DNA from: Planctomycetota bacterium
GTDB taxonomy: Bacteria > Planctomycetota > Planctomycetia > Isosphaerales > Isosphaeraceae
DNA length: 64,000 bases
Direction: 5' to 3'
NCBI GenBank assembly: GCA_028291545.1
Contig: JAQGHR010000159.1
Location: 62,001 to 126,000, forward strand
The notes beneath the pieces are model-generated. The model did no database searches, was not told the origin of the DNA, and saw only the letters and a list, made by a program, of their open reading frames with translations. Shown piece after piece: positions 1 through 64,000 of this stretch (the first letter of the stretch is position 1; the number at the start of each line of letters is the position of its first letter). Both the position numbers and the translations under genes were made by a program.

Positions 1-1184
1 GGGTTCTGCGATTGCCCGTCCGGCACCGTGAACGCCAGGCGGTCGTCGATGTCGTGAACCCCCACGGTCTGTTGTGCCGCGCGGAAGGCAATCATGGCTT
101 CCAGCGCCGAGGGAACTTTTCCCGAAAGGTAGGCCACGCCATCCCGGACCGACGATTGGACGGCCGTCCCCGCCAGCAGGGGGCGACGTTCCAGGTTTGT
201 CGCCAGCCGTCGGCTCACGGCCGCATCATCGCCGGGACGATCGGGAGGATTCGGATTCTCACGCGCGGGAACGCGAGTCTGGGCCGGGGCGATTCGCGCC
301 GGCCCCTGGGGTTCGTTCGCGGGCGTTGGCGGAGGAGGGGGGGTATCGGCGGCTCGGCGGGGGACGATCGGGAGATCGGCGTCATCTTGAACGTCGAGGA
401 GGTTGATGACCTCCTTCACTCCCTCCATCCTGGCGACTTTCTGCCCGATGCCGATCCGATCGCTCATCCTGGGGACGGAGCCCCGGAGCACGGCGACACC
501 TCGGGGATCGAGTGTCATCTCTACCGCCCTTGGCGCGGAGGTCATCGGAGCCGGCGAGGGAGGGGGCGGCGGCGTGGACCGGTCCGCGCCCGGGTCGGGT
601 CCAATCGGCGAGTCGGGATCCAGCGCCGGCGCCGCGTAAGGATCGGCGCGGCGTCCCGCGACGGCACCCCACCAGGGGGGGTAGCTGATGAGAGGCGGCT
701 CGAACCCATAGAACGGGTCGTCGATCCGTCCGAACAACGGAGGCGGGTAAACCAGAGGGGGGATGCCGGAGAGGTAGGCCGACCCTGCGTTGCCGAAGAG
801 TGGCGTTGCCGTTCCCATCACTGTGGTTCGCGCGAGAGGCACGCCCGCGACACGATTGGCTTCGGCCGTGTCGATGATGATCCGGTCATCGATCGCGGAG
901 GTCAGCGAGAGCGCCAACCGGATCGCGACATCATGGATTTCCTTCGTCCCCACACGGCCGGACAGGACGATCCGTCCGTCCTTCCGACCAGTTCGGAAGG
1001 CATAACCCGACGTGATGGGATGGGTTCTCAGGGCATTGAGAATCGCGATCTCGACGGACGACGAGTCAGCTTGTGCCGCAGCCCTGGGGGCAGCTCCGGA
1101 ACCCACCTGGGCTCGTGCCGCGTGGCTGAGGACGCTGAGTACGGCGAGCCCGATCACGATCCCTCGTTGCGGCGAAAGCGACAT
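1..1184 (-). CDS. Exported BON-domain protein, 3' end cut by window edge
   Basis: Reading the minus strand from the ATG at 1184 gives an uninterrupted frame of 394 codons that leaves the window with no stop, so the C-terminus is missing. The start (MSLSPQRGIVIGLAVLSVLS...ARAQ) reads as a Sec signal peptide cut after ARA. Three BON-like modules can be seen: about residues 32-80 (GRIVLSGRV motif), 215-265 (GVAVLRGSVP motif) and 335-390 (GVAYLSGKVP motif). Pro-rich linkers separate them. BON domains usually bind membranes or occur in envelope proteins. It lies downstream of, and in the same direction as, an exported transglutaminase-like gene and a small BON gene, which suggests an envelope-associated cluster. 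The exact function is unknown. Confidence 0.8.
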   Translation of the reverse strand, partial: MSLSPQRGIVIGLAVLSVLSHAARAQVGSGAAPRAAAQADSSSVEIAILNALRTHPITSGYAFRTGRKDGRIVLSGRVGTKEIHDVAIRLALSLTSAIDDRIIIDTAEANRVAGVPLARTTVMGTATPLFGNAGSAYLSGIPPLVYPPPLFGRIDDPFYGFEPPLISYPPWWGAVAGRRADPYAAPALDPDSPIGPDPGADRSTPPPPPSPAPMTSAPRAVEMTLDPRGVAVLRGSVPRMSDRIGIGQKVARMEGVKEVINLLDVQDDADLPIVPRRAADTPPPPPTPANEPQGPARIAPAQTRVPARENPNPPDRPGDDAAVSRRLATNLERRPLLAGTAVQSSVRDGVAYLSGKVPSALEAMIAFRAAQQTVGVHDIDDRLAFTVPDGQSQN

Positions 1185-1352
1185 GGTCCGGACCGCCTTC
1201 TCGTGGGTGCGACCACGTGAACCATCGATCAAGATGTCAATCCGACTGCAAAATTCGTCTGAGGTGAGGACGGCCCGTCCACGGCACTCCCGAAGAACGA
1301 ACCGTCCCCACCTTACAGGCAACCGTAAACGAGCCGTATTCCGTCTCAATCC

Positions 1353-2861
1353 TCAGCGCACTTCGACCGGCTCGATCGTGATCTTGTTGAAGACTTTGAG
1401 CACGGGAAGGAAGACCTCGAAGGGGGAGGTCCCATCCAGGCTCGACGCGGCCAGTTTCAGGTGGGTGGCGTCGACGTCGGACTGGTTGTAGGCGGCGTCG
1501 ATCGCGACCCAGCGGCGGTTGACATAAACCTCGTTCCACATGTGTGGCCCGAATCCGCTGATCGTGGTGCCGCCGATGTTGTCGGCGTAGACCAGCCCGA
1601 TCGCGCATCGGGACGGCACGCCCGCCGCCCGGCACATTGCGGCCACCAGGACGCTGTGCTCGCTGCAATCACCACCGGCCTTCAAGTTCCTGGCAACTGC
1701 GGCCGCCGTGGCAAAGGCGGTGGAAAAGTTCTTGTCGGTAAGATTAACTGATACCCACTTCTGAATCGCGACTGCCTTGGCCCAGGGGTCGGTGAGTTTG
1801 CCGACAGCCCTGCGCGTAAGTTCAATCACCTTCAGGTCTTCGCTATCAATGAGAGGGTTCGCTCGGCTGTATTCCGGTCCCGGTTCCTCCTCGGGCGCGC
1901 CGTCCTTCGGACCGAAGGTCTTCACGACCAGGGTCGCGATCGTCTTTTCGTTGCCGGCGGTCGGAGTCTGACGGCGATCCCTGGGGAAGACCTGGCCCGG
2001 CTCGTCCTCCGGCATCGTGATCCGGTAGGCGACATTGCGGGTCGCTTCCGAGCCAGCAATTTTTCGGCACTTGATGATCGACGACGTCAGGAGATCGAAT
2101 TTCCCGCCTCCCGGATCGCCCAGGGCGCCGGCCTCGGTGGTGCGAAACGTGTCCATGCCGCCCAGCAGGTCGGTGTGGCTCCTGAGGATCTGGCCCGTTC
2201 CATCCACCCAGAGGGTCGTCTTCATGCCCGGCAGGGCCGTTCCGGCGTCGTCGGTCACGACCTGCTCGACGCGGAGCAATTCGCGGGTCTGACCGGCGCC
2301 GCCGATCTCGACCTTTTCCGGTCCCTTGGCGACGAGCTTCGTGATGCAAATCTTGTTCAGGTCGGGCATATACGTCTTCACGTCGCGAGCTTCACCCGGC
2401 TTGAGCGGCTTGCGGGAGAGGCTCAATTCGGCCGCGTAGGGTCCCCGAACGTCGGGGTCCCACGCAATCTCCTTGGCCTGGGCCTTGCCGCCGGATTCGA
2501 TCGTGAGATTCATCCGGCCATCTTTCACGTCGCCGAACGTGCGGATGTCGTCGTTGGAGGCCTGAGTACGGGTGTCGAGCCGAAGGACGGAACCTTCCGG
2601 AGTCTCGATCGTCCCGTAAAGCTGCCGCATGTGTGCGCGATTGTTGCCGCGATCGAACGTCAGGTCCCAATCGACTCTCACTCGCACCAGATCGCGGCCG
2701 GCCCGGTCCTTGAGCGGTTCGACCCGCACACGCATGTGGCCGACTTTCGCGGACCCGACGTAAATCGCGTCCCACGATTCCTGGCCGAAGGCCGGAGTCG
2801 AGGCCAGGATCAGGGCCAGGCAGATTCCGCACGGCCATCCGCGTCGAGCGAAGAGATTCAT
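1353..2861 (-). CDS. Exported transglutaminase-like protein
   Basis: This is a 502-residue protein with a signal peptide (hydrophobic stretch GICLALILASTPAFG, cleavage near FGQ). The ATG at 2861 is preferred over the TTG one codon upstream because AGGAG lies about 7 bases before it. The C-terminal 150 residues carry the transglutaminase/papain-like triad: Cys399 in GGDCSEHS, His in FGPHMWNEVYV and Asp in RWVAIDAAYNQ. The first 300 residues are beta-rich and have no motif I recognise. Bacterial members of this family act as proteases, amidases or cross-linkers, and the substrate cannot be read here. It is flanked on the same strand by two BON-domain genes. Confidence 0.9.
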   Translation of the reverse strand: MNLFARRGWPCGICLALILASTPAFGQESWDAIYVGSAKVGHMRVRVEPLKDRAGRDLVRVRVDWDLTFDRGNNRAHMRQLYGTIETPEGSVLRLDTRTQASNDDIRTFGDVKDGRMNLTIESGGKAQAKEIAWDPDVRGPYAAELSLSRKPLKPGEARDVKTYMPDLNKICITKLVAKGPEKVEIGGAGQTRELLRVEQVVTDDAGTALPGMKTTLWVDGTGQILRSHTDLLGGMDTFRTTEAGALGDPGGGKFDLLTSSIIKCRKIAGSEATRNVAYRITMPEDEPGQVFPRDRRQTPTAGNEKTIATLVVKTFGPKDGAPEEEPGPEYSRANPLIDSEDLKVIELTRRAVGKLTDPWAKAVAIQKWVSVNLTDKNFSTAFATAAAVARNLKAGGDCSEHSVLVAAMCRAAGVPSRCAIGLVYADNIGGTTISGFGPHMWNEVYVNRRWVAIDAAYNQSDVDATHLKLAASSLDGTSPFEVFLPVLKVFNKITIEPVEVR

Positions 2862-3079
2862 CAAAGACTCCTACGGGGAGACGGAGGGTCCGGGCCTCGC
2901 GAGAAGACGCGGGTCGGGCCTCGCCTTTCCAGGTAGACGCGGGCGATCCCCGGTAACGTCGATGAGCCACCGGTCCGGCGAGTTTCTCCCCCCAGTATGG
3001 CCGAATACGCCTCCGCGCTCAAGTTCAAGAGCGCGAGGCGCACGGCCAGGCCGAGCGGCCTTTCCGGAATACCCGCGGG

Positions 3080-3307
3080 TCAACCGACCGTGATGAACGA
3101 GCGGCACTCATCCCCCGAGAGGAACTGGAGCGCGGCATGCAAGGCGAGTTGACGGGTGTGATGCGAGGGCACCTGGCCGCGAATCACGACCCGCCCCTGC
3201 ACTTCCTCCACCGCGAGACCGCGAATCCGTCCATGCGTTGTCTCACGGACTCTGTCGGTTATCTCTTGGATCAGGCTCGATCCGCCTTCCGTGGGGTGCG
3301 TCCTCAT
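3080..3307 (-). CDS. Small BON-domain protein
   Basis: This 75-residue protein consists almost entirely of one BON-like module: an N-terminal helix (LIQEITDRVRETTHGRIRG) followed by the strand pair GRVVIRGQVPSHHTRQLALHAA. It has no signal peptide, so it probably stays in the cytoplasm. The start has AGGAG nine bases upstream (GTTTCAGGAGTTATCCCTC then ATG). It lies 219 bases upstream of the transglutaminase-like gene in the same direction. The isolated single BON domain resembles the osmY/kbp-type fold, but no specific role can be assigned. Confidence 0.8.
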   Translation of the reverse strand: MRTHPTEGGSSLIQEITDRVRETTHGRIRGLAVEEVQGRVVIRGQVPSHHTRQLALHAALQFLSGDECRSFITVG

Positions 3308-3533
3308 GAGGGATAACTCCTGAAACGTGCTTCAATGCACATCGGACGTCCAACATCCGCAAGTCAGGGCAAGACGGCATCCTTGAATTGGCCGACGGAC
3401 ATTGTTGGCCGAGTCTCGCCCGGGACGCAAGGAAAAAAATCGGGAGGTTCGGACGGTCTTAGCTATTTCAGGTTAGAACACATTCTCGTCGCGATGCCGC
3501 GTTCACCTCCAATTCGCTTCATCCGTACCTGGT

Positions 3534-4556
3534 TCAAAGATTTGCCGATGGGAGCGAGGATTTCCTCGAATCGGTCTGAACTCCTACGTCCGTGTGTTTG
3601 CTGTCATCTCGTTTCGGGACCCGGACGGCCTCCGCGAGGGACCAGGGACTGCCCGGCGGCTTCGATGGCGGCCGGGCTTGTTCCGGGTCGAAATGGATGA
3701 TGATGTCGGTCGGCTCGCCAAGAGTCTCGCGGAGAATATTCCGGGCGCGGTCGTGGGCTTCGTGAAGTCGGACGACGCTCCAATCGCCCGGGACGACCAG
3801 GTGGAAATCGACGAAGGTCCGGTCGCCGGCCCGCCACGCGCGAAGCTGGTGAACGTCGAGCCAGCCCTCATGCCGAACCCCCTGGAGCGCGGCGACGATC
3901 TGTTGGAGGAGCTGGGGATCGGCCCGATCCATCAGCCCCCGGATCGATTCCTGGACCAGCACATACCCGGTTCGCAAGATATTCACACCCACCAGGATGG
4001 CGATCAGGGGATCGAGCCAGCGAATCCGTGTCATCCCGACCAGCGCCACGCCCAGAACGACGCCGAAGCTCGTATAGGAGTCGGCCAGGACGTGCTTCCC
4101 GTCGGCCTCCAGGATCAGAGACCGCGTTTTCTTACCGAGGCGGATCAGCCAGAGCCCCAGGATGAGGTTGACCACGCTCGCCGTGAGGATGATCACGAAC
4201 CCCACGCCCAGACGCTTCAACGGTTCGTGGAGGATTAACCCTTGCACGGCTTCGTAGAAGATCGCCAACGCGGCCAGAGCGATCAGACCGCCCTCGAATC
4301 CGGCCGAAAAGTAGGTGATCTTTCCATACCCGTACGGATATTTCGGGTCAGGCGGACGCTCGCTCAGGATGACGCTCAGCAGGGCGAAGCCGGTGGCCGC
4401 GATATGGACGATCGACTCCAGGGCGTCCGACAGGATTGCGTGCGAGCCCGTCATCAAGTACGCGGCCCACTTCCCGCCCAGCATGGCCAGTCCGACGACC
4501 AGGGATAGCAACGCGGCTCGTCGTCCTGGAGAGAAGTTGGCGACCTCGGGTGTCAT
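3534..4556 (-). CDS. Cation diffusion facilitator (CDF) metal transporter
   Basis: This is a 340-residue inner-membrane transporter of the CDF family, which exchanges divalent metals (Zn, Fe, Mn, Co) for protons. Five or six membrane segments fill residues 10-200. The two metal-site motifs are present: SHAILSDALE in the second segment and GKHVLADSY in the fifth (HxxxD in each). A cytoplasmic ferredoxin-like C-terminal domain follows (about 205-300, with VDFHLVVPGDWSV). Metal specificity cannot be read. The ATG at 4556 overlaps the stop of the 79-residue gene upstream in an ATGA arrangement. The frame is open further upstream, but that would swallow most of the neighbour. Confidence 0.9.
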   Translation of the reverse strand: MTPEVANFSPGRRAALLSLVVGLAMLGGKWAAYLMTGSHAILSDALESIVHIAATGFALLSVILSERPPDPKYPYGYGKITYFSAGFEGGLIALAALAIFYEAVQGLILHEPLKRLGVGFVIILTASVVNLILGLWLIRLGKKTRSLILEADGKHVLADSYTSFGVVLGVALVGMTRIRWLDPLIAILVGVNILRTGYVLVQESIRGLMDRADPQLLQQIVAALQGVRHEGWLDVHQLRAWRAGDRTFVDFHLVVPGDWSVVRLHEAHDRARNILRETLGEPTDIIIHFDPEQARPPSKPPGSPWSLAEAVRVPKRDDSKHTDVGVQTDSRKSSLPSANL

Positions 4557-4792
4557 GATCCGGCAGACTCCGGCCAGGCTTCCGCGGCTTCTCGCAACTC
4601 GTCCGCGAGAACTCGCAACGACGGTAGGTCCCAGGCCGCGACGGCGTCCTTCCAACGATCCCAGAACGGCTCGCGTCCGAGGCCGGTCAATTCGCTCAGT
4701 CGGCCCAAATTGTAGCCGAGTTGGAGGAGGGAGCGGCGATCGTCGTGGCCCTTCAGGATGATCGACTCAATTTTCGCGACACAGTGTCTCAT
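4553..4792 (-). CDS. Small protein coupled to the CDF transporter
   Basis: This is a 79-residue soluble protein, rich in Leu, Glu and Trp, predicted all-helical with no membrane segment. I do not recognise the family. Its reality is supported by the ATGA stop/start overlap with the transporter, by its position 64 bases after holA on the same strand, and by a sensible amphipathic composition (RRSLLQLGYNLGRLSEL, WDRWKDAVAAWDLPSLRVLADEL). A weak purine-rich AAGGGCGG lies before the ATG. It may act with the transporter or merely share its message. Confidence 0.7.
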   Translation of the reverse strand: MRHCVAKIESIILKGHDDRRSLLQLGYNLGRLSELTGLGREPFWDRWKDAVAAWDLPSLRVLADELREAAEAWPESAGS

Positions 4793-4856
4793 GCGTCCGC
4801 CCTTGGGAGGTGGATGATTTGCAACGAACGGCGTGATCGAGCCGGAGAGTCGGCGA

Positions 4857-5864
4857 TCAATCTCGCCGAGGGCGAGACAATTCGACGAAGAGCCGTTCCA
4901 TCACGGTCTGGGGCGGCAATTGGGACGCACCCTTCAGGTCCATGTCGGCCCGGAGCAGGATCTCCGGCAAGCGGGAGACCCGCGACGGACCCAGATGGGT
5001 GTGCTGCTTGAGCGTCGTGTCGATTCCGCCGGGATAGATGCCCGCCTCCACGCAAGCCTGCCTCGCGTCCATGCCAGCCGTTCGCAGCATGCCGGCGTGA
5101 TAGGTCTTCAGGAGCGTGCTTCGCAACGCCCCAAGCATCTCGTGCGGCGACTCATTGGCCGCGATCAGGGCATCGAGGGCGACGATCGCGTTCTCACCTC
5201 GACCGGTGGTGGCCGCATTGATCACCGACCAGATTTTCTGGACTCTCCCCGCATCGACCATCGTGGCCACGTCCTCGCGTGTGATGCGCTTTCGTTCACC
5301 AACATACGTCGACAGCTTCTCAACCTCCATCGCGAGCAGCCCGATCTCGGCCCCGACCAACTCGACGAGCAATTCGGAGGCATCCTGTTCGAGGACGGCA
5401 CCGGATCGAGTCTTGGCCAGGCTCACGAGCCATCGCGGCAATTCCTTCTCGCTCGGTGTCTTGCAGTCAATCGCAAGCCCCACCTTTTCGACCTGTTTCG
5501 CCAGCTTCGTCGTCGCGGGCCACGATTTCACCGAGAGAACGAGCACCCCCGCGGACGACGGTCGTTCGGTAAACGCCTCCAGGGCGCGGCGATGCGCCGT
5601 CACGAATGGGTCGGCGTTCTCGACGATCACCACCCGTGCTTTCGCCAGGAACGGCAGCGTCCTCAATTCGTCCAGGACGTCCGAGAGTCCCGCCGATTCG
5701 CCCGGAAACCGCGAAACCGCGAACTCATCGCCATCCGCTCCGAGCCAGGTCCGAACGATGGCTGTGATCGCTTCGCGACGGAGATAGGCATCGTCACCGA
5801 CAACGGCGAAGATCCGTTTCGTTGCCGCGGTCCCGGCGGTCCTCAGGAATTCCATCGCGAGCAT
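4857..5864 (-). CDS. holA: DNA polymerase III subunit delta
   Basis: This 335-residue protein is the clamp-loader delta subunit, which opens the sliding clamp during DNA replication. Typical features are an N-terminal region starting IFAVVGDDAYLRREA, a second block PFLAKARVVIVENADPF, the mid-protein LVGAEIGLLAMEVEKLSTYVGERKRITREDV signature, and a helical C-terminal collar domain. The length matches the family (about 330-345). The ATG at 5864 is the only start after an in-frame stop; the Met three codons later is an alternative. Two small-operon genes follow on the same strand. Confidence 0.92.
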   Translation of the reverse strand: MLAMEFLRTAGTAATKRIFAVVGDDAYLRREAITAIVRTWLGADGDEFAVSRFPGESAGLSDVLDELRTLPFLAKARVVIVENADPFVTAHRRALEAFTERPSSAGVLVLSVKSWPATTKLAKQVEKVGLAIDCKTPSEKELPRWLVSLAKTRSGAVLEQDASELLVELVGAEIGLLAMEVEKLSTYVGERKRITREDVATMVDAGRVQKIWSVINAATTGRGENAIVALDALIAANESPHEMLGALRSTLLKTYHAGMLRTAGMDARQACVEAGIYPGGIDTTLKQHTHLGPSRVSRLPEILLRADMDLKGASQLPPQTVMERLFVELSRPRRD

Positions 5865-6345
5865 GGGGCAACTCGTCCGTCAGAACGGCGTGAACTCTCC
5901 TCCTGAGTTTACCATTATTGACATTCTTTGCGAATCGGACCGACCGACCGTTCCCCCGCATCTCCGAGCGACGCGCCTGGGTGGCTGGACCCAAGCCACC
6001 CAGGCGATCCTCGCATCGCCACACGCAGGCCGGGCCGCCGACCGCCGGATGCGGACAAGGTCACGCCGATTCCACGATCGAATTTCGGGTCTGACGCGAT
6101 GATCTCCTCGGCAGTCGAGTTATTGACTCCCGATCGGCGGCGAACCATGCCGGAAAAGTAATTTCGATTCCTCTCTGGGGATTTTTATTGCTCGCGTAAC
6201 CAGGCCGGGGAGTGCGGAGACATGACTCGGCCGGACAACTCGCGTATGAGGCAGCCTGGATCAAGATCAGCCGCCGCGCGTTGCAATGGCAAGAGTTTAT
6301 GAGTGGCTGAAAACCTGCGTCTCTCCCCTTCGAACCCTGACGCGA
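5865..6345. other. Intergenic stretch of 481 bases
   Basis: This lies between the start of holA and the stop of prpB, both on the minus strand. No convincing coding frame was found: the short open frames across it lack a Shine-Dalgarno sequence and change frame freely. Near holA a weak promoter-like pair on the minus strand (TTCGCA, 17 bases, TAAACT, around 5910-5940) could drive that gene. The one striking structure is the palindrome annotated separately at 5974-6006. Confidence 0.6.
5974..6006. repeat. Perfect 13-bp inverted repeat, 7-base loop
   Basis: The left arm CGCCTGGGTGGCT (5974-5986) and right arm AGCCACCCAGGCG (5994-6006) are exact reverse complements around the loop GGACCCA. It lies about 110 bases upstream of holA and 340 bases from the prpB stop. 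There is no T-run on either side, so it is not a typical intrinsic terminator. It could be a dispersed palindromic (REP-like) element or a protein-binding site. No second copy was noticed in this window. Confidence 0.75.
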
Positions 6346-7212
6346 TCAGCCACCGAAGTAGGCTTTGTCTCGGGCCTCCCAATCCTGATAGCCGAGCAAC
6401 TCGTACAGTTCGGACCTGGTCTGCATCCGATCCAGGCGACCTCGCTGCGAGCCGAGTCGAAGCAATTCCTCCAGAGTCTCCGCGGCCGCCTTCATGGCCG
6501 AACGGAACGCCGTGAGAGGATAGAGGACCGCGCGGTATCCCATGGCGGCGAGTTCATCGAACGGCAGCAACGGTGAGCGTCCGAATTCCGTCATATTCGC
6601 GATCAAAGGCGCCGGCACGTCCCTCGCGAACCGGGCGAATTCCTCGGCCGATTCCAGCGCTTCCGGAAAGATCGCGTCGGCACCCGCCTGGAGGTAGGCT
6701 CGTGCACGTTGAACGGCCGCGTCGTAACCTTCCACGGACCGAGCGTCGGTGCGTGCGACGATCACAAAATCCGGGTCACGACGAGCCGCGACAGCCGCCC
6801 GAACCTTGGCGGACATCGCGGCGACATCCACCAGGGTCTTACCCGTGAGGTGCCCGCACCGCTTGGGAAGCACCTGGTCCTCGATGTGCAAGCCGGCGGC
6901 CCCGGCCTCTTCGAAAAGTCGGACGGTCCGTTCCACGTTGATTGCCTCGCCGAAGCCCGTATCGGCGTCGCAAAGCAGCGGCAACGCCGTGGCTCGGGTC
7001 AGAGCTGCCGTCGCATCGACGAACTCCGGCAGGGTCAGGAGCCCGATGTCCGGCAATCCGGCCCAACCGGCAGAAAGCGCGCCGCCCGAAAGGTAGACGG
7101 CCGAGAATCCCAGCCGCTCGGCCATCTTCCCGGTCAATGCGTTGAACGCACCCGGGATCATGATCGGGTGAGCGGTCCACGCCGCTTTCAGTCGAGAGCC
7201 GGGGCTGGTCAT
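6346..7212 (-). CDS. prpB: 2-methylisocitrate lyase (PrpB/ICL family)
   Basis: This is a 288-residue TIM-barrel enzyme of the isocitrate lyase/PEP mutase superfamily. Family signatures are visible: SAVYLSGGALSAGWAGLPDIG, PLLCDADTGFG with the metal-binding Asp pair, HIEDQVLPKRCGHL (the KRCGH loop carries the catalytic Cys) and FVIVARTDARSVEGYDAA. PrpB splits 2-methylisocitrate to pyruvate and succinate, the last step of propionate breakdown. A prpD-like gene lies 1.05 kb upstream on the same strand, which supports the PrpB reading over other family members. GGAG lies about six bases before the ATG. No methylcitrate synthase is in view. Confidence 0.88.
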   Translation of the reverse strand: MTSPGSRLKAAWTAHPIMIPGAFNALTGKMAERLGFSAVYLSGGALSAGWAGLPDIGLLTLPEFVDATAALTRATALPLLCDADTGFGEAINVERTVRLFEEAGAAGLHIEDQVLPKRCGHLTGKTLVDVAAMSAKVRAAVAARRDPDFVIVARTDARSVEGYDAAVQRARAYLQAGADAIFPEALESAEEFARFARDVPAPLIANMTEFGRSPLLPFDELAAMGYRAVLYPLTAFRSAMKAAAETLEELLRLGSQRGRLDRMQTRSELYELLGYQDWEARDKAYFGG

Positions 7213-7372
7213 GCGAGTCTCCAGGGTTGCCTCGATGGTAACGGTCCGACCGGGCAGACGGAACAGGTCTGCCGTTGACGGGTCGCCGGTCGGCGGTTAA
7301 GGTTCGCGCGGAATCCTGGCGGATACGGGGTCCAGGTTACGATTCCTGGCGGCGCGGCTGGAGGGAGATCAC

Positions 7373-8254
7373 GTGCTCGACGCGAACGAGCAGGACGTCC
7401 TGGCGCGAATCCGGCCGGGTGATGTGGTTCTGGACATCGGCGGTTGGGCGCGTTGCTTCAATCGCGCGAACTACGTCCTCGACCTGTTTCCCTACGAGAC
7501 GCGAGGCCGCTGCTACAAAGACGCGATGGATCTCGGTCCGCAAGGCGGCCCGGTCGAGCACTTCTCGGCCGAGACCTGGATCTGTCGCGACCTCTGCGAT
7601 CACACGCCCTGGCCATTCGCGGATAAATCGATCGATTTTTGCACCTGCTCGCACACCCTTGAGGATCTTCGCGACCCTCTCTGGCTCTGCCACGAGATGA
7701 TCCGGGTCGCGAAGCGTGGATATATCGAGGTCCCCTCGATGGCCTTCGAACTCTCTCGCGGGCGCGAGCCCGGCGTTCCGGTCGGCCTCTCGCATCACAA
7801 ATGGATCGTGGATGTGACCGGCTCGGGCGTGACATTTATCCCCAAGTTGCACTTCGTCCACGGCGAGCGCCATCTCAGCTTGCCCGCGAAGTTCGGAGGG
7901 TCCTTGCCGCCGGACCGGCTCGTGAGCTGGCTCTTCTGGGAGGATGGATTCACCTACGCCGAAGGCTGGTTCACGCGAGAGCAACTTGCCGAGACGGTCC
8001 GATCCTTCGGCGCCGAGACTGAAGACGGAGAGGACTCGCTCGAACGAGATCGCCTCGAACTGGTCCTCGCCCAGACCCAGCGCGAGCTGAGCGAAGCCAG
8101 GGCCAGGGAGCACGCCCTCCGACAGGAATTGGCGTATTTCGCGGGCCTCGGCCCCCGCTCCGTCCGCGTTGCGCGCAAGATCCACACATTCTCGCAGAAC
8201 CATCCGACGATCTCGCGCCTCCTGCAAAAAGGGATCTCGACGGCGAGAGACTGA
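7373..8254 (+). CDS. SAM-dependent methyltransferase-like protein
   Basis: This is a 293-residue protein starting at a GTG with GGAGGGAG seven bases upstream. The N-terminal 140 residues resemble a class I methyltransferase core: a GDVVLDIGGWAR loop in place of the usual glycine-rich motif I, FADKSIDFCTCSHTLEDLRDP as the motif-IV/post region, then LCHEMIRVAKRGYIEVPS. The middle is rich in aromatics and His. Residues 225-265 look like a short coiled coil (LELVLAQTQRELSEARAREHALRQEL). The substrate is unknown; such proteins often modify glycans or natural products. The gene is divergent from prpB and convergent with the prpD-like gene, whose stop is 11 bases away. Confidence 0.75.
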   Translation: MLDANEQDVLARIRPGDVVLDIGGWARCFNRANYVLDLFPYETRGRCYKDAMDLGPQGGPVEHFSAETWICRDLCDHTPWPFADKSIDFCTCSHTLEDLRDPLWLCHEMIRVAKRGYIEVPSMAFELSRGREPGVPVGLSHHKWIVDVTGSGVTFIPKLHFVHGERHLSLPAKFGGSLPPDRLVSWLFWEDGFTYAEGWFTREQLAETVRSFGAETEDGEDSLERDRLELVLAQTQRELSEARAREHALRQELAYFAGLGPRSVRVARKIHTFSQNHPTISRLLQKGISTARD

Positions 8255-8265
8255 ACCCCGAACGC

Positions 8266-9630
8266 TCACTCCGGACGGATCAGTGAGATCGCCTCGTAAG
8301 GATTTGCGTCGGTATCGAGCCGCATGACGCGATCCCACAATGCGGCGGAGTTGACCCGACCGATCGCGGGGATCGCCAGGCCATCGAACTTGACGCGCAA
8401 CTGGTCGTCGGTGAGCGGGTTCTTGTCGTGACCCGGCGGGAAGCGATTGGTCTCGACGAGCGTCGAGCCGTCGTCGAGCGTCACCGTGATCCGATTCGGA
8501 ATCCCCGACGGGTATCCCGCGGTCAAATCGGGGTCTTCGATGACGGTGGTGCGTGAGACGAGATCGATCAGCGCGGGATCGTTCAATCGCTCGTCCGTGA
8601 ACTGCGACGCCGTGATTTCGCCATCGACGAGCGCGACTGCCGTGCAGTACGGCAGACTGTGGTCGGCCGTCTCGCGAGTCCTGGGACGCCACTTCTCGGG
8701 GTCCTGTCCGATGATCTCGACGGCGGTGCGAAAGGTGGCGATCTCGATCGCCCTGATCCTCGACGGGTCACCGATTTTGGGCCTCAGCACGAACGCCGCC
8801 GCAATCGCGGACTGGCTGTGATATTCGGCCGGAACGAATTTGATCGACGTCTTCGGTAGCATCCAATCCTCGGCGTTCGGCCCGCCGAGCTGGCCGAGGA
8901 CGAAGGGACCGGAGACCTGCTGGAAGAACCCCATGTCGCCCTCGAACAGCGGCGCCGGCCCGGTCATCCCCTCGGCGGCCAGGAGCGCGGCGAATACACC
9001 GTTACGTGCCGCATGGGCGAAGGCGCAGCCTTTCCACATCGAGAGCTCGCCGGCTCGCGTCAGCCTGAGCGCGGTGCCCGTCGTGCCGGCGATCCCGAGC
9101 GCGTGGACGGTCCGGGCGTGGTCGAGATCCAGCAGTTTCGCGGCCGCGAGGGTCGAAGACAGGCATCCGTAGGTCACGTGGTCCCAGCCTCGCGCACGGA
9201 TACTCGCGGCGTCGCAGAGTCTGCACTGGACCTCGTAGGCGACGGCCGCCGCCGTGATCAGGCTCCTCCCGTCGGCCCCGACATGCTCGCCCGCCGCGAA
9301 GGTTGCGGCCCAGTTGTCGCTGGGGTGGGCAGGCTCCAAAGAGAGGTACGTGTCGTTGCAATCCAGGTAGCGGATATGGACGCCGTTGGCGAATGCCGCC
9401 CAGTCGGCCGACGACCGGCCCCCGCCGATCAAGGATGCGCCGGGCTGTCCGTGCATGCGAGACGCCACGCGGCGGGCGATGCCCGGCGCGGGCTCACGAA
9501 GGGCGCCCGCGGCACACGCAAAGGCATCGATCAGACGCCTGCGAGCCTCGATCACGACCTGATCAGGGAGGTCTTCAAATCGCGTCGTGAGGGCGAAGCC
9601 GGCCAGGCGATCGGCGAGCGTTTCGAGCAT
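8266..9630 (-). CDS. prpD: MmgE/PrpD family protein (2-methylcitrate dehydratase-like)
   Basis: This 454-residue cytoplasmic protein has MmgE/PrpD family hallmarks: ARRRLIDAFACAAGAL near the N-terminus, the conserved NGVHIRYLDCNDTYLSLEPAHPSDNWAATFA segment (around residues 85-115), and KTSIKFVPAEYHSQSAIAAA in the C-terminal half. PrpD dehydrates 2-methylcitrate to 2-methyl-cis-aconitate. The family also includes cis-aconitate decarboxylases and other activities, so the assignment leans on the nearby prpB. The start has GAGGT close to the ATG. Confidence 0.83.
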   Translation of the reverse strand: MLETLADRLAGFALTTRFEDLPDQVVIEARRRLIDAFACAAGALREPAPGIARRVASRMHGQPGASLIGGGRSSADWAAFANGVHIRYLDCNDTYLSLEPAHPSDNWAATFAAGEHVGADGRSLITAAAVAYEVQCRLCDAASIRARGWDHVTYGCLSSTLAAAKLLDLDHARTVHALGIAGTTGTALRLTRAGELSMWKGCAFAHAARNGVFAALLAAEGMTGPAPLFEGDMGFFQQVSGPFVLGQLGGPNAEDWMLPKTSIKFVPAEYHSQSAIAAAFVLRPKIGDPSRIRAIEIATFRTAVEIIGQDPEKWRPRTRETADHSLPYCTAVALVDGEITASQFTDERLNDPALIDLVSRTTVIEDPDLTAGYPSGIPNRITVTLDDGSTLVETNRFPPGHDKNPLTDDQLRVKFDGLAIPAIGRVNSAALWDRVMRLDTDANPYEAISLIRPE

Positions 9631-9949
9631 GGAGACCTCGTGGTTGCTGGGGGAGCGGTCATCCTATCGGCTCGGCCCTGGCATGGCAAATCAGAACGAG
9701 GTCAATCTCAAGGATCGACCGGCCGCGTGTTGAAGGCGAACGCAACGAACCAGCAGGCCGACTGATCTTCGGCTCCCGATCAAGGGAAATCGGGTGTCAG
9801 TCGCCTGATGCGGTTACCCGGTTCAGCGATGTCATCCATCAGATGCGGACGGCGCAGGCCTTGCCCCGGTACGCGGGACATGGCCGCGCAAACTCTCGAT
9901 CAAGGTACCTGCGTCCGCCGATCGCTCGGATGAGCGACGAAACGGGTCC
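9631..9949. other. Intergenic stretch of 319 bases
   Basis: This separates the start of the prpD-like gene from the stop of the alpha/beta hydrolase gene, both on the minus strand. It should hold the prpD promoter, but no good -10/-35 pair was found. A short imperfect hairpin (CCCGAT...ATCGGG near 9776-9795) has no T-run. No gene is supported. Confidence 0.5.
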
Positions 9950-11878
9950 TCAGCGCGCCCTCATCGGCGGTTCGTTCGCCGAGGCCGCCGTCGCGTTAGG
10001 ATTCAGATGCTCGAGCAAGATCCGGCGAACCTCGAGAATGGCCGCCGGGTCTTTCTGCACGCCGTGATCGGAGCGGACCACCTTTTCGGACCTGACCCCT
10101 TCGATGTGCGCGCTCTGATACGGAACGATTCCGTCTGTGGTCTTCCGAACGCCGTCCGGGCCGAGGGAGCCGATGATCGAATGGAACGCGACGTCTTCCT
10201 TCGGCTTCATGGCAAGCAGCGCCTGCAAGACGTCGGAGTGCGGGTCGAGCGTGTCGATCGAGGTCGGCATGTGGCGGAACTTGCGGGCATTGAACGCGTC
10301 CGGATTGTCCTTCACGAGCTGCGCCAGGAGCTTATGAATGTCGTCCGGCTCGGAGATTTGCCGGGAAACGACCCGTCCCACCAGCCGGCTGCTGAAGTCG
10401 GACCCTCGGTGTGGCGTGGCGAGGAACACGACGCGTTTGACGAATGGCAGCGGCTCGAAGAAGCAGAATCGCTTGAGGGCGGCCAGCACGTCGGGCGGCC
10501 CGACAATCTCGTCAAAGTTCTTGTCCGTGCTCAGTTCCCAGAGCCTCGTGCCGCTCCCGACGGACATGAAGTGGCTGAGCAAACCGCCCATGCTGTGCCC
10601 AAGGAGTACCATGCTCTGGAACTCATGCTCCGGAGTTTGGCCCTGGACATCGAAGTTTTTTTGCGCGTCCCGGAGCGCGTCGCGAAGCCCCGATGCCGCG
10701 ATCGGGACAGGGACGCCGGTGGGATAGACGTACAGGAGAAACTGATACCTGTCGTGGATTCTCGGATCACGCAACAACTCGTTGAGCATCGGGATCCACG
10801 CGAGAGGACTGGACGCGAGTCCGTGGACCATCACGATCGGGATCTTGTCCGGCTCGTACGGCCTGAGCAACATCAGGCCGGCGCGGCCCGTGGCCTCACC
10901 GGGGCGAAAGAGGCCGCTCCAGCGATACCGGCTCAGATCGGTGCGCGACCACATGTAGGCCAACGGAGTCGTGAGATCGACCTCAAGACCGATGGCTTCC
11001 GCGCCGGAACCCACCATGCGGGACTGGACGGGATCTCGCAGCACGATCGTGCAGCTTCGCACGGCATCGGGGTCGGTCTCTTCGCGGAGTTTCTTGTTCG
11101 GACGCAGCACCGCCGTGAGGGGAAACGCCATCTCGGGCGGATAGAATTTGTCGAGTTCCCTGGCTTGTTTCGTGTTGGACTGGTCGGCCCGGCGGACCCC
11201 GATCATCGGGACTCCCAGGCCATACTGGCGGCTACGACTGTCCAGGCCGGTGACCTCGAAGTCCGAGGCCAGCAGCAGCTCGTGGACGTCGTCGGGCTGC
11301 CACGGGGAATCCGATTCCAGGGCAAGCTTGAAGACGTGGTCGGTGCCGCCGATCTTGAGAATGATCGACCCTCCCGGCTGCAACTTGTCCTGCGCCTTCG
11401 CGGCCCGCAGCAGGCGGTCGAGTGCACCGTTATAAAGGTCGCATGCCAACCGATAGCGGGGGTCGATCGTGCGACGGCCCGCGGCCAGCTCCGGGTCGAA
11501 CAAGTAGTCGTACGAGTAGGCGACGGTGTCGACAAAATGATGCAGGGCGCCCTGACCCCGTTTCGCGCCGAATCGATGCCCCTCGGCCCGTCGGCCCTCG
11601 ATCCACGACAATTCGGCCAGCGCGTAGACTAGTTCGGCTTCGGGGCCTTGCTGGGCGATCCGTTCGAGGCTGGCGAGCGTCCCCTCCGGATCTCGCCGAT
11701 AGCGGGTGACAAGATCGTACCGCTTGAGGCTCTCAAGCGTCCGTTCGCTCGGCCGATCGAGGCCGGCGATGCTCTGCTGCCAGGCGGCCAGGGTACGATC
11801 CCCTTTGCTTGGCAGAACCGCGATGTCGGCCCATCCCACGAGCGTCGACGCGACGAGACCGAGCAAAGCGCAGTTCAT
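9950..11878 (-). CDS. Exported alpha/beta-hydrolase (lipase-like)
   Basis: This 642-residue protein begins with a short hydrophobic stretch (CALLGLVASTLVGWADIAV) that could serve as a signal peptide or anchor. The first 330 residues are helical and without recognised motifs. The C-terminal half is an alpha/beta-hydrolase: oxyanion strand IPIVMVHGLASSPLAW, then nucleophile elbow GHSMGG with Ser429, and a late His in VRSDHGVQKDP near the C-terminus. This combination resembles triacylglycerol lipases and other esterases; the substrate is unknown. GAGGGAG lies some ten bases before the ATG. It sits 110 bases after the polysaccharide block on the same strand. Confidence 0.85.
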   Translation of the reverse strand: MNCALLGLVASTLVGWADIAVLPSKGDRTLAAWQQSIAGLDRPSERTLESLKRYDLVTRYRRDPEGTLASLERIAQQGPEAELVYALAELSWIEGRRAEGHRFGAKRGQGALHHFVDTVAYSYDYLFDPELAAGRRTIDPRYRLACDLYNGALDRLLRAAKAQDKLQPGGSIILKIGGTDHVFKLALESDSPWQPDDVHELLLASDFEVTGLDSRSRQYGLGVPMIGVRRADQSNTKQARELDKFYPPEMAFPLTAVLRPNKKLREETDPDAVRSCTIVLRDPVQSRMVGSGAEAIGLEVDLTTPLAYMWSRTDLSRYRWSGLFRPGEATGRAGLMLLRPYEPDKIPIVMVHGLASSPLAWIPMLNELLRDPRIHDRYQFLLYVYPTGVPVPIAASGLRDALRDAQKNFDVQGQTPEHEFQSMVLLGHSMGGLLSHFMSVGSGTRLWELSTDKNFDEIVGPPDVLAALKRFCFFEPLPFVKRVVFLATPHRGSDFSSRLVGRVVSRQISEPDDIHKLLAQLVKDNPDAFNARKFRHMPTSIDTLDPHSDVLQALLAMKPKEDVAFHSIIGSLGPDGVRKTTDGIVPYQSAHIEGVRSEKVVRSDHGVQKDPAAILEVRRILLEHLNPNATAASANEPPMRAR

Positions 11879-11988
11879 GGACGGGTCACTCCCTCGACCC
11901 CCGCTCGACGCGATCCGTGCGCCGAACCGAGATTGGACACGGTATCATACGGCTCTCTTATCATCGGTCAAGCCGACTCATCGTGCGG

Positions 11989-12342
11989 TCACGCCGCCGA
12001 GGACGTCTCGTCATCGCGGCTTCCCACCAACTCCAGACCGTCGCGAACCTGGGCCGACTGAACGACAAGCTGCTGGAGAATCTCGACCTGGTCCTGAAGC
12101 CGAGTCAGCTCTCGTACGAGGCCGTCGAGCAGCAGGTTGGTCTCATTGCGATAAGTGCCTACCTCGGTTCGGGTGTGGCTGATTCCCAGGATCACCTGAT
12201 CCAATCGCGGTTGTATATCCTCGCGGATTGCGGCCGCGGTGAACGATTTTCCCTCGGCCGCGATTTTTCGAGCGATCGGGCGACGGATCGGACCCGTCAT
12301 TCGCCAACCTGTTCGCGCGAGGGATTTGAGGAACCGTTTCAC
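11989..12342 (-). CDS. Small basic/coiled-coil protein coupled to glycosyltransferase
   Basis: This 117-residue protein starts at a GTG whose GTGA overlaps the stop of the glycosyltransferase gene. GGAGG lies seven bases before it inside that gene. The first 30 residues are strongly basic ([28 protein letters not shown]). The rest is a predicted helix/coiled coil (GLVRELTRLQDQVEILQQLVVQSAQV). There is no membrane segment and no family I recognise. Its place as the last cistron of the Wzm/Wzt/glycosyltransferase run suggests a membrane-associated accessory to polysaccharide assembly, but that is inference. Confidence 0.68.
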   Translation of the reverse strand: MKRFLKSLARTGWRMTGPIRRPIARKIAAEGKSFTAAAIREDIQPRLDQVILGISHTRTEVGTYRNETNLLLDGLVRELTRLQDQVEILQQLVVQSAQVRDGLELVGSRDDETSSAA

Positions 12343-14846
12343 GACATCGCCTCCATGCGGACAGATCGCTTGCTGAAATCGACCCCACGATCCGAACCCG
12401 AGATGGAACCCTGCCGCAAAGTGGCCTGACTCTCGATGACCTCGCGATATTTTGCCGCGACGAGAGGCCAGGAATGGTTGTTCTCGACGTAATGGTGGGC
12501 GGCATAACCCAGAGCCTCCCGACGCCTGCTGTCCGCCGCGAGCTCACGCATCATGGCGGTGAGCGACGGCATTCCCTCGTGATGCCATCGGACCTTCGCC
12601 ACCACATCATTCGGATAATCCGCGAAGGTCGCGACATCCGTGATGATGGTCGCAACGCCATGCCGCAAGAGATTGAGCAAGGCACCCGAGGTCTCGCCAT
12701 AGGTGGGGGGGCGTCGGAGCGAGACGCCAATATCCACCGAGGCGATCAGCGCCTCGAACTCTTTGTCCGTTTGGTGTCCCACGAAACGGACTCGTGATGC
12801 GAGCCCGAGCCGTTCGACCTCGCGGCGTGCTTCGCCATCCTCGTAGTCCTGCCCAACGAACAGGTACATCGCCTGCGGGAACTCGGTCGCAATCTGCGAA
12901 AAGGCTCGAATCGCTTCGAGATTCATCTTGCCGTGAGACAGGAAGCCGAAGCTGGCGAAGATCAGCGACTCCTGATCGAGGCCGAATCGTGCGCGAGTTT
13001 GCCGGCGAATGTCTCTGGAGACCCTTGCCGGCCAGGCCCCGTGCGGTATCACTCGTATTTTCTGGGAGTAATCCGAATCCACCTGCTTCACGCACCAGGG
13101 AGAATGCACGATGACCGTGGAAGACGATTCGAAGACCCGACGGTTGAGGTGGATTCCCCGCCGGGTGAGTGCGTCCTGAACTCCCCCTCGTTCGGTTCGC
13201 CAGTGTTCGAGGTTCTCCAGGATCTCGGGCGCGCGATCGGGCTCGGCGAACAGGACTTCACGGCGAAAGGCGGAGACCGGATCGCTCGATCGATGGGCAT
13301 TCCAGTACTGGAAGCCCCCCAGGCTGAAATCGTGCAACGTGACGATTCCCGGATGGGCTGCCATCATATCGATCATGAACCCGTGATACGGTGAATTGCC
13401 CATCTGGTAGAGCACGCCGCGATAGTCGCGAGCCTTCGCCATGCGGTCGAACAGCCGGTAGTCGAACGTCGAGAATCCGTTTTGAGAGAGCCCCAGGTCG
13501 GGGACGTATCCCTCGTCGTGATAAAGGTCGATCCGGTAATGCCGCGACAGCTCTCCGGCGAGCCACGCGGCGTACGTGGAGATCCCCGACTTTTTCGGTC
13601 TCCAGGGCGAAACCAGAGCCAGCCGGGGCCTACGGTCGTGGGCGCGGTCCACACGTAGCTTGCGCTTCGGAAACCCATCCGGACATAGAGCCTCCAACAC
13701 CCGACACGCTGAGCGATCCCACGTGAATTCGCTCGCCCGCGTGATCGCCCTGCGTGACAGCCGGCTTGCAAGCTGGTGATCCATGAGCAACTGCGTCAGG
13801 CCGGAGGCGATGTCGGCGGGATCGGTCGCGTTGACCAGGAGCCCCGCATCTCCGACGACCTCGATCTGGGACGAATTGTTCCCCGCCAGGACGGCTGCAC
13901 CACAATGCATGGCTTCGAGCAGCGGCAACCCCAATCCCTCGTACAGCGAAGGAAATGCGAACGCGGCGCACCGCTGATAGAGAGTGCGCAGCGTCTCGTC
14001 GGAAACCTCCCCGGTAAGAATCAGGGCATCGCCGAGACCGTGCTGGTCGCCAAGAGACAAGATCTTCGCGCGATCCTCCGGCTTCAGATGGCAGGTGATG
14101 ACGAGTTGGTGCTGGCAGCGTAGTGCGTCGGGCAGCCGGCGGAATGCGTCGATCAACCCGCGAACGTTTTTCCGCTCGTCCGCACCCGCCACGCAAAACA
14201 CGAATGGGCGGCGGATTCCGAGCCCACGAATCGCGCTTCGATCGCGACGGCTCGGCGGAAGCGTTCGGTTTGGGAAAAAGTAGGAGGCGTTACTCGCCCC
14301 GGAAATATTCGCGATTCGGTGCTCTTCGAGGGCAAGCAGTCGTCTCGCGTCGTCTCGCGTCGCATCGGAGATCGCCAGGAGATGGTCATAGCGCGAGATC
14401 GAGTGGAGGCGGCGATAGAACCAGTCGGCATTTCCCGGCTGATCAAGGTAGTGCTCTTGATCGAGGAACGGGATGAAGTCGTAAACTACAGCGGCCATCC
14501 GGAGGCCGCCGAGGGGCCGGGCAGGCGGGTCGTATCCCGGGCAAAGCTCGAAGGGGTTCAAGATCAGGAGTACGTCGAGATCGTCGGAATTCTCGCGAGC
14601 GAGCCGATTCATCGCGTCTCGTAAGAACCGCTCATCGCGGGCCGCTTCGACACGGAGAACCTGTGTCGTCGCTCGCGGAGACTCAGGGAGGTGGTCCTGG
14701 GGCAGCCCCTCGTGAGCATAGAGGACAAAGTCGTGTGTGTCCCCGTGTGCGAGCATCGCGGAGACAAGCTGAAGACCGTACCGCCCGACACCCCGAAGGC
14801 GACTTCCGGGAGACTGAACGGCAAGCATATCGATGCCGATCCGCAC
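12339..14846 (-). CDS. Tandem GT4-GT4 glycosyltransferase
   Basis: This 835-residue protein contains two complete GT-B glycosyltransferase units of the GT4 type. The first (about 1-390) has [11 protein letters not shown] at the N-lobe and [20 protein letters not shown] as the donor-binding E-x7-E motif. The second (about 400-835) has [25 protein letters not shown], then [21 protein letters not shown] at the matching position. The GTG at 14846 was chosen because GGAGG lies nine bases upstream; an ATG 15 codons earlier has none. Such double enzymes build repeat units of O-antigen or capsule. The adjacent Wzt/Wzm genes fit that role. Sugar specificity is unknown. Confidence 0.88.
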
Positions 14847-14937
14847 GAGATGACGCCTCCGGTAGATGCCCTCACGCGCGAATCGAGCCACTCGGCGGAC
14901 CGGACGGTTATCGACCTGACTCCGGACGAAATCCCGT

Positions 14938-15765
14938 TCAACCCGCCTGGGCGGCCGAACTGGCGAGATAGCCGTCGATGATCTCTCCCATCGGGCCGTC
15001 GGCGACGACCTGGCCCTTGTTCATCCAGAGGCCTCTCGTACACATTTCACGGAGCGAGGTCATGTCGTGCGAGACGATCACAACCACGTTCGAGCGGTCG
15101 AGCAGGCCGCGGATACGGGCCTTGGCCTTCTCCACGAATGCGGCGTCGCCGGCGCCAAGAGACTCGTCGATCAGGAGGATGTCGGGATCGATCTCGGTGG
15201 CGATGGCGAACGCAAGCCGGGTATACATGCCGCTGGAGTAATACTTCAGCGGAAGGTCGGCGAACTCCTGGAGGCCGGTGAATCCGAAGATTCCCTCGAC
15301 TTTTTCCGCCATCTGCTTCCGCGCTAGGCCGAGCATGGCCCCGTTGAGCATGATATTATCTAGGCCCGACAGCTCCGGGTTGAAACCCGCGCCCATCTCG
15401 ATGAGAGGTGCGACATTCCCCCGGATCTTGACCAGTCCCGACGTGGGCGGATAGATCCGGGCCAGCAGACGCAGGAGCGTGCTCTTGCCCGCGCCGTTGT
15501 GGCCGACGATCCCGACGCGATCGCCCTTCGCGATCGTGAGATTGATGTGGCTCAACGCCCAGAAATCGGACGCGGGCATGGGGTTCACCCTGCGCAACAC
15601 GAGATCGAGGGCCGCTCGCTTGAGCGAGTACTGCTTGTCGTGATAGCTCACGAACTTCAACGACACGTCCTGAAGCTCGACCGGGTTTCCCCCGGACGCA
15701 TCGACGCGCCGCTGTGTCTTAGAGGCGGAAGATGAGCTTGGCTTCGTTCGACTTGAAGGCTGCAT
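14938..15765 (-). CDS. wzt: Polysaccharide ABC exporter, ATP-binding subunit (Wzt/TagH type)
   Basis: This 275-residue nucleotide-binding protein powers export of a lipid-linked polysaccharide across the inner membrane. The Walker A is GHNGAGKST, the signature is the family-typical YYSSGM, and Walker B is ILLIDESLGAGD with a downstream VIVSHD switch. It ends soon after the ATPase domain, so it lacks the C-terminal carbohydrate-binding module that Wzt proteins of terminated O-antigens carry. The ATG lies inside the 3' end of the permease gene (47-base overlap). No alternative start exists before the conserved core. Confidence 0.9.
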   Translation of the reverse strand: MQPSSRTKPSSSSASKTQRRVDASGGNPVELQDVSLKFVSYHDKQYSLKRAALDLVLRRVNPMPASDFWALSHINLTIAKGDRVGIVGHNGAGKSTLLRLLARIYPPTSGLVKIRGNVAPLIEMGAGFNPELSGLDNIMLNGAMLGLARKQMAEKVEGIFGFTGLQEFADLPLKYYSSGMYTRLAFAIATEIDPDILLIDESLGAGDAAFVEKAKARIRGLLDRSNVVVIVSHDMTSLREMCTRGLWMNKGQVVADGPMGEIIDGYLASSAAQAG

Positions 15766-16582
15766 AGCCGACTCCGAGGCTCACCGTCGCGATGCCGGCG
15801 GCCGCCAGGAAGAGGGTCAGACTCGGCCAGACACCGTCGCTGATCACGTTCTGGAAGAGCCGAATGAACGGATACGCCGGGTTCAACGCGAGCATCCAGG
15901 GAACATTTTGGAACCGAGTCGCCGGATAGAGGATCGGCGTCGCGAAGTACCACGCCTGCAAGAAAACCGTCACCAGGTGGCTGCAATCGCGATAGAACGT
16001 GTTCATGGTCGCGACGATCAGCCCCAGGCCGAGCGAGAATACGGTAAACAGGGCGATGATCAAGGGCAGTAAGAGCATCTGAGCTTTGAAGCTGGCCCCG
16101 AGCGGCGCGAGCAGGAGAAACAAGGCTGCGAACGAGAGCACCATCGTCACAAGGTTGATGAGCACGCGAGTGAGCGGAAAAATGAGTTTCGGAAGGAAGA
16201 TTTTCCGAATCAAACCCTCGTTCTGGATGATGCAGAACGCACACTCGGTGAGGCACCCACTCAGGAGCCCCCAGGGCACAATTCCCGAGAACAGGGTAAT
16301 GGCGTACTTCTTCGGGTCGTCCCCCAGTAACTGAGAGAACACGACGGTAAGCGTGGCCATCATCAGGATCGGGTTGAGCAGGGTCCAGAAGAACCCGAGT
16401 ACGGACCGCTGGTAGCGGACGCGCAACTCCTGGGCCACCATGTTCTGGACCACGGGCCAGAACCGGCGGAGTTGCTCGGCATCCTCGACGATGGTCGCGA
16501 GGATGCGAGCGGGCGCAGCCGGAGATCTTGGCGCCGGGAAGAACTCGGCGTGCGGGGGAGAGGATGTTGTCCGTGTGTTCAT
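15719..16582 (-). CDS. wzm: Polysaccharide ABC exporter, permease (Wzm/TagG type)
   Basis: This ABC-2 type permease has six predicted membrane segments between about residues 60 and 280. Typical motifs are LRVRYQRSVLGFFWTLLNPILMM at the first segment, then IVPWGLLSGCLTECAFCIIQNEGLIRKI and LNPAYPFIRLFQNVI. It pairs with the overlapping wzt to export a polysaccharide. The start is uncertain: the ATG at 16582 gives 287 residues; the frame is open to 16786 with another Met at 16660, but neither has a strong Shine-Dalgarno sequence. The 273 bases upstream to the next gene probably hold the promoter of the polysaccharide operon. Confidence 0.87.
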   Translation of the reverse strand: MNTRTTSSPPHAEFFPAPRSPAAPARILATIVEDAEQLRRFWPVVQNMVAQELRVRYQRSVLGFFWTLLNPILMMATLTVVFSQLLGDDPKKYAITLFSGIVPWGLLSGCLTECAFCIIQNEGLIRKIFLPKLIFPLTRVLINLVTMVLSFAALFLLLAPLGASFKAQMLLLPLIIALFTVFSLGLGLIVATMNTFYRDCSHLVTVFLQAWYFATPILYPATRFQNVPWMLALNPAYPFIRLFQNVISDGVWPSLTLFLAAAGIATVSLGVGYAAFKSNEAKLIFRL

Positions 16583-16855
16583 GGAACTCGCATCATCCGT
16601 GAAAGTTCCGCTTGAGGGCCGATCGTCCCTGATCGATCCCTCGACGAGAACCTGCGACATCTCCGCGTACCGAGGAGTCCCCGCCGGGCGGGCACGATAC
16701 GTCCCGCGGTCATTTCGGGCAAGGTCAACTCGACGGAGTGCTCGGGCACCCACCCCTTTATCGGCAAACCCAGGGGCAGACTGCAATTGAGGAGGTCTTC
16801 ATTGGATTGACACTGTTGCTTCCTCCGGACTCTGCGGTGAGTCCTTCCAGAAGGC

Positions 16856-18721
16856 TCAGTCGCTGTTCGGCCTGGGATTCATCGATCGAGTGACGATGCG
16901 GGAGGCCATCCGGACTTTCTGTTTGTTTGAGAGGTTGTCGATATAGGATTTCTTCAGCGCATTGAGCCACCGAATCTCCCGACCGTCATAGCTGACGACG
17001 ACCCGGGTCAGAACTGCCGTGGGGCAGGCCAGGGAGCGAGCAATTCCGGCCGCGATGTCATCGTTGTGCCCGATGCAGTTGTAGGCGAGATTCAGCCCCT
17101 TGGCGAGGGCGGCGAAGTCGAGCCGGGCGATCTCGGTCGCGGTCGTTCGCCGGAAGGTCGGTTCCTGGAGCATCTGCATGTAGTGGTAGGCGCCGTCGTC
17201 GAGGATGAAGAACTTCACCGGCAGGGCCGATCGCGCCGCCGTCGAGGCTTCAAGCCCGCTCATCAGGAAGCATCCATCGCCCACAACAGAAGCGACCTGC
17301 CGACTCGGGTCGAGGCGCTGGGCCCCGACGGCCGCGGGGACGGCCCAGCCCATGCTCTGGTTGTTGGCGGGCGTGAAGTAGAGTCGCGGGCCGTTGACTT
17401 CCATCACTTCCGACGCCCAGTGGGTTGAGGCCGTCACGTCGATGAACATGAGGGCGTCACATCGGAGCGCACGCCTCAGGTTGTAGAGGAAAACCATGGG
17501 ATCGACGCCCGCCGTGATCCTCACGCGAGCGTATTCGCGGCGGTCACGATCGCGTTGGGTCTTGATATTCGACCAGAGCGGAGGGCTCGGCGTACGGCGG
17601 ATCGCGTTTGCGTCGGACATCAGCCGATCGAGGAAATTGCGGGAATCGGCCGCAACTTCCACGCACGTCGGGACGTTGCGTCCCAGATTATTCGGATTCG
17701 CGTCGACGTGAATGACCTTGTGCTCGGGGATCGAGTAGTTCGCGGTCGAAACTTCGCTGTATTTGACCCCGACCGCGAGCACGGCATCGACATCCTTGAA
17801 GACTTTTTCCGCCGCTCGTGTCCCCTGGGGGCCATAACCCCATCCTACGGCGAGGGGGTGGGCATCGGAGATGACGCCCTTGCCACTGACCGAGGTCGCG
17901 ACAGGGGCCTGTAACGTCTCCGCGACGGCCGCGAGTGCCTGGGTCGCGTGAACGCAACCGAGTCCGGCATAAATCCCCACGCGTAAACGACGATCGCTCA
18001 GGACGGCCAAGGCGCGGCGGTATCCGCCTTCGTCGAATGAAGCGGGCAGGGGGGGCGGGACGGGGCAATCGTAGTTCCACGTCTCGGTCAGGAAATTGAA
18101 CGGGATGACGACGGTCACCGGACCGGGCTCACCGCAAACCGAGAGCCGGAACGCGTGATGGATCGCCGACGGGATCTGGGCCTGGTGCTGGACCTCCAGC
18201 ACGGTCTTGCAGATTGGTCGAAGGATCGCGGCATTGGGCAATCCGTGGACCTGGCCGATCTTGGCGTGGGGACCGCGAAGGACATCCGTGACAATCCCGA
18301 CAATCGGGATGCTATCGTGGAGCGCCTCGCCAATTCCGGTCATGGCATTGGTGAGTCCTGGACCGGGGACGACACAGAATACGCCGACTTCCCCCGTGAC
18401 CCGTGCGGCTGCGTCGGCCATGACGCTTGCGGAGGATTCGTTCGTCACGAGCAGGTAGGGCAATCCTTCGCCCTTCATCGCGTCCCAGAACTCGTTATTT
18501 TGTGCCCCTGGTACACCATAGACACATCGGTTCGCCTCAGCTCGCAATGCCGCGACCGCGGCCTTCGCGCCGGTCATCCGGCCACGGGCGCCTTCGCCGT
18601 AGGGGGCCGGCGGCAAGATCAGGGGCGGAGGGAGTTCCTGGGCTCGTGCCTCGTTGGACGCGAGCGCGCCGGCCCCGACAGCGCCGAGTACGCCCAGAGC
18701 GGTTCGCCGGTTCACGTTCAC
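16856..18721 (-). CDS. ThDP-dependent enzyme with twin-arginine signal (acetolactate synthase-like)
   Basis: This 621-residue protein starts at a GTG with GGGAGGGG seven bases upstream. The N-terminus NVNRRTALGVLGAVGAGAL...EARA-QE is a plausible Tat signal peptide ending in an A-x-A-like site. The rest has the three-domain ThDP fold: the Pyr domain with catalytic Glu in VTNESSASVMADAAAR, a central domain, and the PP domain with GDGCFLMSGLEASTAARS. The conserved NN that closes the ThDP/Mg motif is replaced by DD in VKFFILDDGAYHY. Exported ThDP enzymes are uncommon, so the substrate and pathway are open. The neighbours (polysaccharide export, sugar isomerase-like) do not settle it. Confidence 0.83.
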   Translation of the reverse strand: MNVNRRTALGVLGAVGAGALASNEARAQELPPPLILPPAPYGEGARGRMTGAKAAVAALRAEANRCVYGVPGAQNNEFWDAMKGEGLPYLLVTNESSASVMADAAARVTGEVGVFCVVPGPGLTNAMTGIGEALHDSIPIVGIVTDVLRGPHAKIGQVHGLPNAAILRPICKTVLEVQHQAQIPSAIHHAFRLSVCGEPGPVTVVIPFNFLTETWNYDCPVPPPLPASFDEGGYRRALAVLSDRRLRVGIYAGLGCVHATQALAAVAETLQAPVATSVSGKGVISDAHPLAVGWGYGPQGTRAAEKVFKDVDAVLAVGVKYSEVSTANYSIPEHKVIHVDANPNNLGRNVPTCVEVAADSRNFLDRLMSDANAIRRTPSPPLWSNIKTQRDRDRREYARVRITAGVDPMVFLYNLRRALRCDALMFIDVTASTHWASEVMEVNGPRLYFTPANNQSMGWAVPAAVGAQRLDPSRQVASVVGDGCFLMSGLEASTAARSALPVKFFILDDGAYHYMQMLQEPTFRRTTATEIARLDFAALAKGLNLAYNCIGHNDDIAAGIARSLACPTAVLTRVVVSYDGREIRWLNALKKSYIDNLSNKQKVRMASRIVTRSMNPRPNSD

Positions 18722-19000
18722 GAGGGTGCCCCTCCCTGGGCGATCGGTGCATCGGTCCGTTTGCAATGGACTGCAACAGCCGAAGTTAACATCGAAGTCG
18801 TCGGCTCGCCGTCGGTCCTGACGACACCGCCGTCCGGTCCTCGGATTCATCGGCAGGGAAAGACTCGGGCGTTGATGCCGAGACACCCCGCGTCACTGGT
18901 TTGGCCCGCAGGATCGATTCCTTCGGGACAACTCACCGGACGAGAAGTCGGAACGAAGTCACGGGCGAATCCGGTTGTCCTGCGCGACGATCAAAGTCGC

Positions 19001-19855
19001 TCATGGCGTGTTGCGGCGGTGACCTCTCAGTTCTGCGAGTCGTTCAAGGAACGCCCCGTCGATCGTCGCCGGCCTCTGCCTCAAGTATCGAATACACTCG
19101 AGCATGATCGGCCCCGAATACGAGATCGCGTCGAGCGCCTCGATCCAGGCCGGCCAGTCGATGGTCCCATGGCCGGGTGGCTCATGGACATCCTGGCGGC
19201 CGTTGTTGTCATGGACATGGGTCGACCGCAACCATCGGCCGGCGATCCTGGTCTCGCTGCCGGCGGTCGCGACCATGTTGGCGTGGCCGGTATCAATCGC
19301 CAGGCCGACTGCCGGGTCCGCAACGTCCGTCACGATCTCGACAAGCTCGTCCATCCGGCTTCCCGGATGGACGCCAGGCGGCATATTCTCGACACAAACG
19401 ACCAGGCCCGAACGACCGATATGCTTCGCCAGCGAGGTCAGGCCGCGAGTCAACGCGTCTCGACGTCCGGCAGTCTGTTCGGGATCGGAAAGGCCGCCGG
19501 GGTGGATGATAAGATGCGTTCCTCCCGCATCGCGCAGCCAGTCCAGGCAGCGCTTCAAGTCTTCAAGGCTGGCTTCCCAGGTGGGGGGCTCGATCGACCC
19601 CAGATCGACCCGCGGCGCGAGGATGGATCGTCCTCCCCAGCATGCATGAGCGCTATGGACCGTAAACCCGCCATCGGCGATCAGGGTCCTCAGAGCTATC
19701 GGGTCGGGTAGATTGGGCCAATCGGGGAGGACCTCGACGCAGGTGGCCCCGATCTGGCGGGCGACTTCCAGATCGACGGCTATCAAACCTCGTTCAAAGC
19801 CATAGGCGACCATCGTTCCGAGCGGACGGGCTGGCTCGTTTGTCGAGTCGTTCAT
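19001..19855 (-). CDS. Sugar phosphate isomerase/epimerase-like TIM barrel
   Basis: This 284-residue protein is of the xylose isomerase-like/AP endonuclease-2 fold. Metal-ligand strands can be seen: FTVHSAHACWGG, HLIIHPGGL, VVCVENMPPG (Glu), AIDTGHANM (Asp/His), STHVHDNNGRQDVH and MLECIRY (final Glu). These are the canonical divalent-metal positions for sugar isomerases and epimerases of this superfamily. The substrate cannot be read. It is divergent from the fabZ-like gene across 176 bases, and the ThDP gene lies 279 bases downstream on the same strand. Confidence 0.85.
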   Translation of the reverse strand: MNDSTNEPARPLGTMVAYGFERGLIAVDLEVARQIGATCVEVLPDWPNLPDPIALRTLIADGGFTVHSAHACWGGRSILAPRVDLGSIEPPTWEASLEDLKRCLDWLRDAGGTHLIIHPGGLSDPEQTAGRRDALTRGLTSLAKHIGRSGLVVCVENMPPGVHPGSRMDELVEIVTDVADPAVGLAIDTGHANMVATAGSETRIAGRWLRSTHVHDNNGRQDVHEPPGHGTIDWPAWIEALDAISYSGPIMLECIRYLRQRPATIDGAFLERLAELRGHRRNTP

Positions 19856-20031
19856 GCCGGTTTCTCACGCGTTGCCGTACATCGGCAGGGGGCAACCCTC
19901 TTGTCGTTCGTGTCGTGGCAAGTCATGATATTCGGTCGATGGCCGTAGCGGCCACATCCTCTTTGTCCGCGTCGTCGATGAATGTGCCCCGCGCCCGGCA
20001 AGCGTGCCTGCGCGGAAAAGGATCTCTCCGC

Positions 20032-20523
20032 ATGCCGCCCGTCGCCTTGGTCGATCCCGCAACGATCGACACCTCAAAAATTCTGTATGACTTGGAGGCG
20101 ATCCGTCGGGGAAATCCGCAACGGTTCGAGATGGAGCAACTCACGGCGATCGTGTATCTCGACCGCGACGAACACACGATCATTGGCTTCAAGGACGTCA
20201 CACCCGAGGAGTTCTGGGTGCGGGGGCATATGCCCGACTATCCGCTCATGCCGGGTGTTCTGATGTGCGAGGCGGCGGCCCAACTTTGCAGTTTTTACTG
20301 CCATGTGATCCAGATCCTGGAGAATGGCTTCATTGGGTTCGGCGGGATGGAGGACGTCCGCTTTCGGGGCCAGGTCAAGCCGGGCGACCGTCTGCTGATC
20401 CTTGCGAAGGCCAGCCGGGTGCATCGAAGACAGACCGTCTTCGAAACGCAGGGGTTCGTCGGCTCGAACATGGTGTTTCACGGCAAGATCATCGGCGTCC
20501 CCTTGAGCAATCGCGACGGATGA
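20032..20523 (+). CDS. FabZ/FabA-like hotdog dehydratase
   Basis: This 163-residue hotdog-fold protein has the signature GHMPDYPLMPGVLMCEAAAQ, whose His and Glu are the catalytic pair of beta-hydroxyacyl-ACP dehydratases. The later FRGQVKPGDRLLILAKA is the usual second block. It probably dehydrates 3-hydroxyacyl-ACP in fatty-acid synthesis, though the sequence N-terminal to the motif is longer than in standard FabZ, and related enzymes of other acyl pathways are possible. The ATG at 20032 has AAGGAT upstream; an open frame extends upstream without conservation signals. Its TGA overlaps the trmB start (ATGA). Confidence 0.85.
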   Translation: MPPVALVDPATIDTSKILYDLEAIRRGNPQRFEMEQLTAIVYLDRDEHTIIGFKDVTPEEFWVRGHMPDYPLMPGVLMCEAAAQLCSFYCHVIQILENGFIGFGGMEDVRFRGQVKPGDRLLILAKASRVHRRQTVFETQGFVGSNMVFHGKIIGVPLSNRDG

Positions 20524-21152
20524 CCGATAACGCCCGGCGCTCGCCGATCGACACGACGCCTTACACGCTTGAAATGCCGGAGGCTCCGGTTTCCTGGCCC
20601 GAGATCTTCGGTCGCGATCGGCCTGTTGAACTGGAGATCGGCTCCGGCAAGGGGTTGTTTCTCGCGAACGCGGCGAGGGGGAATCCCTCTCACGATTTTC
20701 TCGGCGTCGAGATGGCGAAAAAATACGCCTACAAGGCGGCCGAACGCCTCGCCAAGGCGAACTTATCCAACGTCAAGATCCTTCCCGGAGACGCCCGGCG
20801 ATTTCTGCATCTGTTCGTGCCGGCGGCCAGCGTTTCCGCCGTTCACATTTATTTTCCGGATCCCTGGTGGAAGACGCGGCATCGGAAGCGTCGGGTGTTT
20901 TGCGAGGACTTCGTGGTCGATGTCGCCAAATCACTGACGCCTGGCGGGGACTTCTTGATCGCAACGGATGTCGAGGAATACTTTGGCGTCATGATGGAGT
21001 TGATGGACCGCCACGAAGAATTTACCGAACAGGCCAGGCCGGAACCGAAGACGCCCGAGCACGAGCATGACTATTTGACAAACTTCGAGCGCAAGTACCG
21101 CATCGAGGGGCGACCCATCCATCGCGCCCACTACAAGAAAACGACTGCGTAG
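20520..21152 (+). CDS. trmB: tRNA (guanine-N7-)-methyltransferase
   Basis: This 210-residue enzyme makes m7G46 in the variable loop of tRNAs using SAM. Diagnostic motifs are VELEIGSGKGLFLANAA (SAM site), HDFLGVEMAKKYA, the family-specific VHIYFPDPWWKTRHRKRR, and a C-terminal YLTNFERKYRIEGRPIHRAHYKK. The length fits TrmB. The ATG overlaps the stop of the fabZ-like gene by four bases. The stop is only nine bases from the stop of the convergent purF. Confidence 0.94.
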   Translation: MTDNARRSPIDTTPYTLEMPEAPVSWPEIFGRDRPVELEIGSGKGLFLANAARGNPSHDFLGVEMAKKYAYKAAERLAKANLSNVKILPGDARRFLHLFVPAASVSAVHIYFPDPWWKTRHRKRRVFCEDFVVDVAKSLTPGGDFLIATDVEEYFGVMMELMDRHEEFTEQARPEPKTPEHEHDYLTNFERKYRIEGRPIHRAHYKKTTA

Positions 21153-21161
21153 CCAAACCGG

Positions 21162-22745
21162 TCACAGACGCTCATAAGCTCGAACGCCGCCGGCACCGTT
21201 GGCATGGTAGCTCTCGATCGCGTCGATTTCGTAAAGCCTTTGCCCGGTTGGCGTGGGATAGTGACCGGTTACGCACGCACGGCACAGGCGATCGGGGGCC
21301 AGGCCGACAGAACGGGATAGCGACTCAATGGGTAGATAGCGCAGGCTGTCCGCACCGAGTTCGTGGGCGAGGCGTTGCTGAGCGAGGTCGGAAAGCTGTC
21401 CGTCCGGGAGATCCGCGAATCGGGGAGCGACGAGCTCGTCTCGGGTGGACATATCGATGCCGTAGTAGCAGGGGGCGATGATCGGCGGGCAAGCGACCCG
21501 AAGGTGGATTTCTCGCGCTCCACCTCGATTGCGAATCTCGCTGACCAGGGCTCGCATCGTGGTCGATCGGACGATGCTATCCTCCACCAGAAGGACCCGC
21601 TTCCCCGAGAGCACCTCTGGCAGGGGCGTGTATTTCATCCGCACCTTTGCGGCACGGTCCGCCGTACCTTCGATAAAGGTACGGCCCACATACCGATTTC
21701 TCATCAATCCCTCGACCGAGGGCAGACCCAAGGCGAACGCCATCGCATCGGCGGCAGCCTTCGCGGTGTCGGGGACGGGCACAACGATCGTGTCGGGGTC
21801 GAGGGGGACATCCTCGAGCCTGGCCAGCTCTTTCCCAAGACTGGTCCGGCTCAGATAAACGGAACGATCGTCGAGTGTGCTAGCGACGTTGGCGAAGTAG
21901 ATCCATTCAAAGAAGCAGTGCGCGGGCTTCCTCGCTTCGGCGAATCGCTCGATTCGCACCCCCTTTGCATCAACAACCGCCAGGGTGCCCGGATCCAGCG
22001 AGCGGACACCCGTGAAGCCGAGGTTCGAGAGAGGCACACTCTCGCTCGCGGCGGCAAACAAGGGCCCGTTCTCCGCGATGCAGAGCGGTCGGATGCCCAG
22101 GGGGTCGCGAGCGACGACCATTTCACCGGTCGCGGATAGGAGCACGACGTTGTACGCGCCATCGAACTTCGCGGCGAGCCGTCCGAAAACCGCGGCCCAG
22201 TCCGGATGCGTCCCCTCGTCCTGGATCTCGTAGGAGATCGCATGCATCAGGATCTCGGTATCCGTATCTCGCTTCAGGTGATAATCGCCCTTGTCGAGAA
22301 GTTCCTGCCGAAGTTCCTGATAATTCGCGAGCTGCCCGTTGAAGGCGAAGGCGAACCACTTGGCCTTCCGGCCGTGGGCTCGCTCGAACGGTTGGGCATA
22401 CGAGCGATCCTCGGCCCCGCAGGTCGCGTATCGCACGTGCCCGATCGCGGCCAGGCCATCATGCTTCTTCATGATGGCTTCGAATTTGGCTCGGTGATTC
22501 AGGCGAAACGCCTCGGCCACCGTGCCCAATTCCTTGTGCGTTTCCAGGAGAGCTTGACGCCCCGGATGAAAGCTGGTCATGCCCGCGGCGAGCTGGCCGC
22601 GATTCTGCATGTCCAGCAGCATTCTGGGGATCAGGCGAGCGACGCTGTTGATGTTGCCTTGGATCGGCGCCATCCGCGACACAGGCTGTCCGGCGGCATG
22701 GTAGACGGCGGCCACGCCGCATTCGTGGTGAAGTTCACCGTGCAT
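21162..22745 (-). CDS. purF: Amidophosphoribosyltransferase
   Basis: This 527-residue enzyme catalyses the first committed step of purine synthesis: glutamine plus PRPP to phosphoribosylamine. A short propeptide (MHGELHHE) precedes the nucleophile Cys9 in ECGVAAVYH. The glutaminase domain fills about 9-250 and the PRTase domain follows, with [17 protein letters not shown]. Four cysteines sit where the Bacillus-type enzymes bind a 4Fe-4S cluster (AHCFFEW, VACPPI, and LCRAC). A sigma70-like promoter lies 94 bases upstream. Convergent with trmB. Confidence 0.95.
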
Positions 22746-22838
22746 CGGCGTTATCGACCCTGGGAGGAGGAGGAGGTCCGCCGGGGGGGCGGCGGGAATC
22801 TGGACGCACGTCTTCCACTAGGCCGCATCGAAAGATCT

Positions 22839-22867
22839 ATTATAATGTCGGCCAGACTGCCTAACAA
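22839..22867 (-). promoter_or_regulatory. Sigma70-like promoter of purF
   Basis: On the minus strand, TTGTTA (22867-22862) and a perfect TATAAT (22844-22839) are separated by 17 bases. Transcription would begin near 22832, giving an 85-90 base leader before the purF ATG at 22745. The -10 block ATTATAAT is its own reverse complement, but on the plus strand no -35 lies at the right distance for proB. Confidence 0.6.
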
Positions 22868-22907
22868 CCTTTGACATGGCTGCGGGAGCCATAGAGGTGC
22901 GTTTCGC

Positions 22908-24080
22908 ATGCTCTTGAACCATGACCGAGGACGAAGCTGGATGACCCGCGACCTGGTTCGAGACGATGTCGTCCTCTCATCCCGCACCTGGGTCGTCAAG
23001 GTTGGCACAAGCGTCCTCGCCTCGGCGGATGGAACCCTTGACCTTGAGCGGATTCATCACCTGGCCGAGCAAATCTGCGCCGTCGCTGAGACCGGTCGAC
23101 GCGTAGCACTCGTCAGTTCGGGGGCCGTGGGTGCTGGCTTGGGCCGTCTAGGGCTCACGAAGCGTCCGGATAACCTGCCAGAGCTTCAGGCGGCTGCCGC
23201 AGTCGGGCAGTCCTATTTGATTCGTGCCTACGACGAAGGGTTTCGCCGCCACGGCCGGAACGCGGCGCAACTTCTGCTCACGCATGAAGATTTCGACAGT
23301 CGGCCTCGCTACTTGAACATGCGGAACACGCTCGCCGCCCTCTTCGAATATCGCGCCGTGCCCGTCATCAACGAAAACGATACTATCAGCGTGGATGAGA
23401 TCAAGTTCGGAGACAACGATCGACTCGCGGCCATGGTTGCAAACCTCCTTCAAGCTCCGCTCCTCGTCATCCTGAGTGTCGCGGCCGGACTCTGCCGGAC
23501 GGACCCGGGATCTTCGGGACACGGAGACGTCATCCCTCTGGTGAAGAACCTGGACGATGCGGCTCTGGGACTGGCGGGCCAAAGCAAGAGCGCGCTCGGG
23601 ACGGGAGGGATGCGAAGCAAGCTTCAATCCGCCCGATTGGTCACCCACGCAGGCGGTTCGGTCATCATCACTTCGGGTAAGGCGGACCGACCCTTGACCC
23701 GGATCTTGGCCGGCGAATCCGTGGGGACGCTCTTCCTGGCGAAGGGACAATCGCAGGGCGCGAGGAAACGCTGGATCGGGCTCACTGCGCGTCCCAAGGG
23801 GCAATTGATCATCGATCGAGGGGCCCGTCTGGCGCTCGAGACCGGGAACAGGAGCCTGCTTGCGATCGGGATCACCGAGATTCTGGGTGAGTTCGAAAAG
23901 GGGGACATCGTCGCCATTCGCGATGCGGACGGGCACGAATTCGCTCGTGGCCTGATCAACTACTCGGCGGTCGAGTCTCGCAGGATCCGGGGATTGAGAA
24001 CGGATCAAGTCCTACAAGCCCTGGGCGAAGTGCCTTACGCCGAAGTGATCCACAAGGATAACCTGGTTGTCCTCGGTTAG
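22908..24080 (+). CDS. proB: Glutamate 5-kinase
   Basis: This 390-residue enzyme phosphorylates glutamate at the start of proline synthesis. The amino-acid kinase domain (about 25-285) shows WVVKVGTSVLA, VALVSSGAVGAGLGRLGL, PVINENDTISVDEIKFGDNDRLAAMVA and GTGGMRSKLQSAR. A C-terminal PUA domain (about 300-390) carries KGQLIIDRGARLAL and DGHEFARGLINYS. The ATG at 22908 has GAGGTG eight bases upstream; a second Met 11 codons later is possible. Divergent from purF over 162 bases. proA is not in view. Confidence 0.95.
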   Translation: MLLNHDRGRSWMTRDLVRDDVVLSSRTWVVKVGTSVLASADGTLDLERIHHLAEQICAVAETGRRVALVSSGAVGAGLGRLGLTKRPDNLPELQAAAAVGQSYLIRAYDEGFRRHGRNAAQLLLTHEDFDSRPRYLNMRNTLAALFEYRAVPVINENDTISVDEIKFGDNDRLAAMVANLLQAPLLVILSVAAGLCRTDPGSSGHGDVIPLVKNLDDAALGLAGQSKSALGTGGMRSKLQSARLVTHAGGSVIITSGKADRPLTRILAGESVGTLFLAKGQSQGARKRWIGLTARPKGQLIIDRGARLALETGNRSLLAIGITEILGEFEKGDIVAIRDADGHEFARGLINYSAVESRRIRGLRTDQVLQALGEVPYAEVIHKDNLVVLG

Positions 24081-24114
24081 GACCGGCACTCAGGAGTCGC
24101 TTGATCGTGGGCCA

Positions 24115-25524
24115 TCATTCCCCACCGGGCAACTTGAGATCCTTGAATTCGAACGGAATCTCGACTGCAGCCCGGATATGACCATGAACGCGCAGGCCGG
24201 TCGGCGGAGCATCCACGCCGTCACGAGCCGGAAGGAAAAGGCGGATGCGAACTCCTTCCGCATCGAACCCGTCCTCGATCGTCCTCCCCCCGGTGAACGG
24301 CTGACCTTGCGCATCCACGACCTCGAGATTCTGGAGCAGAAACTCGGGATCGAACTTGGGTGCATCCCACGGACCGCGGCGATTACCTCCCATGCGACGA
24401 GGGAGAACAGGAGCGACCCATCCCTCGGGCTGAATGGCCAGATCCAAGGTATAACCGGCTCGAAAGGCAGGGCTCTTCGGCGTCAGCCCTTGCACCTGTA
24501 ACCTCATGCCGCCACAGTCGATCGGACGACGCTCGGAAAGCGACTGTGCATTCAATGAGATCACTGTGGGCTCGATCTTCCTGGCCTCGATCTCGACGGA
24601 CACCACTCCTCTCAGTGTCTGGATCGCTTTGGCCGGGGTCGTCGGAGGGCGCAACCGGATCTGGAACGAAGCGGGCGGCTGGCCCCGGTCCTGAATCCCG
24701 AAACTAGCCACCGGGTCGAGAGCTGGGCGACTTACCGGGGCGATTGCCTGACCGTTGTCATCGACGCATTCAAGTAGGCGGACCGAGCCGAACGAACGAA
24801 CCGCCAGTCGTGGCTCGACCATCGCCCCGATCGAGACGACAAGATCCGTCTCGCGTGGTGTCTGAGGCCTCGGCAGTCGCGGCGGCTGTTGGAATAATCC
24901 CCGCCGAGCCATGAGGTCTACGGGACTCGGTTCTTCTTCGAACGTCAGGGGATTGGCTGTGAGCCGAAACGGCCCGTGTGTGATCGACGGTAACTTCAAC
25001 TCATTCCGTGGCACCAATTTGACGCTTGACGCCTTGCGAAACGTCGGCCGCCCGAACTCTTGCTCGAATTCCCACTGAGGGACAAGTCCGACACGATCCA
25101 GGATGTCCCAGAAAGCGAGGGTTTCCGGCGATTGCAATTCGACAAACGAGCGAGCCCGACCCTCACGACCGCCAACCTCGCCGAGGGGCAAGGGAACTCC
25201 CTGCGATTTTCCCAGACGCTCGGCCAGTTCGGGGAGCGTGTAGCGGCGAGCCTCGAGACGCAAAGTCGCTGGCCGATTGAGCATCGACCGTTCGATCGAA
25301 TCGAGCAACAGTTCCGCGCGACTCTTCACCTCCGGGTCATGATCGTTCCGGGCGACCTTGAGCGCGGGAAATGCGGATTGGCCGAGCTTTTCCAGCGCAC
25401 TCGAGGCGGCTTCGCGATCCGCATACTTGGGCGAGCCGAGGCGGGCCACAAGTTCCCCCGGGTCTGTGCCGGCAAGGAGGCCCACCAGAAGAACCCCGCC
25501 GATTGCGCTGGAGTGGAAGACCAT
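24115..25524 (-). CDS. Exported PKYADREAAS-repeat protein, paralog A
   Basis: This 469-residue protein has a signal peptide-like start (SSAIGGVLLVGLLAGTDP). Residues 25-85 form a HEAT-like block with ARLGSPKYADREAASSALEKLG and FPALKVARNDHDPEVKSRAELLL, a motif seen in many planctomycete exported proteins. The remaining 380 residues are mainly beta, without a recognised domain or catalytic motif. It is a clear paralog of the next gene upstream (matching repeat block, then TL....R..PELAERLG versus TLDFRDRPIAEVLRELG). GAGAGG lies seven bases before the ATG. The role is unknown; envelope localisation is inferred from the signal. Confidence 0.8.
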   Translation of the reverse strand: MVFHSSAIGGVLLVGLLAGTDPGELVARLGSPKYADREAASSALEKLGQSAFPALKVARNDHDPEVKSRAELLLDSIERSMLNRPATLRLEARRYTLPELAERLGKSQGVPLPLGEVGGREGRARSFVELQSPETLAFWDILDRVGLVPQWEFEQEFGRPTFRKASSVKLVPRNELKLPSITHGPFRLTANPLTFEEEPSPVDLMARRGLFQQPPRLPRPQTPRETDLVVSIGAMVEPRLAVRSFGSVRLLECVDDNGQAIAPVSRPALDPVASFGIQDRGQPPASFQIRLRPPTTPAKAIQTLRGVVSVEIEARKIEPTVISLNAQSLSERRPIDCGGMRLQVQGLTPKSPAFRAGYTLDLAIQPEGWVAPVLPRRMGGNRRGPWDAPKFDPEFLLQNLEVVDAQGQPFTGGRTIEDGFDAEGVRIRLFLPARDGVDAPPTGLRVHGHIRAAVEIPFEFKDLKLPGGE

Positions 25525-25581
25525 AGGGTTGCCTCTCGGACGGGTGCCACATCGAAGGTGAAGGGACGAGGTTTGACGGCC

Positions 25582-27000
25582 TCAGGGCATGTCGACGTCG
25601 GTGAACTCGAACTCGGCGTCGGTGTTGATTCGTGCCATCTCATAATAGCGAAGTTGAGATGGCGGGCCCGTCCCATCCTGGGATGCGACTCTCAGCGTCA
25701 TCCGCACTCCATCCGGACCCTGCATTTGACTCATGAGGTTCCAGGTCTTGAACGCCCGTCCCTGAGAATCGGCGATTTCGAGTTGGTTCTGCGAGGAGCC
25801 GGGCGCGCGGATCGCCATGAACTCGGGCCCGAACATTCCGCCATTCGGTGAGGACGACGCGTCAAGCGAACGGACCGTGATCTCGAGCGTCGTCTGGTCG
25901 AAATTGGGGTCGGTGCGGATCTCGTGGACCGTGAGGCTAATTTCCGAGTTGTGATAGGTCTTTCCCTTCGCATCCGCCAGTGCGATCAGCAGGGGTTCCT
26001 CTTTACGAGCCGACACCGTCACAGGGATTGTACCTCGAAGCTTTTTGATCGTTCTCCCGGCCCGATCCGGATATTTCAACCCGATCGCCGTTTGCAAGGC
26101 GATATTCCCGGCCGTCTCAAATCGGTTGTAACCGGAATTATGCTGAAACGTGACGCCCGAGGGCGCCTGAGGGAGAAGTGAATTGCCACGATCATCGACC
26201 GCTTCGGACAGCCGAACCGGTCCGCTCATGGTGACCGTCATTCTTGGCTCGGCGAGAATCTGCAAACTGGCCTGGAATTGCTCCACGGAGGGGAGTCCGC
26301 CCATCTGCACGGGCATCGGGGCCATTCCCCCGTGCGGGACCATCCCGGCGGGGAACCCAACCATTCCGTTATTACCGTTGCCGCTCGGGCCGAAATTCCG
26401 TTCCTTGTGATAGTTCAGGTTCAGCAAGCTCACACGAAATGGCCCGGAGACAGATGTTGGCGCCGGCTTTGTACCTTCGGGCAGGCCGATCATCTGAAGC
26501 AACGGGTGAGTCCCACCGGCCTGGCCCGGCGCGGCCATTGGCATCCCGGCGACAAGCTCGAATCCACCGACCCGGGACAACTCCTCGACGGCCGACCAGA
26601 AGGGTACAGGACCAGGACTCGTCAGCGTGATCCGTCGCGATGTCACACCCGCATCGCCCGGGATCAAAGAGAACGTGGCATGACCCCGCATCCCCAGTTC
26701 TCGAAGAACCTCGGCTATCGGGCGATCACGAAAGTCCAACGTCACCAAACTTGGACTGACCAAGAGATCGCTCTCGATCCGCTCGACAAGTACCTCGGCC
26801 CGCGTCCGGATCTCGGCATCGCGAACGGTACGCGCCGCCCGGAGGGCCGGCAGCGCTTCCGATCCCAGCTTCTGGAGCCGAGATGAGGCGGCCTCGCGAT
26901 CCGCATACTTGGGCGCACCGAGGCGATGGACGAGCACCGATGGATCCGCTTCTGCGAAGCTGATGATCGCCAGTACGACGGCCAGACGGACGGTGATCAT
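25582..27000 (-). CDS. Exported PKYADREAAS-repeat protein, paralog B
   Basis: This 472-residue protein is the upstream twin of paralog A, 57 bases away on the same strand. The ATG at 27000 was chosen because GAGGGG lies eight bases before it; a GTG three codons earlier is too close to that site. The signal peptide is ITVRLAVVLAIISFAEA. It is followed by the HEAT-like block HRLGAPKYADREAASSRLQKLG...RTRAEVLVERIE. A Met/Gly/Pro-rich stretch (about 205-235) precedes a long beta-rich C-terminal half. There are no catalytic motifs. Tandem duplication followed by divergence is the simplest history. Confidence 0.8.
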   Translation of the reverse strand: MITVRLAVVLAIISFAEADPSVLVHRLGAPKYADREAASSRLQKLGSEALPALRAARTVRDAEIRTRAEVLVERIESDLLVSPSLVTLDFRDRPIAEVLRELGMRGHATFSLIPGDAGVTSRRITLTSPGPVPFWSAVEELSRVGGFELVAGMPMAAPGQAGGTHPLLQMIGLPEGTKPAPTSVSGPFRVSLLNLNYHKERNFGPSGNGNNGMVGFPAGMVPHGGMAPMPVQMGGLPSVEQFQASLQILAEPRMTVTMSGPVRLSEAVDDRGNSLLPQAPSGVTFQHNSGYNRFETAGNIALQTAIGLKYPDRAGRTIKKLRGTIPVTVSARKEEPLLIALADAKGKTYHNSEISLTVHEIRTDPNFDQTTLEITVRSLDASSSPNGGMFGPEFMAIRAPGSSQNQLEIADSQGRAFKTWNLMSQMQGPDGVRMTLRVASQDGTGPPSQLRYYEMARINTDAEFEFTDVDMP

Positions 27001-27438
27001 CGTGCGCACCCCTCGCGAGGCAATCGATCCCGATCATCGACCCGGGTTTGGGTCATGTCCGCGCGATAGATTCTCGCGGGCCAGAGACGATTCCCCTCAT
27101 CATATCCCATCACGCGGCAATCGCCACGACCCAGTTCGAGATTCCAGACCGATTTGGTGGGCATGATGTATTACCGGCCACGAGTATCCGGGAAGTCTCG
27201 CCAACCTTACTGAGGATCCACCTGGAGATGAGGCCAAGCATGCATCCCGTTGCGGTTTCATCCTCCCTACAGAGCAAAATCGCGCTTGGCGATCCCAGAA
27301 ATTGACGGAGGGGTGAGACGGGTATCGAATTCGCTGGCAGAATTTGGAAGATGCGCGGTATCATTAGGTAATGACACGCAGCCCGAAGCTATTGCGTTGC
27401 GCAGGGTTTCAACGATCCTGAGGGTCGGGGAGTCTCGA
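27001..27438. other. Divergent intergenic region, about 430 bases
   Basis: This region separates the start of paralog B (minus) from the start of a basic exported protein (plus), so it should hold two promoters. On the plus strand a TATCAT at 27359-27364 could be a -10, with a weak CTGGCA 19 bases upstream. The palindrome TCATTAGGTAATGA (27361-27374) overlaps it and could be an operator. On the minus strand TATGAT (27104-27099) has no -35 at a suitable distance. No coding frame is supported. Confidence 0.45.
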
Positions 27439-28239
27439 ATGTCCAAGTTCACGCCGAGATGGACGTATTCGATCGCGATCGCGAGCCTGGTCGGTCTCGC
27501 TTCCGCCTTCGCTACGAAGTCCGCGAACGCCCAACTTTATTCGACCGACCCCTACGACCCCTACGGCCGTCCGTTTCGGTCCTTCGTTTACCCTGGCGCT
27601 AGCGATGGGCCATACGGCCCAGGGGCTGGCCCTGTACGTCGGGCGACCGCACCGAATCAATTTGACCGTCTCGGCGATGACCTCGTTTTTTCGGGTGGGA
27701 GTCGAGGGGGACGTTACGACGGTGCATACCGTCGATTCGACGAGGAGTTCGGTCGCAATTACGTGCCCAACGAACAGGCCGACGCGCAGTACATCAAGGA
27801 TCGTGAGAAGCGTGAGCAAGATATGATCCGCGCCATGCGCGAACGAGATCCGAAGAGGCGGGCGGATATTCTCAAGGACGTGAATGCCGAGTCGAAGCGA
27901 GTCGAGAGCGACCTGGGCGTGTCGGTCCGTCGAGGCGCGGCCACTGGCCCGATCTCTCGCGCCCCGAGTCGTCGAGCCGTTCCTGCCGCCGGCGCCGCTG
28001 CGCCACCTACACGCGCACCTGGTTCGGCGACCAGTCGGTCCCGCGCTTCGGCGGATGTTCCGAAGCGTGCAGCTGCGACGGTTCCGCCGGCGCCTCCCTC
28101 GGGACGAAAGGCCCGGGAACTCGAGGACGCGCGGCCGAGTGACGTACTGGAGCGAAACCAGAGAATCGATCGGGCTCGGGCGCCCATTACGTCTCCTCGC
28201 CGAACATCCACTCCGCCGTCGTCCGCTCCGCGCTCCTGA
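27439..28239 (+). CDS. Exported basic low-complexity protein
   Basis: This 266-residue protein has a signal peptide (TYSIAIASLVGLASAFATKSANA, then QLYSTD). GGGGAG lies seven bases before the ATG at 27439. The mature N-terminal part is Tyr/Pro/Gly-rich (SFVYPGASDGPYGPG). The middle is charged and helical (QYIKDREKREQDMIRAMRERDPKRRADILKDV). The C-terminal 110 residues are Arg/Ala/Pro/Ser-rich and probably disordered. No family is recognised. It lies just upstream of the complex I operon but is separated from it by a terminator-like hairpin. Confidence 0.72.
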   Translation: MSKFTPRWTYSIAIASLVGLASAFATKSANAQLYSTDPYDPYGRPFRSFVYPGASDGPYGPGAGPVRRATAPNQFDRLGDDLVFSGGSRGGRYDGAYRRFDEEFGRNYVPNEQADAQYIKDREKREQDMIRAMRERDPKRRADILKDVNAESKRVESDLGVSVRRGAATGPISRAPSRRAVPAAGAAAPPTRAPGSATSRSRASADVPKRAAATVPPAPPSGRKARELEDARPSDVLERNQRIDRARAPITSPRRTSTPPSSAPRS

Positions 28240-28317
28240 CCGGTTGTCGCGGCTGCCTTTCGGCTCGGGTCGGGATTGACTCCGCGGCGCAATTCGCGAG
28301 CCAATCCCGTCACTCCC

Positions 28318-28347
28318 TTGATTTACACGTACGCTCGCGGCTATTCT
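28318..28347 (+). promoter_or_regulatory. Possible promoter upstream of nuoA
   Basis: TTGATT (28318-28323) and TATTCT (28342-28347) are spaced by 18 bases. Each matches four of six consensus positions. If used, transcription would start about 10 bases before the T-run hairpin at 28365, which would then lie in the nuo leader. The match is modest. Confidence 0.3.
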
Positions 28348-28364
28348 GACGTCCGATGTGTGAC

Positions 28365-28392
28365 CCCGGCGGCAGGCTGCGGGCTTTTTTTT
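28365..28392 (+). terminator. Hairpin plus T-run upstream of nuoA
   Basis: CCCG(G)CGG...CTGCGGG forms a G+C-rich stem of about seven pairs with one bulge and a four-base loop (28365-28383). Eight T residues follow (28385-28392). It reads as an intrinsic terminator for the exported-protein gene that ends at 28239. If the promoter-like pair at 28318 is real, it could instead be an attenuator in the nuo leader. Confidence 0.55.
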
Positions 28393-28399
28393 GGGAACA

Positions 28400-28421
28400 C
28401 TTTGTGAAACACTTCACAAAG
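28400..28421. promoter_or_regulatory. Perfect 9-bp palindrome before nuoA
   Basis: CTTTGTGAA (28400-28408) and TTCACAAAG (28413-28421) are exact inverted copies around ACAC. The site is 30 bases upstream of the nuoA ATG and eight bases after the T-run. The spacing and A+T-rich symmetric sequence resemble a dimeric-repressor operator, for example of the TetR or Crp/Fnr kind. It is also able to form an RNA hairpin. Confidence 0.5.
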
Positions 28422-28451
28422 CCCCCCAGAACGCTCTGTGGATGAGACAGT

Positions 28452-28841
28452 ATGGGCATTGAGTATACCCCCGTCTTCTTGCTTTTCCTGGTCGCATTGC
28501 TGACCGCCGGGGGGATGATCGCCACGGCGTTGCTCGGTCCGAAAAAAACGACCGTGGTCAAGCAGATGCCGTACGAGTCCGGGATGGACCCGATCGGGGA
28601 CGCGCGGCAACGCTTCGATGTTCGTTACTACCTGGTCGCGATCGTGTTCTTACTCTTCGACGTTGAATTACTCTTTCTCTACCCGTGGGCGGTCGCTCAC
28701 TGGGGCGCCGCGGACGTAGGTGCGGCCGGCATTCCTGCCGATTTTCGCAACCTGGTCTTCGCCGAGATCATGGTGTTTATCGCGGTCCTTACTGCCGCGT
28801 TCGCCTACGCTTGGAAGAAGGGGGTCTTCGAATGGCGATGA
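28452..28841 (+). CDS. nuoA: NADH-quinone oxidoreductase subunit A
   Basis: This is a 129-residue membrane subunit of respiratory complex I. It has three membrane segments (about 5-27, 60-82, 95-118). Family motifs are [44 protein letters not shown] split across the first loop and second helix; the Glu/Asp residues there contribute to quinone-linked proton movement. It is the first gene of a complete nuoA-N operon. Its stop overlaps the start of nuoB. Confidence 0.96.
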
Positions 28842-29566
28842 ATTCGAAGCCGGGCGGGCCGACGATCCTGTCGAATAATCCGACGGTGGTCCGTAAGACC
28901 GGCGGAATTGAGGTGCCGGAGAACACGATCATCACGAATCTCTCATCGGCCATCAATAATCTGGTCGAGAAGGTCGGCGGGAACCCTCTCGTCAACGCGG
29001 GCCGCAAATTTAGCCTCTGGCCCATGCCCTTCGCAACCGCTTGCTGCGGCATTGAATTGATGGCCGTTGGAGCGAGCCGATTCGATATCGCGAGGTTCGG
29101 TGCCGAGGTCATGCGATTCAGCCCACGCCAGTGTGACCTCCTGATTGTTGCCGGACGCGTCGTGATGAAAATGATGCCCGTCCTCCAGCGCATCTGGCTC
29201 CAGATGCCCGAGCCGAAGTGGTGCATCAGCATGGGTGCCTGTGCCTGCACCGGCGGGGTGTTCGACACCTACGCCGTGGTTCAGGGAGTTGATCGCTTCA
29301 TTCCTGTCGACGTTTATATCCCGGGTTGCCCACCCCGCCCGGAACAGATCCTTCGGGCCCTGATGGACATGCAGGCCAAGATTCAGGCTGGTGGCAGGCT
29401 CGCGGGTACGGGCCTGCCGGAGTCGGCTGAGCGCGAAAAAATGTTGCTCGAGCAACGCCAGGCACCGGCCGGCTTTGCCCTGGCCTCGGAACGCGCCGAC
29501 GAGGATCGCTTTGGCTACCCGCTTCCTGGTGGCGTGGCGAGTCTCGGCGCGGGTGACACCAAATAA
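28832..29566 (+). CDS. nuoB: NADH-quinone oxidoreductase subunit B
   Basis: This 244-residue peripheral subunit carries the terminal cluster N2 next to the quinone site. Ligand cysteines are visible in [17 protein letters not shown] and [10 protein letters not shown]. Two starts are possible. The ATG at 28832 has AGGGGG seven bases upstream; the one at 28838 overlaps the nuoA stop as ATGA. The 40 residues before the conserved core and 40 after it (ending [11 protein letters not shown]) are longer than in E. coli NuoB. Confidence 0.96.
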
Positions 29567-29593
29567 TTCCGGCGAAACGAGGCAGAGCAGACG

Positions 29594-30121
29594 ATGAGCA
29601 CCGCGGCTGAGACGGATCACCATTCCGAGACATTGAAGGCCCTCACTTCCGCACTTGGTGACACCGGTTACGAGACAGTCCGATTTCGTGATAATTTTCG
29701 CATCTATGTCTCTTCCGATAAGGTATTTGAGGCCCTGCAAGTCTTGAAGTCGATTTGCGGCTTCTCGCAGCTTTCCGAGCTGGGCGCGACCGATTATCTG
29801 AAGTATCCCGGCCGGACCGGTCCTAGATTCGAGGTCCACTATTGCCTGCTCAACATGAACCGCCGCGAGCGGGTCGTGGTGAAGACCGGAGTGGATGACC
29901 CTGAACCGACCCTGCCCTCGGCGGTACAGCTCTGGAGAGGCGCAGACTGGATGGAGCGTGAGGTCTTTGACATGTATGGGATACGCTTCCAGGGGCATCC
30001 CGATCTTCGCCGGATTCTGATGCCCGACGAATTCGCCGCGTATCCGCTCCGCAAGGACTATCCTCTTCGTGGTCGGGGGGAGAGACACAATTTCCCCAGA
30101 CTAACCCGCGGCGAATCCTGA
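29594..30121 (+). CDS. nuoC: NADH-quinone oxidoreductase subunit C
   Basis: This is a 175-residue hydrophilic subunit of the complex I connecting module. Signatures are [21 protein letters not shown], and the diagnostic [27 protein letters not shown], then [11 protein letters not shown] at the C-terminus. It is separate from nuoD, unlike the fused nuoCD of enterobacteria. GAGGCAGAG lies before the ATG. Confidence 0.95.
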
Positions 30122-30184
30122 TCCTGCTTTTTTCCTGATCACCGTCGTCCAGTCCCCGTACGCACCCGGTCCGAGGCTTTCCCG

Positions 30185-31411
30185 ATGCCCGTGAATCTGC
30201 TCGACGAGCCCGAACTTGATGCCGGGACGAGCGCGGAAGAATATCACTGGACGCTTAATTTCGGCCCACAACATCCGGCCACCCATACGACGCTGCGTAT
30301 CGTCTTGGAGCTGGACGGTGAGCGCATCGTCAAGGCGACTCCGCACATCGGGTACTTGCATTCCGGGTTTGAAAAGCTCGGCGAGCATTTGAACTTCAAC
30401 CAGTACGTCACGATCGCGGACCGCAAGAACTATATCAGTCCGCCCTACAACGAGATCGCCTGGCATAATGCGGTCGAAAAGATCCTTGATATCGAACTGA
30501 CCGAACGGTGCAAGTACATTCGCGTCATCATCGGAGAACTCTCTCGGATCAGTGACCACCTCCTCTGCACGGGCGCCGCGGCCCTGGATCTGGGTGGGTT
30601 CACGGCCTTCCTGTATGCATTCAATCAGCGAGAGCTGATTTACGACGTCTATGAGGAGATGTCCGGCTACCGTTTTCATCCAGGCTACACGCGGGTTGGC
30701 GGCGTCCTCTACGACTTCAACGACAAGGTGCTCGACCGAATCGCCAAGGTCATGAAGAGCCTTCCGCCGGCGCTCCGTGACGTGGAGAAACTCCTCTTCC
30801 GCAACAAGATCTTTCTTGACCGGACCCGTGGCGTCGGCGTCTTGACGAGAGCGGAAGCAATCGACTTCTCGGTGACCGGTCCCCTCGCCCGCGCCAGCGG
30901 GGTTACGTACGACATTCGCAAAGATGAGCCTTATCTCGCTTATCCCGAGTTCGAGTTCGATGTTCCGTTCGCCACGGAAGGTGACTGCTACGCTCGTTTT
31001 CAAGTTCGCTTTGAAGAGATCCGGCAGAGCCTCCGCATCATCGAGCAGGCTATCCGGAAGCTACCGGGCGGTCCCGTGAACGTGCCGATCTCCGAGAAGT
31101 ATCCACTGCCGGACAAGGGCACGGCCTACAACAGCATGGAAGGGTTGATCCAACACTTCGAACTGATCATGCCCAACCGTGGGATGGAATCTCCGAAGAA
31201 CGAAATCTATGCGGCCGTCGAGGCACCCAACGGCGAACTCGGTTACTACCTCGTAACGGACGGCTCCCAGATCGCCTGGCGGACACGTACGAGGCCGCCG
31301 TCTTTCATCCACTTCGCTGTATTTCCCCACATTATCAAAGATCACCTGCTCGCCGATATTGTGGCGGTTCTGGGCAGCCTCAACATCATCGCTGCGGAAC
31401 TGGATAGATAG
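30185..31411 (+). CDS. nuoD: NADH-quinone oxidoreductase subunit D
   Basis: This 408-residue 49-kDa-type subunit forms the quinone pocket together with NuoB. Typical motifs are FGPQHPATHTTLRIVLELDGE near the N-terminus (quinone-site His), PHIGYLHSGFEKL, and the C-terminal ADIVAVLGSLNIIAAELDR. The NiFe-hydrogenase-derived cysteine motifs are absent, as expected for complex I. It lies 63 bases after nuoC. Confidence 0.96.
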   Translation: MPVNLLDEPELDAGTSAEEYHWTLNFGPQHPATHTTLRIVLELDGERIVKATPHIGYLHSGFEKLGEHLNFNQYVTIADRKNYISPPYNEIAWHNAVEKILDIELTERCKYIRVIIGELSRISDHLLCTGAAALDLGGFTAFLYAFNQRELIYDVYEEMSGYRFHPGYTRVGGVLYDFNDKVLDRIAKVMKSLPPALRDVEKLLFRNKIFLDRTRGVGVLTRAEAIDFSVTGPLARASGVTYDIRKDEPYLAYPEFEFDVPFATEGDCYARFQVRFEEIRQSLRIIEQAIRKLPGGPVNVPISEKYPLPDKGTAYNSMEGLIQHFELIMPNRGMESPKNEIYAAVEAPNGELGYYLVTDGSQIAWRTRTRPPSFIHFAVFPHIIKDHLLADIVAVLGSLNIIAAELDR

Positions 31412-31509
31412 CGCGTCTTCCCGTACGACGAGATCCGAGCGTGGATCTCTGACCCCCGTTTTGCTCAACCGGTCCTGACATACTGCCGCCGATCTTCCAT
31501 GAGGTTCTG

Positions 31510-32061
31510 ATGGCCGCCGACGCTACCGCGACAAACTCGACGCCATACCTGTCGGAACCGATCAGGGAGAAGATTCGCGCCTTCATTCCTCGTTACCCGA
31601 ACAAGCGCGCTGTTACGCTCCCGGCGTTGCACATCGTGCATGAGCATTTCCGTTGCGTCCCCTTCGGTGCGATGAAAGAAATCGCGGAGATCCTGGAGAT
31701 CGCCCCGGCCGAAGTCCACGATACGATGAGTTTTTATGGGTTCTTCCCGCAGGCACCGATCGGCGATGTCCGTGTCTGGATCTGCCGCTCGATCTCCTGC
31801 ATGCTCACCGGAGGCGAAGAGATGCTCGCCCACGCATGCAAGAAGCTGGGCGTGACCTCGGGGCAGACCACACCCGACGGGAAGATCACCCTCGAATTTG
31901 CAGAGTGCCTGGGGATCTGCGACTTCGCACCCGCCGCACTCTCGGACGACGGGCGCATTTTCGGGCCGCTCACACCGGCCACGACGGATGACATGATCGA
32001 GGTGCTCAAGCAAGGGCCGGTAGCCGATTCGCCCATCACGCCTGTCATCGGACGACAATGA
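31510..32061 (+). CDS. nuoE: NADH-quinone oxidoreductase subunit E
   Basis: This 183-residue thioredoxin-fold subunit holds the 2Fe-2S cluster N1a. The four ligands are in CRSISCML (C-x4-C) and AECLGICDFAP (C-x3-C). The helical N-terminal domain shows LPALHIVHEHF and APAEVHDTMSFYGFF. It partners NuoF in NADH oxidation. GAGG lies five bases before the ATG. A 98-base gap separates it from nuoD, and 120 bases separate it from nuoF. Confidence 0.95.
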   Translation: MAADATATNSTPYLSEPIREKIRAFIPRYPNKRAVTLPALHIVHEHFRCVPFGAMKEIAEILEIAPAEVHDTMSFYGFFPQAPIGDVRVWICRSISCMLTGGEEMLAHACKKLGVTSGQTTPDGKITLEFAECLGICDFAPAALSDDGRIFGPLTPATTDDMIEVLKQGPVADSPITPVIGRQ

Positions 32062-32181
32062 TGCGGGGAATGGTCCTGCCGTCGCAGATCCGGTGATCTT
32101 GCGATTCCATCCCTGACGCGTGTTCTGTTCGGACACTGACCGCTTTCATTCTCATCGCTTTCTTGCCCGGGAGTTTTCTTC

Positions 32182-33588
32182 GTGGCCGCTTTCGAACCCG
32201 TCCTGAGCCGCAATTGGAACGTGCCCGACAGCCATACGCTGCCGGTTTACGAATCGCGCGGCGGCTACAAGGCGTCACGCAAAGCACTAACCGAGATGGA
32301 CCCGGACAAAGTTGTTCAGGTCGTCAAAGACTCGGAATTGCGTGGCCGAGGTGGAGCGGGTTTCCCCACCGGATTGAAGTGGAGTTTCTTGCCGAAAGAT
32401 CGCACTCAGACATTCATGTGCGTGAATGGCGACGAATCCGAACCGGCGACATTCAATAATCGACTCTTGATCGAGAGAGATCCGCACCAATTCATCGAAG
32501 GAATCCTTATCGCGTGCTTCGCCACCAAGGCGGCCACGGCTTATGTCTACCTTCGGTTTGAATACATCCATGCGTTCCGCATCATGGAACGCGCGATCGC
32601 CGACGCCCGCGAAAAAGGGCATTTGGGTAAGGATATTTATGGTTCCGGATTCGATCTGGAGGTCTACTGCCACCGCGGTGCGGGGGCGTATATCTGCGGG
32701 GAAGAAACCGGCTTGATCGAGAGTCTGGAAGGGAAGCGTGGCTGGCCTCGTATCAAGCCACCATTCCCGGCGATCGAGGGCGCGTTCCGCAAGCCAACGG
32801 TCGTCAATAACGTCGAGACCCTCGCTTGTGTGCCGCACATCATCGAGCGGGGAGCGGACTGGTTCAAATCGATTGGCACGCCCAAGAGCTACGGGCCGAA
32901 GCTCTACTGCATCTCCGGCCACGTCAACAAGCAGGTTTGTGTGGAACTTCCTCTCGGGGTGACGACCAACCAACTCATCGAGGAACACGCCGGCGGGGTC
33001 TGGAAAGGCCGTAAGGCCAAGGCGGCGGTCCCGGGTGGGATCAGCATGGGGCTCCTGTCGGCCGCCGAATTTGACGTGCCCCTGGATTTCGAGGAAATCC
33101 GTAAGCCAGGCTGTCTCGGGTTGGGGACGGCCGCCGTCACCGTCATGGACGAGACGACGAGCATGGTCGACTACCTGTACAATAGCTGCCGCTTCTTCGC
33201 TCACGAGAGTTGCGGCCAGTGTACTCCGTGCCGCGAGGGCACCGGGTGGCTGTACAAGATGATGAAACGTATCAAGGCGGGCGGAGGTCGACTTGAAGAC
33301 CTCGACATCATGGACAATCTAGCCAAGAACATGGGAATCATGCCCGGGACCACGATCTGCGGCCTCGCGGACGGCGCCGCCTGGCCGGTCCGAAATGCCC
33401 TCGCCAAATTCCGTGGCGAGATCGAGGACTATATCAAGACGCATCAGGCTCCTCGATATCAGGTCACCCCGCTTCAGCAAGCCATCGCCCACGGGCAATC
33501 GCCGGTTGGATCGGACACGCCGATGCCCGACCCGACGCGTCGACTGCCTGGCCCCGACCTGAGCACACGCGCCACGGCGCACGCATGA
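32182..33588 (+). CDS. nuoF: NADH-quinone oxidoreductase subunit F
   Basis: This 468-residue subunit binds NADH, FMN and the 4Fe-4S cluster N3. The start is a GTG with GGGAG eight bases upstream. Motifs are LRGRGGAGFPTGLKWSF (NADH/FMN site), YICGEETGLIESLEGKRGWPR (FMN loop), and cluster cysteines in ESCGQCTPCREGTGW plus TICGLADGA. The C-terminal 40 residues are a Pro/Thr-rich tail beyond the usual end. GTG-started, like several neighbours. Confidence 0.96.
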   Translation: MAAFEPVLSRNWNVPDSHTLPVYESRGGYKASRKALTEMDPDKVVQVVKDSELRGRGGAGFPTGLKWSFLPKDRTQTFMCVNGDESEPATFNNRLLIERDPHQFIEGILIACFATKAATAYVYLRFEYIHAFRIMERAIADAREKGHLGKDIYGSGFDLEVYCHRGAGAYICGEETGLIESLEGKRGWPRIKPPFPAIEGAFRKPTVVNNVETLACVPHIIERGADWFKSIGTPKSYGPKLYCISGHVNKQVCVELPLGVTTNQLIEEHAGGVWKGRKAKAAVPGGISMGLLSAAEFDVPLDFEEIRKPGCLGLGTAAVTVMDETTSMVDYLYNSCRFFAHESCGQCTPCREGTGWLYKMMKRIKAGGGRLEDLDIMDNLAKNMGIMPGTTICGLADGAAWPVRNALAKFRGEIEDYIKTHQAPRYQVTPLQQAIAHGQSPVGSDTPMPDPTRRLPGPDLSTRATAHA

Positions 33589-33602
33589 ACAATCAAGAGT
33601 GA

Positions 33603-33677
33603 CCACGGAAAAGACCGCAGAGAACCGATCGGCAATCTCGACGGGGCTCCTTTCCCGCTCTGCGATCTCCGCGCTGG
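33603..33677. repeat. Imperfect inverted-repeat element between nuoF and nuoG
   Basis: CCACGGAAAAGACCGCAGAG (33603-33622) faces CTCTGCGATCTCCGCGCTGG (33658-33677). The inner CGCAGAG/CTCTGCG is exact, and the outer CCA/TGG matches with mismatches between. It fills most of the 105-base gap between two genes of a single operon. The CGCAGAG-type words resemble short dispersed palindromes common in some bacterial genomes, so this may be a decayed mobile-repeat copy. Confidence 0.45.
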
Positions 33678-33693
33678 ATATTCCGAGGAACCG

Positions 33694-35466
33694 ATGGCGA
33701 CGATCATCATCAACGGCACCGAACACACCCTCCCCGAGGGAGAAAAGCTCAACGCCATCCAGGCGGCGAAGCTGTTCGGTCACGAGATCCCGTATTACTG
33801 CTGGCACCCGGCGCTGTCTGTCGTCGCAAATTGCCGAATGTGCGAGATCGAGGTCGGCAGCAAGGATCCGAAAACGGGCGAGATCAAGATGGTCCCCAAA
33901 CTGGTCCCGGGTTGCCAGACCCCGGCCAAGGATGGGACCGTCCTGGTCACCGATAGCGAAAAGGTCAGCGTACATCAGAAAATGATCATGGAGTACCTCC
34001 TGATCAACCACCCTCTCGATTGCCCCGTGTGCGATCAGGCCGGTCAGTGCGGCCTGCAAGATTACAGCTATGAATACGGCCAAGCCGCCCACAGGTTCGT
34101 CGAAGAGAGGATTGTCAATCCTCGCAAGGACGTCTCCGATGCCATCCAGCTGAATCAAGACCGCTGCATCATGTGTACGCGGTGCGTCCGCTTCACGAGG
34201 GAGATCACCGGTTCTGGCGAACTGAATGTGATCAATCGCGGCAATCACGCCGAGATCGACATTTTCCCGGGTCAACCGCTGGATAACCCCCTGGCTGGGA
34301 ACGTCGTCGATCTCTGCCCTGTCGGCGCCCTGCTCGACAAGGATTTTCTTCATAAGCAGCGTTTCTGGTTCCTGTCGAAGCACGACTCAATCTGCACCCG
34401 ATGCTCGACCGGCTGCAACATCGCCGCGGAAGAGAATCGCGGCCAGCTCTGGCGATTCAGGGCCCGATACAATCCGAAGGTCAACGACTACTGGATCTGT
34501 GACGAGGGCCGATCCAGCTACAAGTCGGCCAATGAGCCCAACCTTCTTTCGGCGATGTTCGCCAGGGGAGTGGCGGGGGGCGGCCTTACTCAGGTCGGCG
34601 TGGAGCAGGCGACGACTCTGGCTCGAGAGGGATTGCAACGGATGGCCCGCGAAGGTGGCGCGATCGCCGGCATCCTTTCACCGTTTCTCACGGTCGAAGA
34701 AGCCTATGTCATGTCCGCCTATTTGAAGGGGATTTCATCGTCCGCGGTTCTCGCGCTGGGACCAATTCCCTCGATGGGTTCGGACCAGACGTTCACACCG
34801 GACAAAATCGCGGGGCGGAATGGGGATACGAGCTTTCTCGTGCCCAGGCCGTTCACGATCCACGCGGAGAAATGCCCGAATCGAATGGGAGTCGAGGCGA
34901 TCCTCTCGCACTTTCAGGGGGAGGTGATCGACTATGCGGCGATTTCCGCTCGCGTGGCCTCCGGCGAGTTCCGTGCCCTATTCGTCGCCTCGGATGCGAT
35001 CGACCCGGCGTACATGGAAGACGATGCCGCTAAGCTGCGCAGGTCGGATTTCCTCGTTGTAATGGATACGACAGTCACACCGCTGGCCCGGCTTGCAGAT
35101 GTCGTGCTGGCGGGGGCTACTTTCGCCGAGAAAGCCGGAAGTTACGTTAATTTCCAGGGCCGGTTGCAATATTCCGAAGCCGCCCTGCCGCCTCGCGACG
35201 GCAGTCTGCCGGACCTGGACCTCCTCGCGATCCTCTCGGGCAAGGGCACGGCCCCGATCCATTCTCGAACGATCCTTGCCGAGGTGGCCACGGTGGTTCC
35301 GGCTTTTTCCATCGTGACCGAGGGAAAGGTCCCCGAGTTCGGGGTCATCATCGGCGGTACTCCTGAGCCTGCAACCGTCGGCGCCTTTCCTTATACCGAT
35401 CCCTGGCTCACCCCTCGGGGCGACCACCCGACCGAATCTGGACCGAACGGTCGGAAGCAACCGTGA
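33694..35466 (+). CDS. nuoG: NADH-quinone oxidoreductase subunit G, short form
   Basis: This 590-residue subunit carries several Fe-S clusters. In order: N1b 2Fe-2S cysteines (YYCWHPALSVVANCRMC, then GCQTP), N5 (HPLDCPVCDQAGQC), N4 (RCIMCTRCVRF and DLCPVGAL), and an N7-type set C-T-R-C-S-T-G-C with the fourth Cys exactly 27 residues later (WICDEGR). The molybdopterin-oxidoreductase-like C-terminal part is much reduced, ending soon after VVLAGATFAEKAGSYVNFQGR. E. coli NuoG is about 900 residues. GAGGA lies just before the ATG. Confidence 0.95.
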   Translation: MATIIINGTEHTLPEGEKLNAIQAAKLFGHEIPYYCWHPALSVVANCRMCEIEVGSKDPKTGEIKMVPKLVPGCQTPAKDGTVLVTDSEKVSVHQKMIMEYLLINHPLDCPVCDQAGQCGLQDYSYEYGQAAHRFVEERIVNPRKDVSDAIQLNQDRCIMCTRCVRFTREITGSGELNVINRGNHAEIDIFPGQPLDNPLAGNVVDLCPVGALLDKDFLHKQRFWFLSKHDSICTRCSTGCNIAAEENRGQLWRFRARYNPKVNDYWICDEGRSSYKSANEPNLLSAMFARGVAGGGLTQVGVEQATTLAREGLQRMAREGGAIAGILSPFLTVEEAYVMSAYLKGISSSAVLALGPIPSMGSDQTFTPDKIAGRNGDTSFLVPRPFTIHAEKCPNRMGVEAILSHFQGEVIDYAAISARVASGEFRALFVASDAIDPAYMEDDAAKLRRSDFLVVMDTTVTPLARLADVVLAGATFAEKAGSYVNFQGRLQYSEAALPPRDGSLPDLDLLAILSGKGTAPIHSRTILAEVATVVPAFSIVTEGKVPEFGVIIGGTPEPATVGAFPYTDPWLTPRGDHPTESGPNGRKQP

Positions 35467-35555
35467 TGGGGTTGTTCCGCGAATCGACCCCGGCTCTTCG
35501 AGCCTCCATTGCCAGCCAGCGCGTAGGACTCTTGCCAACGAGGTGATTGGGCGTC

Positions 35556-36614
35556 ATGAACGGTTGGGACCTTCTGGGCATCGTGGTCAAGATCGGCATC
35601 GTCGTGGGGATTACCCAGGGCGCGGTCGCGTACTTGATCCTCGTCGAACGCAAGATCGCCGCGTGGTCCCAAGACCGCATCGGCCCGAATCGCGCAGGCC
35701 CATTCGGCCTCCTCCAACCACTCGCCGATGGCGCGAAGATGCTCCTCAAAGAGGATGTCATCCCGACGTACGTGACCAAGCCCCTTTACATCCTCGCGCC
35801 AATCATCGCCATCATCGCCGCGATGATCGCATTCGCGGTCATTCCCTTCGGGCCGGTGGGGAACACGGGTGTTCGACTCGGCAACGGAGACATCCAGTTC
35901 CAGATCGCCCCCGGGGTGGATATCGGGATCGTCTACGTTTTCGCGGTCGGTAGCCTCGGCGTCTATGCCGTGATCCTGGCGGGCTGGTCGTCGAATAATA
36001 AGTATTCGTTCCTCGGTGGGTTGAGGTCGAGTGCGCAGCTCATCAGCTACGAAGTTCCGCTCGGAATGTCGATCCTCGGAATGGTGCTGATTACCGGATC
36101 ACTCGACCTGAACGCGATCATTAACTGGCAAGATCGACATTTCTGGGGGATCGTTGTCCAGCCGTTCGGCTTCCTTCTCTTCCTCATCAGTGCCTTCGCC
36201 GAGACAAATCGGTTGCCGTTCGACCTGCCGGAGTCCGAACAGGAACTCGTCGGCGGATTTCATACCGAGTACTCGGCCATGAAGTTCGGGATGTTCTTCC
36301 TGGGTGAGTATCTGCACATCATCACCGTCTCGTACCTGACGGTCGTCCTCTTTCTCGGCGGATGGGATTTCCCCTTCGTCACGGATCAGTCGCAAACCGG
36401 CTGGTTCTGGGCCATGTTCAAGATCGCCGTGATGCTCGCCAAGGTCTCGGGGATGATCGTGTTCATCATGTGGATTCGATGGACCCTGCCGAGGTTTCGC
36501 TACGACACGCTGATGGATCTCGCGTGGAAGCGCTTGATCCCGATCTCCATCGCGAACCTTGTTGTGACGGCCACGGTTTGCCAGTTTCTATTCTCCTACT
36601 CCAGATCGAATTGA
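35556..36614 (+). CDS. nuoH: NADH-quinone oxidoreductase subunit H
   Basis: This 352-residue membrane subunit closes the quinone chamber. It has about eight membrane segments. Motifs are ILVERKIAAWSQDRIGPNRAGPFGLLQPLADGAKM split over the first loop, AFAETNRLPFDLPESEQELVGGFHTEYSAMKF in the fifth-sixth loop (acidic quinone-site residues), and IMWIRWTLPRFRYDTLMDLAWK near the end. The ATG at 35556 is preferred over a TTG three codons upstream. Overlaps no neighbour. Confidence 0.96.
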   Translation: MNGWDLLGIVVKIGIVVGITQGAVAYLILVERKIAAWSQDRIGPNRAGPFGLLQPLADGAKMLLKEDVIPTYVTKPLYILAPIIAIIAAMIAFAVIPFGPVGNTGVRLGNGDIQFQIAPGVDIGIVYVFAVGSLGVYAVILAGWSSNNKYSFLGGLRSSAQLISYEVPLGMSILGMVLITGSLDLNAIINWQDRHFWGIVVQPFGFLLFLISAFAETNRLPFDLPESEQELVGGFHTEYSAMKFGMFFLGEYLHIITVSYLTVVLFLGGWDFPFVTDQSQTGWFWAMFKIAVMLAKVSGMIVFIMWIRWTLPRFRYDTLMDLAWKRLIPISIANLVVTATVCQFLFSYSRSN

Positions 36615-36646
36615 TTCGGATCGATACGCGTCCGAGGAGTCCTTCC

Positions 36647-37264
36647 GTGCAACCCGACGACCCCAGCTTGAAGCGGATGACCCCGCCGAAGCTGAACATC
36701 CTGGAAAAAACCTACCTACCGCAGATCCTCGGCGGTCTGGCGGTCACGGGTCGCCACATCTTTGGGGCTGCGATTGGCGGAAAGACTTTCACTGAGCAAT
36801 ATCCCGAGGAACAGCACATCCCCTCGGCGAACTATCGCGGCGTCCACCGCCTGAACAAGGACGAGAACGGTCGCATCAAGTGCGTCGCCTGCATGCTTTG
36901 CGCCACCGCCTGTCCCGCCCACTGCATTGATATCGTCGGCGCGACGGCTCCCGACACCTGGGACGATCGCGAGAAGTACCCCGAAAACTTCGTGATCGAC
37001 GAGCTGCGATGCATCTACTGCGGCATGTGTGAGGAAGCCTGTCCCGTGGATGCGATCGAGCTCACCGGCCTGTACGATCTGACTGGCCTGTCTCGGGAGG
37101 AGATGATCTTCGACAAGACGAAGCTCCTGTCCGTATTCGACCTGACCAAGAGCGTCGAGCCGATGAAGACCGCGAGGACTTCGGCGACACCTGGCGAATC
37201 GTCCTCGACTCACGAGCTTGTCACGAAACCAACCGACGGACCGAGCATGAGGGCGCACTCATGA
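36647..37264 (+). CDS. nuoI: NADH-quinone oxidoreductase subunit I
   Basis: This 205-residue ferredoxin-like subunit carries clusters N6a and N6b. The two motifs are CVACMLCATACPAHCI and CIYCGMCEEACPVDAI. The GTG at 36647 has GAGGAG seven bases upstream, and the frame upstream lies inside nuoH. A Thr/Ser-rich tail of about 35 residues extends past the usual end. The stop overlaps the nuoJ start (ATGA). Confidence 0.95.
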   Translation: MQPDDPSLKRMTPPKLNILEKTYLPQILGGLAVTGRHIFGAAIGGKTFTEQYPEEQHIPSANYRGVHRLNKDENGRIKCVACMLCATACPAHCIDIVGATAPDTWDDREKYPENFVIDELRCIYCGMCEEACPVDAIELTGLYDLTGLSREEMIFDKTKLLSVFDLTKSVEPMKTARTSATPGESSSTHELVTKPTDGPSMRAHS

Positions 37265-38175
37265 ATCGGGACCAATGGCTCGCGACCTGCGTGATCTTCC
37301 TCGGGGGTTTAGGCACCTGGCTGCTCCTGCCCCACAAGCACGGGAAGATCAAGGCTCGCCTGACCCAGGGCTGTGGCGCGGCGCTCTCGATCCTTGCGCT
37401 ACTGCTATTGTCGGCGTTCTATACCTCTCCCGGCCCGTTCCTCCCGAATGTCTTCTTCTGGGTGTTCGCCACGTCCGCCGTGGGCAGTGGGATCTTGACG
37501 ATCACGAGCCGGAACCCGGTCTACAGTGCGCTCTGGTTCGCGTCCGTCGTCCTTTCCACATCTGGGCTGTTCTTGCTGGCCGGGGCGTCCTTCCTGGCGG
37601 CCGGGACGATCATCGTGTATGCCGGGGCGATTATCGTCACCTTCCTGTTCGTGATCATGCTCGCTCAGTCGGAGGGTCAGGCACTCTACGACCGGATGGC
37701 GCGTGCCCCGGGAGCGGCGACACTGAGCGGTTTCGCGCTTCTTTGGGCCGTCTTCTATGCCCTCCTCATGGTCAGATCGCCTGGTGGAGACTTCAAGCCC
37801 GTTGTCCCGCGCCTGACTTCGGCGTCGGAGTTTGTGAAGCCCACGTTGCCGGGCAATTTCAAGAATTCGGGTCCGGTCTTGCCGGGATCCGGGCCTGCCT
37901 TTGTCCTCGCCAGCGCGATCCGCCCGACCGCATTGCTTGCGGACGACCGAGCGCCGGCGCCGAAAAAGTCCGTTCCGCACGTTGCCGCGCTGGGGGCGAC
38001 GTTGTTCACCGACCATCTGATCGCCGTGGAAGTTGCCGGGACGCTACTATTTATCGCCCTAGTCGGCGCGATTTCGATGGCGACACCACGCACCCCCATA
38101 CGTCCCGTGGATCGCGAGGCCATTTCGGCCGGCGACCCCGCCCAGGCCCGGGCTCTGGCGAATATGACAAACTGA
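37261..38175 (+). CDS. nuoJ: NADH-quinone oxidoreductase subunit J, long form
   Basis: This 304-residue membrane subunit has the conserved third-helix segment GTIIVYAGAIIVTFLFVIMLAQ. Usual NuoJ is 165-200 residues. Here an extra first helix (VIFLGGLGTWLLLPHKHG) precedes the core, and a non-conserved Pro/Ala-rich loop of roughly 70 residues (about 180-250) comes before the last helix (VEVAGTLLFIALVGAISMA). Start overlaps nuoI. Confidence 0.92.
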   Translation: MNRDQWLATCVIFLGGLGTWLLLPHKHGKIKARLTQGCGAALSILALLLLSAFYTSPGPFLPNVFFWVFATSAVGSGILTITSRNPVYSALWFASVVLSTSGLFLLAGASFLAAGTIIVYAGAIIVTFLFVIMLAQSEGQALYDRMARAPGAATLSGFALLWAVFYALLMVRSPGGDFKPVVPRLTSASEFVKPTLPGNFKNSGPVLPGSGPAFVLASAIRPTALLADDRAPAPKKSVPHVAALGATLFTDHLIAVEVAGTLLFIALVGAISMATPRTPIRPVDREAISAGDPAQARALANMTN

Positions 38176-38225
38176 TCCCGCACAGTTTCGCGTGATGCGC
38201 CTAACCATGTCCGTGTGAGCCCTTT

Positions 38226-38678
38226 ATGTTCCCCTTCGACCTCCTGGCCAATTACCTGATCGTCGGTGCCGCGCTCATGGCGATCGGCATGGTCGGGTTT
38301 CTCGCACGGAGGAACCTGATCGTGATGTTTCTCTCGGCCGAGATGATGCTTCAGGGCGTCGCCGTCACCCTCGTGGGATTCGGGCGGTTTCATGGGAACT
38401 GGACGGGCCAGGTCTTCACGATCATCATCCTCACCGTCGCGGCAAGCGAGGCGGCGATTGCTCTGGCCCTGGTGTTGGTGCTGTTCAAGAGGCGCAGCTC
38501 CCTCGACGTGAGTCTCTGGAACGACCTCCGCGAACCGGGTCTACCTCTATCCGTGGAGAATCCCGACGAGGCCGAGGCGCCCGAGATTGTTCCTGGTCCC
38601 GAGAGTTATCCGCATTTGACCGTTGCCGGCATTGAGCCGCCGCATCCGCGCCAGCCTTGGGAGCGCCCTCGTGATTAG
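38226..38678 (+). CDS. nuoK: NADH-quinone oxidoreductase subunit K, extended
   Basis: This 150-residue membrane subunit of the antiporter-like arm has three helices and the expected acidic residues in FLSAEMMLQGVAV and AASEAAIALALVL. Typical NuoK is about 100 residues. Here a 50-residue acidic/Pro-rich cytoplasmic tail (ENPDEAEAPEIVPGPE) is added. The tail's coding region overlaps the first eight bases of nuoL. No strong Shine-Dalgarno sequence before the ATG. Confidence 0.93.
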   Translation: MFPFDLLANYLIVGAALMAIGMVGFLARRNLIVMFLSAEMMLQGVAVTLVGFGRFHGNWTGQVFTIIILTVAASEAAIALALVLVLFKRRSSLDVSLWNDLREPGLPLSVENPDEAEAPEIVPGPESYPHLTVAGIEPPHPRQPWERPRD

Positions 38679-40764
38679 TCTCGCCGTACTCGTCCCCCTG
38701 TTCCCACTCCTCGGTGCATTGGTGGCGGCCATCGGTGGAAAGTGGCTGAAAGGCCTCTCGCACTGGCCGGTCATCGTGGGAATTGGCGCGGCCTTCTTCG
38801 TGTCGCTTCTGCTTTACAATTCCGTCGATCGCCTGGGCGATTCCCGGGTCGTCATTTTCAACTGGATCGACGCGGGCGACCTACACGTACCGTTCCAGTT
38901 CCGGATCGACGGCCTGACGACGATGATGCTGACGATGGTCACCTTCGTGGCCACGCTCGTCGCGATCTTCGCCTCCGGCTACATGCACGGAGACCCGGCG
39001 TATCCGAGATTTTTCGCACTCGTCGGTCTCTTCGTTTTTTCGATGACGGGACTGGTGCTCTCGAATAACTACGTACTTACATACGCCTTCTGGGAGGGCG
39101 TCGGAGTTTGTTCCTATCTGCTCGTCGGTTTCTGGCATGCGAAGCCCGCGGCGGCCGCGGCGGCCAAGAAGGCCTTCCTGGTCAACCGGGTGGGTGACTT
39201 CGGTTTCGCCATCGCCATTTTCTGGATGTGGACGATCTTCGGCCATAGCCTGAGCTACGACGACGTCTTGAATGAACGAACGTTGGAAACGATACCGCAT
39301 GGGACTCGTCTCGGCATCGCCCTGCTCCTCTTCTGGGCTGCCACCGCCAAGAGCGCGCAGATACCGCTCTATGTCTGGCTACCGGATGCGATGGAAGGCC
39401 CGACACCCGTCTCGGCCCTGATCCATGCCGCGACCATGGTGACTGCGGGCGTCTACCTGATCGCGCGCTCAAGCCTCCTTTTCGTCACCGTCCCGGGTGC
39501 TCAGGCGACCATCGCGGTCGTCGGTTGCCTCACGGCCCTCCTCGCGGCGCTGATTGCTCTGACGCAAACCGACCTGAAACGGGTCATGGCGTACTCGACG
39601 GTCAGCCAGCTCGGGTACATGTTCATGGCCTTGGGAGCCGGCGTCGGCTCGGTTGCGAAGTTCGCGGTGGTCGCGGCGATGTTTCACCTGTTCACCCATG
39701 CGTTCTTCAAAGCGTTGCTCTTTCTCGCTTCGGGAAGCGTCATGCACGCCATGGGCGGCGTGATTGATATGAGGCGATTCCGTGGACTCCGACATCGCCT
39801 CCCGTACACACACCTGACTTTTCTTTGCGGCGGCCTGGCTCTGTCGGGTATTCCCATCACGGCCGGGTTCTTTAGCAAGGACGAAATCCTCGCCGCCCTC
39901 AACATGGCCGCCCACGAAGCTCCTCGTGTCGGCATTCCCGGCTGGATCTATGGCTTGGTCTACTGGACCGCCCTGTTCACCGCGCTCCTTACCGCGTTCT
40001 ACACCGGGCGAGCCTATTTCTGGACGTTCTGGGGGCCGGAACGGCTGCCAGGTCCGGATGATCCGGAGGCGACTCCCTCGGAGACTCAGGTTCAGTCATC
40101 CACGGTTGCCCATCATGTTTCGACCGAACTTCCCTCGGCGGACGCTCAGGCGGCGCATGGCATCAGCGAAGAGCCGGTCGCGCATGCCGACGATCACGGT
40201 CACGGCGACCATGATAGCCACTTCGGGCAGGAGTCTCCGCCCATCATGTGGGTCCCGCTTGCGATCCTCGCGGGGTTCGCATTGCTGGCGGGCTTGGCCT
40301 TCGGGCCGACCGGGATCTTCGAGAAACATCTCGTCCGTACACCGGGTTTTGAAGAGATGGGCGGGCATGCTGTTGCGCATGCGTTCGACTGGGCGAGCGT
40401 GCTACTAGGGAGCGCCGCAGGCGTGCTCGGCCTCGGTCTGGCGTACCTTTTCTACGCGAGTCCGAGTCCGCTGCCTGCCAGAATCGCGGCGAACCTCGGC
40501 GGTCTGTATCGAGCTTCGCTCAACAAGTTCTATATCGACGAGTTTTATGACGCGACGGTCGTTCGATTCACCTGGCTGGCCGCGGCGATCAGTCGTGCCG
40601 TCGACGAATACGTGGTCCACAACCTGGTACTGTCGGTCGCCTGGTTGCCTCGATTCGTGGGGCGTCGCGTGTTGGGGCCGCTCCAGAACGGCCTGATGCA
40701 ATATTATGCGGCTGCCACGGCCCTCGGCGTGGCCTGCTTGCTCCTGATCCTGCTGCTGTTTTGA
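38671..40764 (+). CDS. nuoL: NADH-quinone oxidoreductase subunit L
   Basis: This 697-residue antiporter-like proton-pumping subunit has about 16 membrane segments. The start is a GTG with GGGAG eight bases upstream, inside the end of nuoK. Motifs are FWEGVGVCSYLLVGFW (key Glu), AATAKSAQIPLYVWLPDAMEGPTPVSALIHAATMVTAG split across helices 7-8, and TQTDLKRVMAYSTVSQLGYM. A hydrophilic loop at about 475-525 is His-rich (HADDHGHGDHDSHFG). The C-terminal lateral helix region is present. Confidence 0.96.
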   Translation: MISLAVLVPLFPLLGALVAAIGGKWLKGLSHWPVIVGIGAAFFVSLLLYNSVDRLGDSRVVIFNWIDAGDLHVPFQFRIDGLTTMMLTMVTFVATLVAIFASGYMHGDPAYPRFFALVGLFVFSMTGLVLSNNYVLTYAFWEGVGVCSYLLVGFWHAKPAAAAAAKKAFLVNRVGDFGFAIAIFWMWTIFGHSLSYDDVLNERTLETIPHGTRLGIALLLFWAATAKSAQIPLYVWLPDAMEGPTPVSALIHAATMVTAGVYLIARSSLLFVTVPGAQATIAVVGCLTALLAALIALTQTDLKRVMAYSTVSQLGYMFMALGAGVGSVAKFAVVAAMFHLFTHAFFKALLFLASGSVMHAMGGVIDMRRFRGLRHRLPYTHLTFLCGGLALSGIPITAGFFSKDEILAALNMAAHEAPRVGIPGWIYGLVYWTALFTALLTAFYTGRAYFWTFWGPERLPGPDDPEATPSETQVQSSTVAHHVSTELPSADAQAAHGISEEPVAHADDHGHGDHDSHFGQESPPIMWVPLAILAGFALLAGLAFGPTGIFEKHLVRTPGFEEMGGHAVAHAFDWASVLLGSAAGVLGLGLAYLFYASPSPLPARIAANLGGLYRASLNKFYIDEFYDATVVRFTWLAAAISRAVDEYVVHNLVLSVAWLPRFVGRRVLGPLQNGLMQYYAAATALGVACLLLILLLF

Positions 40765-40780
40765 GGGAGAGGGCTCCGCG

Positions 40781-42505
40781 ATGCCGATGCTGTTGACGAT
40801 CACGGTCTTCCTGCCACTGATTGGCAGCCTGATCCTCTTCCTCATGCCGATGTGGTCCTATAAGACCGCTCGCCAGTTTGCGCTTGCGACGTCGTTGATC
40901 ACATTCGTGCTCAGTCTGTTCCTCCTGATCGGGTTCCAGGTCGGTACGACGCGTCCCGACTTGCCCCAATTCTCGACATCCACCGATTGGCTGACAGTCG
41001 GAAACTCAGCGATCAAATTCGCTCTCGGCCTCGATGGAATCAGTCTCTGCTTATTCGCACTCTCGACGCTCCTGGTCATCCCATCGATTTTCTCGTCCTG
41101 GGAATCGGTCAAGGAGCGGGCCGCCGCCCATTATGGGTTGATTCTGGCGCTCGAAACGGGGCTGCTCGGGCTGTTCGCGAGCCTCGACGTGGTCCTGTTT
41201 TACATCTTCTTCGAATTCACCCTGATCCCGTTGTTCTTCCTGATCGGGCTCTATGGGGGACCGGAACGAAGGCGAGCGGCGATCACGTTCTTCCTCTATA
41301 CACTGGCGGGGAGCCTGCTCACTCTCATTGGCGTCGTCAGCCTCGTGATGATCAACCAGAGCTATAGCGCGGATCATGTCCTCACCTTTTCGATCCCCGA
41401 GCTGACTAAGAGCCTGCCCAACCTGAACTGGGGCGACTGGCACGTGGTCCATACATGGGGCGAGTGGGGGCCGCGTCACCTTTTCTCGGCGGAGTGGTGG
41501 GATAAGGTCTGGGGTTTCTGGCTCAGTCCGCAAGTGATGATTTTCATGCTCCTGTTCGCGGGGTTCGCGATCAAGGTTCCCCTCTTTCCGTTCCATACCT
41601 GGCTGCCGCTCGCTCACGTCGAGGCGCCAACCGCTGGATCCATCCTGCTCGCGGGTGTCCTCCTGAAAGTCGGCGCGTATGGATTTCTCCGCTTCAATAT
41701 GGCCATGGTGCCTCTCGGAGCACAGGCACTCTTGCCGTTCCTCGGCACGATCGCCGTGCTCGGCATCCTTTACGGGGCGCTGACGGCGTTGGCTCAGACC
41801 GATGTCAAACGGCTCGTCGCATACAGCTCGGTCAGCCACATGGGTTTCATCGCCCTCGGCCTCTTTTCCATGACGAAGACGGGGACCGACGGCGCGGTGA
41901 TCCAGATGGTCAACCACGGGCTGACGACCGGCGCGCTTTTCGCCTGCGTCGGCATCTTCTACGAGCGATATCACACTCGCGAGATGAGTGAGCTGAGCGG
42001 GCTGTGGGAGCGGCTGCCGATTCTGGCATTCTTCCTGATCCTTGCGTCGCTGGGGTCGGCCGCCGTGCCCGGCCTGAACGGGTTTGTCGGCGAGTTTCCG
42101 ATCCTGCTTGGGATGTTCTCAAGAAATGCGACGTTCGGCATTCTCGCCGCCGTGGGAATGGTCATCGGCGCGTATTATCTTCTGATCATGCTCCAGCGCG
42201 TCATCTTCGGGCCGCTCCGTGAACCGGGTGCTCAAGACGGACATGGTCATGGGCCTGCGTCCCACGCAGAGTCAATCCGCCCGATCGGATGGCATGAAAT
42301 CGCCGGCCTCACGCCGCTGATGGCGCTCATCATCTTGATCGGCATCTATCCCAAGCCGTTATTCGACCGGATCTCCCCGGCCGTTGGCATCATTGCCAGA
42401 CACTATCCGCCCGAGCCGGATCGCGGTGTCGCCGTGAAGGTCGCTCACGTTGATCCGGCCCCTGTGAAGTCCCTCGCAAACCTGCCGCAGGACCGCGCCC
42501 GATGA
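40781..42505 (+). CDS. nuoM: NADH-quinone oxidoreductase subunit M
   Basis: This 574-residue antiporter-like subunit has about 14 membrane segments. Conserved features are FYIFFEFTLIPLFFLIGLYGG (key Glu), FAIKVPLFPFHTWLPLAHVEAPTAGSILLAGVLLKVGAYG split over two helices, and AQTDVKRLVAYSSVSHMGF. A short His-rich stretch (DGHGHGPASHAES) lies in the last cytoplasmic loop. GAGGGAGAGGG precedes the ATG. The stop overlaps the nuoN start (ATGA). Confidence 0.96.
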   Translation: MPMLLTITVFLPLIGSLILFLMPMWSYKTARQFALATSLITFVLSLFLLIGFQVGTTRPDLPQFSTSTDWLTVGNSAIKFALGLDGISLCLFALSTLLVIPSIFSSWESVKERAAAHYGLILALETGLLGLFASLDVVLFYIFFEFTLIPLFFLIGLYGGPERRRAAITFFLYTLAGSLLTLIGVVSLVMINQSYSADHVLTFSIPELTKSLPNLNWGDWHVVHTWGEWGPRHLFSAEWWDKVWGFWLSPQVMIFMLLFAGFAIKVPLFPFHTWLPLAHVEAPTAGSILLAGVLLKVGAYGFLRFNMAMVPLGAQALLPFLGTIAVLGILYGALTALAQTDVKRLVAYSSVSHMGFIALGLFSMTKTGTDGAVIQMVNHGLTTGALFACVGIFYERYHTREMSELSGLWERLPILAFFLILASLGSAAVPGLNGFVGEFPILLGMFSRNATFGILAAVGMVIGAYYLLIMLQRVIFGPLREPGAQDGHGHGPASHAESIRPIGWHEIAGLTPLMALIILIGIYPKPLFDRISPAVGIIARHYPPEPDRGVAVKVAHVDPAPVKSLANLPQDRAR

Positions 42506-44154
42506 CTCCGCCCGACGCCTTAGTGGTCGCCAAGCAAACGCTGCTCGTGCTCTCGCCCGAGTTGCTACTCCTCCTGGTCGCGACCGTGATGATGACGGCC
42601 GGGGCGTTCGTGACCCTCCCTCGTCGCGTATGGGCCGGCGCTACGGCGGGAGCCCTCGTCGCCGCGATGGTCGCATTATTCATGCTGCGAAACGAGACGA
42701 CCGACCCGTATTCTTCCGTTGCGCTCAACGACGCGCTTTCAGGATACGCCAGATTCGCGTTCTTGCTAACCGGTTTGATACTGCTCGGCCTGGCTCACGA
42801 TCAGGTCGATGATTCCCGGGCCGCCGAGTTCTTCGGGGCGTTCCTGATGATACACGCGGGGGCGATGCTGGTCGCGGCCTCGAATGAGCTGGTGTTTCTT
42901 TTCGTCGGCCTCGAGCTCGTGAGCATCCCGACTTACTTGCTCCTCTACCTGCCGCGCCGAAACGCGACGACCCAGGAAGCGGCTACGAAGTATTTCTTCC
43001 TCAGCATTTTTTCCTCGGGCCTCCTGCTTTTCGGTCTGGCCTATCTTTATGGTCTGGCCGGCGTCAGCAATTTGAAGGCCCTCTCGTATTTGATCCACTG
43101 GTTTTCGAATTCCTTGCCGCTCCCAGAACCGCAACTGGCAGTCATCGCCCTCGTGTTCGTCATGGCGGGGCTCGGGTTCCGCGTGGCCGCAGTCCCCTTC
43201 CATTGGTACGCGCCGGACGTCTATGAAGGCTCTCCCACGGTCATGGCCGCACTCCTTGCCTGGGTGCCCAAGGGGGTGGGATTCCTGGCCTTGATCCGCG
43301 TTCTCTCGGCCGTCTTCGGCTGGGAGCGAGGCGACCTGCACGCGAGCGAGATGTCGAACCTCTCACAGGTTTCCGACAAGGCGGCCTTCCTCGCCGGCCT
43401 GATCGCGATCATCACGATGACTTTGGGAAATACCGTCGCCCTGCGACAGGACAACCTGAAACGACTGTTTGCCTACTCGTCGATCGCTCATGCCGGATAC
43501 ATGATGGTTGGGCTGGCCGCCGCATTTCGCAACTCACCGACCACCAGCGGGGGTTTTCTCGGTACCGAAGGGATCTTGCTCTACCTGGCAACGTATGCCT
43601 TGATGACACTTGGCGCGCTCGGTGTGATCATTGCTCTCAGCACTCGGGATCGGCCGGTTGAAACCGTTGATGATCTCTCGGGCCTGGCCTGGACGCATCC
43701 CACCGCCGCCTTGGCGATGGGCCTGTGTCTCTTTAGTCTGGCGGGAGTCCCCCCCATGGCTGGATTCTACGGGAAGTTCTGGATCTTCGGATCCGCCCTG
43801 GCCGTTGCCAAAGGGCCGGATGCAAGAGGATTCCAACTCCTCACGATCATCGGCGTCTTAAATGCCGCGATCGGCGCATATTACTATCTCCGAATCCTCA
43901 TGAAGATGACGTTCTCACCCGCGCCTGCGCGACCACTCATGCCTCGGCCGTCCTGGGCGGCGATCCTGGCCGTTGGGGCGTGCGCCTCCTTGTCGCTCGG
44001 CCTGGGACTGATCACCGCACCGCTCGTCAATGCCTCCCACCAGGCCGCGATCTCGGCCGTGGCAACGCCCGAGGTCTTGTCGGTCGCGCCCGCGAAGTCA
44101 ACTGCGATCATGCGAGAACGGGAACGACCTGCCGCTGGAGCGGTCCGCCGGTGA
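42502..44154 (+). CDS. nuoN: NADH-quinone oxidoreductase subunit N
   Basis: This 550-residue antiporter-like subunit is the last gene of the complex I operon. Motifs are FLFVGLELVSIPTYLLLYL (key Glu), FRVAAVPFHWYAPDVYEGSPTVMAALLAWVPK split over helices 7-8, and RQDNLKRLFAYSSIAHAGYM. The last 16 codons overlap, in the opposite direction, the 3' end of the M24 peptidase gene (47 bases). No terminator is visible after it. Confidence 0.96.
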   Translation: MTPPDALVVAKQTLLVLSPELLLLLVATVMMTAGAFVTLPRRVWAGATAGALVAAMVALFMLRNETTDPYSSVALNDALSGYARFAFLLTGLILLGLAHDQVDDSRAAEFFGAFLMIHAGAMLVAASNELVFLFVGLELVSIPTYLLLYLPRRNATTQEAATKYFFLSIFSSGLLLFGLAYLYGLAGVSNLKALSYLIHWFSNSLPLPEPQLAVIALVFVMAGLGFRVAAVPFHWYAPDVYEGSPTVMAALLAWVPKGVGFLALIRVLSAVFGWERGDLHASEMSNLSQVSDKAAFLAGLIAIITMTLGNTVALRQDNLKRLFAYSSIAHAGYMMVGLAAAFRNSPTTSGGFLGTEGILLYLATYALMTLGALGVIIALSTRDRPVETVDDLSGLAWTHPTAALAMGLCLFSLAGVPPMAGFYGKFWIFGSALAVAKGPDARGFQLLTIIGVLNAAIGAYYYLRILMKMTFSPAPARPLMPRPSWAAILAVGACASLSLGLGLITAPLVNASHQAAISAVATPEVLSVAPAKSTAIMRERERPAAGAVRR

Positions 44155-45292
44155 CATGGACGTGTCCGTCCGCATCGATGAAGACGTTGACTTCGCTGCG
44201 GACACCAAACTCGTCCAGATAGATTCCAGGCTCGACCGAGAAGCAGGTTCGACGCATCACAAGCCGGTCTTCTCGCGTCTCGAGGTTGTCCATATTCGCA
44301 CCATTCCCATGCACTTCCTGGCCAATATTGTGCCCGGTACGATGCACGAAGTTCGGCCCATACGGCGTGGCCTCGATGACCGCGCGACATGCATCATCGA
44401 CCTCCCAGCCCTGCAGAGGTCGCCCCTCGGCATAGGCGTCTCGCACGATCGAAATTGCCGCATCCCTCGCCCGAGCCACTATCGCGAAAACGTCCTCGTA
44501 TTTCGCGGGAACGGATTTTCCCACGAAGCCCACGCGCGTTAGATCGCTATACACGGCACGTGGTCGATCGACCTTGGCCCAGAGGTCGATCAGGACGAAG
44601 TCACCGGCCTTGATCGGGGTATCGCGCTCGGAGGTGGTCTCGAAATGCGGGTCGCCGCTGTGGGAACCGACACCCACAATGGGCGGGCTGTACGTCGTCA
44701 GATTATTTCGAGCGAAGTGATCCATGATGAGAGACTGGACTTCGAATTCCGACGTCACTCCGCCATTTCGAACCCGGTCTCGGATGAAGCCCCAGGCCAG
44801 GTCGTAAGCGGACGTCGTGCCGCGCTCTGCCTCCGAGTGCATGGCCCACTGATCGTCATCCCATGTCGCTTCGAAACGCTGGATCAGGTCGCCCGACGAC
44901 TCGACCTCAATCCCCGCCCCACGGACAACTTCGATGGTTCCGGCGTCCACGCGACTGATGTAGGGGATGTTGTTTCGAGGAGAATATTCCATCGCGACCC
45001 GAGGGTGACCGGTGACGATTCCTGCAATCCCCGCCTCAAGATCCTGCCAGCGGAGATACACTCGCTTCGTGCCGGGCAGGTGGTCTAGCACACCCGTCTC
45101 GATGCGGTGGACGAGCTTGATGGGCTCACCCTCAGCGGGGACAAAGTAATAGAATCGTCGCGAGGTTATCGGCTTGCCGTCGAGGTCCAGAATCCTCCGC
45201 GCGAGCATGTTGCTGCCCCGGAAATCCTGGAGGAGCCATCCATCAAATCCAAACTCGCGAAGCGCGTCCTGAGTCGTCGAAAGGTTGAACAT
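44108..45292 (-). CDS. M24 family metallopeptidase (Xaa-Pro peptidase-like)
   Basis: This is a 394-residue cytoplasmic peptidase of the pita-bread fold. The C-terminal domain has the five dimetal ligands: Asp in VLIDLWAK, Asp in AVYSDLTRVG, His in RTGHNIGQEVHGNG, Glu in FSVEPGIY and Glu in GVRSEVNVF. The N-terminal creatinase-like domain occupies about 1-160. The ATG at 45292 has GGAGG eight bases upstream. Family members remove N-terminal residues before proline. Its 3' end overlaps nuoN in convergent orientation. Confidence 0.9.
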   Translation of the reverse strand: MFNLSTTQDALREFGFDGWLLQDFRGSNMLARRILDLDGKPITSRRFYYFVPAEGEPIKLVHRIETGVLDHLPGTKRVYLRWQDLEAGIAGIVTGHPRVAMEYSPRNNIPYISRVDAGTIEVVRGAGIEVESSGDLIQRFEATWDDDQWAMHSEAERGTTSAYDLAWGFIRDRVRNGGVTSEFEVQSLIMDHFARNNLTTYSPPIVGVGSHSGDPHFETTSERDTPIKAGDFVLIDLWAKVDRPRAVYSDLTRVGFVGKSVPAKYEDVFAIVARARDAAISIVRDAYAEGRPLQGWEVDDACRAVIEATPYGPNFVHRTGHNIGQEVHGNGANMDNLETREDRLVMRRTCFSVEPGIYLDEFGVRSEVNVFIDADGHVHVTGGPLQRQVVPVLA

Positions 45293-45389
45293 CGAAGAAT
45301 CCTCCACCTTGAAGCCAGGCCGCCAAATCTCGTGGCGACGATACCAAAGGAGTTCGGGAGTGCGGAGCGCACAAACCAACGCAGTTCAA

Positions 45390-48300
45390 TCAAGTTGCGG
45401 ACACCGGCTGTGGTTCTGACGAGAATTCCGGGGCCAGAGGGCACTCACGTGCCCAGAAGTCCACCCAGTCCATCCACGCGATCCTCGGCCGAGGAGTTGA
45501 CCGGCTCAATTCCGGGTTGATTGAACCCATCGAGCCGTGAATGAGCTGCGTACCGGTCGCACTCAGCCCCACCACACGATCCACGCCGGCGCGAACCATG
45601 CTGCCGGCCAGCGAGGCATCGAGAGTACGACGACGGTCTTCGGACAATCTCCGCACCCACTCGGTTTCCATCACTTTACCGATAAGGAATCCATTGTCGT
45701 TCTCGAACGAGATGGCAACCCGGTCGCCTCCCTGGCCCGCGGTGTCCAAGATTACCTTCACGCGATTCGTCGCCAATTTCACCTCACAAACACGGATTTC
45801 GCCCTCTGCGAATCGATGACAGTCGATCAAGAACGCGAGCAATCCTCGGTTGATAAAGTGCTGGATGGGTATTTCCACGTGGTGCAATCCTTCCCTCGCC
45901 TTCCTCTCAAGTCGTGGGTCACCCTTGAGGCACGCGAAACGAACACCGCGTCGCAGCTTCGTGAAAAGTTTGGGAATCGTGCCGGAGTGGAACCCCGGAA
46001 GTACGAGCCGCCGCATTGTTTCCCCGTGATGGCCGATCATGGTCGGACGGAGGAACATCGGACGATTAGCCTCGAACAATCGCCAATTTTCCTTGAGTTC
46101 CCAGACGAAAAAACCCGCTAGGCCCGGGAGGAAAACCACGAGCGTCCATCCGATGGCCGTGGACGGCACAGGGCCGAGAAACGCAAACGGTCGCGAGATT
46201 GCGTTGGCGATGTGTAGCCATTCGGGAAGGATCATCTTGGCCGCAACGGTCACGGTCGGGAAATGCTTGACGGGATTGATCGTCGGCTCGACCATCAAGT
46301 TGATGAATATGCGAATAACATAAGTTATTATCTTCCAAATGACCCCGAATACCGCCTTTATCCAGAAAATCACACGTCCCTGTCCAGATCGGAAGCGGAG
46401 CTTTTCGTCGACCATGTAGAGGATGCGCTCCACGGTTTCGAGGATCGCGTCAAAGAGGTCGAGGATGAATCGGAGCAAGCCGGGCAAGAAGTCAACGCTC
46501 AGTCGTTTCCATGCCTTGATCCCGGCATCCCAGACGATTTCTTCGGTCAGACGACCGATGCGGGTGCCGAGGAAAAGCGAGAGCACCGCATATGATGTCG
46601 CTGCAAATCCCGCCGCGATCCGCCGGTCATGATTGAGTATGAAGACGGTCGCGAACGCCGCCGCCGCGAACGGCAACGGTCGGAGGACCAAGCGTTGAAT
46701 CAAGTCGAATGCCGGGCTCGCGAGCAATGCGCGGACCGCCGGGCGTTTCAGCAGCCAAGCTGGGGTGTCGATCAGCACCGCGCGGAGTATCCGCCAGGCG
46801 CGATGTAGCAACAAAGAGAGGAGATCACGAAATCTCGCCGAGTGGATGGCGAATAGGATCAGCGTCCCGAGCGCCAGGACATTCTGGTAATGCTTGAAGT
46901 CCCGGTGAAAATGCAACAAACCGAGCAATTCCTCGACCGTCACCAGTGCGCCAAAGGCACCGCCGTAGGGAAGTACCACATAGAGCGTCAACCACCTGCC
47001 GATTCGTGTTCCGAACGCAAGCTGGCTGAAGCGTTGCAGGAGACGTAGGTAAATTTCTCCGCGGTGATAGACGCCTTCGAGCGAAACGGCGAACTTTCGG
47101 TTCGCCTTGAGGACCCGGTCGCCCCTCCAAAGGTCGAGCGGGCCGGCCAGATCCGGTTGTCGCAGGTCGCTCCGCGAGATCGCATCGCGAACGTCCCCCA
47201 TGCTGAGGTAGCTACGATCCACGACCTCGTCGAGCAGCTCTTCGGTCATTCGTTCGAAGGATACGCGTTCCGGGAGATTGGCCGGTCGGAAATCGGCTCG
47301 TTCGAGTGCTCGGCCGATGAGTGGCCGAAACCGCTCGCGAGTGGTCTCTTCCGCGGCATCGGAGGCGCTCACTAGGAACGCGGTGAGGATGGATCTCTCA
47401 GGTTCGCCAATTCGAGATCGTGGCAGGCGGGCGAGAGCCCTCCGCAGGTGAGTGCTGATCCGGATCAGCTTGAGATTTGGCAAGGGTCGCTTCAGCGGTC
47501 TCTTCCCGAACGAAATCAGCCAGCCGACGAGGTTGACCTCGAAAACCTCGCGCTCTTGCTCGACACATAGACTCTGGAGGTCGTAGAGGATGCGTGCCTC
47601 GGCCGTCCAGGTCCCGCGTCGTGTGAGTTGGAGAAGAGCCGAAAGGGCGGGCCTCCAGCGCGGCAGAGCGGATTCCTCGAGCCCGAGAGCCTTGACGATC
47701 CGGCTTGCCAGGCGGTCGAGGTCGTCTTCTGCGCCACCTCTCGCCTGCCCGGCTCGTGCTGGCCCAACGAGAGTGGCGGCTCTTGTCCGGAGGATTGCTG
47801 AACGGACTACGTTCCCCATCCGTCGCGCCCGATCGGCCAGCTTCAACAGGAGGCGGTATCGCGCCTCTGATTTGGGAGGAGCGACGTCATCGGGGGATAA
47901 GTCAGGCGCCGGAGGCGGCTTATCCTCGAAGGCTCTCGGTGGAGGCGGATCCGGGGCTCCATCGGGTCGGGTCGTCTGGAATAAAGCGTCGCCCTCGATG
48001 TCCTCGGAGAGGATCGCGTCGATCGCCGAGAAGTCCTCGATGCCAGGGAAATACGCACCGAGAAGGATGCGTGAAAAGTGCCGGAATTCCAGGTAAACGG
48101 CTGCGAATTCCTCGTAGGTTGCGACCTCGTCCTCCGGGTTCAGTAGCCAACCCTCCTGGTCGAGTACGCCTCGAATCTCTTGAAATGTGACGCGGTCGAT
48201 CCGTCCGATCTTCGCCGAAACAGCCGCGGAATCCAGCATTCCAGATTCGAACTTCGTTGCGAATACCGCGTGGACGCTCGCGTGGAAGAGCCGTCGCCAT

Positions 48301-48599
48301 CCCCAGAGCAGAAGTGAGGCCCAGTCCTCGTTCCCCTCGAGCTCGGGGTACTCGATCAGCAGGAGCAGGTCCGGCAGTGGCGAGGCCGGGTCGAGGCCGA
48401 GTTCGTCTGGTCCCACGGCCTGTAACGCGACGGATGCGCTGACAGTCAAACTCGTATGATGCGCATGATGAAGCCCGAGGACGGTGGATTCTTGTTCGTA
48501 CTTGATGACCCTTCGGAGAGTCCGAGACGACACGAGACGGACGCGAGGATCCACGGACCGAAGGGCCTTTTCGAGCGTTTCCACCGTCTCCGAGCCCAT
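45390..48599 (-). CDS. Large multi-pass membrane protein of unknown function
   Basis: This 1069-residue protein has no family I recognise. Residues 1-510 are soluble and largely helical, with a Pro-rich acidic linker (PDPPPPRAFEDKPPPAPDLSPDD) near 225-250. From about 525 to 830 there are six or more hydrophobic segments, for example LYVVLPYGGAFGALV, VLALGTLILFAIH, LPFAAAAFATVFIL, ATSYAVLSLFLGTRIG, IKAVFGVIWKIITYVIRIF and WTLVVFLPGLAGFFVWEL. The C-terminal 220 residues are soluble again (HHVEIPIQHFINRGLLAFL). The ATG at 48599 is preferred over an earlier Met because GAGGAT precedes it. It is divergent from the PVC cytochrome gene. Confidence 0.85.
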   Translation of the reverse strand: MGSETVETLEKALRSVDPRVRLVSSRTLRRVIKYEQESTVLGLHHAHHTSLTVSASVALQAVGPDELGLDPASPLPDLLLLIEYPELEGNEDWASLLLWGWRRLFHASVHAVFATKFESGMLDSAAVSAKIGRIDRVTFQEIRGVLDQEGWLLNPEDEVATYEEFAAVYLEFRHFSRILLGAYFPGIEDFSAIDAILSEDIEGDALFQTTRPDGAPDPPPPRAFEDKPPPAPDLSPDDVAPPKSEARYRLLLKLADRARRMGNVVRSAILRTRAATLVGPARAGQARGGAEDDLDRLASRIVKALGLEESALPRWRPALSALLQLTRRGTWTAEARILYDLQSLCVEQEREVFEVNLVGWLISFGKRPLKRPLPNLKLIRISTHLRRALARLPRSRIGEPERSILTAFLVSASDAAEETTRERFRPLIGRALERADFRPANLPERVSFERMTEELLDEVVDRSYLSMGDVRDAISRSDLRQPDLAGPLDLWRGDRVLKANRKFAVSLEGVYHRGEIYLRLLQRFSQLAFGTRIGRWLTLYVVLPYGGAFGALVTVEELLGLLHFHRDFKHYQNVLALGTLILFAIHSARFRDLLSLLLHRAWRILRAVLIDTPAWLLKRPAVRALLASPAFDLIQRLVLRPLPFAAAAFATVFILNHDRRIAAGFAATSYAVLSLFLGTRIGRLTEEIVWDAGIKAWKRLSVDFLPGLLRFILDLFDAILETVERILYMVDEKLRFRSGQGRVIFWIKAVFGVIWKIITYVIRIFINLMVEPTINPVKHFPTVTVAAKMILPEWLHIANAISRPFAFLGPVPSTAIGWTLVVFLPGLAGFFVWELKENWRLFEANRPMFLRPTMIGHHGETMRRLVLPGFHSGTIPKLFTKLRRGVRFACLKGDPRLERKAREGLHHVEIPIQHFINRGLLAFLIDCHRFAEGEIRVCEVKLATNRVKVILDTAGQGGDRVAISFENDNGFLIGKVMETEWVRRLSEDRRRTLDASLAGSMVRAGVDRVVGLSATGTQLIHGSMGSINPELSRSTPRPRIAWMDWVDFWARECPLAPEFSSEPQPVSAT

Positions 48600-48816
48600 G
48601 ATCGTCGATCCTCGGACTGCTTCTGGACTCCGCGACGTCTCAGCCGACCAATCTACCCGATAATCGATCGCGGCCCTAGCGATTGCGAACATGGATTAGG
48701 CCCTTCTCGCCGACCTATCCGTTGGGGGCTTTCGAAACGGTCACGTATCGGGCAAGATCAACTCCTGATGGACACGCTCACGGACGCCCGCTTCATTTCT
48801 CCCTCGGAACGAATCC

Positions 48817-51800
48817 ATGTTCAGGCTTTCTTCTCTCCTGATTGCCCTGATTGCGCTCTCCGACACAGGGTCAACGTCCCGATCGTTCGCCAACACCCAG
48901 AACCCGGCCGGGGGGACGTTACCCACGGATCAAGCCGGCAAACCGCTCAATCTGGATTTCGAGCTGGGCTCCCTCAAAGACTGGACGGTCGACGGGGCCG
49001 CGTTCAAGGACGCTCTGATCGAGGGAGACGCCGTCGGAAGCCGACGATCGGACATGAAGAGCGAACACCAGGGCAAATTCTGGGTCGGCTCCTATGAACG
49101 AACCGGAGATGTTGCCCAAGGAACGCTCACATCGGCGACATTCAAGGTGACGAAGCCGTGGGCGAGCTTCCAGATGGGCGGCGGATCACATCCTGGGACT
49201 CGCGTCGAACTCATACGCAACGATTCGAAGGCCGTGATTTTTGAAGCGAGGGGTGACGACACCGAGAATCTCAAGCCGGTCATGGTCGATCTGGCTAAGT
49301 TTCAGAATCTGGAGATCGTCATTCGAGTGGTGGACAACGATTCCGGACCCTGGGGGCACGTCAATTTCGACAATTTTCGCCTCCACGATCAGAAACCCAG
49401 CATGCCCGAGCGACCGCGCGTTTCGACTGCCGACGACTACGCGAACTCCGGGCTTTCGCCGACCGACGCGGCCAAGGCGATGACCGCCCCGCCCGGATTC
49501 AAGATCACGCTTTTTGCAGGTGAGCCCGATGTGGTCCAGCCCATCGCGATGGCCATCGACGACCGGGGTCGGGTCTGGGTGGCCGAGGCCTACTCGTATC
49601 CTCATCGCGTGGCACCGGAGAAGGCTCGCGATCGGATCTTGATTTTCGAGGATGCCGATGGTGACGGTAAGTTCGACAAGCGAACCGTGTTTGCCGACAA
49701 ACTCAATCTCGTCAGCGGCCTAGAAGTCGGATTCGGCGGCGTTTTCGTCGGCGCGGCCCCCGAATTTCTCTTCATCCCCGACAAGGACGGGGACGACAAG
49801 CCGGACGGACCGCCCGTCGTGCTGCTCGATGGGTGGGGCCAGCACGATACGCATGAGACCTTGAATTCGTTCGCCTGGGGGCCGGATGGGTGGCTCTACG
49901 GCTGCCATGGGGTGTTCACGTTTTCCAATGTCGGCAAACCTGGTACGCCCGCGAAAGACCGAACACCGATCAATGCGGGGATCTGGCGTTATCACCCCAA
50001 GAAACACAAGTTCGAAGTCTTTGCTCACGGGACCTCGAATCCCTGGGGCGTTGACTGGGACGAACGCGGCCAGGCCTTCCTCACCTCATGCGTCATCCCG
50101 CACCTCTATCATGTCATCCAGGGTGGTCGATACGAACGCCAGGCGGGCGGGCATTATAATCCTTACACGTATGACGATATCAAGACTGTCGCGGATCACC
50201 GTCACTACGTTGGCGGCAATCCCCACGCCGGAAACGGTCGGTCCGATTCGATGGGTGGCGGCCACGCTCATTCCGGCGCGATGATCTGCCAGGGCGAAGG
50301 ATGGCCCGAGGAATATCGCGGGTCGATCCTGATGAATAACATCCACGGAGCGAGGCTCAACCGAGACACGTTCTCGCCAAAGGGCTCGGGGTTCGTCGGC
50401 TCGCACGCGCCCGATTTCCTCATGGCGAACGATTCGTGGTCGCAAATCGTGAGCTTGAAACAGGGACCGGACGGCTCGATATTCATGATCGACTGGTACG
50501 ACAAGAACCAGTGCCATCGCGTCGAGGATGGAGCCCACGACCGCACGAACGGCCGCATATTCAAGGTGTCGATTCCTGGCGCCGATCCGAAAAAGAAGTT
50601 CTTCCTCAATGACCCGCGAAAGCTGCCGGAGCTTTCCTTCGTCAAATCCGTGAGCTCGCCCAACGAATGGGTCTCGCGACACGCCCGCAAGCATCTGCAA
50701 GAGAGTGGCGGAAGCCCTTTGGCAAAGCGCATGTTCGAAACGTTGCTGACTAGCCCAAGCTCAGGTCTCAAGCCCCCGATCAGGCTACGATTGCTCTGGG
50801 CCTTGCACGCCATGAGTGGCCTGAACGAGGAAGTGATCAAGCATTCCCTCGCAAGCGACGACGCCCATCTCCGCGCCTGGACGATCCAACTTGCCATGGA
50901 GGACGAAACTCCCTCGGGCGAGACGCTAGCCACGTTCGCCCGGATGGCGAAGTCGGACCCATCCCCCGTGGTTCGCCTCTACCTCGCCTCCGCCCTCCAG
51001 CGCATGCCGCCGGCGTCTCGCTGGGTGATCCTTGAAGGCCTCGTCTCGCACGATGAGGACGAGACCGACCCCAATCTCCCATTCATGGTCTGGTACGCGG
51101 CCGAGCCGCTGGCAGTGGTCGATGCCTCGCGGGCGTTACAACTCGCGGTTTCTTCGAAGCTTTCGCCGATCTTGCCATTCATGACCCGACGGATCGCCGC
51201 GATCGGCTCGGATCAGGCGATCAGGCTCCTCGTCGAGGAGCTGGGTCGCGTCAAACCGAGCGCCCAGAAGTTGGCCATCCTGGAAGGGTTGGAATTGTCG
51301 CTCAAGGGCCGGCGCCAGGTCGCGATGCCGCAAGTGTGGCCCAAGGTCTTCGAGGCCCTTGCGGCGGATTCCGATGCATCACTTCGTTCCCGAGCCACGG
51401 CCCTTGGGGTCACGTTTGGCGACTCCTCCGCAATGAAGTCTCTTCGCAACGTACTCACTTCCGAGAAGGCGGGGGCATCGCAACGTCAGGAGGCGCTCGC
51501 CGCGCTCCTCAAGGCACGCGACCCCCAATTGCCCGCGACCCTGTTGCCCTTGATTCAGTCGGATTCAACTCTTCGCGCCGCGGCAATCCGCGGCCTGGCG
51601 TCGTACGAGGATTCGAGCACGTCGAAGGCGCTCCTGGCGATCTATGCCAAACTGCCCTCGACCGAGAAGCGAGACGCCCTGAACACCATGGCGTCCCGGG
51701 TCTCGTTCGCGACGGCTCTACTGACGGCCGTTGGCGAGAAAAGGATTGCCGCGGCGGACCTCTCCGCCGACCTCATCCGGCAGCTTCGCAACCTCAAGGA

Positions 51801-52875
51801 TGCATCGATCAACGACCAGATCGCCAAGGTTTGGGGCACCGTTCGAGAGACCGATTCGAACAAGGCCCGGCTGATCGCGGACTTCAAGGCTCGCGTCAAA
51901 GCCGGATATCAACAGAACCCCGACCCCATGCTCGGCCGGGCCATGTTCGTGAAAACGTGTGCCCAATGCCACACGCTTTTCGCCACCGGCGGCAAGGTTG
52001 GCCCGGAATTGACAGGCTCGAACCGGGCCGACCTGGACTACATCCTCTCGAATGTGCTCGATCCCAATGCCCTGATCGGTAAGGATTACCTCGCGCATGT
52101 GATCGCAACCAAGGATGGCCGCGTCCTCACGGGTATCATCAAGAATGAGGACAAGGATGCCATCACCTTGCTCACGGCCAATGAAACGCTCACCGTTCCT
52201 CTGGGCGATGTTCAGGAGCGCAAACCGAGCGAAAAATCGATGATGCCGGACGATCTGTGGACACCTCTCACGGATTTTGAGGTGCGGTCCCTGATCGCCT
52301 ATCTCGCCAGCCCTTCTCAGGTGCCGGCGCTCGCCACGCCCGAAACTGCATCCACTTTCTTCAATGGCCGCGACCTGACAGGCTGGCAGGGCGATCCGAA
52401 GCTCTGGACGGTCGAGAACGGCGAGATTGTCGGCAAGACGGCTGGCCTCAAACGGAACGAATTCCTCCGATCGGATCTGGCCGCCACGGACTTCAAACTG
52501 ACGGTCCGGGTCAAGCTGCTCAAGAACGAGGGGAACAGTGGAATCCAGTTCCGCAGCGTCGCCCTACCCGACGGTGAAATGAAAGGCGATCAAGCCGATG
52601 TCGGAGCCGGGTGGTGGGGAAAACTCTACGAGGAGAATGGCCGGGGTCTCCTCTGGAAGGAGTCCGGCGAAGCTCACGTCAAGCCGGGTGAGTGGAACAC
52701 CTACGAGGTCGTCGCCGCCGGCTCAAAGATCACGACCAAGATCAACGGCAAGCTCTGCGTCGATCTCGATGATCCTAGCGGGGCAAGACGAGGAATCTTC
52801 GCGTTCCAGCTCCATTCCGGCGGACCGACCGAGGTCCGATTCAAGGACATCAAGCTGGAGTTACTTGGGAAGTAG
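48817..52875 (+). CDS. Exported PVC-type cytochrome/dehydrogenase-HEAT-DUF1080 protein
   Basis: This 1352-residue protein has a signal peptide (LSSLLIALIALSDTGST). Domains in order: a jelly-roll-like module (about 45-195); a beta-propeller of the membrane-bound dehydrogenase type found in the PVC group (about 220-585, starting APPGFKITLFAGEP, with VWVAEAYSYPHR); HEAT-like repeats (about 600-1020); a cytochrome c domain with heme motif CAQCH at 1048-1052 followed by GGKVGPELTGSNR; and a C-terminal DUF1080/3-keto-glycoside hydrolase-like domain (about 1175-1350, TFFNGRDLTGWQG). It probably oxidises or cleaves carbohydrates in the periplasm. A strong terminator follows. Confidence 0.93.
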   Translation: MFRLSSLLIALIALSDTGSTSRSFANTQNPAGGTLPTDQAGKPLNLDFELGSLKDWTVDGAAFKDALIEGDAVGSRRSDMKSEHQGKFWVGSYERTGDVAQGTLTSATFKVTKPWASFQMGGGSHPGTRVELIRNDSKAVIFEARGDDTENLKPVMVDLAKFQNLEIVIRVVDNDSGPWGHVNFDNFRLHDQKPSMPERPRVSTADDYANSGLSPTDAAKAMTAPPGFKITLFAGEPDVVQPIAMAIDDRGRVWVAEAYSYPHRVAPEKARDRILIFEDADGDGKFDKRTVFADKLNLVSGLEVGFGGVFVGAAPEFLFIPDKDGDDKPDGPPVVLLDGWGQHDTHETLNSFAWGPDGWLYGCHGVFTFSNVGKPGTPAKDRTPINAGIWRYHPKKHKFEVFAHGTSNPWGVDWDERGQAFLTSCVIPHLYHVIQGGRYERQAGGHYNPYTYDDIKTVADHRHYVGGNPHAGNGRSDSMGGGHAHSGAMICQGEGWPEEYRGSILMNNIHGARLNRDTFSPKGSGFVGSHAPDFLMANDSWSQIVSLKQGPDGSIFMIDWYDKNQCHRVEDGAHDRTNGRIFKVSIPGADPKKKFFLNDPRKLPELSFVKSVSSPNEWVSRHARKHLQESGGSPLAKRMFETLLTSPSSGLKPPIRLRLLWALHAMSGLNEEVIKHSLASDDAHLRAWTIQLAMEDETPSGETLATFARMAKSDPSPVVRLYLASALQRMPPASRWVILEGLVSHDEDETDPNLPFMVWYAAEPLAVVDASRALQLAVSSKLSPILPFMTRRIAAIGSDQAIRLLVEELGRVKPSAQKLAILEGLELSLKGRRQVAMPQVWPKVFEALAADSDASLRSRATALGVTFGDSSAMKSLRNVLTSEKAGASQRQEALAALLKARDPQLPATLLPLIQSDSTLRAAAIRGLASYEDSSTSKALLAIYAKLPSTEKRDALNTMASRVSFATALLTAVGEKRIAAADLSADLIRQLRNLKDASINDQIAKVWGTVRETDSNKARLIADFKARVKAGYQQNPDPMLGRAMFVKTCAQCHTLFATGGKVGPELTGSNRADLDYILSNVLDPNALIGKDYLAHVIATKDGRVLTGIIKNEDKDAITLLTANETLTVPLGDVQERKPSEKSMMPDDLWTPLTDFEVRSLIAYLASPSQVPALATPETASTFFNGRDLTGWQGDPKLWTVENGEIVGKTAGLKRNEFLRSDLAATDFKLTVRVKLLKNEGNSGIQFRSVALPDGEMKGDQADVGAGWWGKLYEENGRGLLWKESGEAHVKPGEWNTYEVVAAGSKITTKINGKLCVDLDDPSGARRGIFAFQLHSGGPTEVRFKDIKLELLGK

Positions 52876-52896
52876 ACGATCCAAGGAAAACCATAC

Positions 52897-52933
52897 GAAA
52901 ACGCCGTGCTCCCGATGGGGAGGCGGCGTTTTC
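52897..52933. terminator. Bidirectional intrinsic terminator
   Basis: GAAAACGCCG (52897-52906) and CGGCGTTTTC (52924-52933) are exact inverted copies. Inside them CTCCC/GGGAG extends the stem around a GATG loop. The A-run on one side becomes a T-run on either strand, so it can stop both the plus-strand gene ending at 52875 and the minus-strand gene ending at 52969. Confidence 0.85.
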
Positions 52934-52968
52934 TATTGGTGCCGATCGGGAATTAACACGATCGACTA

Positions 52969-55900
52969 TCAGCCGGCGGGATTCCACTTCGCACGGAGCG
53001 CATCGAGCCAATCCGCCGGGGGCAATCCGTAGGGCCGGAACTTCTCAAGCTTTCCGGCCTCCTCGCTGGAGAAAAAGGCGCGATTCTCGCCGAGACGGTT
53101 GGCCACAGGGGAATCGATGAGGTTGCTGGAATCGGCTGGACTCATCTGGAACAGGACGCGCATCTCGAATTCACGGAGCGCCTGACGATCGAAGGCGCGG
53201 TTGGCGTTGTTCAATGAGTCGCACCAGATGATCGTGTGAACGCCCAGCGCTGGACCTTCTCTCAGGATCGTGCTGAATAGCTTCGCGGGACTGACAGCTT
53301 TCTCTTCACCCCTCCGGCCATAGCTGAAATCGTCATCCTGCTTGCGCAAGTCCCGGAAGCGAGGTAGGTCGTGGATGAACAAGAACATCGGGATGGTTTC
53401 ACCTGAGTTCGCCTGCCGGCGCTCAACTTCCGCCGTAACGTCGGCAAGAATTGCCGCCGTATCACGAGTCCCTCCCAACTGGAGAGACTGGGGAAGAATC
53501 TCGACAAGACTCTTGATCCGTCCCGAGAAGGGCGAGTCTTCGGGTGTGCCGTCGAGTGCGTAGAACCGCGCCGAACGGGGAAGTTGTGCCGCAAGCCCAA
53601 GCAAACCTGCCACGGCGATACCGATCGCCATCTCATCATTCTGTCCGATCACAAGCAGATTACTCCCGCCTTGGGCGCGGAAGGGCGCGGAGGTCGGATC
53701 CTTGATGGCCACGGCTTCGCCCAACCAGGCGTGGACGATGCCGAACCGCTGAGTCGGATCTTCCGATCGCGGCTGTGAAAACACGGGGTGTTGGGTGAGA
53801 TCCGAGGGCTTATTTCCCTCGAAGACGATCTGAGGTCGTGGCGTGATATGTCGGTCTCGGGCGAGTTGAGCGAGTGCCTTGAGGTAGGCCTCCCGCTTGG
53901 CGTCGGTGAGCCAGACAACCTGGAAGACGTGGTTCCCTTCGACCTGCCCGTTCGCGTCGTTGTAGATTGCCTCACCCGGACGAGACAGAAGTCTCGCCGC
54001 GGCATTTTCTTCGTTCAGAATCAGGTGGGCGTCGGCCTCGCTGCACTGGAGAGCGATTCGAACGGCCATCTGACCGAGCGTGCTGCGGGCGAGCGAGTAC
54101 GCACCGCTGAGGGTCTGAGATCCGAGAATGACGTGAATGCCGAACGCGCGGCCTTGCCTGACGAGACGGTCGAGCAGAAGGGCGGTTTCCTGGGCGAGTT
54201 TGTCATCCTCGACGAAAAATTCTTGAAACTCGTCGACGATCAGCAACACGCGGGGCAGCGGCGTTCCTGAACCCGTTGCGCGGTAACCCGCGAGATCTTG
54301 AACCCCGAGGTCGCGAAAGGTATCACCCCGGTTCTTGAGTTCGGAATCGAGCCGTTGGAGCACGCTGAGCCCGAACTCACGCTCGCTCTCGACGGCGATG
54401 ACCCGGGCGTGAGGTAAGGCGTGGGTCGCATACGTCTTGAACTCTACGCCTTTCTTAAAATCGATGAGATATAATTCGATTTCATCCGGGCCATAAATCA
54501 GGGCCGAGTTGGTGATCAGAGCGTGCAGCAACGTGGATTTGCCCGAGCCCGTTCGTCCGGCCGTCAGAACGTGCTGTGAGGTTCCTCTACCGAGCTTGAG
54601 CGCCTGCAACTTGGTCGCGCCCGATCGTCCCAGCGGGACGGAGATGCTGGAGCCACTGTCGCCCTTCCAGTAGTCTTCGGGCTTCGGTGCGATCACCTCG
54701 AACGGGACCTCGACCCTGTTGGCATCACGAGCCGCCTCGCCCAATCGATGCAACAGTCGGGTCATTGGCTCTGGAGGTGGCGGTTCATCCAGGATCAGCG
54801 GGAATGGCTCGAACACCGGGTTACGGAGCAAGAATCGGCCGTCTCGCCAGGAGATGCGGACGGACGACTTGACGATTTCGTCCTTCGTGATGCTGGGCGG
54901 CAACGCCTGGCTCGTGTCGAGACCAAGAATCAGGTACAGCCCGCACCTCGGCCCACTCCTGGCGATTGCCGCGAGGCGCTTCGCCGTCGGCTCGGAGAAG
55001 CCGGCGGGAAAGTCCGCCACGACCAGGACGCGATAGGGTTCCGCGACTTCCGCGGCTTGCTCGTTGTACGCTTCGATGGTCGGGAATTCGTTCCGAAGGT
55101 AATTCTGAATAACTGTCTCGATGTGAAGATTCAGCTCCGAAAGCCTCTGGTCGATCTGTTGCGGCTCCGTCCAGATCCGCGTGTTGACCAGTGCCTCGGC
55201 GTAATCCGCAAGGTGCATAAACGCGGCAAAATTTCGACCCAGGCCGAGAGGGTCAAGAATCGTGAATCGAATTTTGCCCGGTGGCAACGCGGTAAGGAAG
55301 CGAAGCATGAGCGCCTGCATCGCCTCGATGGAGCGTTTGCGTCCTGCCTCGCCCGCGAATTCGAATGTGACCGAGGCACGCTCGGGGAAACTTAGCAATG
55401 CCGGCAAATGGATCGCGTCGGGAGCCATCGCACGCAGACGAGGATCCTCCGAGATCCCCCCAGGGATCCGGTCGAGCGGGATCGTCACGTCACCGAATTT
55501 GATTGCCTGAGGGATCGTGCTGATCGGCCGCCAGGACGACTCGGAAAATCCCGCCCAGTCGGGGAACCGGGCCGCCAACGTGTCATGAATCGCCGACGTG
55601 TCCGACAGGAGCTTCCGGGTCACAGTGGACCAGGAATCCGCGAGCGATTGCCAGTCGGCTCGTTGCCGCGCCTCGGCACTCTCGATCGCCTGCCGGTGTC
55701 TCGCGTCGGCGGATGCGAGGGCGGCGGCATGCTTGACGGAGATCTCTGCCTTTCGCCTTGATTCGGTCTCGGCAACCTCTCGGACGATACGATCCTTAAT
55801 GCTGGTCGCCTCTTCGGCTCGACGAGACGCCGCCTCGTCCGCGTCGCGGATCTTATCATCGCGCATCCGCGTTGCCTTCTCGATCACGGAAATTCGTGTC

Positions 55901-56925
55901 TGCTCGGCTCGTGTAAGATCGGTATCTCTTCGCCTGGTTGCCGCCTGGATCCGCTGCTCAAAGGTATTTGCCACATAGCTCTGGGCACGGACAGCCAGTG
56001 CCTCTGACCGCGACAGGGCCGTGAGAAGGGGTATCTGTACCTCGTCGATCTTGGAGCGTGACGTCCTGACGATCCACCCTCTCAAGACGAATCCGATCGC
56101 AACCGCGACCACGATGCAGACAGCCGCCCCCGCCTTCAGTCCGAGAAGATACCAGGAGGGATACGCAAGGAGGAGGATCGGCAGGAGAAAGACCCAGGCC
56201 ATTCGCGGGCCTCGAAATGCATTGGGAAGGCGCAGTGCTTCGAGCCTGACGAGCAGCGCGTCCGCCTCTTCTAGAGTGGTATGGAGAGCGGGGAACGGGT
56301 CGTCAGACTCGTCGAATTCGATCGCTTGCTGGGTCGAATCGCCAACCCGAGAGACAACGAAGCCTCGATAGGCGTGGAATACCAACTCCGTCTCGGTCTT
56401 GAGGACGGATATCGATTCGCGTTCGTTGGCAAGTACGCTTGACATCTCCTTACGCCACTCGTTCGATCCCTTTTCCGAGGTTTCGAACATGGTCCCCGCT
56501 TCCCACTTCGCAGCCTCGTGGGCGGTTTGCGCCTCATCGATGGTGCGGCGATAGCGGGCATTGGCCGTCTTTCGTAGGGTGAGTCGCTCGCTTTCGGCGG
56601 ATTGTATCTCGCTGGTAAATTGCGTTGCCGACTGTTCACGGGCCTCGGCGCACGTCTGCGCCAACTCGACGGTCTCGGTGCGGCGTTTCTGTTCCGCCAA
56701 CTCGATGGCTTCACGATGAGCAAGACTCGCGCGGCGGACGGCGGCCGCGTGAATCGTCCGGCACGCATCCTCCGCCGTCGATCTCTCGGCAGCGAACCGA
56801 GCTAATTCGCCGGGGATCTCCGTCCAAGTCCGGTAGAGATCACCCGATTCGGCAACACCATCTCCGTCACTGCGATTCGTGGGAGTGGGGATTGGTTCGG
56901 CGAGCGAGGTGTTCGTGGCGGTCAT
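52969..56925 (-). CDS. Membrane FtsK/SpoIIIE-type ATPase (EccC-like)
   Basis: This is a 1318-residue protein. Regions in order: a charged coiled coil (about 37-190); two membrane helices (about 241-287, WVFLLPILLLAYPSWYLLGL and AAVCIVVAVAIGFVL); a second coiled coil (about 300-440); then three ATPase-like domains. The first (about 474-740) has a broken P-loop (GEAGRKRS). The second has intact Walker A GRTGSGKST (Gly790-Thr798) and Walker B LLIVDEF (Asp898-Glu899). The third (about 1060-1318) is degenerate (VIGQNDEMA). This pattern fits type VII secretion EccC/EssC-like motors rather than the DNA translocase FtsK. It is the last gene of a unit with a WXG100-like protein, 3 bases after its neighbour. 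Confidence 0.88.
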   Translation of the reverse strand: MTATNTSLAEPIPTPTNRSDGDGVAESGDLYRTWTEIPGELARFAAERSTAEDACRTIHAAAVRRASLAHREAIELAEQKRRTETVELAQTCAEAREQSATQFTSEIQSAESERLTLRKTANARYRRTIDEAQTAHEAAKWEAGTMFETSEKGSNEWRKEMSSVLANERESISVLKTETELVFHAYRGFVVSRVGDSTQQAIEFDESDDPFPALHTTLEEADALLVRLEALRLPNAFRGPRMAWVFLLPILLLAYPSWYLLGLKAGAAVCIVVAVAIGFVLRGWIVRTSRSKIDEVQIPLLTALSRSEALAVRAQSYVANTFEQRIQAATRRRDTDLTRAEQTRISVIEKATRMRDDKIRDADEAASRRAEEATSIKDRIVREVAETESRRKAEISVKHAAALASADARHRQAIESAEARQRADWQSLADSWSTVTRKLLSDTSAIHDTLAARFPDWAGFSESSWRPISTIPQAIKFGDVTIPLDRIPGGISEDPRLRAMAPDAIHLPALLSFPERASVTFEFAGEAGRKRSIEAMQALMLRFLTALPPGKIRFTILDPLGLGRNFAAFMHLADYAEALVNTRIWTEPQQIDQRLSELNLHIETVIQNYLRNEFPTIEAYNEQAAEVAEPYRVLVVADFPAGFSEPTAKRLAAIARSGPRCGLYLILGLDTSQALPPSITKDEIVKSSVRISWRDGRFLLRNPVFEPFPLILDEPPPPEPMTRLLHRLGEAARDANRVEVPFEVIAPKPEDYWKGDSGSSISVPLGRSGATKLQALKLGRGTSQHVLTAGRTGSGKSTLLHALITNSALIYGPDEIELYLIDFKKGVEFKTYATHALPHARVIAVESEREFGLSVLQRLDSELKNRGDTFRDLGVQDLAGYRATGSGTPLPRVLLIVDEFQEFFVEDDKLAQETALLLDRLVRQGRAFGIHVILGSQTLSGAYSLARSTLGQMAVRIALQCSEADAHLILNEENAAARLLSRPGEAIYNDANGQVEGNHVFQVVWLTDAKREAYLKALAQLARDRHITPRPQIVFEGNKPSDLTQHPVFSQPRSEDPTQRFGIVHAWLGEAVAIKDPTSAPFRAQGGSNLLVIGQNDEMAIGIAVAGLLGLAAQLPRSARFYALDGTPEDSPFSGRIKSLVEILPQSLQLGGTRDTAAILADVTAEVERRQANSGETIPMFLFIHDLPRFRDLRKQDDDFSYGRRGEEKAVSPAKLFSTILREGPALGVHTIIWCDSLNNANRAFDRQALREFEMRVLFQMSPADSSNLIDSPVANRLGENRAFFSSEEAGKLEKFRPYGLPPADWLDALRAKWNPAG

Positions 56926-56928
56926 GGC

Positions 56929-57141
56929 TCAGGAGCATTCTCGATAGGCTCGCGACAGGACGTCGCAAATGGTCTGCATGGCGCGGAGAGTGGACGTGGC
57001 CTGAGAGTCGATCGGCTCAAATCGCTTCCGTTCGAAGTCTTGCCGGATCGTGTCTCTCCAACCTTCCTCGCTCTCGTCCCAATGCGATCGAAGCGTCTTG
57101 ATCGCGTGACGAAGCTTGCTGGTGCCCGACCCGACATACAT
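56929..57141 (-). CDS. Small protein of the WXG100/FtsK unit
   Basis: This 70-residue soluble, mostly helical protein carries a WxxSEEGWRDTIRQDFE stretch and a C-terminal helix (TSTLRAMQTICDVLSRAYREC). It has no signal or membrane segment. Its ATG overlaps the upstream stop by one base (TGATG), and its stop is three bases before the ATPase start, so the four genes are almost certainly co-translated. The paired Trp and DF spacing recall WXG100-like helical hairpins, but the match is loose. Confidence 0.75.
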   Translation of the reverse strand: MYVGSGTSKLRHAIKTLRSHWDESEEGWRDTIRQDFERKRFEPIDSQATSTLRAMQTICDVLSRAYRECS

Positions 57142-57767
57142 CAGGATTGCTCCGCTTGTAGCTTGGTGTCGTCCTCGGCTGTCGGTGTGTCTTCCGTCTT
57201 GGCGACCGCGACCCGATCGGGTGGTGAGCTCGAAACCGCCACGGTTGATGAAACGAGCGACGGTTGCGGAGCGGCCGTCTCGGGCGGCGTTAGCCTGAGG
57301 TATTCGTCAAGCGCGACGATCATGCGATCGAGCATCTCCACCGATCGCTCGACGTCGAACTCGATCATGTCCGAGAACGGCCTGGCCTGACTCTCGTACT
57401 CCATCACCGCACGCTCGACAACCGGGAGCCAACGGTTGACGTTCTCGACTTTCTCCTGGGCCTCCTCCAACCGGTGCTTCGCCTCTCTCACGGCCTCGCG
57501 CTGCTCGGAATCGTGGGCCTGCTGGCCGGGGGCGATGCCGAGTTGCTTTCGGCTGAGTTCCGCTTTCGCCGAAGACAGTTTTTCCGTTCGGCGTTTCACC
57601 TCAGCCTGCCAGTAGAGCCGCTGGTCATGCGTAAGCCAGTCGATCGCGCGACGGATCTCGGACTCCATCGAGCCGAGCGCATTTCGAGAGTCATCCGCGA
57701 ACAGGAGGAACGCCTCGCGCACGGCGCGGAGGACGTCGATCGATGAGACATCGACTGGTGAGGCCAT
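57141..57767 (-). CDS. Coiled-coil protein of the WXG100/FtsK unit
   Basis: This is a 208-residue protein. About 20-160 is almost continuous helix with heptad character (YWQAEVKRRTEKLSSAKAEL, REAKHRLEEAQEKVENV). The last 45 residues are Pro/Ser/Thr-rich and probably disordered. It has no signal peptide or membrane segment. GGAG lies seven bases before the ATG, and it lies 12 bases after the WXG100-like gene. It could be a secreted partner or a chaperone of the system; the sequence does not decide. Confidence 0.78.
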   Translation of the reverse strand: MASPVDVSSIDVLRAVREAFLLFADDSRNALGSMESEIRRAIDWLTHDQRLYWQAEVKRRTEKLSSAKAELSRKQLGIAPGQQAHDSEQREAVREAKHRLEEAQEKVENVNRWLPVVERAVMEYESQARPFSDMIEFDVERSVEMLDRMIVALDEYLRLTPPETAAPQPSLVSSTVAVSSSPPDRVAVAKTEDTPTAEDDTKLQAEQS

Positions 57768-57779
57768 CGGGCGGCTCCG

Positions 57780-58052
57780 TTAGCGTTGACGGAGATACTC
57801 TTCCGCGCGGTCAGCCTTGCGAATCAGGAAGGGAACGTGCTCGTCGGCGACCTCGATGAAACGGGAGAGAACCTGCATCGTCGATTCGAACTCTTCGGCA
57901 AACTTGTCGTGCTCGCGGTCTCGCCAACTCTGGCCCAGGCCGAGCAACTGGCTGTGAAGGGCGCTCAACTGCTCGTGCAGGCCCATGTTAAATTGCTTGA
58001 GGTTGTTGGCGAATCGGCGCAATTCGCTGGGATCAACATTGGCCTGGGACAT
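57780..58052 (-). CDS. WXG100-like (ESAT-6 family) protein
   Basis: This is a 90-residue, all-helical protein with the size and pattern of WXG100 type VII secretion substrates: helix 1 (PSELRRFANNLKQF...LSALHSQLLGLG), a central turn with Trp43 in SWRDREHDKFAEEF, and helix 2 to the end (DKADRAEEYLRQR-like tail). The turn reads W-R-D rather than W-x-G. The C-terminal YxxxD/E export signal is absent (Y-L-R-Q-R). It is the first gene of the unit with an EccC-like ATPase, which supports the reading. Confidence 0.8.
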   Translation of the reverse strand: MSQANVDPSELRRFANNLKQFNMGLHEQLSALHSQLLGLGQSWRDREHDKFAEEFESTMQVLSRFIEVADEHVPFLIRKADRAEEYLRQR

Positions 58053-58240
58053 GGGGAGGCCCCGGAATTGAGGTAAGAAACACCTATCCCCTCACCAGCC
58101 TAGCGGCGAAAATGGACGAAGTAAAGGACGCGCTCTCGCTGGGACGTGCGGAATGAGGCTCCTCGTTCTCGAACGCATCGAAGCATTGCTTGAAATCGAC
58201 CAAACAAGCGCCGTGGCGAACTTCACTCAGCCTCGCGAGC

Positions 58241-60190
58241 TCATTCCTGAGCAGGCACGACGTCTCGAATTGCCTCCAGGGCGGCCGGGTTTTCCAGGCT
58301 CGACAGGTCGCCCGCGTCGCCGCCGACGGCTGCGGCGCGGATCGCCCGTCGGAGGATTTTCGCGCTCCGGGTCCGGGGCAACTCCGCGACGAATCGAATC
58401 GTTTCCGGCGCGAAGGATTTTCCGAGCGATTCGGCGACAAGGGTTCGGAGTTGTGCGATGAGAACGTCATCGCCCGGCACTCCAAGTCGGACGACCACGA
58501 AGGCCCAGATGACTTCGCCTTTGACCATATCCGGCACGCCGATGGCCGCAGCCTCTGTCACGAGGGGATGGCCCACGAGGACCGATTCAATCTCGGCCGG
58601 GCCGATCCGTTTTCCCGCGATCTTGATTGTGTCGTCGCTCCGCCCGTGCAGGAACCACTCGCCATCCTCGTCGACGGAAGCCCAGTCGCCGTGAACCCAG
58701 ACGTCGGGCCATCGCGACCAGTAGGTACTCAGATAGCGTTCGGGATCGCGCCAGAGTCCCCGCGTCATGCCCGGCCAAGGCTTTCGGCAGACCAGTTCGC
58801 CGACCTCGCCTCGTATGGATCGTCCCTCGGAATCGACGACGTCCATCGCCATTCCAAGCGAGGGACCACCCAGGGAGCACGGCTTGATCAGTTCGCCAGG
58901 ACGCACGGACAGGAGACAGGCCCCGACCTCGGTCCCCCCCGAAAAATTCACGACCGGACACCGGCCGCCTCCAACGTTGTCGAGATACCATCGCCAGGGA
59001 TCGGGATTCCAGGGCTCACCGGTCGAGCCCAGGATTCGCAGGCTCGAAAGATCATGCTTTGCGACCGGCCCCTCGCCATGTTTCATGAGCGATCGGATCA
59101 GGGTTGGTGAGAGGCCGAGAATCGTGACGCGATGTCGCTCAACCTGCGACCAGAGACGATCCACGTCCGGGAAGTCCGGCGAGCCCTCATAAAGGAACAA
59201 CGAGCCGCCGAGCGCCAGCCCGCCGATGACCTCCCAGGGCCCCATGATCCAGCCCATGTCCGTGAACCAGTACAGCCGGTCGTCGTCTCTCAGGTCTCCC
59301 TGATGTGCGACTTCCTGGGCGATCTTGACCAGGAATCCACCGTGGACATGGACTGCCCCCTTGGGTCGGCCCGTCGTGCCAGACGTGTAGACAATCAGGA
59401 ATGGGGCCTCGGAGTCCATCGGTTCCGACGCACATTCCGGGGACTCGGTCGCAATGGCGACATCGAACCAAACGTCGCGGGATGGATGCCAAGGAACGTC
59501 GCAATTCAGGCGACGTACGACCAAAACCGTCTCAACCGAAGGCGCAAGCGAAACGGCCTCATCGGCAACCTCCTTGAGGGCGATCCGCCGACCTTTCCGC
59601 AGGAAGCCGTCGCTCGTGATCAGGAGCTTTGCCTCGGCGTCGGTCAGACGATCGGCGACGGCGGAGGAGCCGAAACCGGAGAAGATCGGGAGTGCGATCG
59701 CGCCGATCTTCGCGATCGCCAGGAGCGACATCACGGCTTCCGGGATCATCGGCAGCATCACGGCGACGCGATCGCCCTTTGCCACGCCCAACCTTCGGAG
59801 GGCGTTAGCGAGTCGGTTGGTATCCGCATGAAGCTCACGGTAGGTGAAGGATCGGACGGCCCCATCCTCGCCTTCCCAGAGGATCGCGACCTTTTCACTG
59901 CGCGATGAGCTAGCGTGGCGATCCAGGCAGTTATAGGCAACATTCAGCGTTCCGCCGACGAACCATCGTGTCCAGGGGATGCCACGGGAGGTGTCGAGGA
60001 CCTGTTGGTAAGGTTCGAAGAACTCAATCCCCAGATCTTTGACGACGGCGTCCCAGAACCAGGCGATGTCGTCGATCGACTTCTGAACGAGTTCCCCGGC
60101 ATTCGCCAGGCCGAGACGGTTCGCGAACCGTGCGATGTTGCTGTCTTGGGCGAGGTCCGAGGGAGGGAGCCAGGCGCGGGAGGCGGTCAT
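58241..60190 (-). CDS. Acyl-CoA synthetase (AMP-forming, acetyl/acetoacetyl-CoA type)
   Basis: This 649-residue member of the ANL superfamily activates a carboxylic acid through an acyl-adenylate. Core motifs are LIVYTSGTTGRPKGAVHVHGG (P-loop), NFSGGTEVGACLL, WVHGDWASVDEDGEW and the C-terminal GRSDDTIKIAGKRIGPAEIES, with the catalytic Lys in RTRSAKILRR. The N-terminal extension (FWDAVVKDLGIEF...WTRWFVGGTLNVAYNCLDRHA) is of the acetyl-CoA synthetase kind. As last gene of a homogentisate operon, it could activate acetoacetate released by fumarylacetoacetate hydrolase; that is inference. The ATG at 60190 is 14 bases after the flavin reductase stop. Confidence 0.9.
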   Translation of the reverse strand: MTASRAWLPPSDLAQDSNIARFANRLGLANAGELVQKSIDDIAWFWDAVVKDLGIEFFEPYQQVLDTSRGIPWTRWFVGGTLNVAYNCLDRHASSSRSEKVAILWEGEDGAVRSFTYRELHADTNRLANALRRLGVAKGDRVAVMLPMIPEAVMSLLAIAKIGAIALPIFSGFGSSAVADRLTDAEAKLLITSDGFLRKGRRIALKEVADEAVSLAPSVETVLVVRRLNCDVPWHPSRDVWFDVAIATESPECASEPMDSEAPFLIVYTSGTTGRPKGAVHVHGGFLVKIAQEVAHQGDLRDDDRLYWFTDMGWIMGPWEVIGGLALGGSLFLYEGSPDFPDVDRLWSQVERHRVTILGLSPTLIRSLMKHGEGPVAKHDLSSLRILGSTGEPWNPDPWRWYLDNVGGGRCPVVNFSGGTEVGACLLSVRPGELIKPCSLGGPSLGMAMDVVDSEGRSIRGEVGELVCRKPWPGMTRGLWRDPERYLSTYWSRWPDVWVHGDWASVDEDGEWFLHGRSDDTIKIAGKRIGPAEIESVLVGHPLVTEAAAIGVPDMVKGEVIWAFVVVRLGVPGDDVLIAQLRTLVAESLGKSFAPETIRFVAELPRTRSAKILRRAIRAAAVGGDAGDLSSLENPAALEAIRDVVPAQE

Positions 60191-60204
60191 GCGAAAAACT
60201 CTTC

Positions 60205-60813
60205 TCACACAGGTCGTTTGACGGTGAAGAGGTCGGAAGTTCGACAATACCAATCGCCGCCGAGCCTCCCGATCGACTTGAGCTTGTGGGGATCGACTCG
60301 ACCGAGATCATCAAGAATCGAGTCATCGACATGAATCGCGATGATCTCGCCGATAACGAGATTCGCCGCCGTTGGGCCATCACCAATCGGGACGACTTGA
60401 CGGAGACGGCATTCGAAATGGGCCGGCGATTCCGCAATGCGAGGGGGTCGGACCATGACCGAGGGGAGGAGAGTCAACCCGGCGAGTTCGACTTCGCTTT
60501 CACCGCGAGGCAGTTCGGCCGAGGAGAGCACCACGGCCTGGGTCAGCGATTCGACCGCGGCGTTCAGGACGAACTCACCAGTCGCCTCCACATTCAAGAG
60601 GGTGTCTTTTCGGGTGCCATCCCGCCGGAGCGTGGGTGAAAAAACCGCGACCGGAGGATTTGCGCCGAAGACGTTATAGAAACTGAATGGGGCGAGGTTG
60701 ACCTGTCCTTCCGCATCGATAGTCGTCACCCAGCCGATCGGCCGAGGCGTGACGATCCCGACGAGAAACTGGTAGACCTCAATCGGAGACGAACCTGCGA
60801 CGTCGATGAACAT
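60205..60813 (-). CDS. Flavin reductase-like FMN-binding protein
   Basis: This 202-residue split-barrel flavoprotein has family signatures VGIVTPRPIGWVTTIDAEG at the N-terminus and NLAPFSFYNVFGANPPVAVFSP. Members reduce flavins with NAD(P)H or serve as partners of monooxygenases. Members close to this type are common next to aromatic-degradation genes. GAGG lies close to the ATG. It lies between hmgA (81 bases away) and the acyl-CoA synthetase (14 bases), so it is probably part of the operon, though its step is unclear. Confidence 0.88.
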   Translation of the reverse strand: MFIDVAGSSPIEVYQFLVGIVTPRPIGWVTTIDAEGQVNLAPFSFYNVFGANPPVAVFSPTLRRDGTRKDTLLNVEATGEFVLNAAVESLTQAVVLSSAELPRGESEVELAGLTLLPSVMVRPPRIAESPAHFECRLRQVVPIGDGPTAANLVIGEIIAIHVDDSILDDLGRVDPHKLKSIGRLGGDWYCRTSDLFTVKRPV

Positions 60814-60894
60814 GCGGCCTCGTGGGCGTTGGAAAGTGCGCAGGGGAACGAAGTTGAGCCGTTAGAGGTCAGCGATCGTCGCTTGAATCGCAAA

Positions 60895-62064
60895 TCAATC
60901 AATCCAACTCAGGGGATAGCCCGGATCGTCCATCGCCATGGCCTGACGGGTAAGCCGTAGCGGTCCAATCGTGTCCACCATCACCGCAAGTTCGTCGGTC
61001 CGGGTCATCGTTCGGCTGGCGACGATGGTTCCCGGATGGGGGCCATGGGGAATACCTCGCGGATGAAGTGTGATAGAGGACTCCTCGATCCCTCGTCGGC
61101 TGCCGAACCTTCCGCGGACATAATACAAAACCTCATCGGCCTGGACGTTGGAATGCGCGTAGGGGACCTTGATTGCCTCTGGATGTGTGTCCAGGAGTCG
61201 GGGAGCGAACGTGCAGATGACGAAGCCAGGTGCTTCGAAAGTCTGCTGTACGGGAGGAGGCTGATGAATCGTCCCGGTGATCGGCTCGAAATCATCGGCG
61301 TTGAACGTGAACGGATAGGCCATCCCGTCCCAGCCGACGACGTCAAACGGGTGGTTCGCCAGGACGTAGCGGGTGAGCCGGCGATCGTCCCGGATCAAGA
61401 CCGGCGTTTCCTCGTCGCGGTCGATCGTGTCGAGAGACCCCGGTCCGTGAATGTCTCGCTCGTAGTATGGTGAGCCGAGCTTGAGTTGGCCGTCCGGATT
61501 CAGATATCTGGACGGTACCGTCACGCTCCCGGCGGATTCCAGGACCAGCAGATCAGCCTCGTCCGCGGGATCGAATTCGATCCGGTACGTCGTGCATGTC
61601 GGGATGACGACGTAATCGTACGGGCGAATCGCCAGAGGGCCGAACATGGTATGCAGCGTCCCGCGCCCACGATGCACGAAAAACACCTCATCGGCTGCGG
61701 CGTTTCGATAGAGCTCCGATTGATTCGTCGCCGGGCGGCAGCGAGAGATCGTGACGTCCTTGTTTGTCAGAATTGGGATTCGGCCGGAGATGATGTCTCC
61801 CGAACGAGGGATCGTCGCGGTCTTCAGGTGATGATGACGCAACTCGGCTTGATCCGAGTCGTCGATCTCGACGGACCCTGCCGATTCGACTCGCAGAACG
61901 CGCGTGGGAGGCCGAAGATGGTAGACGATGCTGTAAGCGCGACCGAAACCGCCGGTCGTGATGACCTCTTCGTAATAGATACCCTCACCGCAATATCCTC
62001 CTTCACGGCGGTGCGCGATGTGCCGCTTCGGAGGTACGGAGCCGAGTGATCGATAGGGAGGCAT
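60895..62064 (-). CDS. hmgA: Homogentisate 1,2-dioxygenase
   Basis: This 389-residue cupin enzyme opens the ring of homogentisate to maleylacetoacetate with Fe(II) and O2. Motifs are RNAAADEVFFVHRGRGTLHTMFG, DYVVIPTCTTYRI, YPFTFNADDFEPITGTIHQPPP, and the iron-ligand region HSNVQADEVLYYVRG (His, Glu) followed by LHPRGIPHGPHPG (His). It is shorter than the enterobacterial/human form (about 430-445), as in other bacterial short HmgA-like proteins. Preceded by the FAA hydrolase gene (28 bases) and hppD. Confidence 0.9.
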   Translation of the reverse strand: MPPYRSLGSVPPKRHIAHRREGGYCGEGIYYEEVITTGGFGRAYSIVYHLRPPTRVLRVESAGSVEIDDSDQAELRHHHLKTATIPRSGDIISGRIPILTNKDVTISRCRPATNQSELYRNAAADEVFFVHRGRGTLHTMFGPLAIRPYDYVVIPTCTTYRIEFDPADEADLLVLESAGSVTVPSRYLNPDGQLKLGSPYYERDIHGPGSLDTIDRDEETPVLIRDDRRLTRYVLANHPFDVVGWDGMAYPFTFNADDFEPITGTIHQPPPVQQTFEAPGFVICTFAPRLLDTHPEAIKVPYAHSNVQADEVLYYVRGRFGSRRGIEESSITLHPRGIPHGPHPGTIVASRTMTRTDELAVMVDTIGPLRLTRQAMAMDDPGYPLSWID

Positions 62065-62092
62065 GGTAACACCTCGCGTCGCGACCTGGCGG

Positions 62093-62806
62093 CTAGGGAT
62101 GCGAGACGACAGGGTTGCGGAGAATCCCGAGCCGCTCTATTTCCAATTCCACCACGTCCCCGGGCTTGAGCCAACCCCCGACCGCCGCGGGCGTCAATTC
62201 CAGGATGCAACCGGTGCCGACCGTGCCGGAGCCGATCACGTCACCCACCCGCAAGGTCGCGTCGCGGCTGGCATGAGCCAGGATCTGCGGCCAGGTCCAG
62301 TGCATCGTGCCGGAATTGCCTTGCGAATAGACCCGGCCGTTGACTCGGGCGGTCATCCCAAGATGGAGGCGACCATCGCGATAGCGATCTTCGAGTTCGT
62401 CCATCGGCACCACCTCCGGCCCGAGTGTCGTGGCGAAATCCTTGCCCTTGCTCGGCCCGAGGCCAATCGCCATCTCCTCCTTCTGCAGATCGCGGGCGCT
62501 CCAGTCGTTCATGATGGTGAACCCGGAGATGGCCTCCATCGCACGATCGTCGCCGGGCAGGTCGCGACACTCTCGTCCGATCACACAAGCCAGCTCGAGC
62601 TCGTAATCGAGTGCAGAGGAGCCCTGCGGTGCCCAGACGGCGACTCCGTCACCGATGACGCTCGCCGGATTGGAGAAATAGAAGGCCGGGACTCGATACC
62701 ATTCGGGAGCGACGTCCAGACCACGCTGAGCCCGGCAGGTCTTGACGTGCTGTTCGAACGCATAGAAATCCCGCAGACTCGTGACGGCCGGCAGCGGCGT
62801 TCGCAT
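62093..62806 (-). CDS. Fumarylacetoacetate hydrolase family protein
   Basis: This is a 237-residue FAA-hydrolase-fold protein. Metal ligands are visible in ALDYELELACVIG (Glu, Glu) and ISGFTIMNDWSARDLQ (Asp), with WTWPQILAHAS and GDVIGSGTVGTG later. It probably cleaves fumarylacetoacetate to fumarate and acetoacetate, as its place between hppD and hmgA suggests. The start is uncertain: ATG at 62806 is the first Met in frame before the conserved segment (TSLRDFYAFEQHVKTC) and has only a weak GCGAGA upstream. The protein lacks the larger N-terminal domain of eukaryotic FAH. Confidence 0.87.
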   Translation of the reverse strand: MRTPLPAVTSLRDFYAFEQHVKTCRAQRGLDVAPEWYRVPAFYFSNPASVIGDGVAVWAPQGSSALDYELELACVIGRECRDLPGDDRAMEAISGFTIMNDWSARDLQKEEMAIGLGPSKGKDFATTLGPEVVPMDELEDRYRDGRLHLGMTARVNGRVYSQGNSGTMHWTWPQILAHASRDATLRVGDVIGSGTVGTGCILELTPAAVGGWLKPGDVVELEIERLGILRNPVVSHP

Positions 62807-62855
62807 CGGATTTCTCGCGGCGCAAAGGGCGGATAGGATCGAGATCTGATGGACG

Positions 62856-63962
62856 TCACAAAGTCCCGCGAATCGCCTGTTCCCGTTCAATCGCCTCGAA
62901 GAGTGCCTTGAAGTTGCCCTTGCCGAAGCTCGTCGCCCCGTGCCGTTCAATGACCTCGAAGAAGAGCGTCGGCCGATCCTCGACGGGCTTCGTGAAGATC
63001 TGGAGCAGGTAACCCTCGTCGTCCCGATCCACCAGAATCCCCAGTTCTGCAAGCTCGGCCACGTTTTCGTCGATCGGGCCGACGCGGTCGGGAAGCATGT
63101 CGTAATAGGCTTTCGGCACGCGGAGGAAGGAGACGTCGTTCGCCTGCATGGCGCGCACGGTCGTCACGATATCATCCGTCGCCATCGCGATATGCTGAAC
63201 CCCGGGCCCGTTGTGAAATCGGAGGTACTCCTCGATCTGCGAACGCTTACGCCCTCTGGCCGGCTCGTTGATCGGGAACTTGATCCGACCCTGGCCGTCG
63301 GAGACGACCTTGGACATGAGGGCCGAATACTCCGTGCTGATGGCCTTGTCGTCGAACTCGGCCAGCAGAGAGAATCCCATCACGTCCGCATAGAAGCGGA
63401 CCCACTCATTCATCTTGCCCTCTTCCACATTCGCGACGACGTGGTCGATGGACTTCAGCCCGACCGGACGGAATGAGCGAGGATGATAGCGCTCGGGGTC
63501 GATCGTCTTGAAACCCGGAGCAAAGACACCGCGATACCGGGACCGATCGACGAAGACGTGCTTCGTGTCACCGTAGGTGGCGATTTCCGCGAAGCCGTAG
63601 ACTCCGTTTTCATCCTCCTGAAAGGTCGGGGGAAGCAATCCCAACGCTCCTCGCGCGACCGCGGCGTCGTACGCAACGTTCACATCGGAGACTTCGAGGG
63701 CGATCGATTCAACGCCGTCACCATGTGCGATCAATCGGGCGTTTTCGGGATGCTCCGCCGTCAGAGGTGAGGCGAGAACGAACGTGATGTCGCCCTGTCG
63801 CAAGACATAACTCGCCTCAGTCTTGACGCCCGTCTCCAGACCTGCGTACGCGATCACATGGAACCCGAAGGCGTTCCGATAGAAATACGCGGATTGCCTC
63901 GCATTGCCGACAACCAGGCGGAGATGGTCGATGCGCTTGAGAGGAATTTCCGGGTGCGACAT
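62856..63962 (-). CDS. hppD: 4-hydroxyphenylpyruvate dioxygenase
   Basis: This 368-residue Fe(II) dioxygenase converts 4-hydroxyphenylpyruvate to homogentisate. The vicinal-oxygen-chelate domains show iron ligands in SIDHVVANVEEG (His), GVQHIAMATDDI (His) and LFFEVIERHGATSFGKGNFKALFEAIE (Glu), the diagnostic HPPD C-terminus. It is the first gene seen of the operon hppD, FAA hydrolase, hmgA, flavin reductase, acyl-CoA synthetase. GAGG lies six bases before the ATG. Promoter elements may lie beyond the window edge at 64000. Confidence 0.95.
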   Translation of the reverse strand: MSHPEIPLKRIDHLRLVVGNARQSAYFYRNAFGFHVIAYAGLETGVKTEASYVLRQGDITFVLASPLTAEHPENARLIAHGDGVESIALEVSDVNVAYDAAVARGALGLLPPTFQEDENGVYGFAEIATYGDTKHVFVDRSRYRGVFAPGFKTIDPERYHPRSFRPVGLKSIDHVVANVEEGKMNEWVRFYADVMGFSLLAEFDDKAISTEYSALMSKVVSDGQGRIKFPINEPARGRKRSQIEEYLRFHNGPGVQHIAMATDDIVTTVRAMQANDVSFLRVPKAYYDMLPDRVGPIDENVAELAELGILVDRDDEGYLLQIFTKPVEDRPTLFFEVIERHGATSFGKGNFKALFEAIEREQAIRGTL

Positions 63963-64000
63963 CTTCGGCCTCGTCGATCAAGAAAAGAGGACATCTCCGG

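What the first reader, a model, noticed from the sequence alone, without database searches (positions are those of the whole stretch)
52969..58052. Four-gene WXG100/FtsK-like unit, a candidate minimal type VII-like secretion system
Seen: a 90-residue helical-hairpin protein with a W-R-D turn, a 208-residue coiled-coil protein, a 70-residue protein with a Trp-rich motif, and a 1318-residue membrane ATPase with three FtsK-like domains. They are joined by spacings of 12, -1 and 3 bases and closed by a strong terminator. Known: WXG100 proteins and EccC/EssC motors form the core of type VII secretion in Actinobacteria and Firmicutes. No EccB, EccD, EccE, EsaA or EssB-like gene is present here. Inference: a reduced planctomycete version with coiled-coil parts replacing the usual membrane partners.
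Basis: partly seen in the sequence, partly recalled or inferred. Interest (0 to 1): 0.75.

Follow-up and report, generated by a model that had tools for sequence, protein, structure and literature searches.

The report
Minimal WXG100–EccC-like export unit, Planctomycetota
Four genes that keep company across the Planctomycetota encode a stripped-down relative of the type VII protein-secretion motor, and they co-occur even in genomes where they are scattered over the chromosome, so they very probably form one working machine, which looks like a protein exporter in bacteria with two membranes.

Summary
The four genes lie as described, with gaps of 12, -1 and 3 bases and a strong bidirectional terminator. 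The 90-aa protein is a WXG100 member by Pfam's own cut-off; its nearest solved structure is HP0062 of Helicobacter. The ATPase has two TM helices inside an N-terminal coiled coil and three FtsK-fold domains; only the middle one has Walker motifs. Its best structural match is EccC. The 70-aa protein has an invariant W-x-D and is probably a second WXG-like hairpin. The 208-aa protein is a long helical hairpin with a loose tail. Of 392 Planctomycetota genomes, 63 hold any of the four genes and 54 hold all four. In some closed chromosomes the genes sit at three or four separate places yet all are kept, which argues for one functional unit and against a mobile cassette. The class itself was noted in a 2012 table footnote ("solo WXG", three-domain ATPase, only the middle active) and in work on TerY-P/CoCoNuT loci. 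Apparently undescribed: the membrane-anchored, phylum-wide, four-part version, its dispersal, and a paralogue without WXG100. Export is inferred, not shown. "Coiled coils replace the membrane partners" is unsupported. New variant of a known kind.

The parts
57780..58052 (-). F3: 90-aa WXG100 protein; W43-R-D45 turn (57918-57926), F51; length fixed at 90 aa in the full-length homologues
   Evidence: Pfam WXG100 35.5 bits (cut-off 27.3) and 22/22 homologues match; best PDB match HP0062 3fx7/2gts E 8e-10
57141..57767 (-). F1: 208-aa long alpha-helical hairpin (helices 8-77 and 87-159) with disordered C-tail; no TM
   Evidence: AlphaFold2 pLDDT about 97 over the hairpin; no Pfam family; no significant fold match
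56929..57141 (-). F2: 70-aa short hairpin-like protein with invariant W21, W28, D30 (W-x-D-x5-F turn); start overlaps F1 stop by 1 base
   Evidence: alignment A3; hhalign to F3 E 2.5e-4, prob 43; WXG100_2/WXG100 top the Pfam tally of its homologues, best E 5e-4
52969..56925 (-). 1318-aa membrane ATPase: coiled coil - 2 TM - coiled coil - FtsK-like D0, D1, D2
56137..56193 (-). first TM helix of the ATPase (residues 245-263)
   Evidence: hydropathy 1.88
56068..56124 (-). second TM helix of the ATPase (residues 268-286)
   Evidence: hydropathy 2.47; two such peaks in 37 and one in 13 of 51 homologues
54826..55506 (-). D0, degenerate FtsK-like domain (about residues 474-700), no P-loop
   Evidence: fold; motif table
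53896..54693 (-). D1, the intact FtsK_SpoIIIE domain (residues 745-1010); Walker A AGRTGSGKST 789-798, Walker B VDEF 897-900
   Evidence: Pfam FtsK_SpoIIIE 1.8e-29; near-invariant motifs
52993..53736 (-). D2, degenerate FtsK-like domain (about residues 1064-1311), P-loop replaced by GQN(D/E)
52897..52933 (.). bidirectional terminator hairpin closing the unit and the convergent gene
   Evidence: fold -29.6 kcal/mol, z -4.67

Best explanation
The four genes encode a minimal type VII-like export machine. The ATPase sits in the inner membrane by two TM helices and forms a ring (hexameric by analogy with EccC/FtsK) whose middle FtsK domain hydrolyses ATP, while the outer two domains regulate or bind substrate. 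The WXG100 protein F3 and the short WXG-like hairpin F2 act as targeting partners or activators that dock on the ATPase. They carry the long helical hairpin F1, which is the substrate itself or an adaptor (by analogy with LXG/PPE-type targeting domains), to the motor and across the inner membrane. SHOWN: gene order and conservation, near-perfect co-occurrence even when unlinked, WXG100 membership of F3, ATPase fold and single active site, hydrophobic TM pair, long-hairpin model of F1. INFERRED: that F2 is a true WXG100 homologue, that the proteins form a complex, that anything is exported, and that F1 is the cargo or adaptor.
For: F3 is WXG100 and nearest to HP0062. Among named transporters the ATPase is closest to EccC/EssC, and Foldseek ranks EccC 1.8e-33 first, then other EccC/EssC, then FtsK 1e-16. 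The D1 tree separates it from the planctomycete FtsK branch (100/99) and places it in a group with plasmid WXG100-FtsK systems (93/86) next to EccC/EssC. The four genes co-occur: 54 of the 63 genomes with any of them have all four and 329 of 392 have none; F3 vs ATPase phi 0.94. All four are kept when dispersed on single-contig chromosomes, G037 and G052. Four of the five non-planctomycete ATPase relatives examined (Caballeronia, Helicobacter, Rhodococcus AH-ZY2 and Deinococcus plasmids) have an F3 homologue beside them (E 1e-24 to 3e-6). In Helicobacter a WHH nuclease and a SUKH-type immunity gene lie between WXG100 and ATPase, the mark of exported polymorphic toxins.
Against: No substrate or secretion has been observed. 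No outer-membrane component is known, although Planctomycetota are diderm. EssB/YukC was not found in 40 relatives; the EccB and EccD searches gave nothing but lacked a working positive control. No toxin or immunity gene was recognised beside the window's unit. The paralogue (type B) has F1, F2 and ATPase without F3. F1 shows no sequence or fold link to LXG/PPE.
Confidence: 0.6

Rival explanations
1. An intracellular conflict or stress device: the ATPase, with its WXG-like hairpins and coiled coil, remodels or activates proteins inside the cell (as may be the case for soluble relatives embedded in TerY-P/CoCoNuT loci) and exports nothing.
For: Related ATPases without clear TM helices sit with VWA, PP2C, kinase and CARF genes and a coiled-coil protein with an extra C-terminal part (Caballeronia). 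Bell et al. 2024 note that a mechanism different from EssC is likely for such soluble versions (PMC11090510).
Against: The planctomycete ATPases have a conserved TM pair. The window's neighbours are metabolic and show no such partners, and no defence-type neighbour recurs.
Confidence: 0.17
2. A structural envelope or cell-division complex: a membrane ring with coiled-coil scaffolds, vertically inherited in planctomycete cells, in which WXG-like hairpins are assembly parts and not cargo.
For: Present in every same-family genome sampled, with little sign of mobility. Long helices in F1 and a coiled-coil N-terminus in the ATPase. No effector genes nearby.
Against: The whole set is absent from many complete Planctomycetia genomes. 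A relative elsewhere carries toxin and immunity genes.
Confidence: 0.13
3. A DNA-translocating FtsK/HerA-type motor with small helical partners.
For: D1 is an FtsK_SpoIIIE domain and Foldseek also matches FtsK motors.
Against: The genome has a separate ordinary FtsK (G000:C124). The D1 tree splits them with 100/99 support. Degenerate D0/D2 and a WXG100 partner are EccC-like, not FtsK-like. NCBIfam EccCa scores 102 bits against 23 for FtsK.
Confidence: 0.06

Closest known systems
'Solo WXG' with 3-domain YueA-like ATPase, only the middle domain active (Zhang et al. 2012, Biol Direct 7:18, Table 1 footnote 6, PMC3482391)
   Same: Solo WXG100, three FtsK/HerA domains, only the middle active; planctomycetes are named there
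   Different: The footnote calls them mobile and gives no gene set. Here the unit is chromosomal, conserved across families, has four parts including F1 and F2, and stays complete when its genes are unlinked
Helicobacter pylori HP0062 (WXG) / HP0066 (FtsK), called a minimal type VII set (PMC4978471)
   Same: F3 profile hits the HP0062 structures at E 8e-10, with a shared S-W-R-D turn; WXG plus FtsK pairing
   Different: HP0066 was not compared directly. A related Helicobacter plasmid locus has a nuclease and an immunity gene, which the window's unit lacks
[quoted passage not shown] 2024, PMC11090510)
   Same: Three ATPase domains with only the centre active, long N-terminal coiled coil, two WXG100-like proteins, one without the motif, and a separate coiled-coil protein
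   Different: Those ATPases are reported to lack TM helices; their coiled-coil protein carries a nuclease domain; they are embedded in VWA/kinase/phosphatase operons. The planctomycete unit has TM helices, an F1 without a nuclease domain, and stands alone
T7SSa ESX (EccC) and T7SSb Ess (EssC), with T7SSc-j (Garrett et al. 2024, PMC11217815)
   Same: WXG100 protein plus membrane-anchored tandem FtsK-like ATPase; EccC is the top structural match
   Different: Four NTPase domains are reported for the T7SSc-j ATPases against three here; no EssB-like partner, no linked EsaB/YukD; those types are described only from Bacillota and Actinomycetota

Membership tests
Type VII secretion system (a-j) | WXG100 (EsxA/TsxA) protein | tested here: met
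   Pfam WXG100 over the gathering cut-off, 22/22 homologues match
Type VII secretion system (a-j) | membrane-anchored EccC/EssC-type ATPase with tandem FtsK domains | tested here: met
   EccCa E 2.8e-29, but 102 bits against the equivalog cut-off of 509, so similar in type and not an EccC equivalog; top fold match EccC; two TM-like segments
Type VII secretion system (a-j) | four cytosolic NTPase domains, as reported for T7SSc-j | tested here: not met
   three domains, only the middle with Walker A/B
Type VII secretion system (a-j) | EssB/YukC membrane partner | tested here: not met
   0 of 40 relatives; control rings in B. subtilis
Type VII secretion system (a-j) | EccB or EccD membrane partner | tested here: inconclusive
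   0 of 40 each, but no positive control rang over the cut-off
Type VII secretion system (a-j) | EccE, EsaA or EssA membrane partner | not tested
   no profile search run
Type VII secretion system (a-j) | EsaB/YukD ubiquitin-like protein with the ATPase | tested here: not met
   the only YukD hit (G000:C39) lies in an E2/E1(ThiF)/JAB operon, and YukD was not found in other families that have the system
Type VII secretion system (a-j) | ATPase-dependent export of the WXG100 protein | not testable with these tools
   needs an experiment
Solo-WXG / three-domain YueA-like ATPase class (Zhang 2012) | single WXG100 protein with an ATPase of three FtsK/HerA domains, only the middle active | tested here: met
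Solo-WXG / three-domain YueA-like ATPase class (Zhang 2012) | mobile element | tested here: not met
   in every same-family genome sampled; no conserved neighbours; genes dispersed yet co-retained
CoCoNuT III-A EssC-like extension | ATPase without TM helices | tested here: not met
   conserved TM pair by hydropathy
CoCoNuT III-A EssC-like extension | embedded between VWA genes with kinase/phosphatase | tested here: not met
   flanking genes are metabolic or a DUF7133/3-keto-disaccharide hydrolase protein; no conserved neighbour
FtsK/SpoIIIE DNA translocase | motor domain groups with FtsK | tested here: not met
   FtsK clade separated by a 100/99 branch

The most novel reading that the evidence does not exclude
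Planctomycetota run a genuine stand-alone type VII-like exporter made of only four parts (one membrane ATPase, two WXG-like hairpins, one long hairpin substrate/adaptor), without the usual membrane partners. It serves a conserved non-toxin role, and a second copy works without its WXG100 protein.
Probability: 0.35. Interest if true: 0.8.

Novelty: new variant of a known kind. Interest (0 to 1): 0.6.

Why it matters
Type VII secretion is usually described as a machine of Bacillota and Actinomycetota with several membrane subunits. A vertically kept, four-part version in diderm Planctomycetota would show what the irreducible core is, and would give a simple system in which to ask how a WXG100 protein works with its motor. 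The dispersed but co-retained genes define the part list by genome comparison alone, and the WXG100-less paralogue is a natural experiment on what the WXG100 protein is for.

Tried and rejected
(1) F1 as a WXG100 hairpin: its conserved W44/W53 looked like a W-x-G turn, but the model puts them inside a 70-residue helix, with the turn at 78-86, and profiles do not link it: rejected. (2) YukD elsewhere in the genome as a missing T7SS part: it belongs to an E2/E1/JAB operon: rejected. (3) Finding F3 upstream of the second ATPase copy (type B) by six-frame HMM search: none in any type-B locus. (4) Placing D1 firmly inside EccC/EssC or FtsK: unresolved in the first tree (long branches), clearer after dropping the long rows, but the root is only a midpoint. 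(5) F2 equivalents in the Caballeronia and Helicobacter plasmids: a post-hoc motif [WVM]-x-D-x5-[FIL]-x4-[LF]-x-P fits, but the F2 profile does not beat shuffles (181/1000 and 49/1000): suggestive only. (6) Conserved neighbours as function hints: none beyond the four genes.
Full report
OBSERVATION. The four ORFs, their order, spacing and sizes are exactly as reported. The unit ends at a symmetrical hairpin at 52897-52933 that folds far better than shuffles (z -4.67); it also serves the convergent gene 48817-52875. No sigma-70-like promoter was found by the simple scan.

THE PROTEINS. F3 (90 aa) passes Pfam's WXG100 cut-off (35.5 vs 27.3 bits); 22 of 22 aligned homologues match WXG100 (best E 1e-12), and its profile hits solved HP0062, EsxB and EsxA structures, HP0062 best at E 8e-10 with the same S-W-R-D turn. 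F2 (70 aa) is not recognised alone, but its family has invariant W21, W28 and D30, aligns to F3 around W-x-D (hhalign E 2.5e-4, probability only 43), and its homologues' commonest Pfam matches are WXG100_2 and WXG100 (5 and 4 of 30 members, best E 5e-4). I therefore call it a probable, not proven, WXG-like hairpin. F1 (208 aa) is modelled with high confidence as one long helical hairpin (8-77, 87-159) with a disordered tail; it matches no specific fold and no family.

THE ATPASE. Residues 1-440 are coiled-coil-like sequence interrupted by two hydrophobic segments at 245-263 and 268-286; homologues show two such segments in 37 and one in 13 of 51 cases by a crude threshold. Residues 440-1318 fold as three FtsK-like domains (pLDDT 88). 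Only the middle one has GxTGSGKST and the VDEF Walker B, nearly invariant in the alignment; the others lack them. Sequence profiles prefer EccCa/EssC (102 and 95 bits) over FtsK (23 bits). Foldseek puts EccC first at 1.8e-33, then EccC/EssC fragments, then FtsK. In a D1 tree the planctomycete ATPases and the plasmid WXG100-FtsK ATPases form one side of a branch (93/86), EccC/EssC D1 next to them, and planctomycete FtsK on a separate 100/99 branch; the root is a midpoint and support for the group is moderate.

CONSERVATION. Full-length ATPase homologues occur in all same-family genomes sampled, often in two copies. F3-F1-F2-ATPase order recurs in most loci read, in Isosphaeraceae, Gemmataceae, Pirellulales and Phycisphaerales by record titles. 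A second paralogue (type B; own copy at G000:C92, L032) keeps F1, a 79-aa F2 overlapping the ATPase start, and the ATPase, but has no F3. In 392 genomes drawn across the phylum, F3 was found in 60, F1 in 58, F2 in 61 and ATPase in 60; 63 genomes have at least one, 54 have all four, and most gaps are fragmented assemblies. F3 and ATPase alone give phi 0.94. In single-contig genomes of family f2 the genes lie apart, for example G052 with all four at separate places and G037 with F1-F2 together and F3 and ATPase elsewhere, yet all are kept; in genus g9 of the own family F1 and F2 are likewise away from the ATPase. This is the strongest evidence here for one functional unit, and it speaks against a mobile cassette. 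The genomes are related, so co-occurrence counts are not independent events.

WHAT LIES ELSEWHERE. EssB/YukC is absent in 40 relatives with a working control; EccB and EccD gave nothing but without a working control. The YukD-like hit in the own genome is part of an E2/E1(ThiF)/JAB operon. The window's flanking genes are an aromatic-breakdown-like set and a DUF7133/3-keto-disaccharide hydrolase protein, with no recognised toxin or immunity gene.

RELATIVES OUTSIDE THE PHYLUM. tblastn of the ATPase against plasmids found Rhodococcus, Deinococcus, Caballeronia and Helicobacter. F3 homologues lie beside the ATPase in the Rhodococcus AH-ZY2, Deinococcus, Caballeronia and Helicobacter plasmids (F3 profile E 3e-12, 3e-6, 1e-24, 3e-16); the fifth relative, Rhodococcus pseudokoreensis, has none that is convincing. 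The Helicobacter plasmid has a WHH/colicin-DNase-type nuclease and a SMI1/KNR4 gene between WXG100 and ATPase. In Caballeronia and Rhodococcus the long coiled-coil protein has an additional C-terminal part (sequence; Pfam finds no family), so any domain type there is my reading.

MECHANISM. The best reading is a reduced type VII-like exporter: membrane ring motor, one active ATPase tier, two small hairpins as targeting or activating partners, and F1 as cargo or adaptor. Shown: parts, conservation, single active site, hydrophobic anchor. Inferred: complex formation, direction of transport, cargo.

PRIOR KNOWLEDGE. Zhang et al. [quoted passage not shown] A Helicobacter pan-genome study calls WxG plus FtsK a minimal T7SS set (HP0062/HP0066; PMC4978471). 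Bell et al. 2024 describe a soluble relative in CoCoNuT loci (PMC11090510). Garrett et al. 2024 list T7SSa-j only in Bacillota and Actinomycetota (PMC11217815). I found no paper describing the four-part planctomycete unit, within an open-access library searched by words only. Hence: new variant of a known kind.

Noticed in passing
G000:C39 (locus L228, about 4186-9381): A YukD/ubiquitin-like domain, an E2-like (UQ_con), a ThiF E1-like and a JAB-domain protein lie in a row: a bacterial ubiquitin-like conjugation operon; YukD is found in 20 of 25 same-family genomes and in none of the 15 others sampled.
   Followed up: partly
L032 (G000:C92), F1-F2-ATPase at about 7983-12897: Second paralogous copy of the unit in the same genome without a WXG100 gene; the same type recurs in many family members, with F2 usually 79 aa and overlapping the ATPase start by 4 bases.
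   Followed up: partly
L224 (Caballeronia plasmid) 3289-13644: WXG100, long coiled-coil protein, two small proteins, three-domain-type ATPase, CARF protein, VWA, PP2C and kinase genes in one row: a plasmid TerY-P-type conflict locus with the related motor.
   Followed up: no
L237 (Rhodococcus pseudokoreensis plasmid) 1526-8396: Related ATPase next to Hsp70, TPR and GrpE genes with no clear WXG100 protein.
   Followed up: no
window 45390-48692, minus strand: 1100-aa protein with several hydrophobic stretches and no Pfam or NCBIfam match at all.
   Followed up: no
window 58241-63962, minus strand: Acetyl-CoA synthetase-like, flavin reductase-like, homogentisate dioxygenase-like, FAA hydrolase and HPPD-like genes in a row, suggesting an aromatic amino acid breakdown cluster.
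   Followed up: partly
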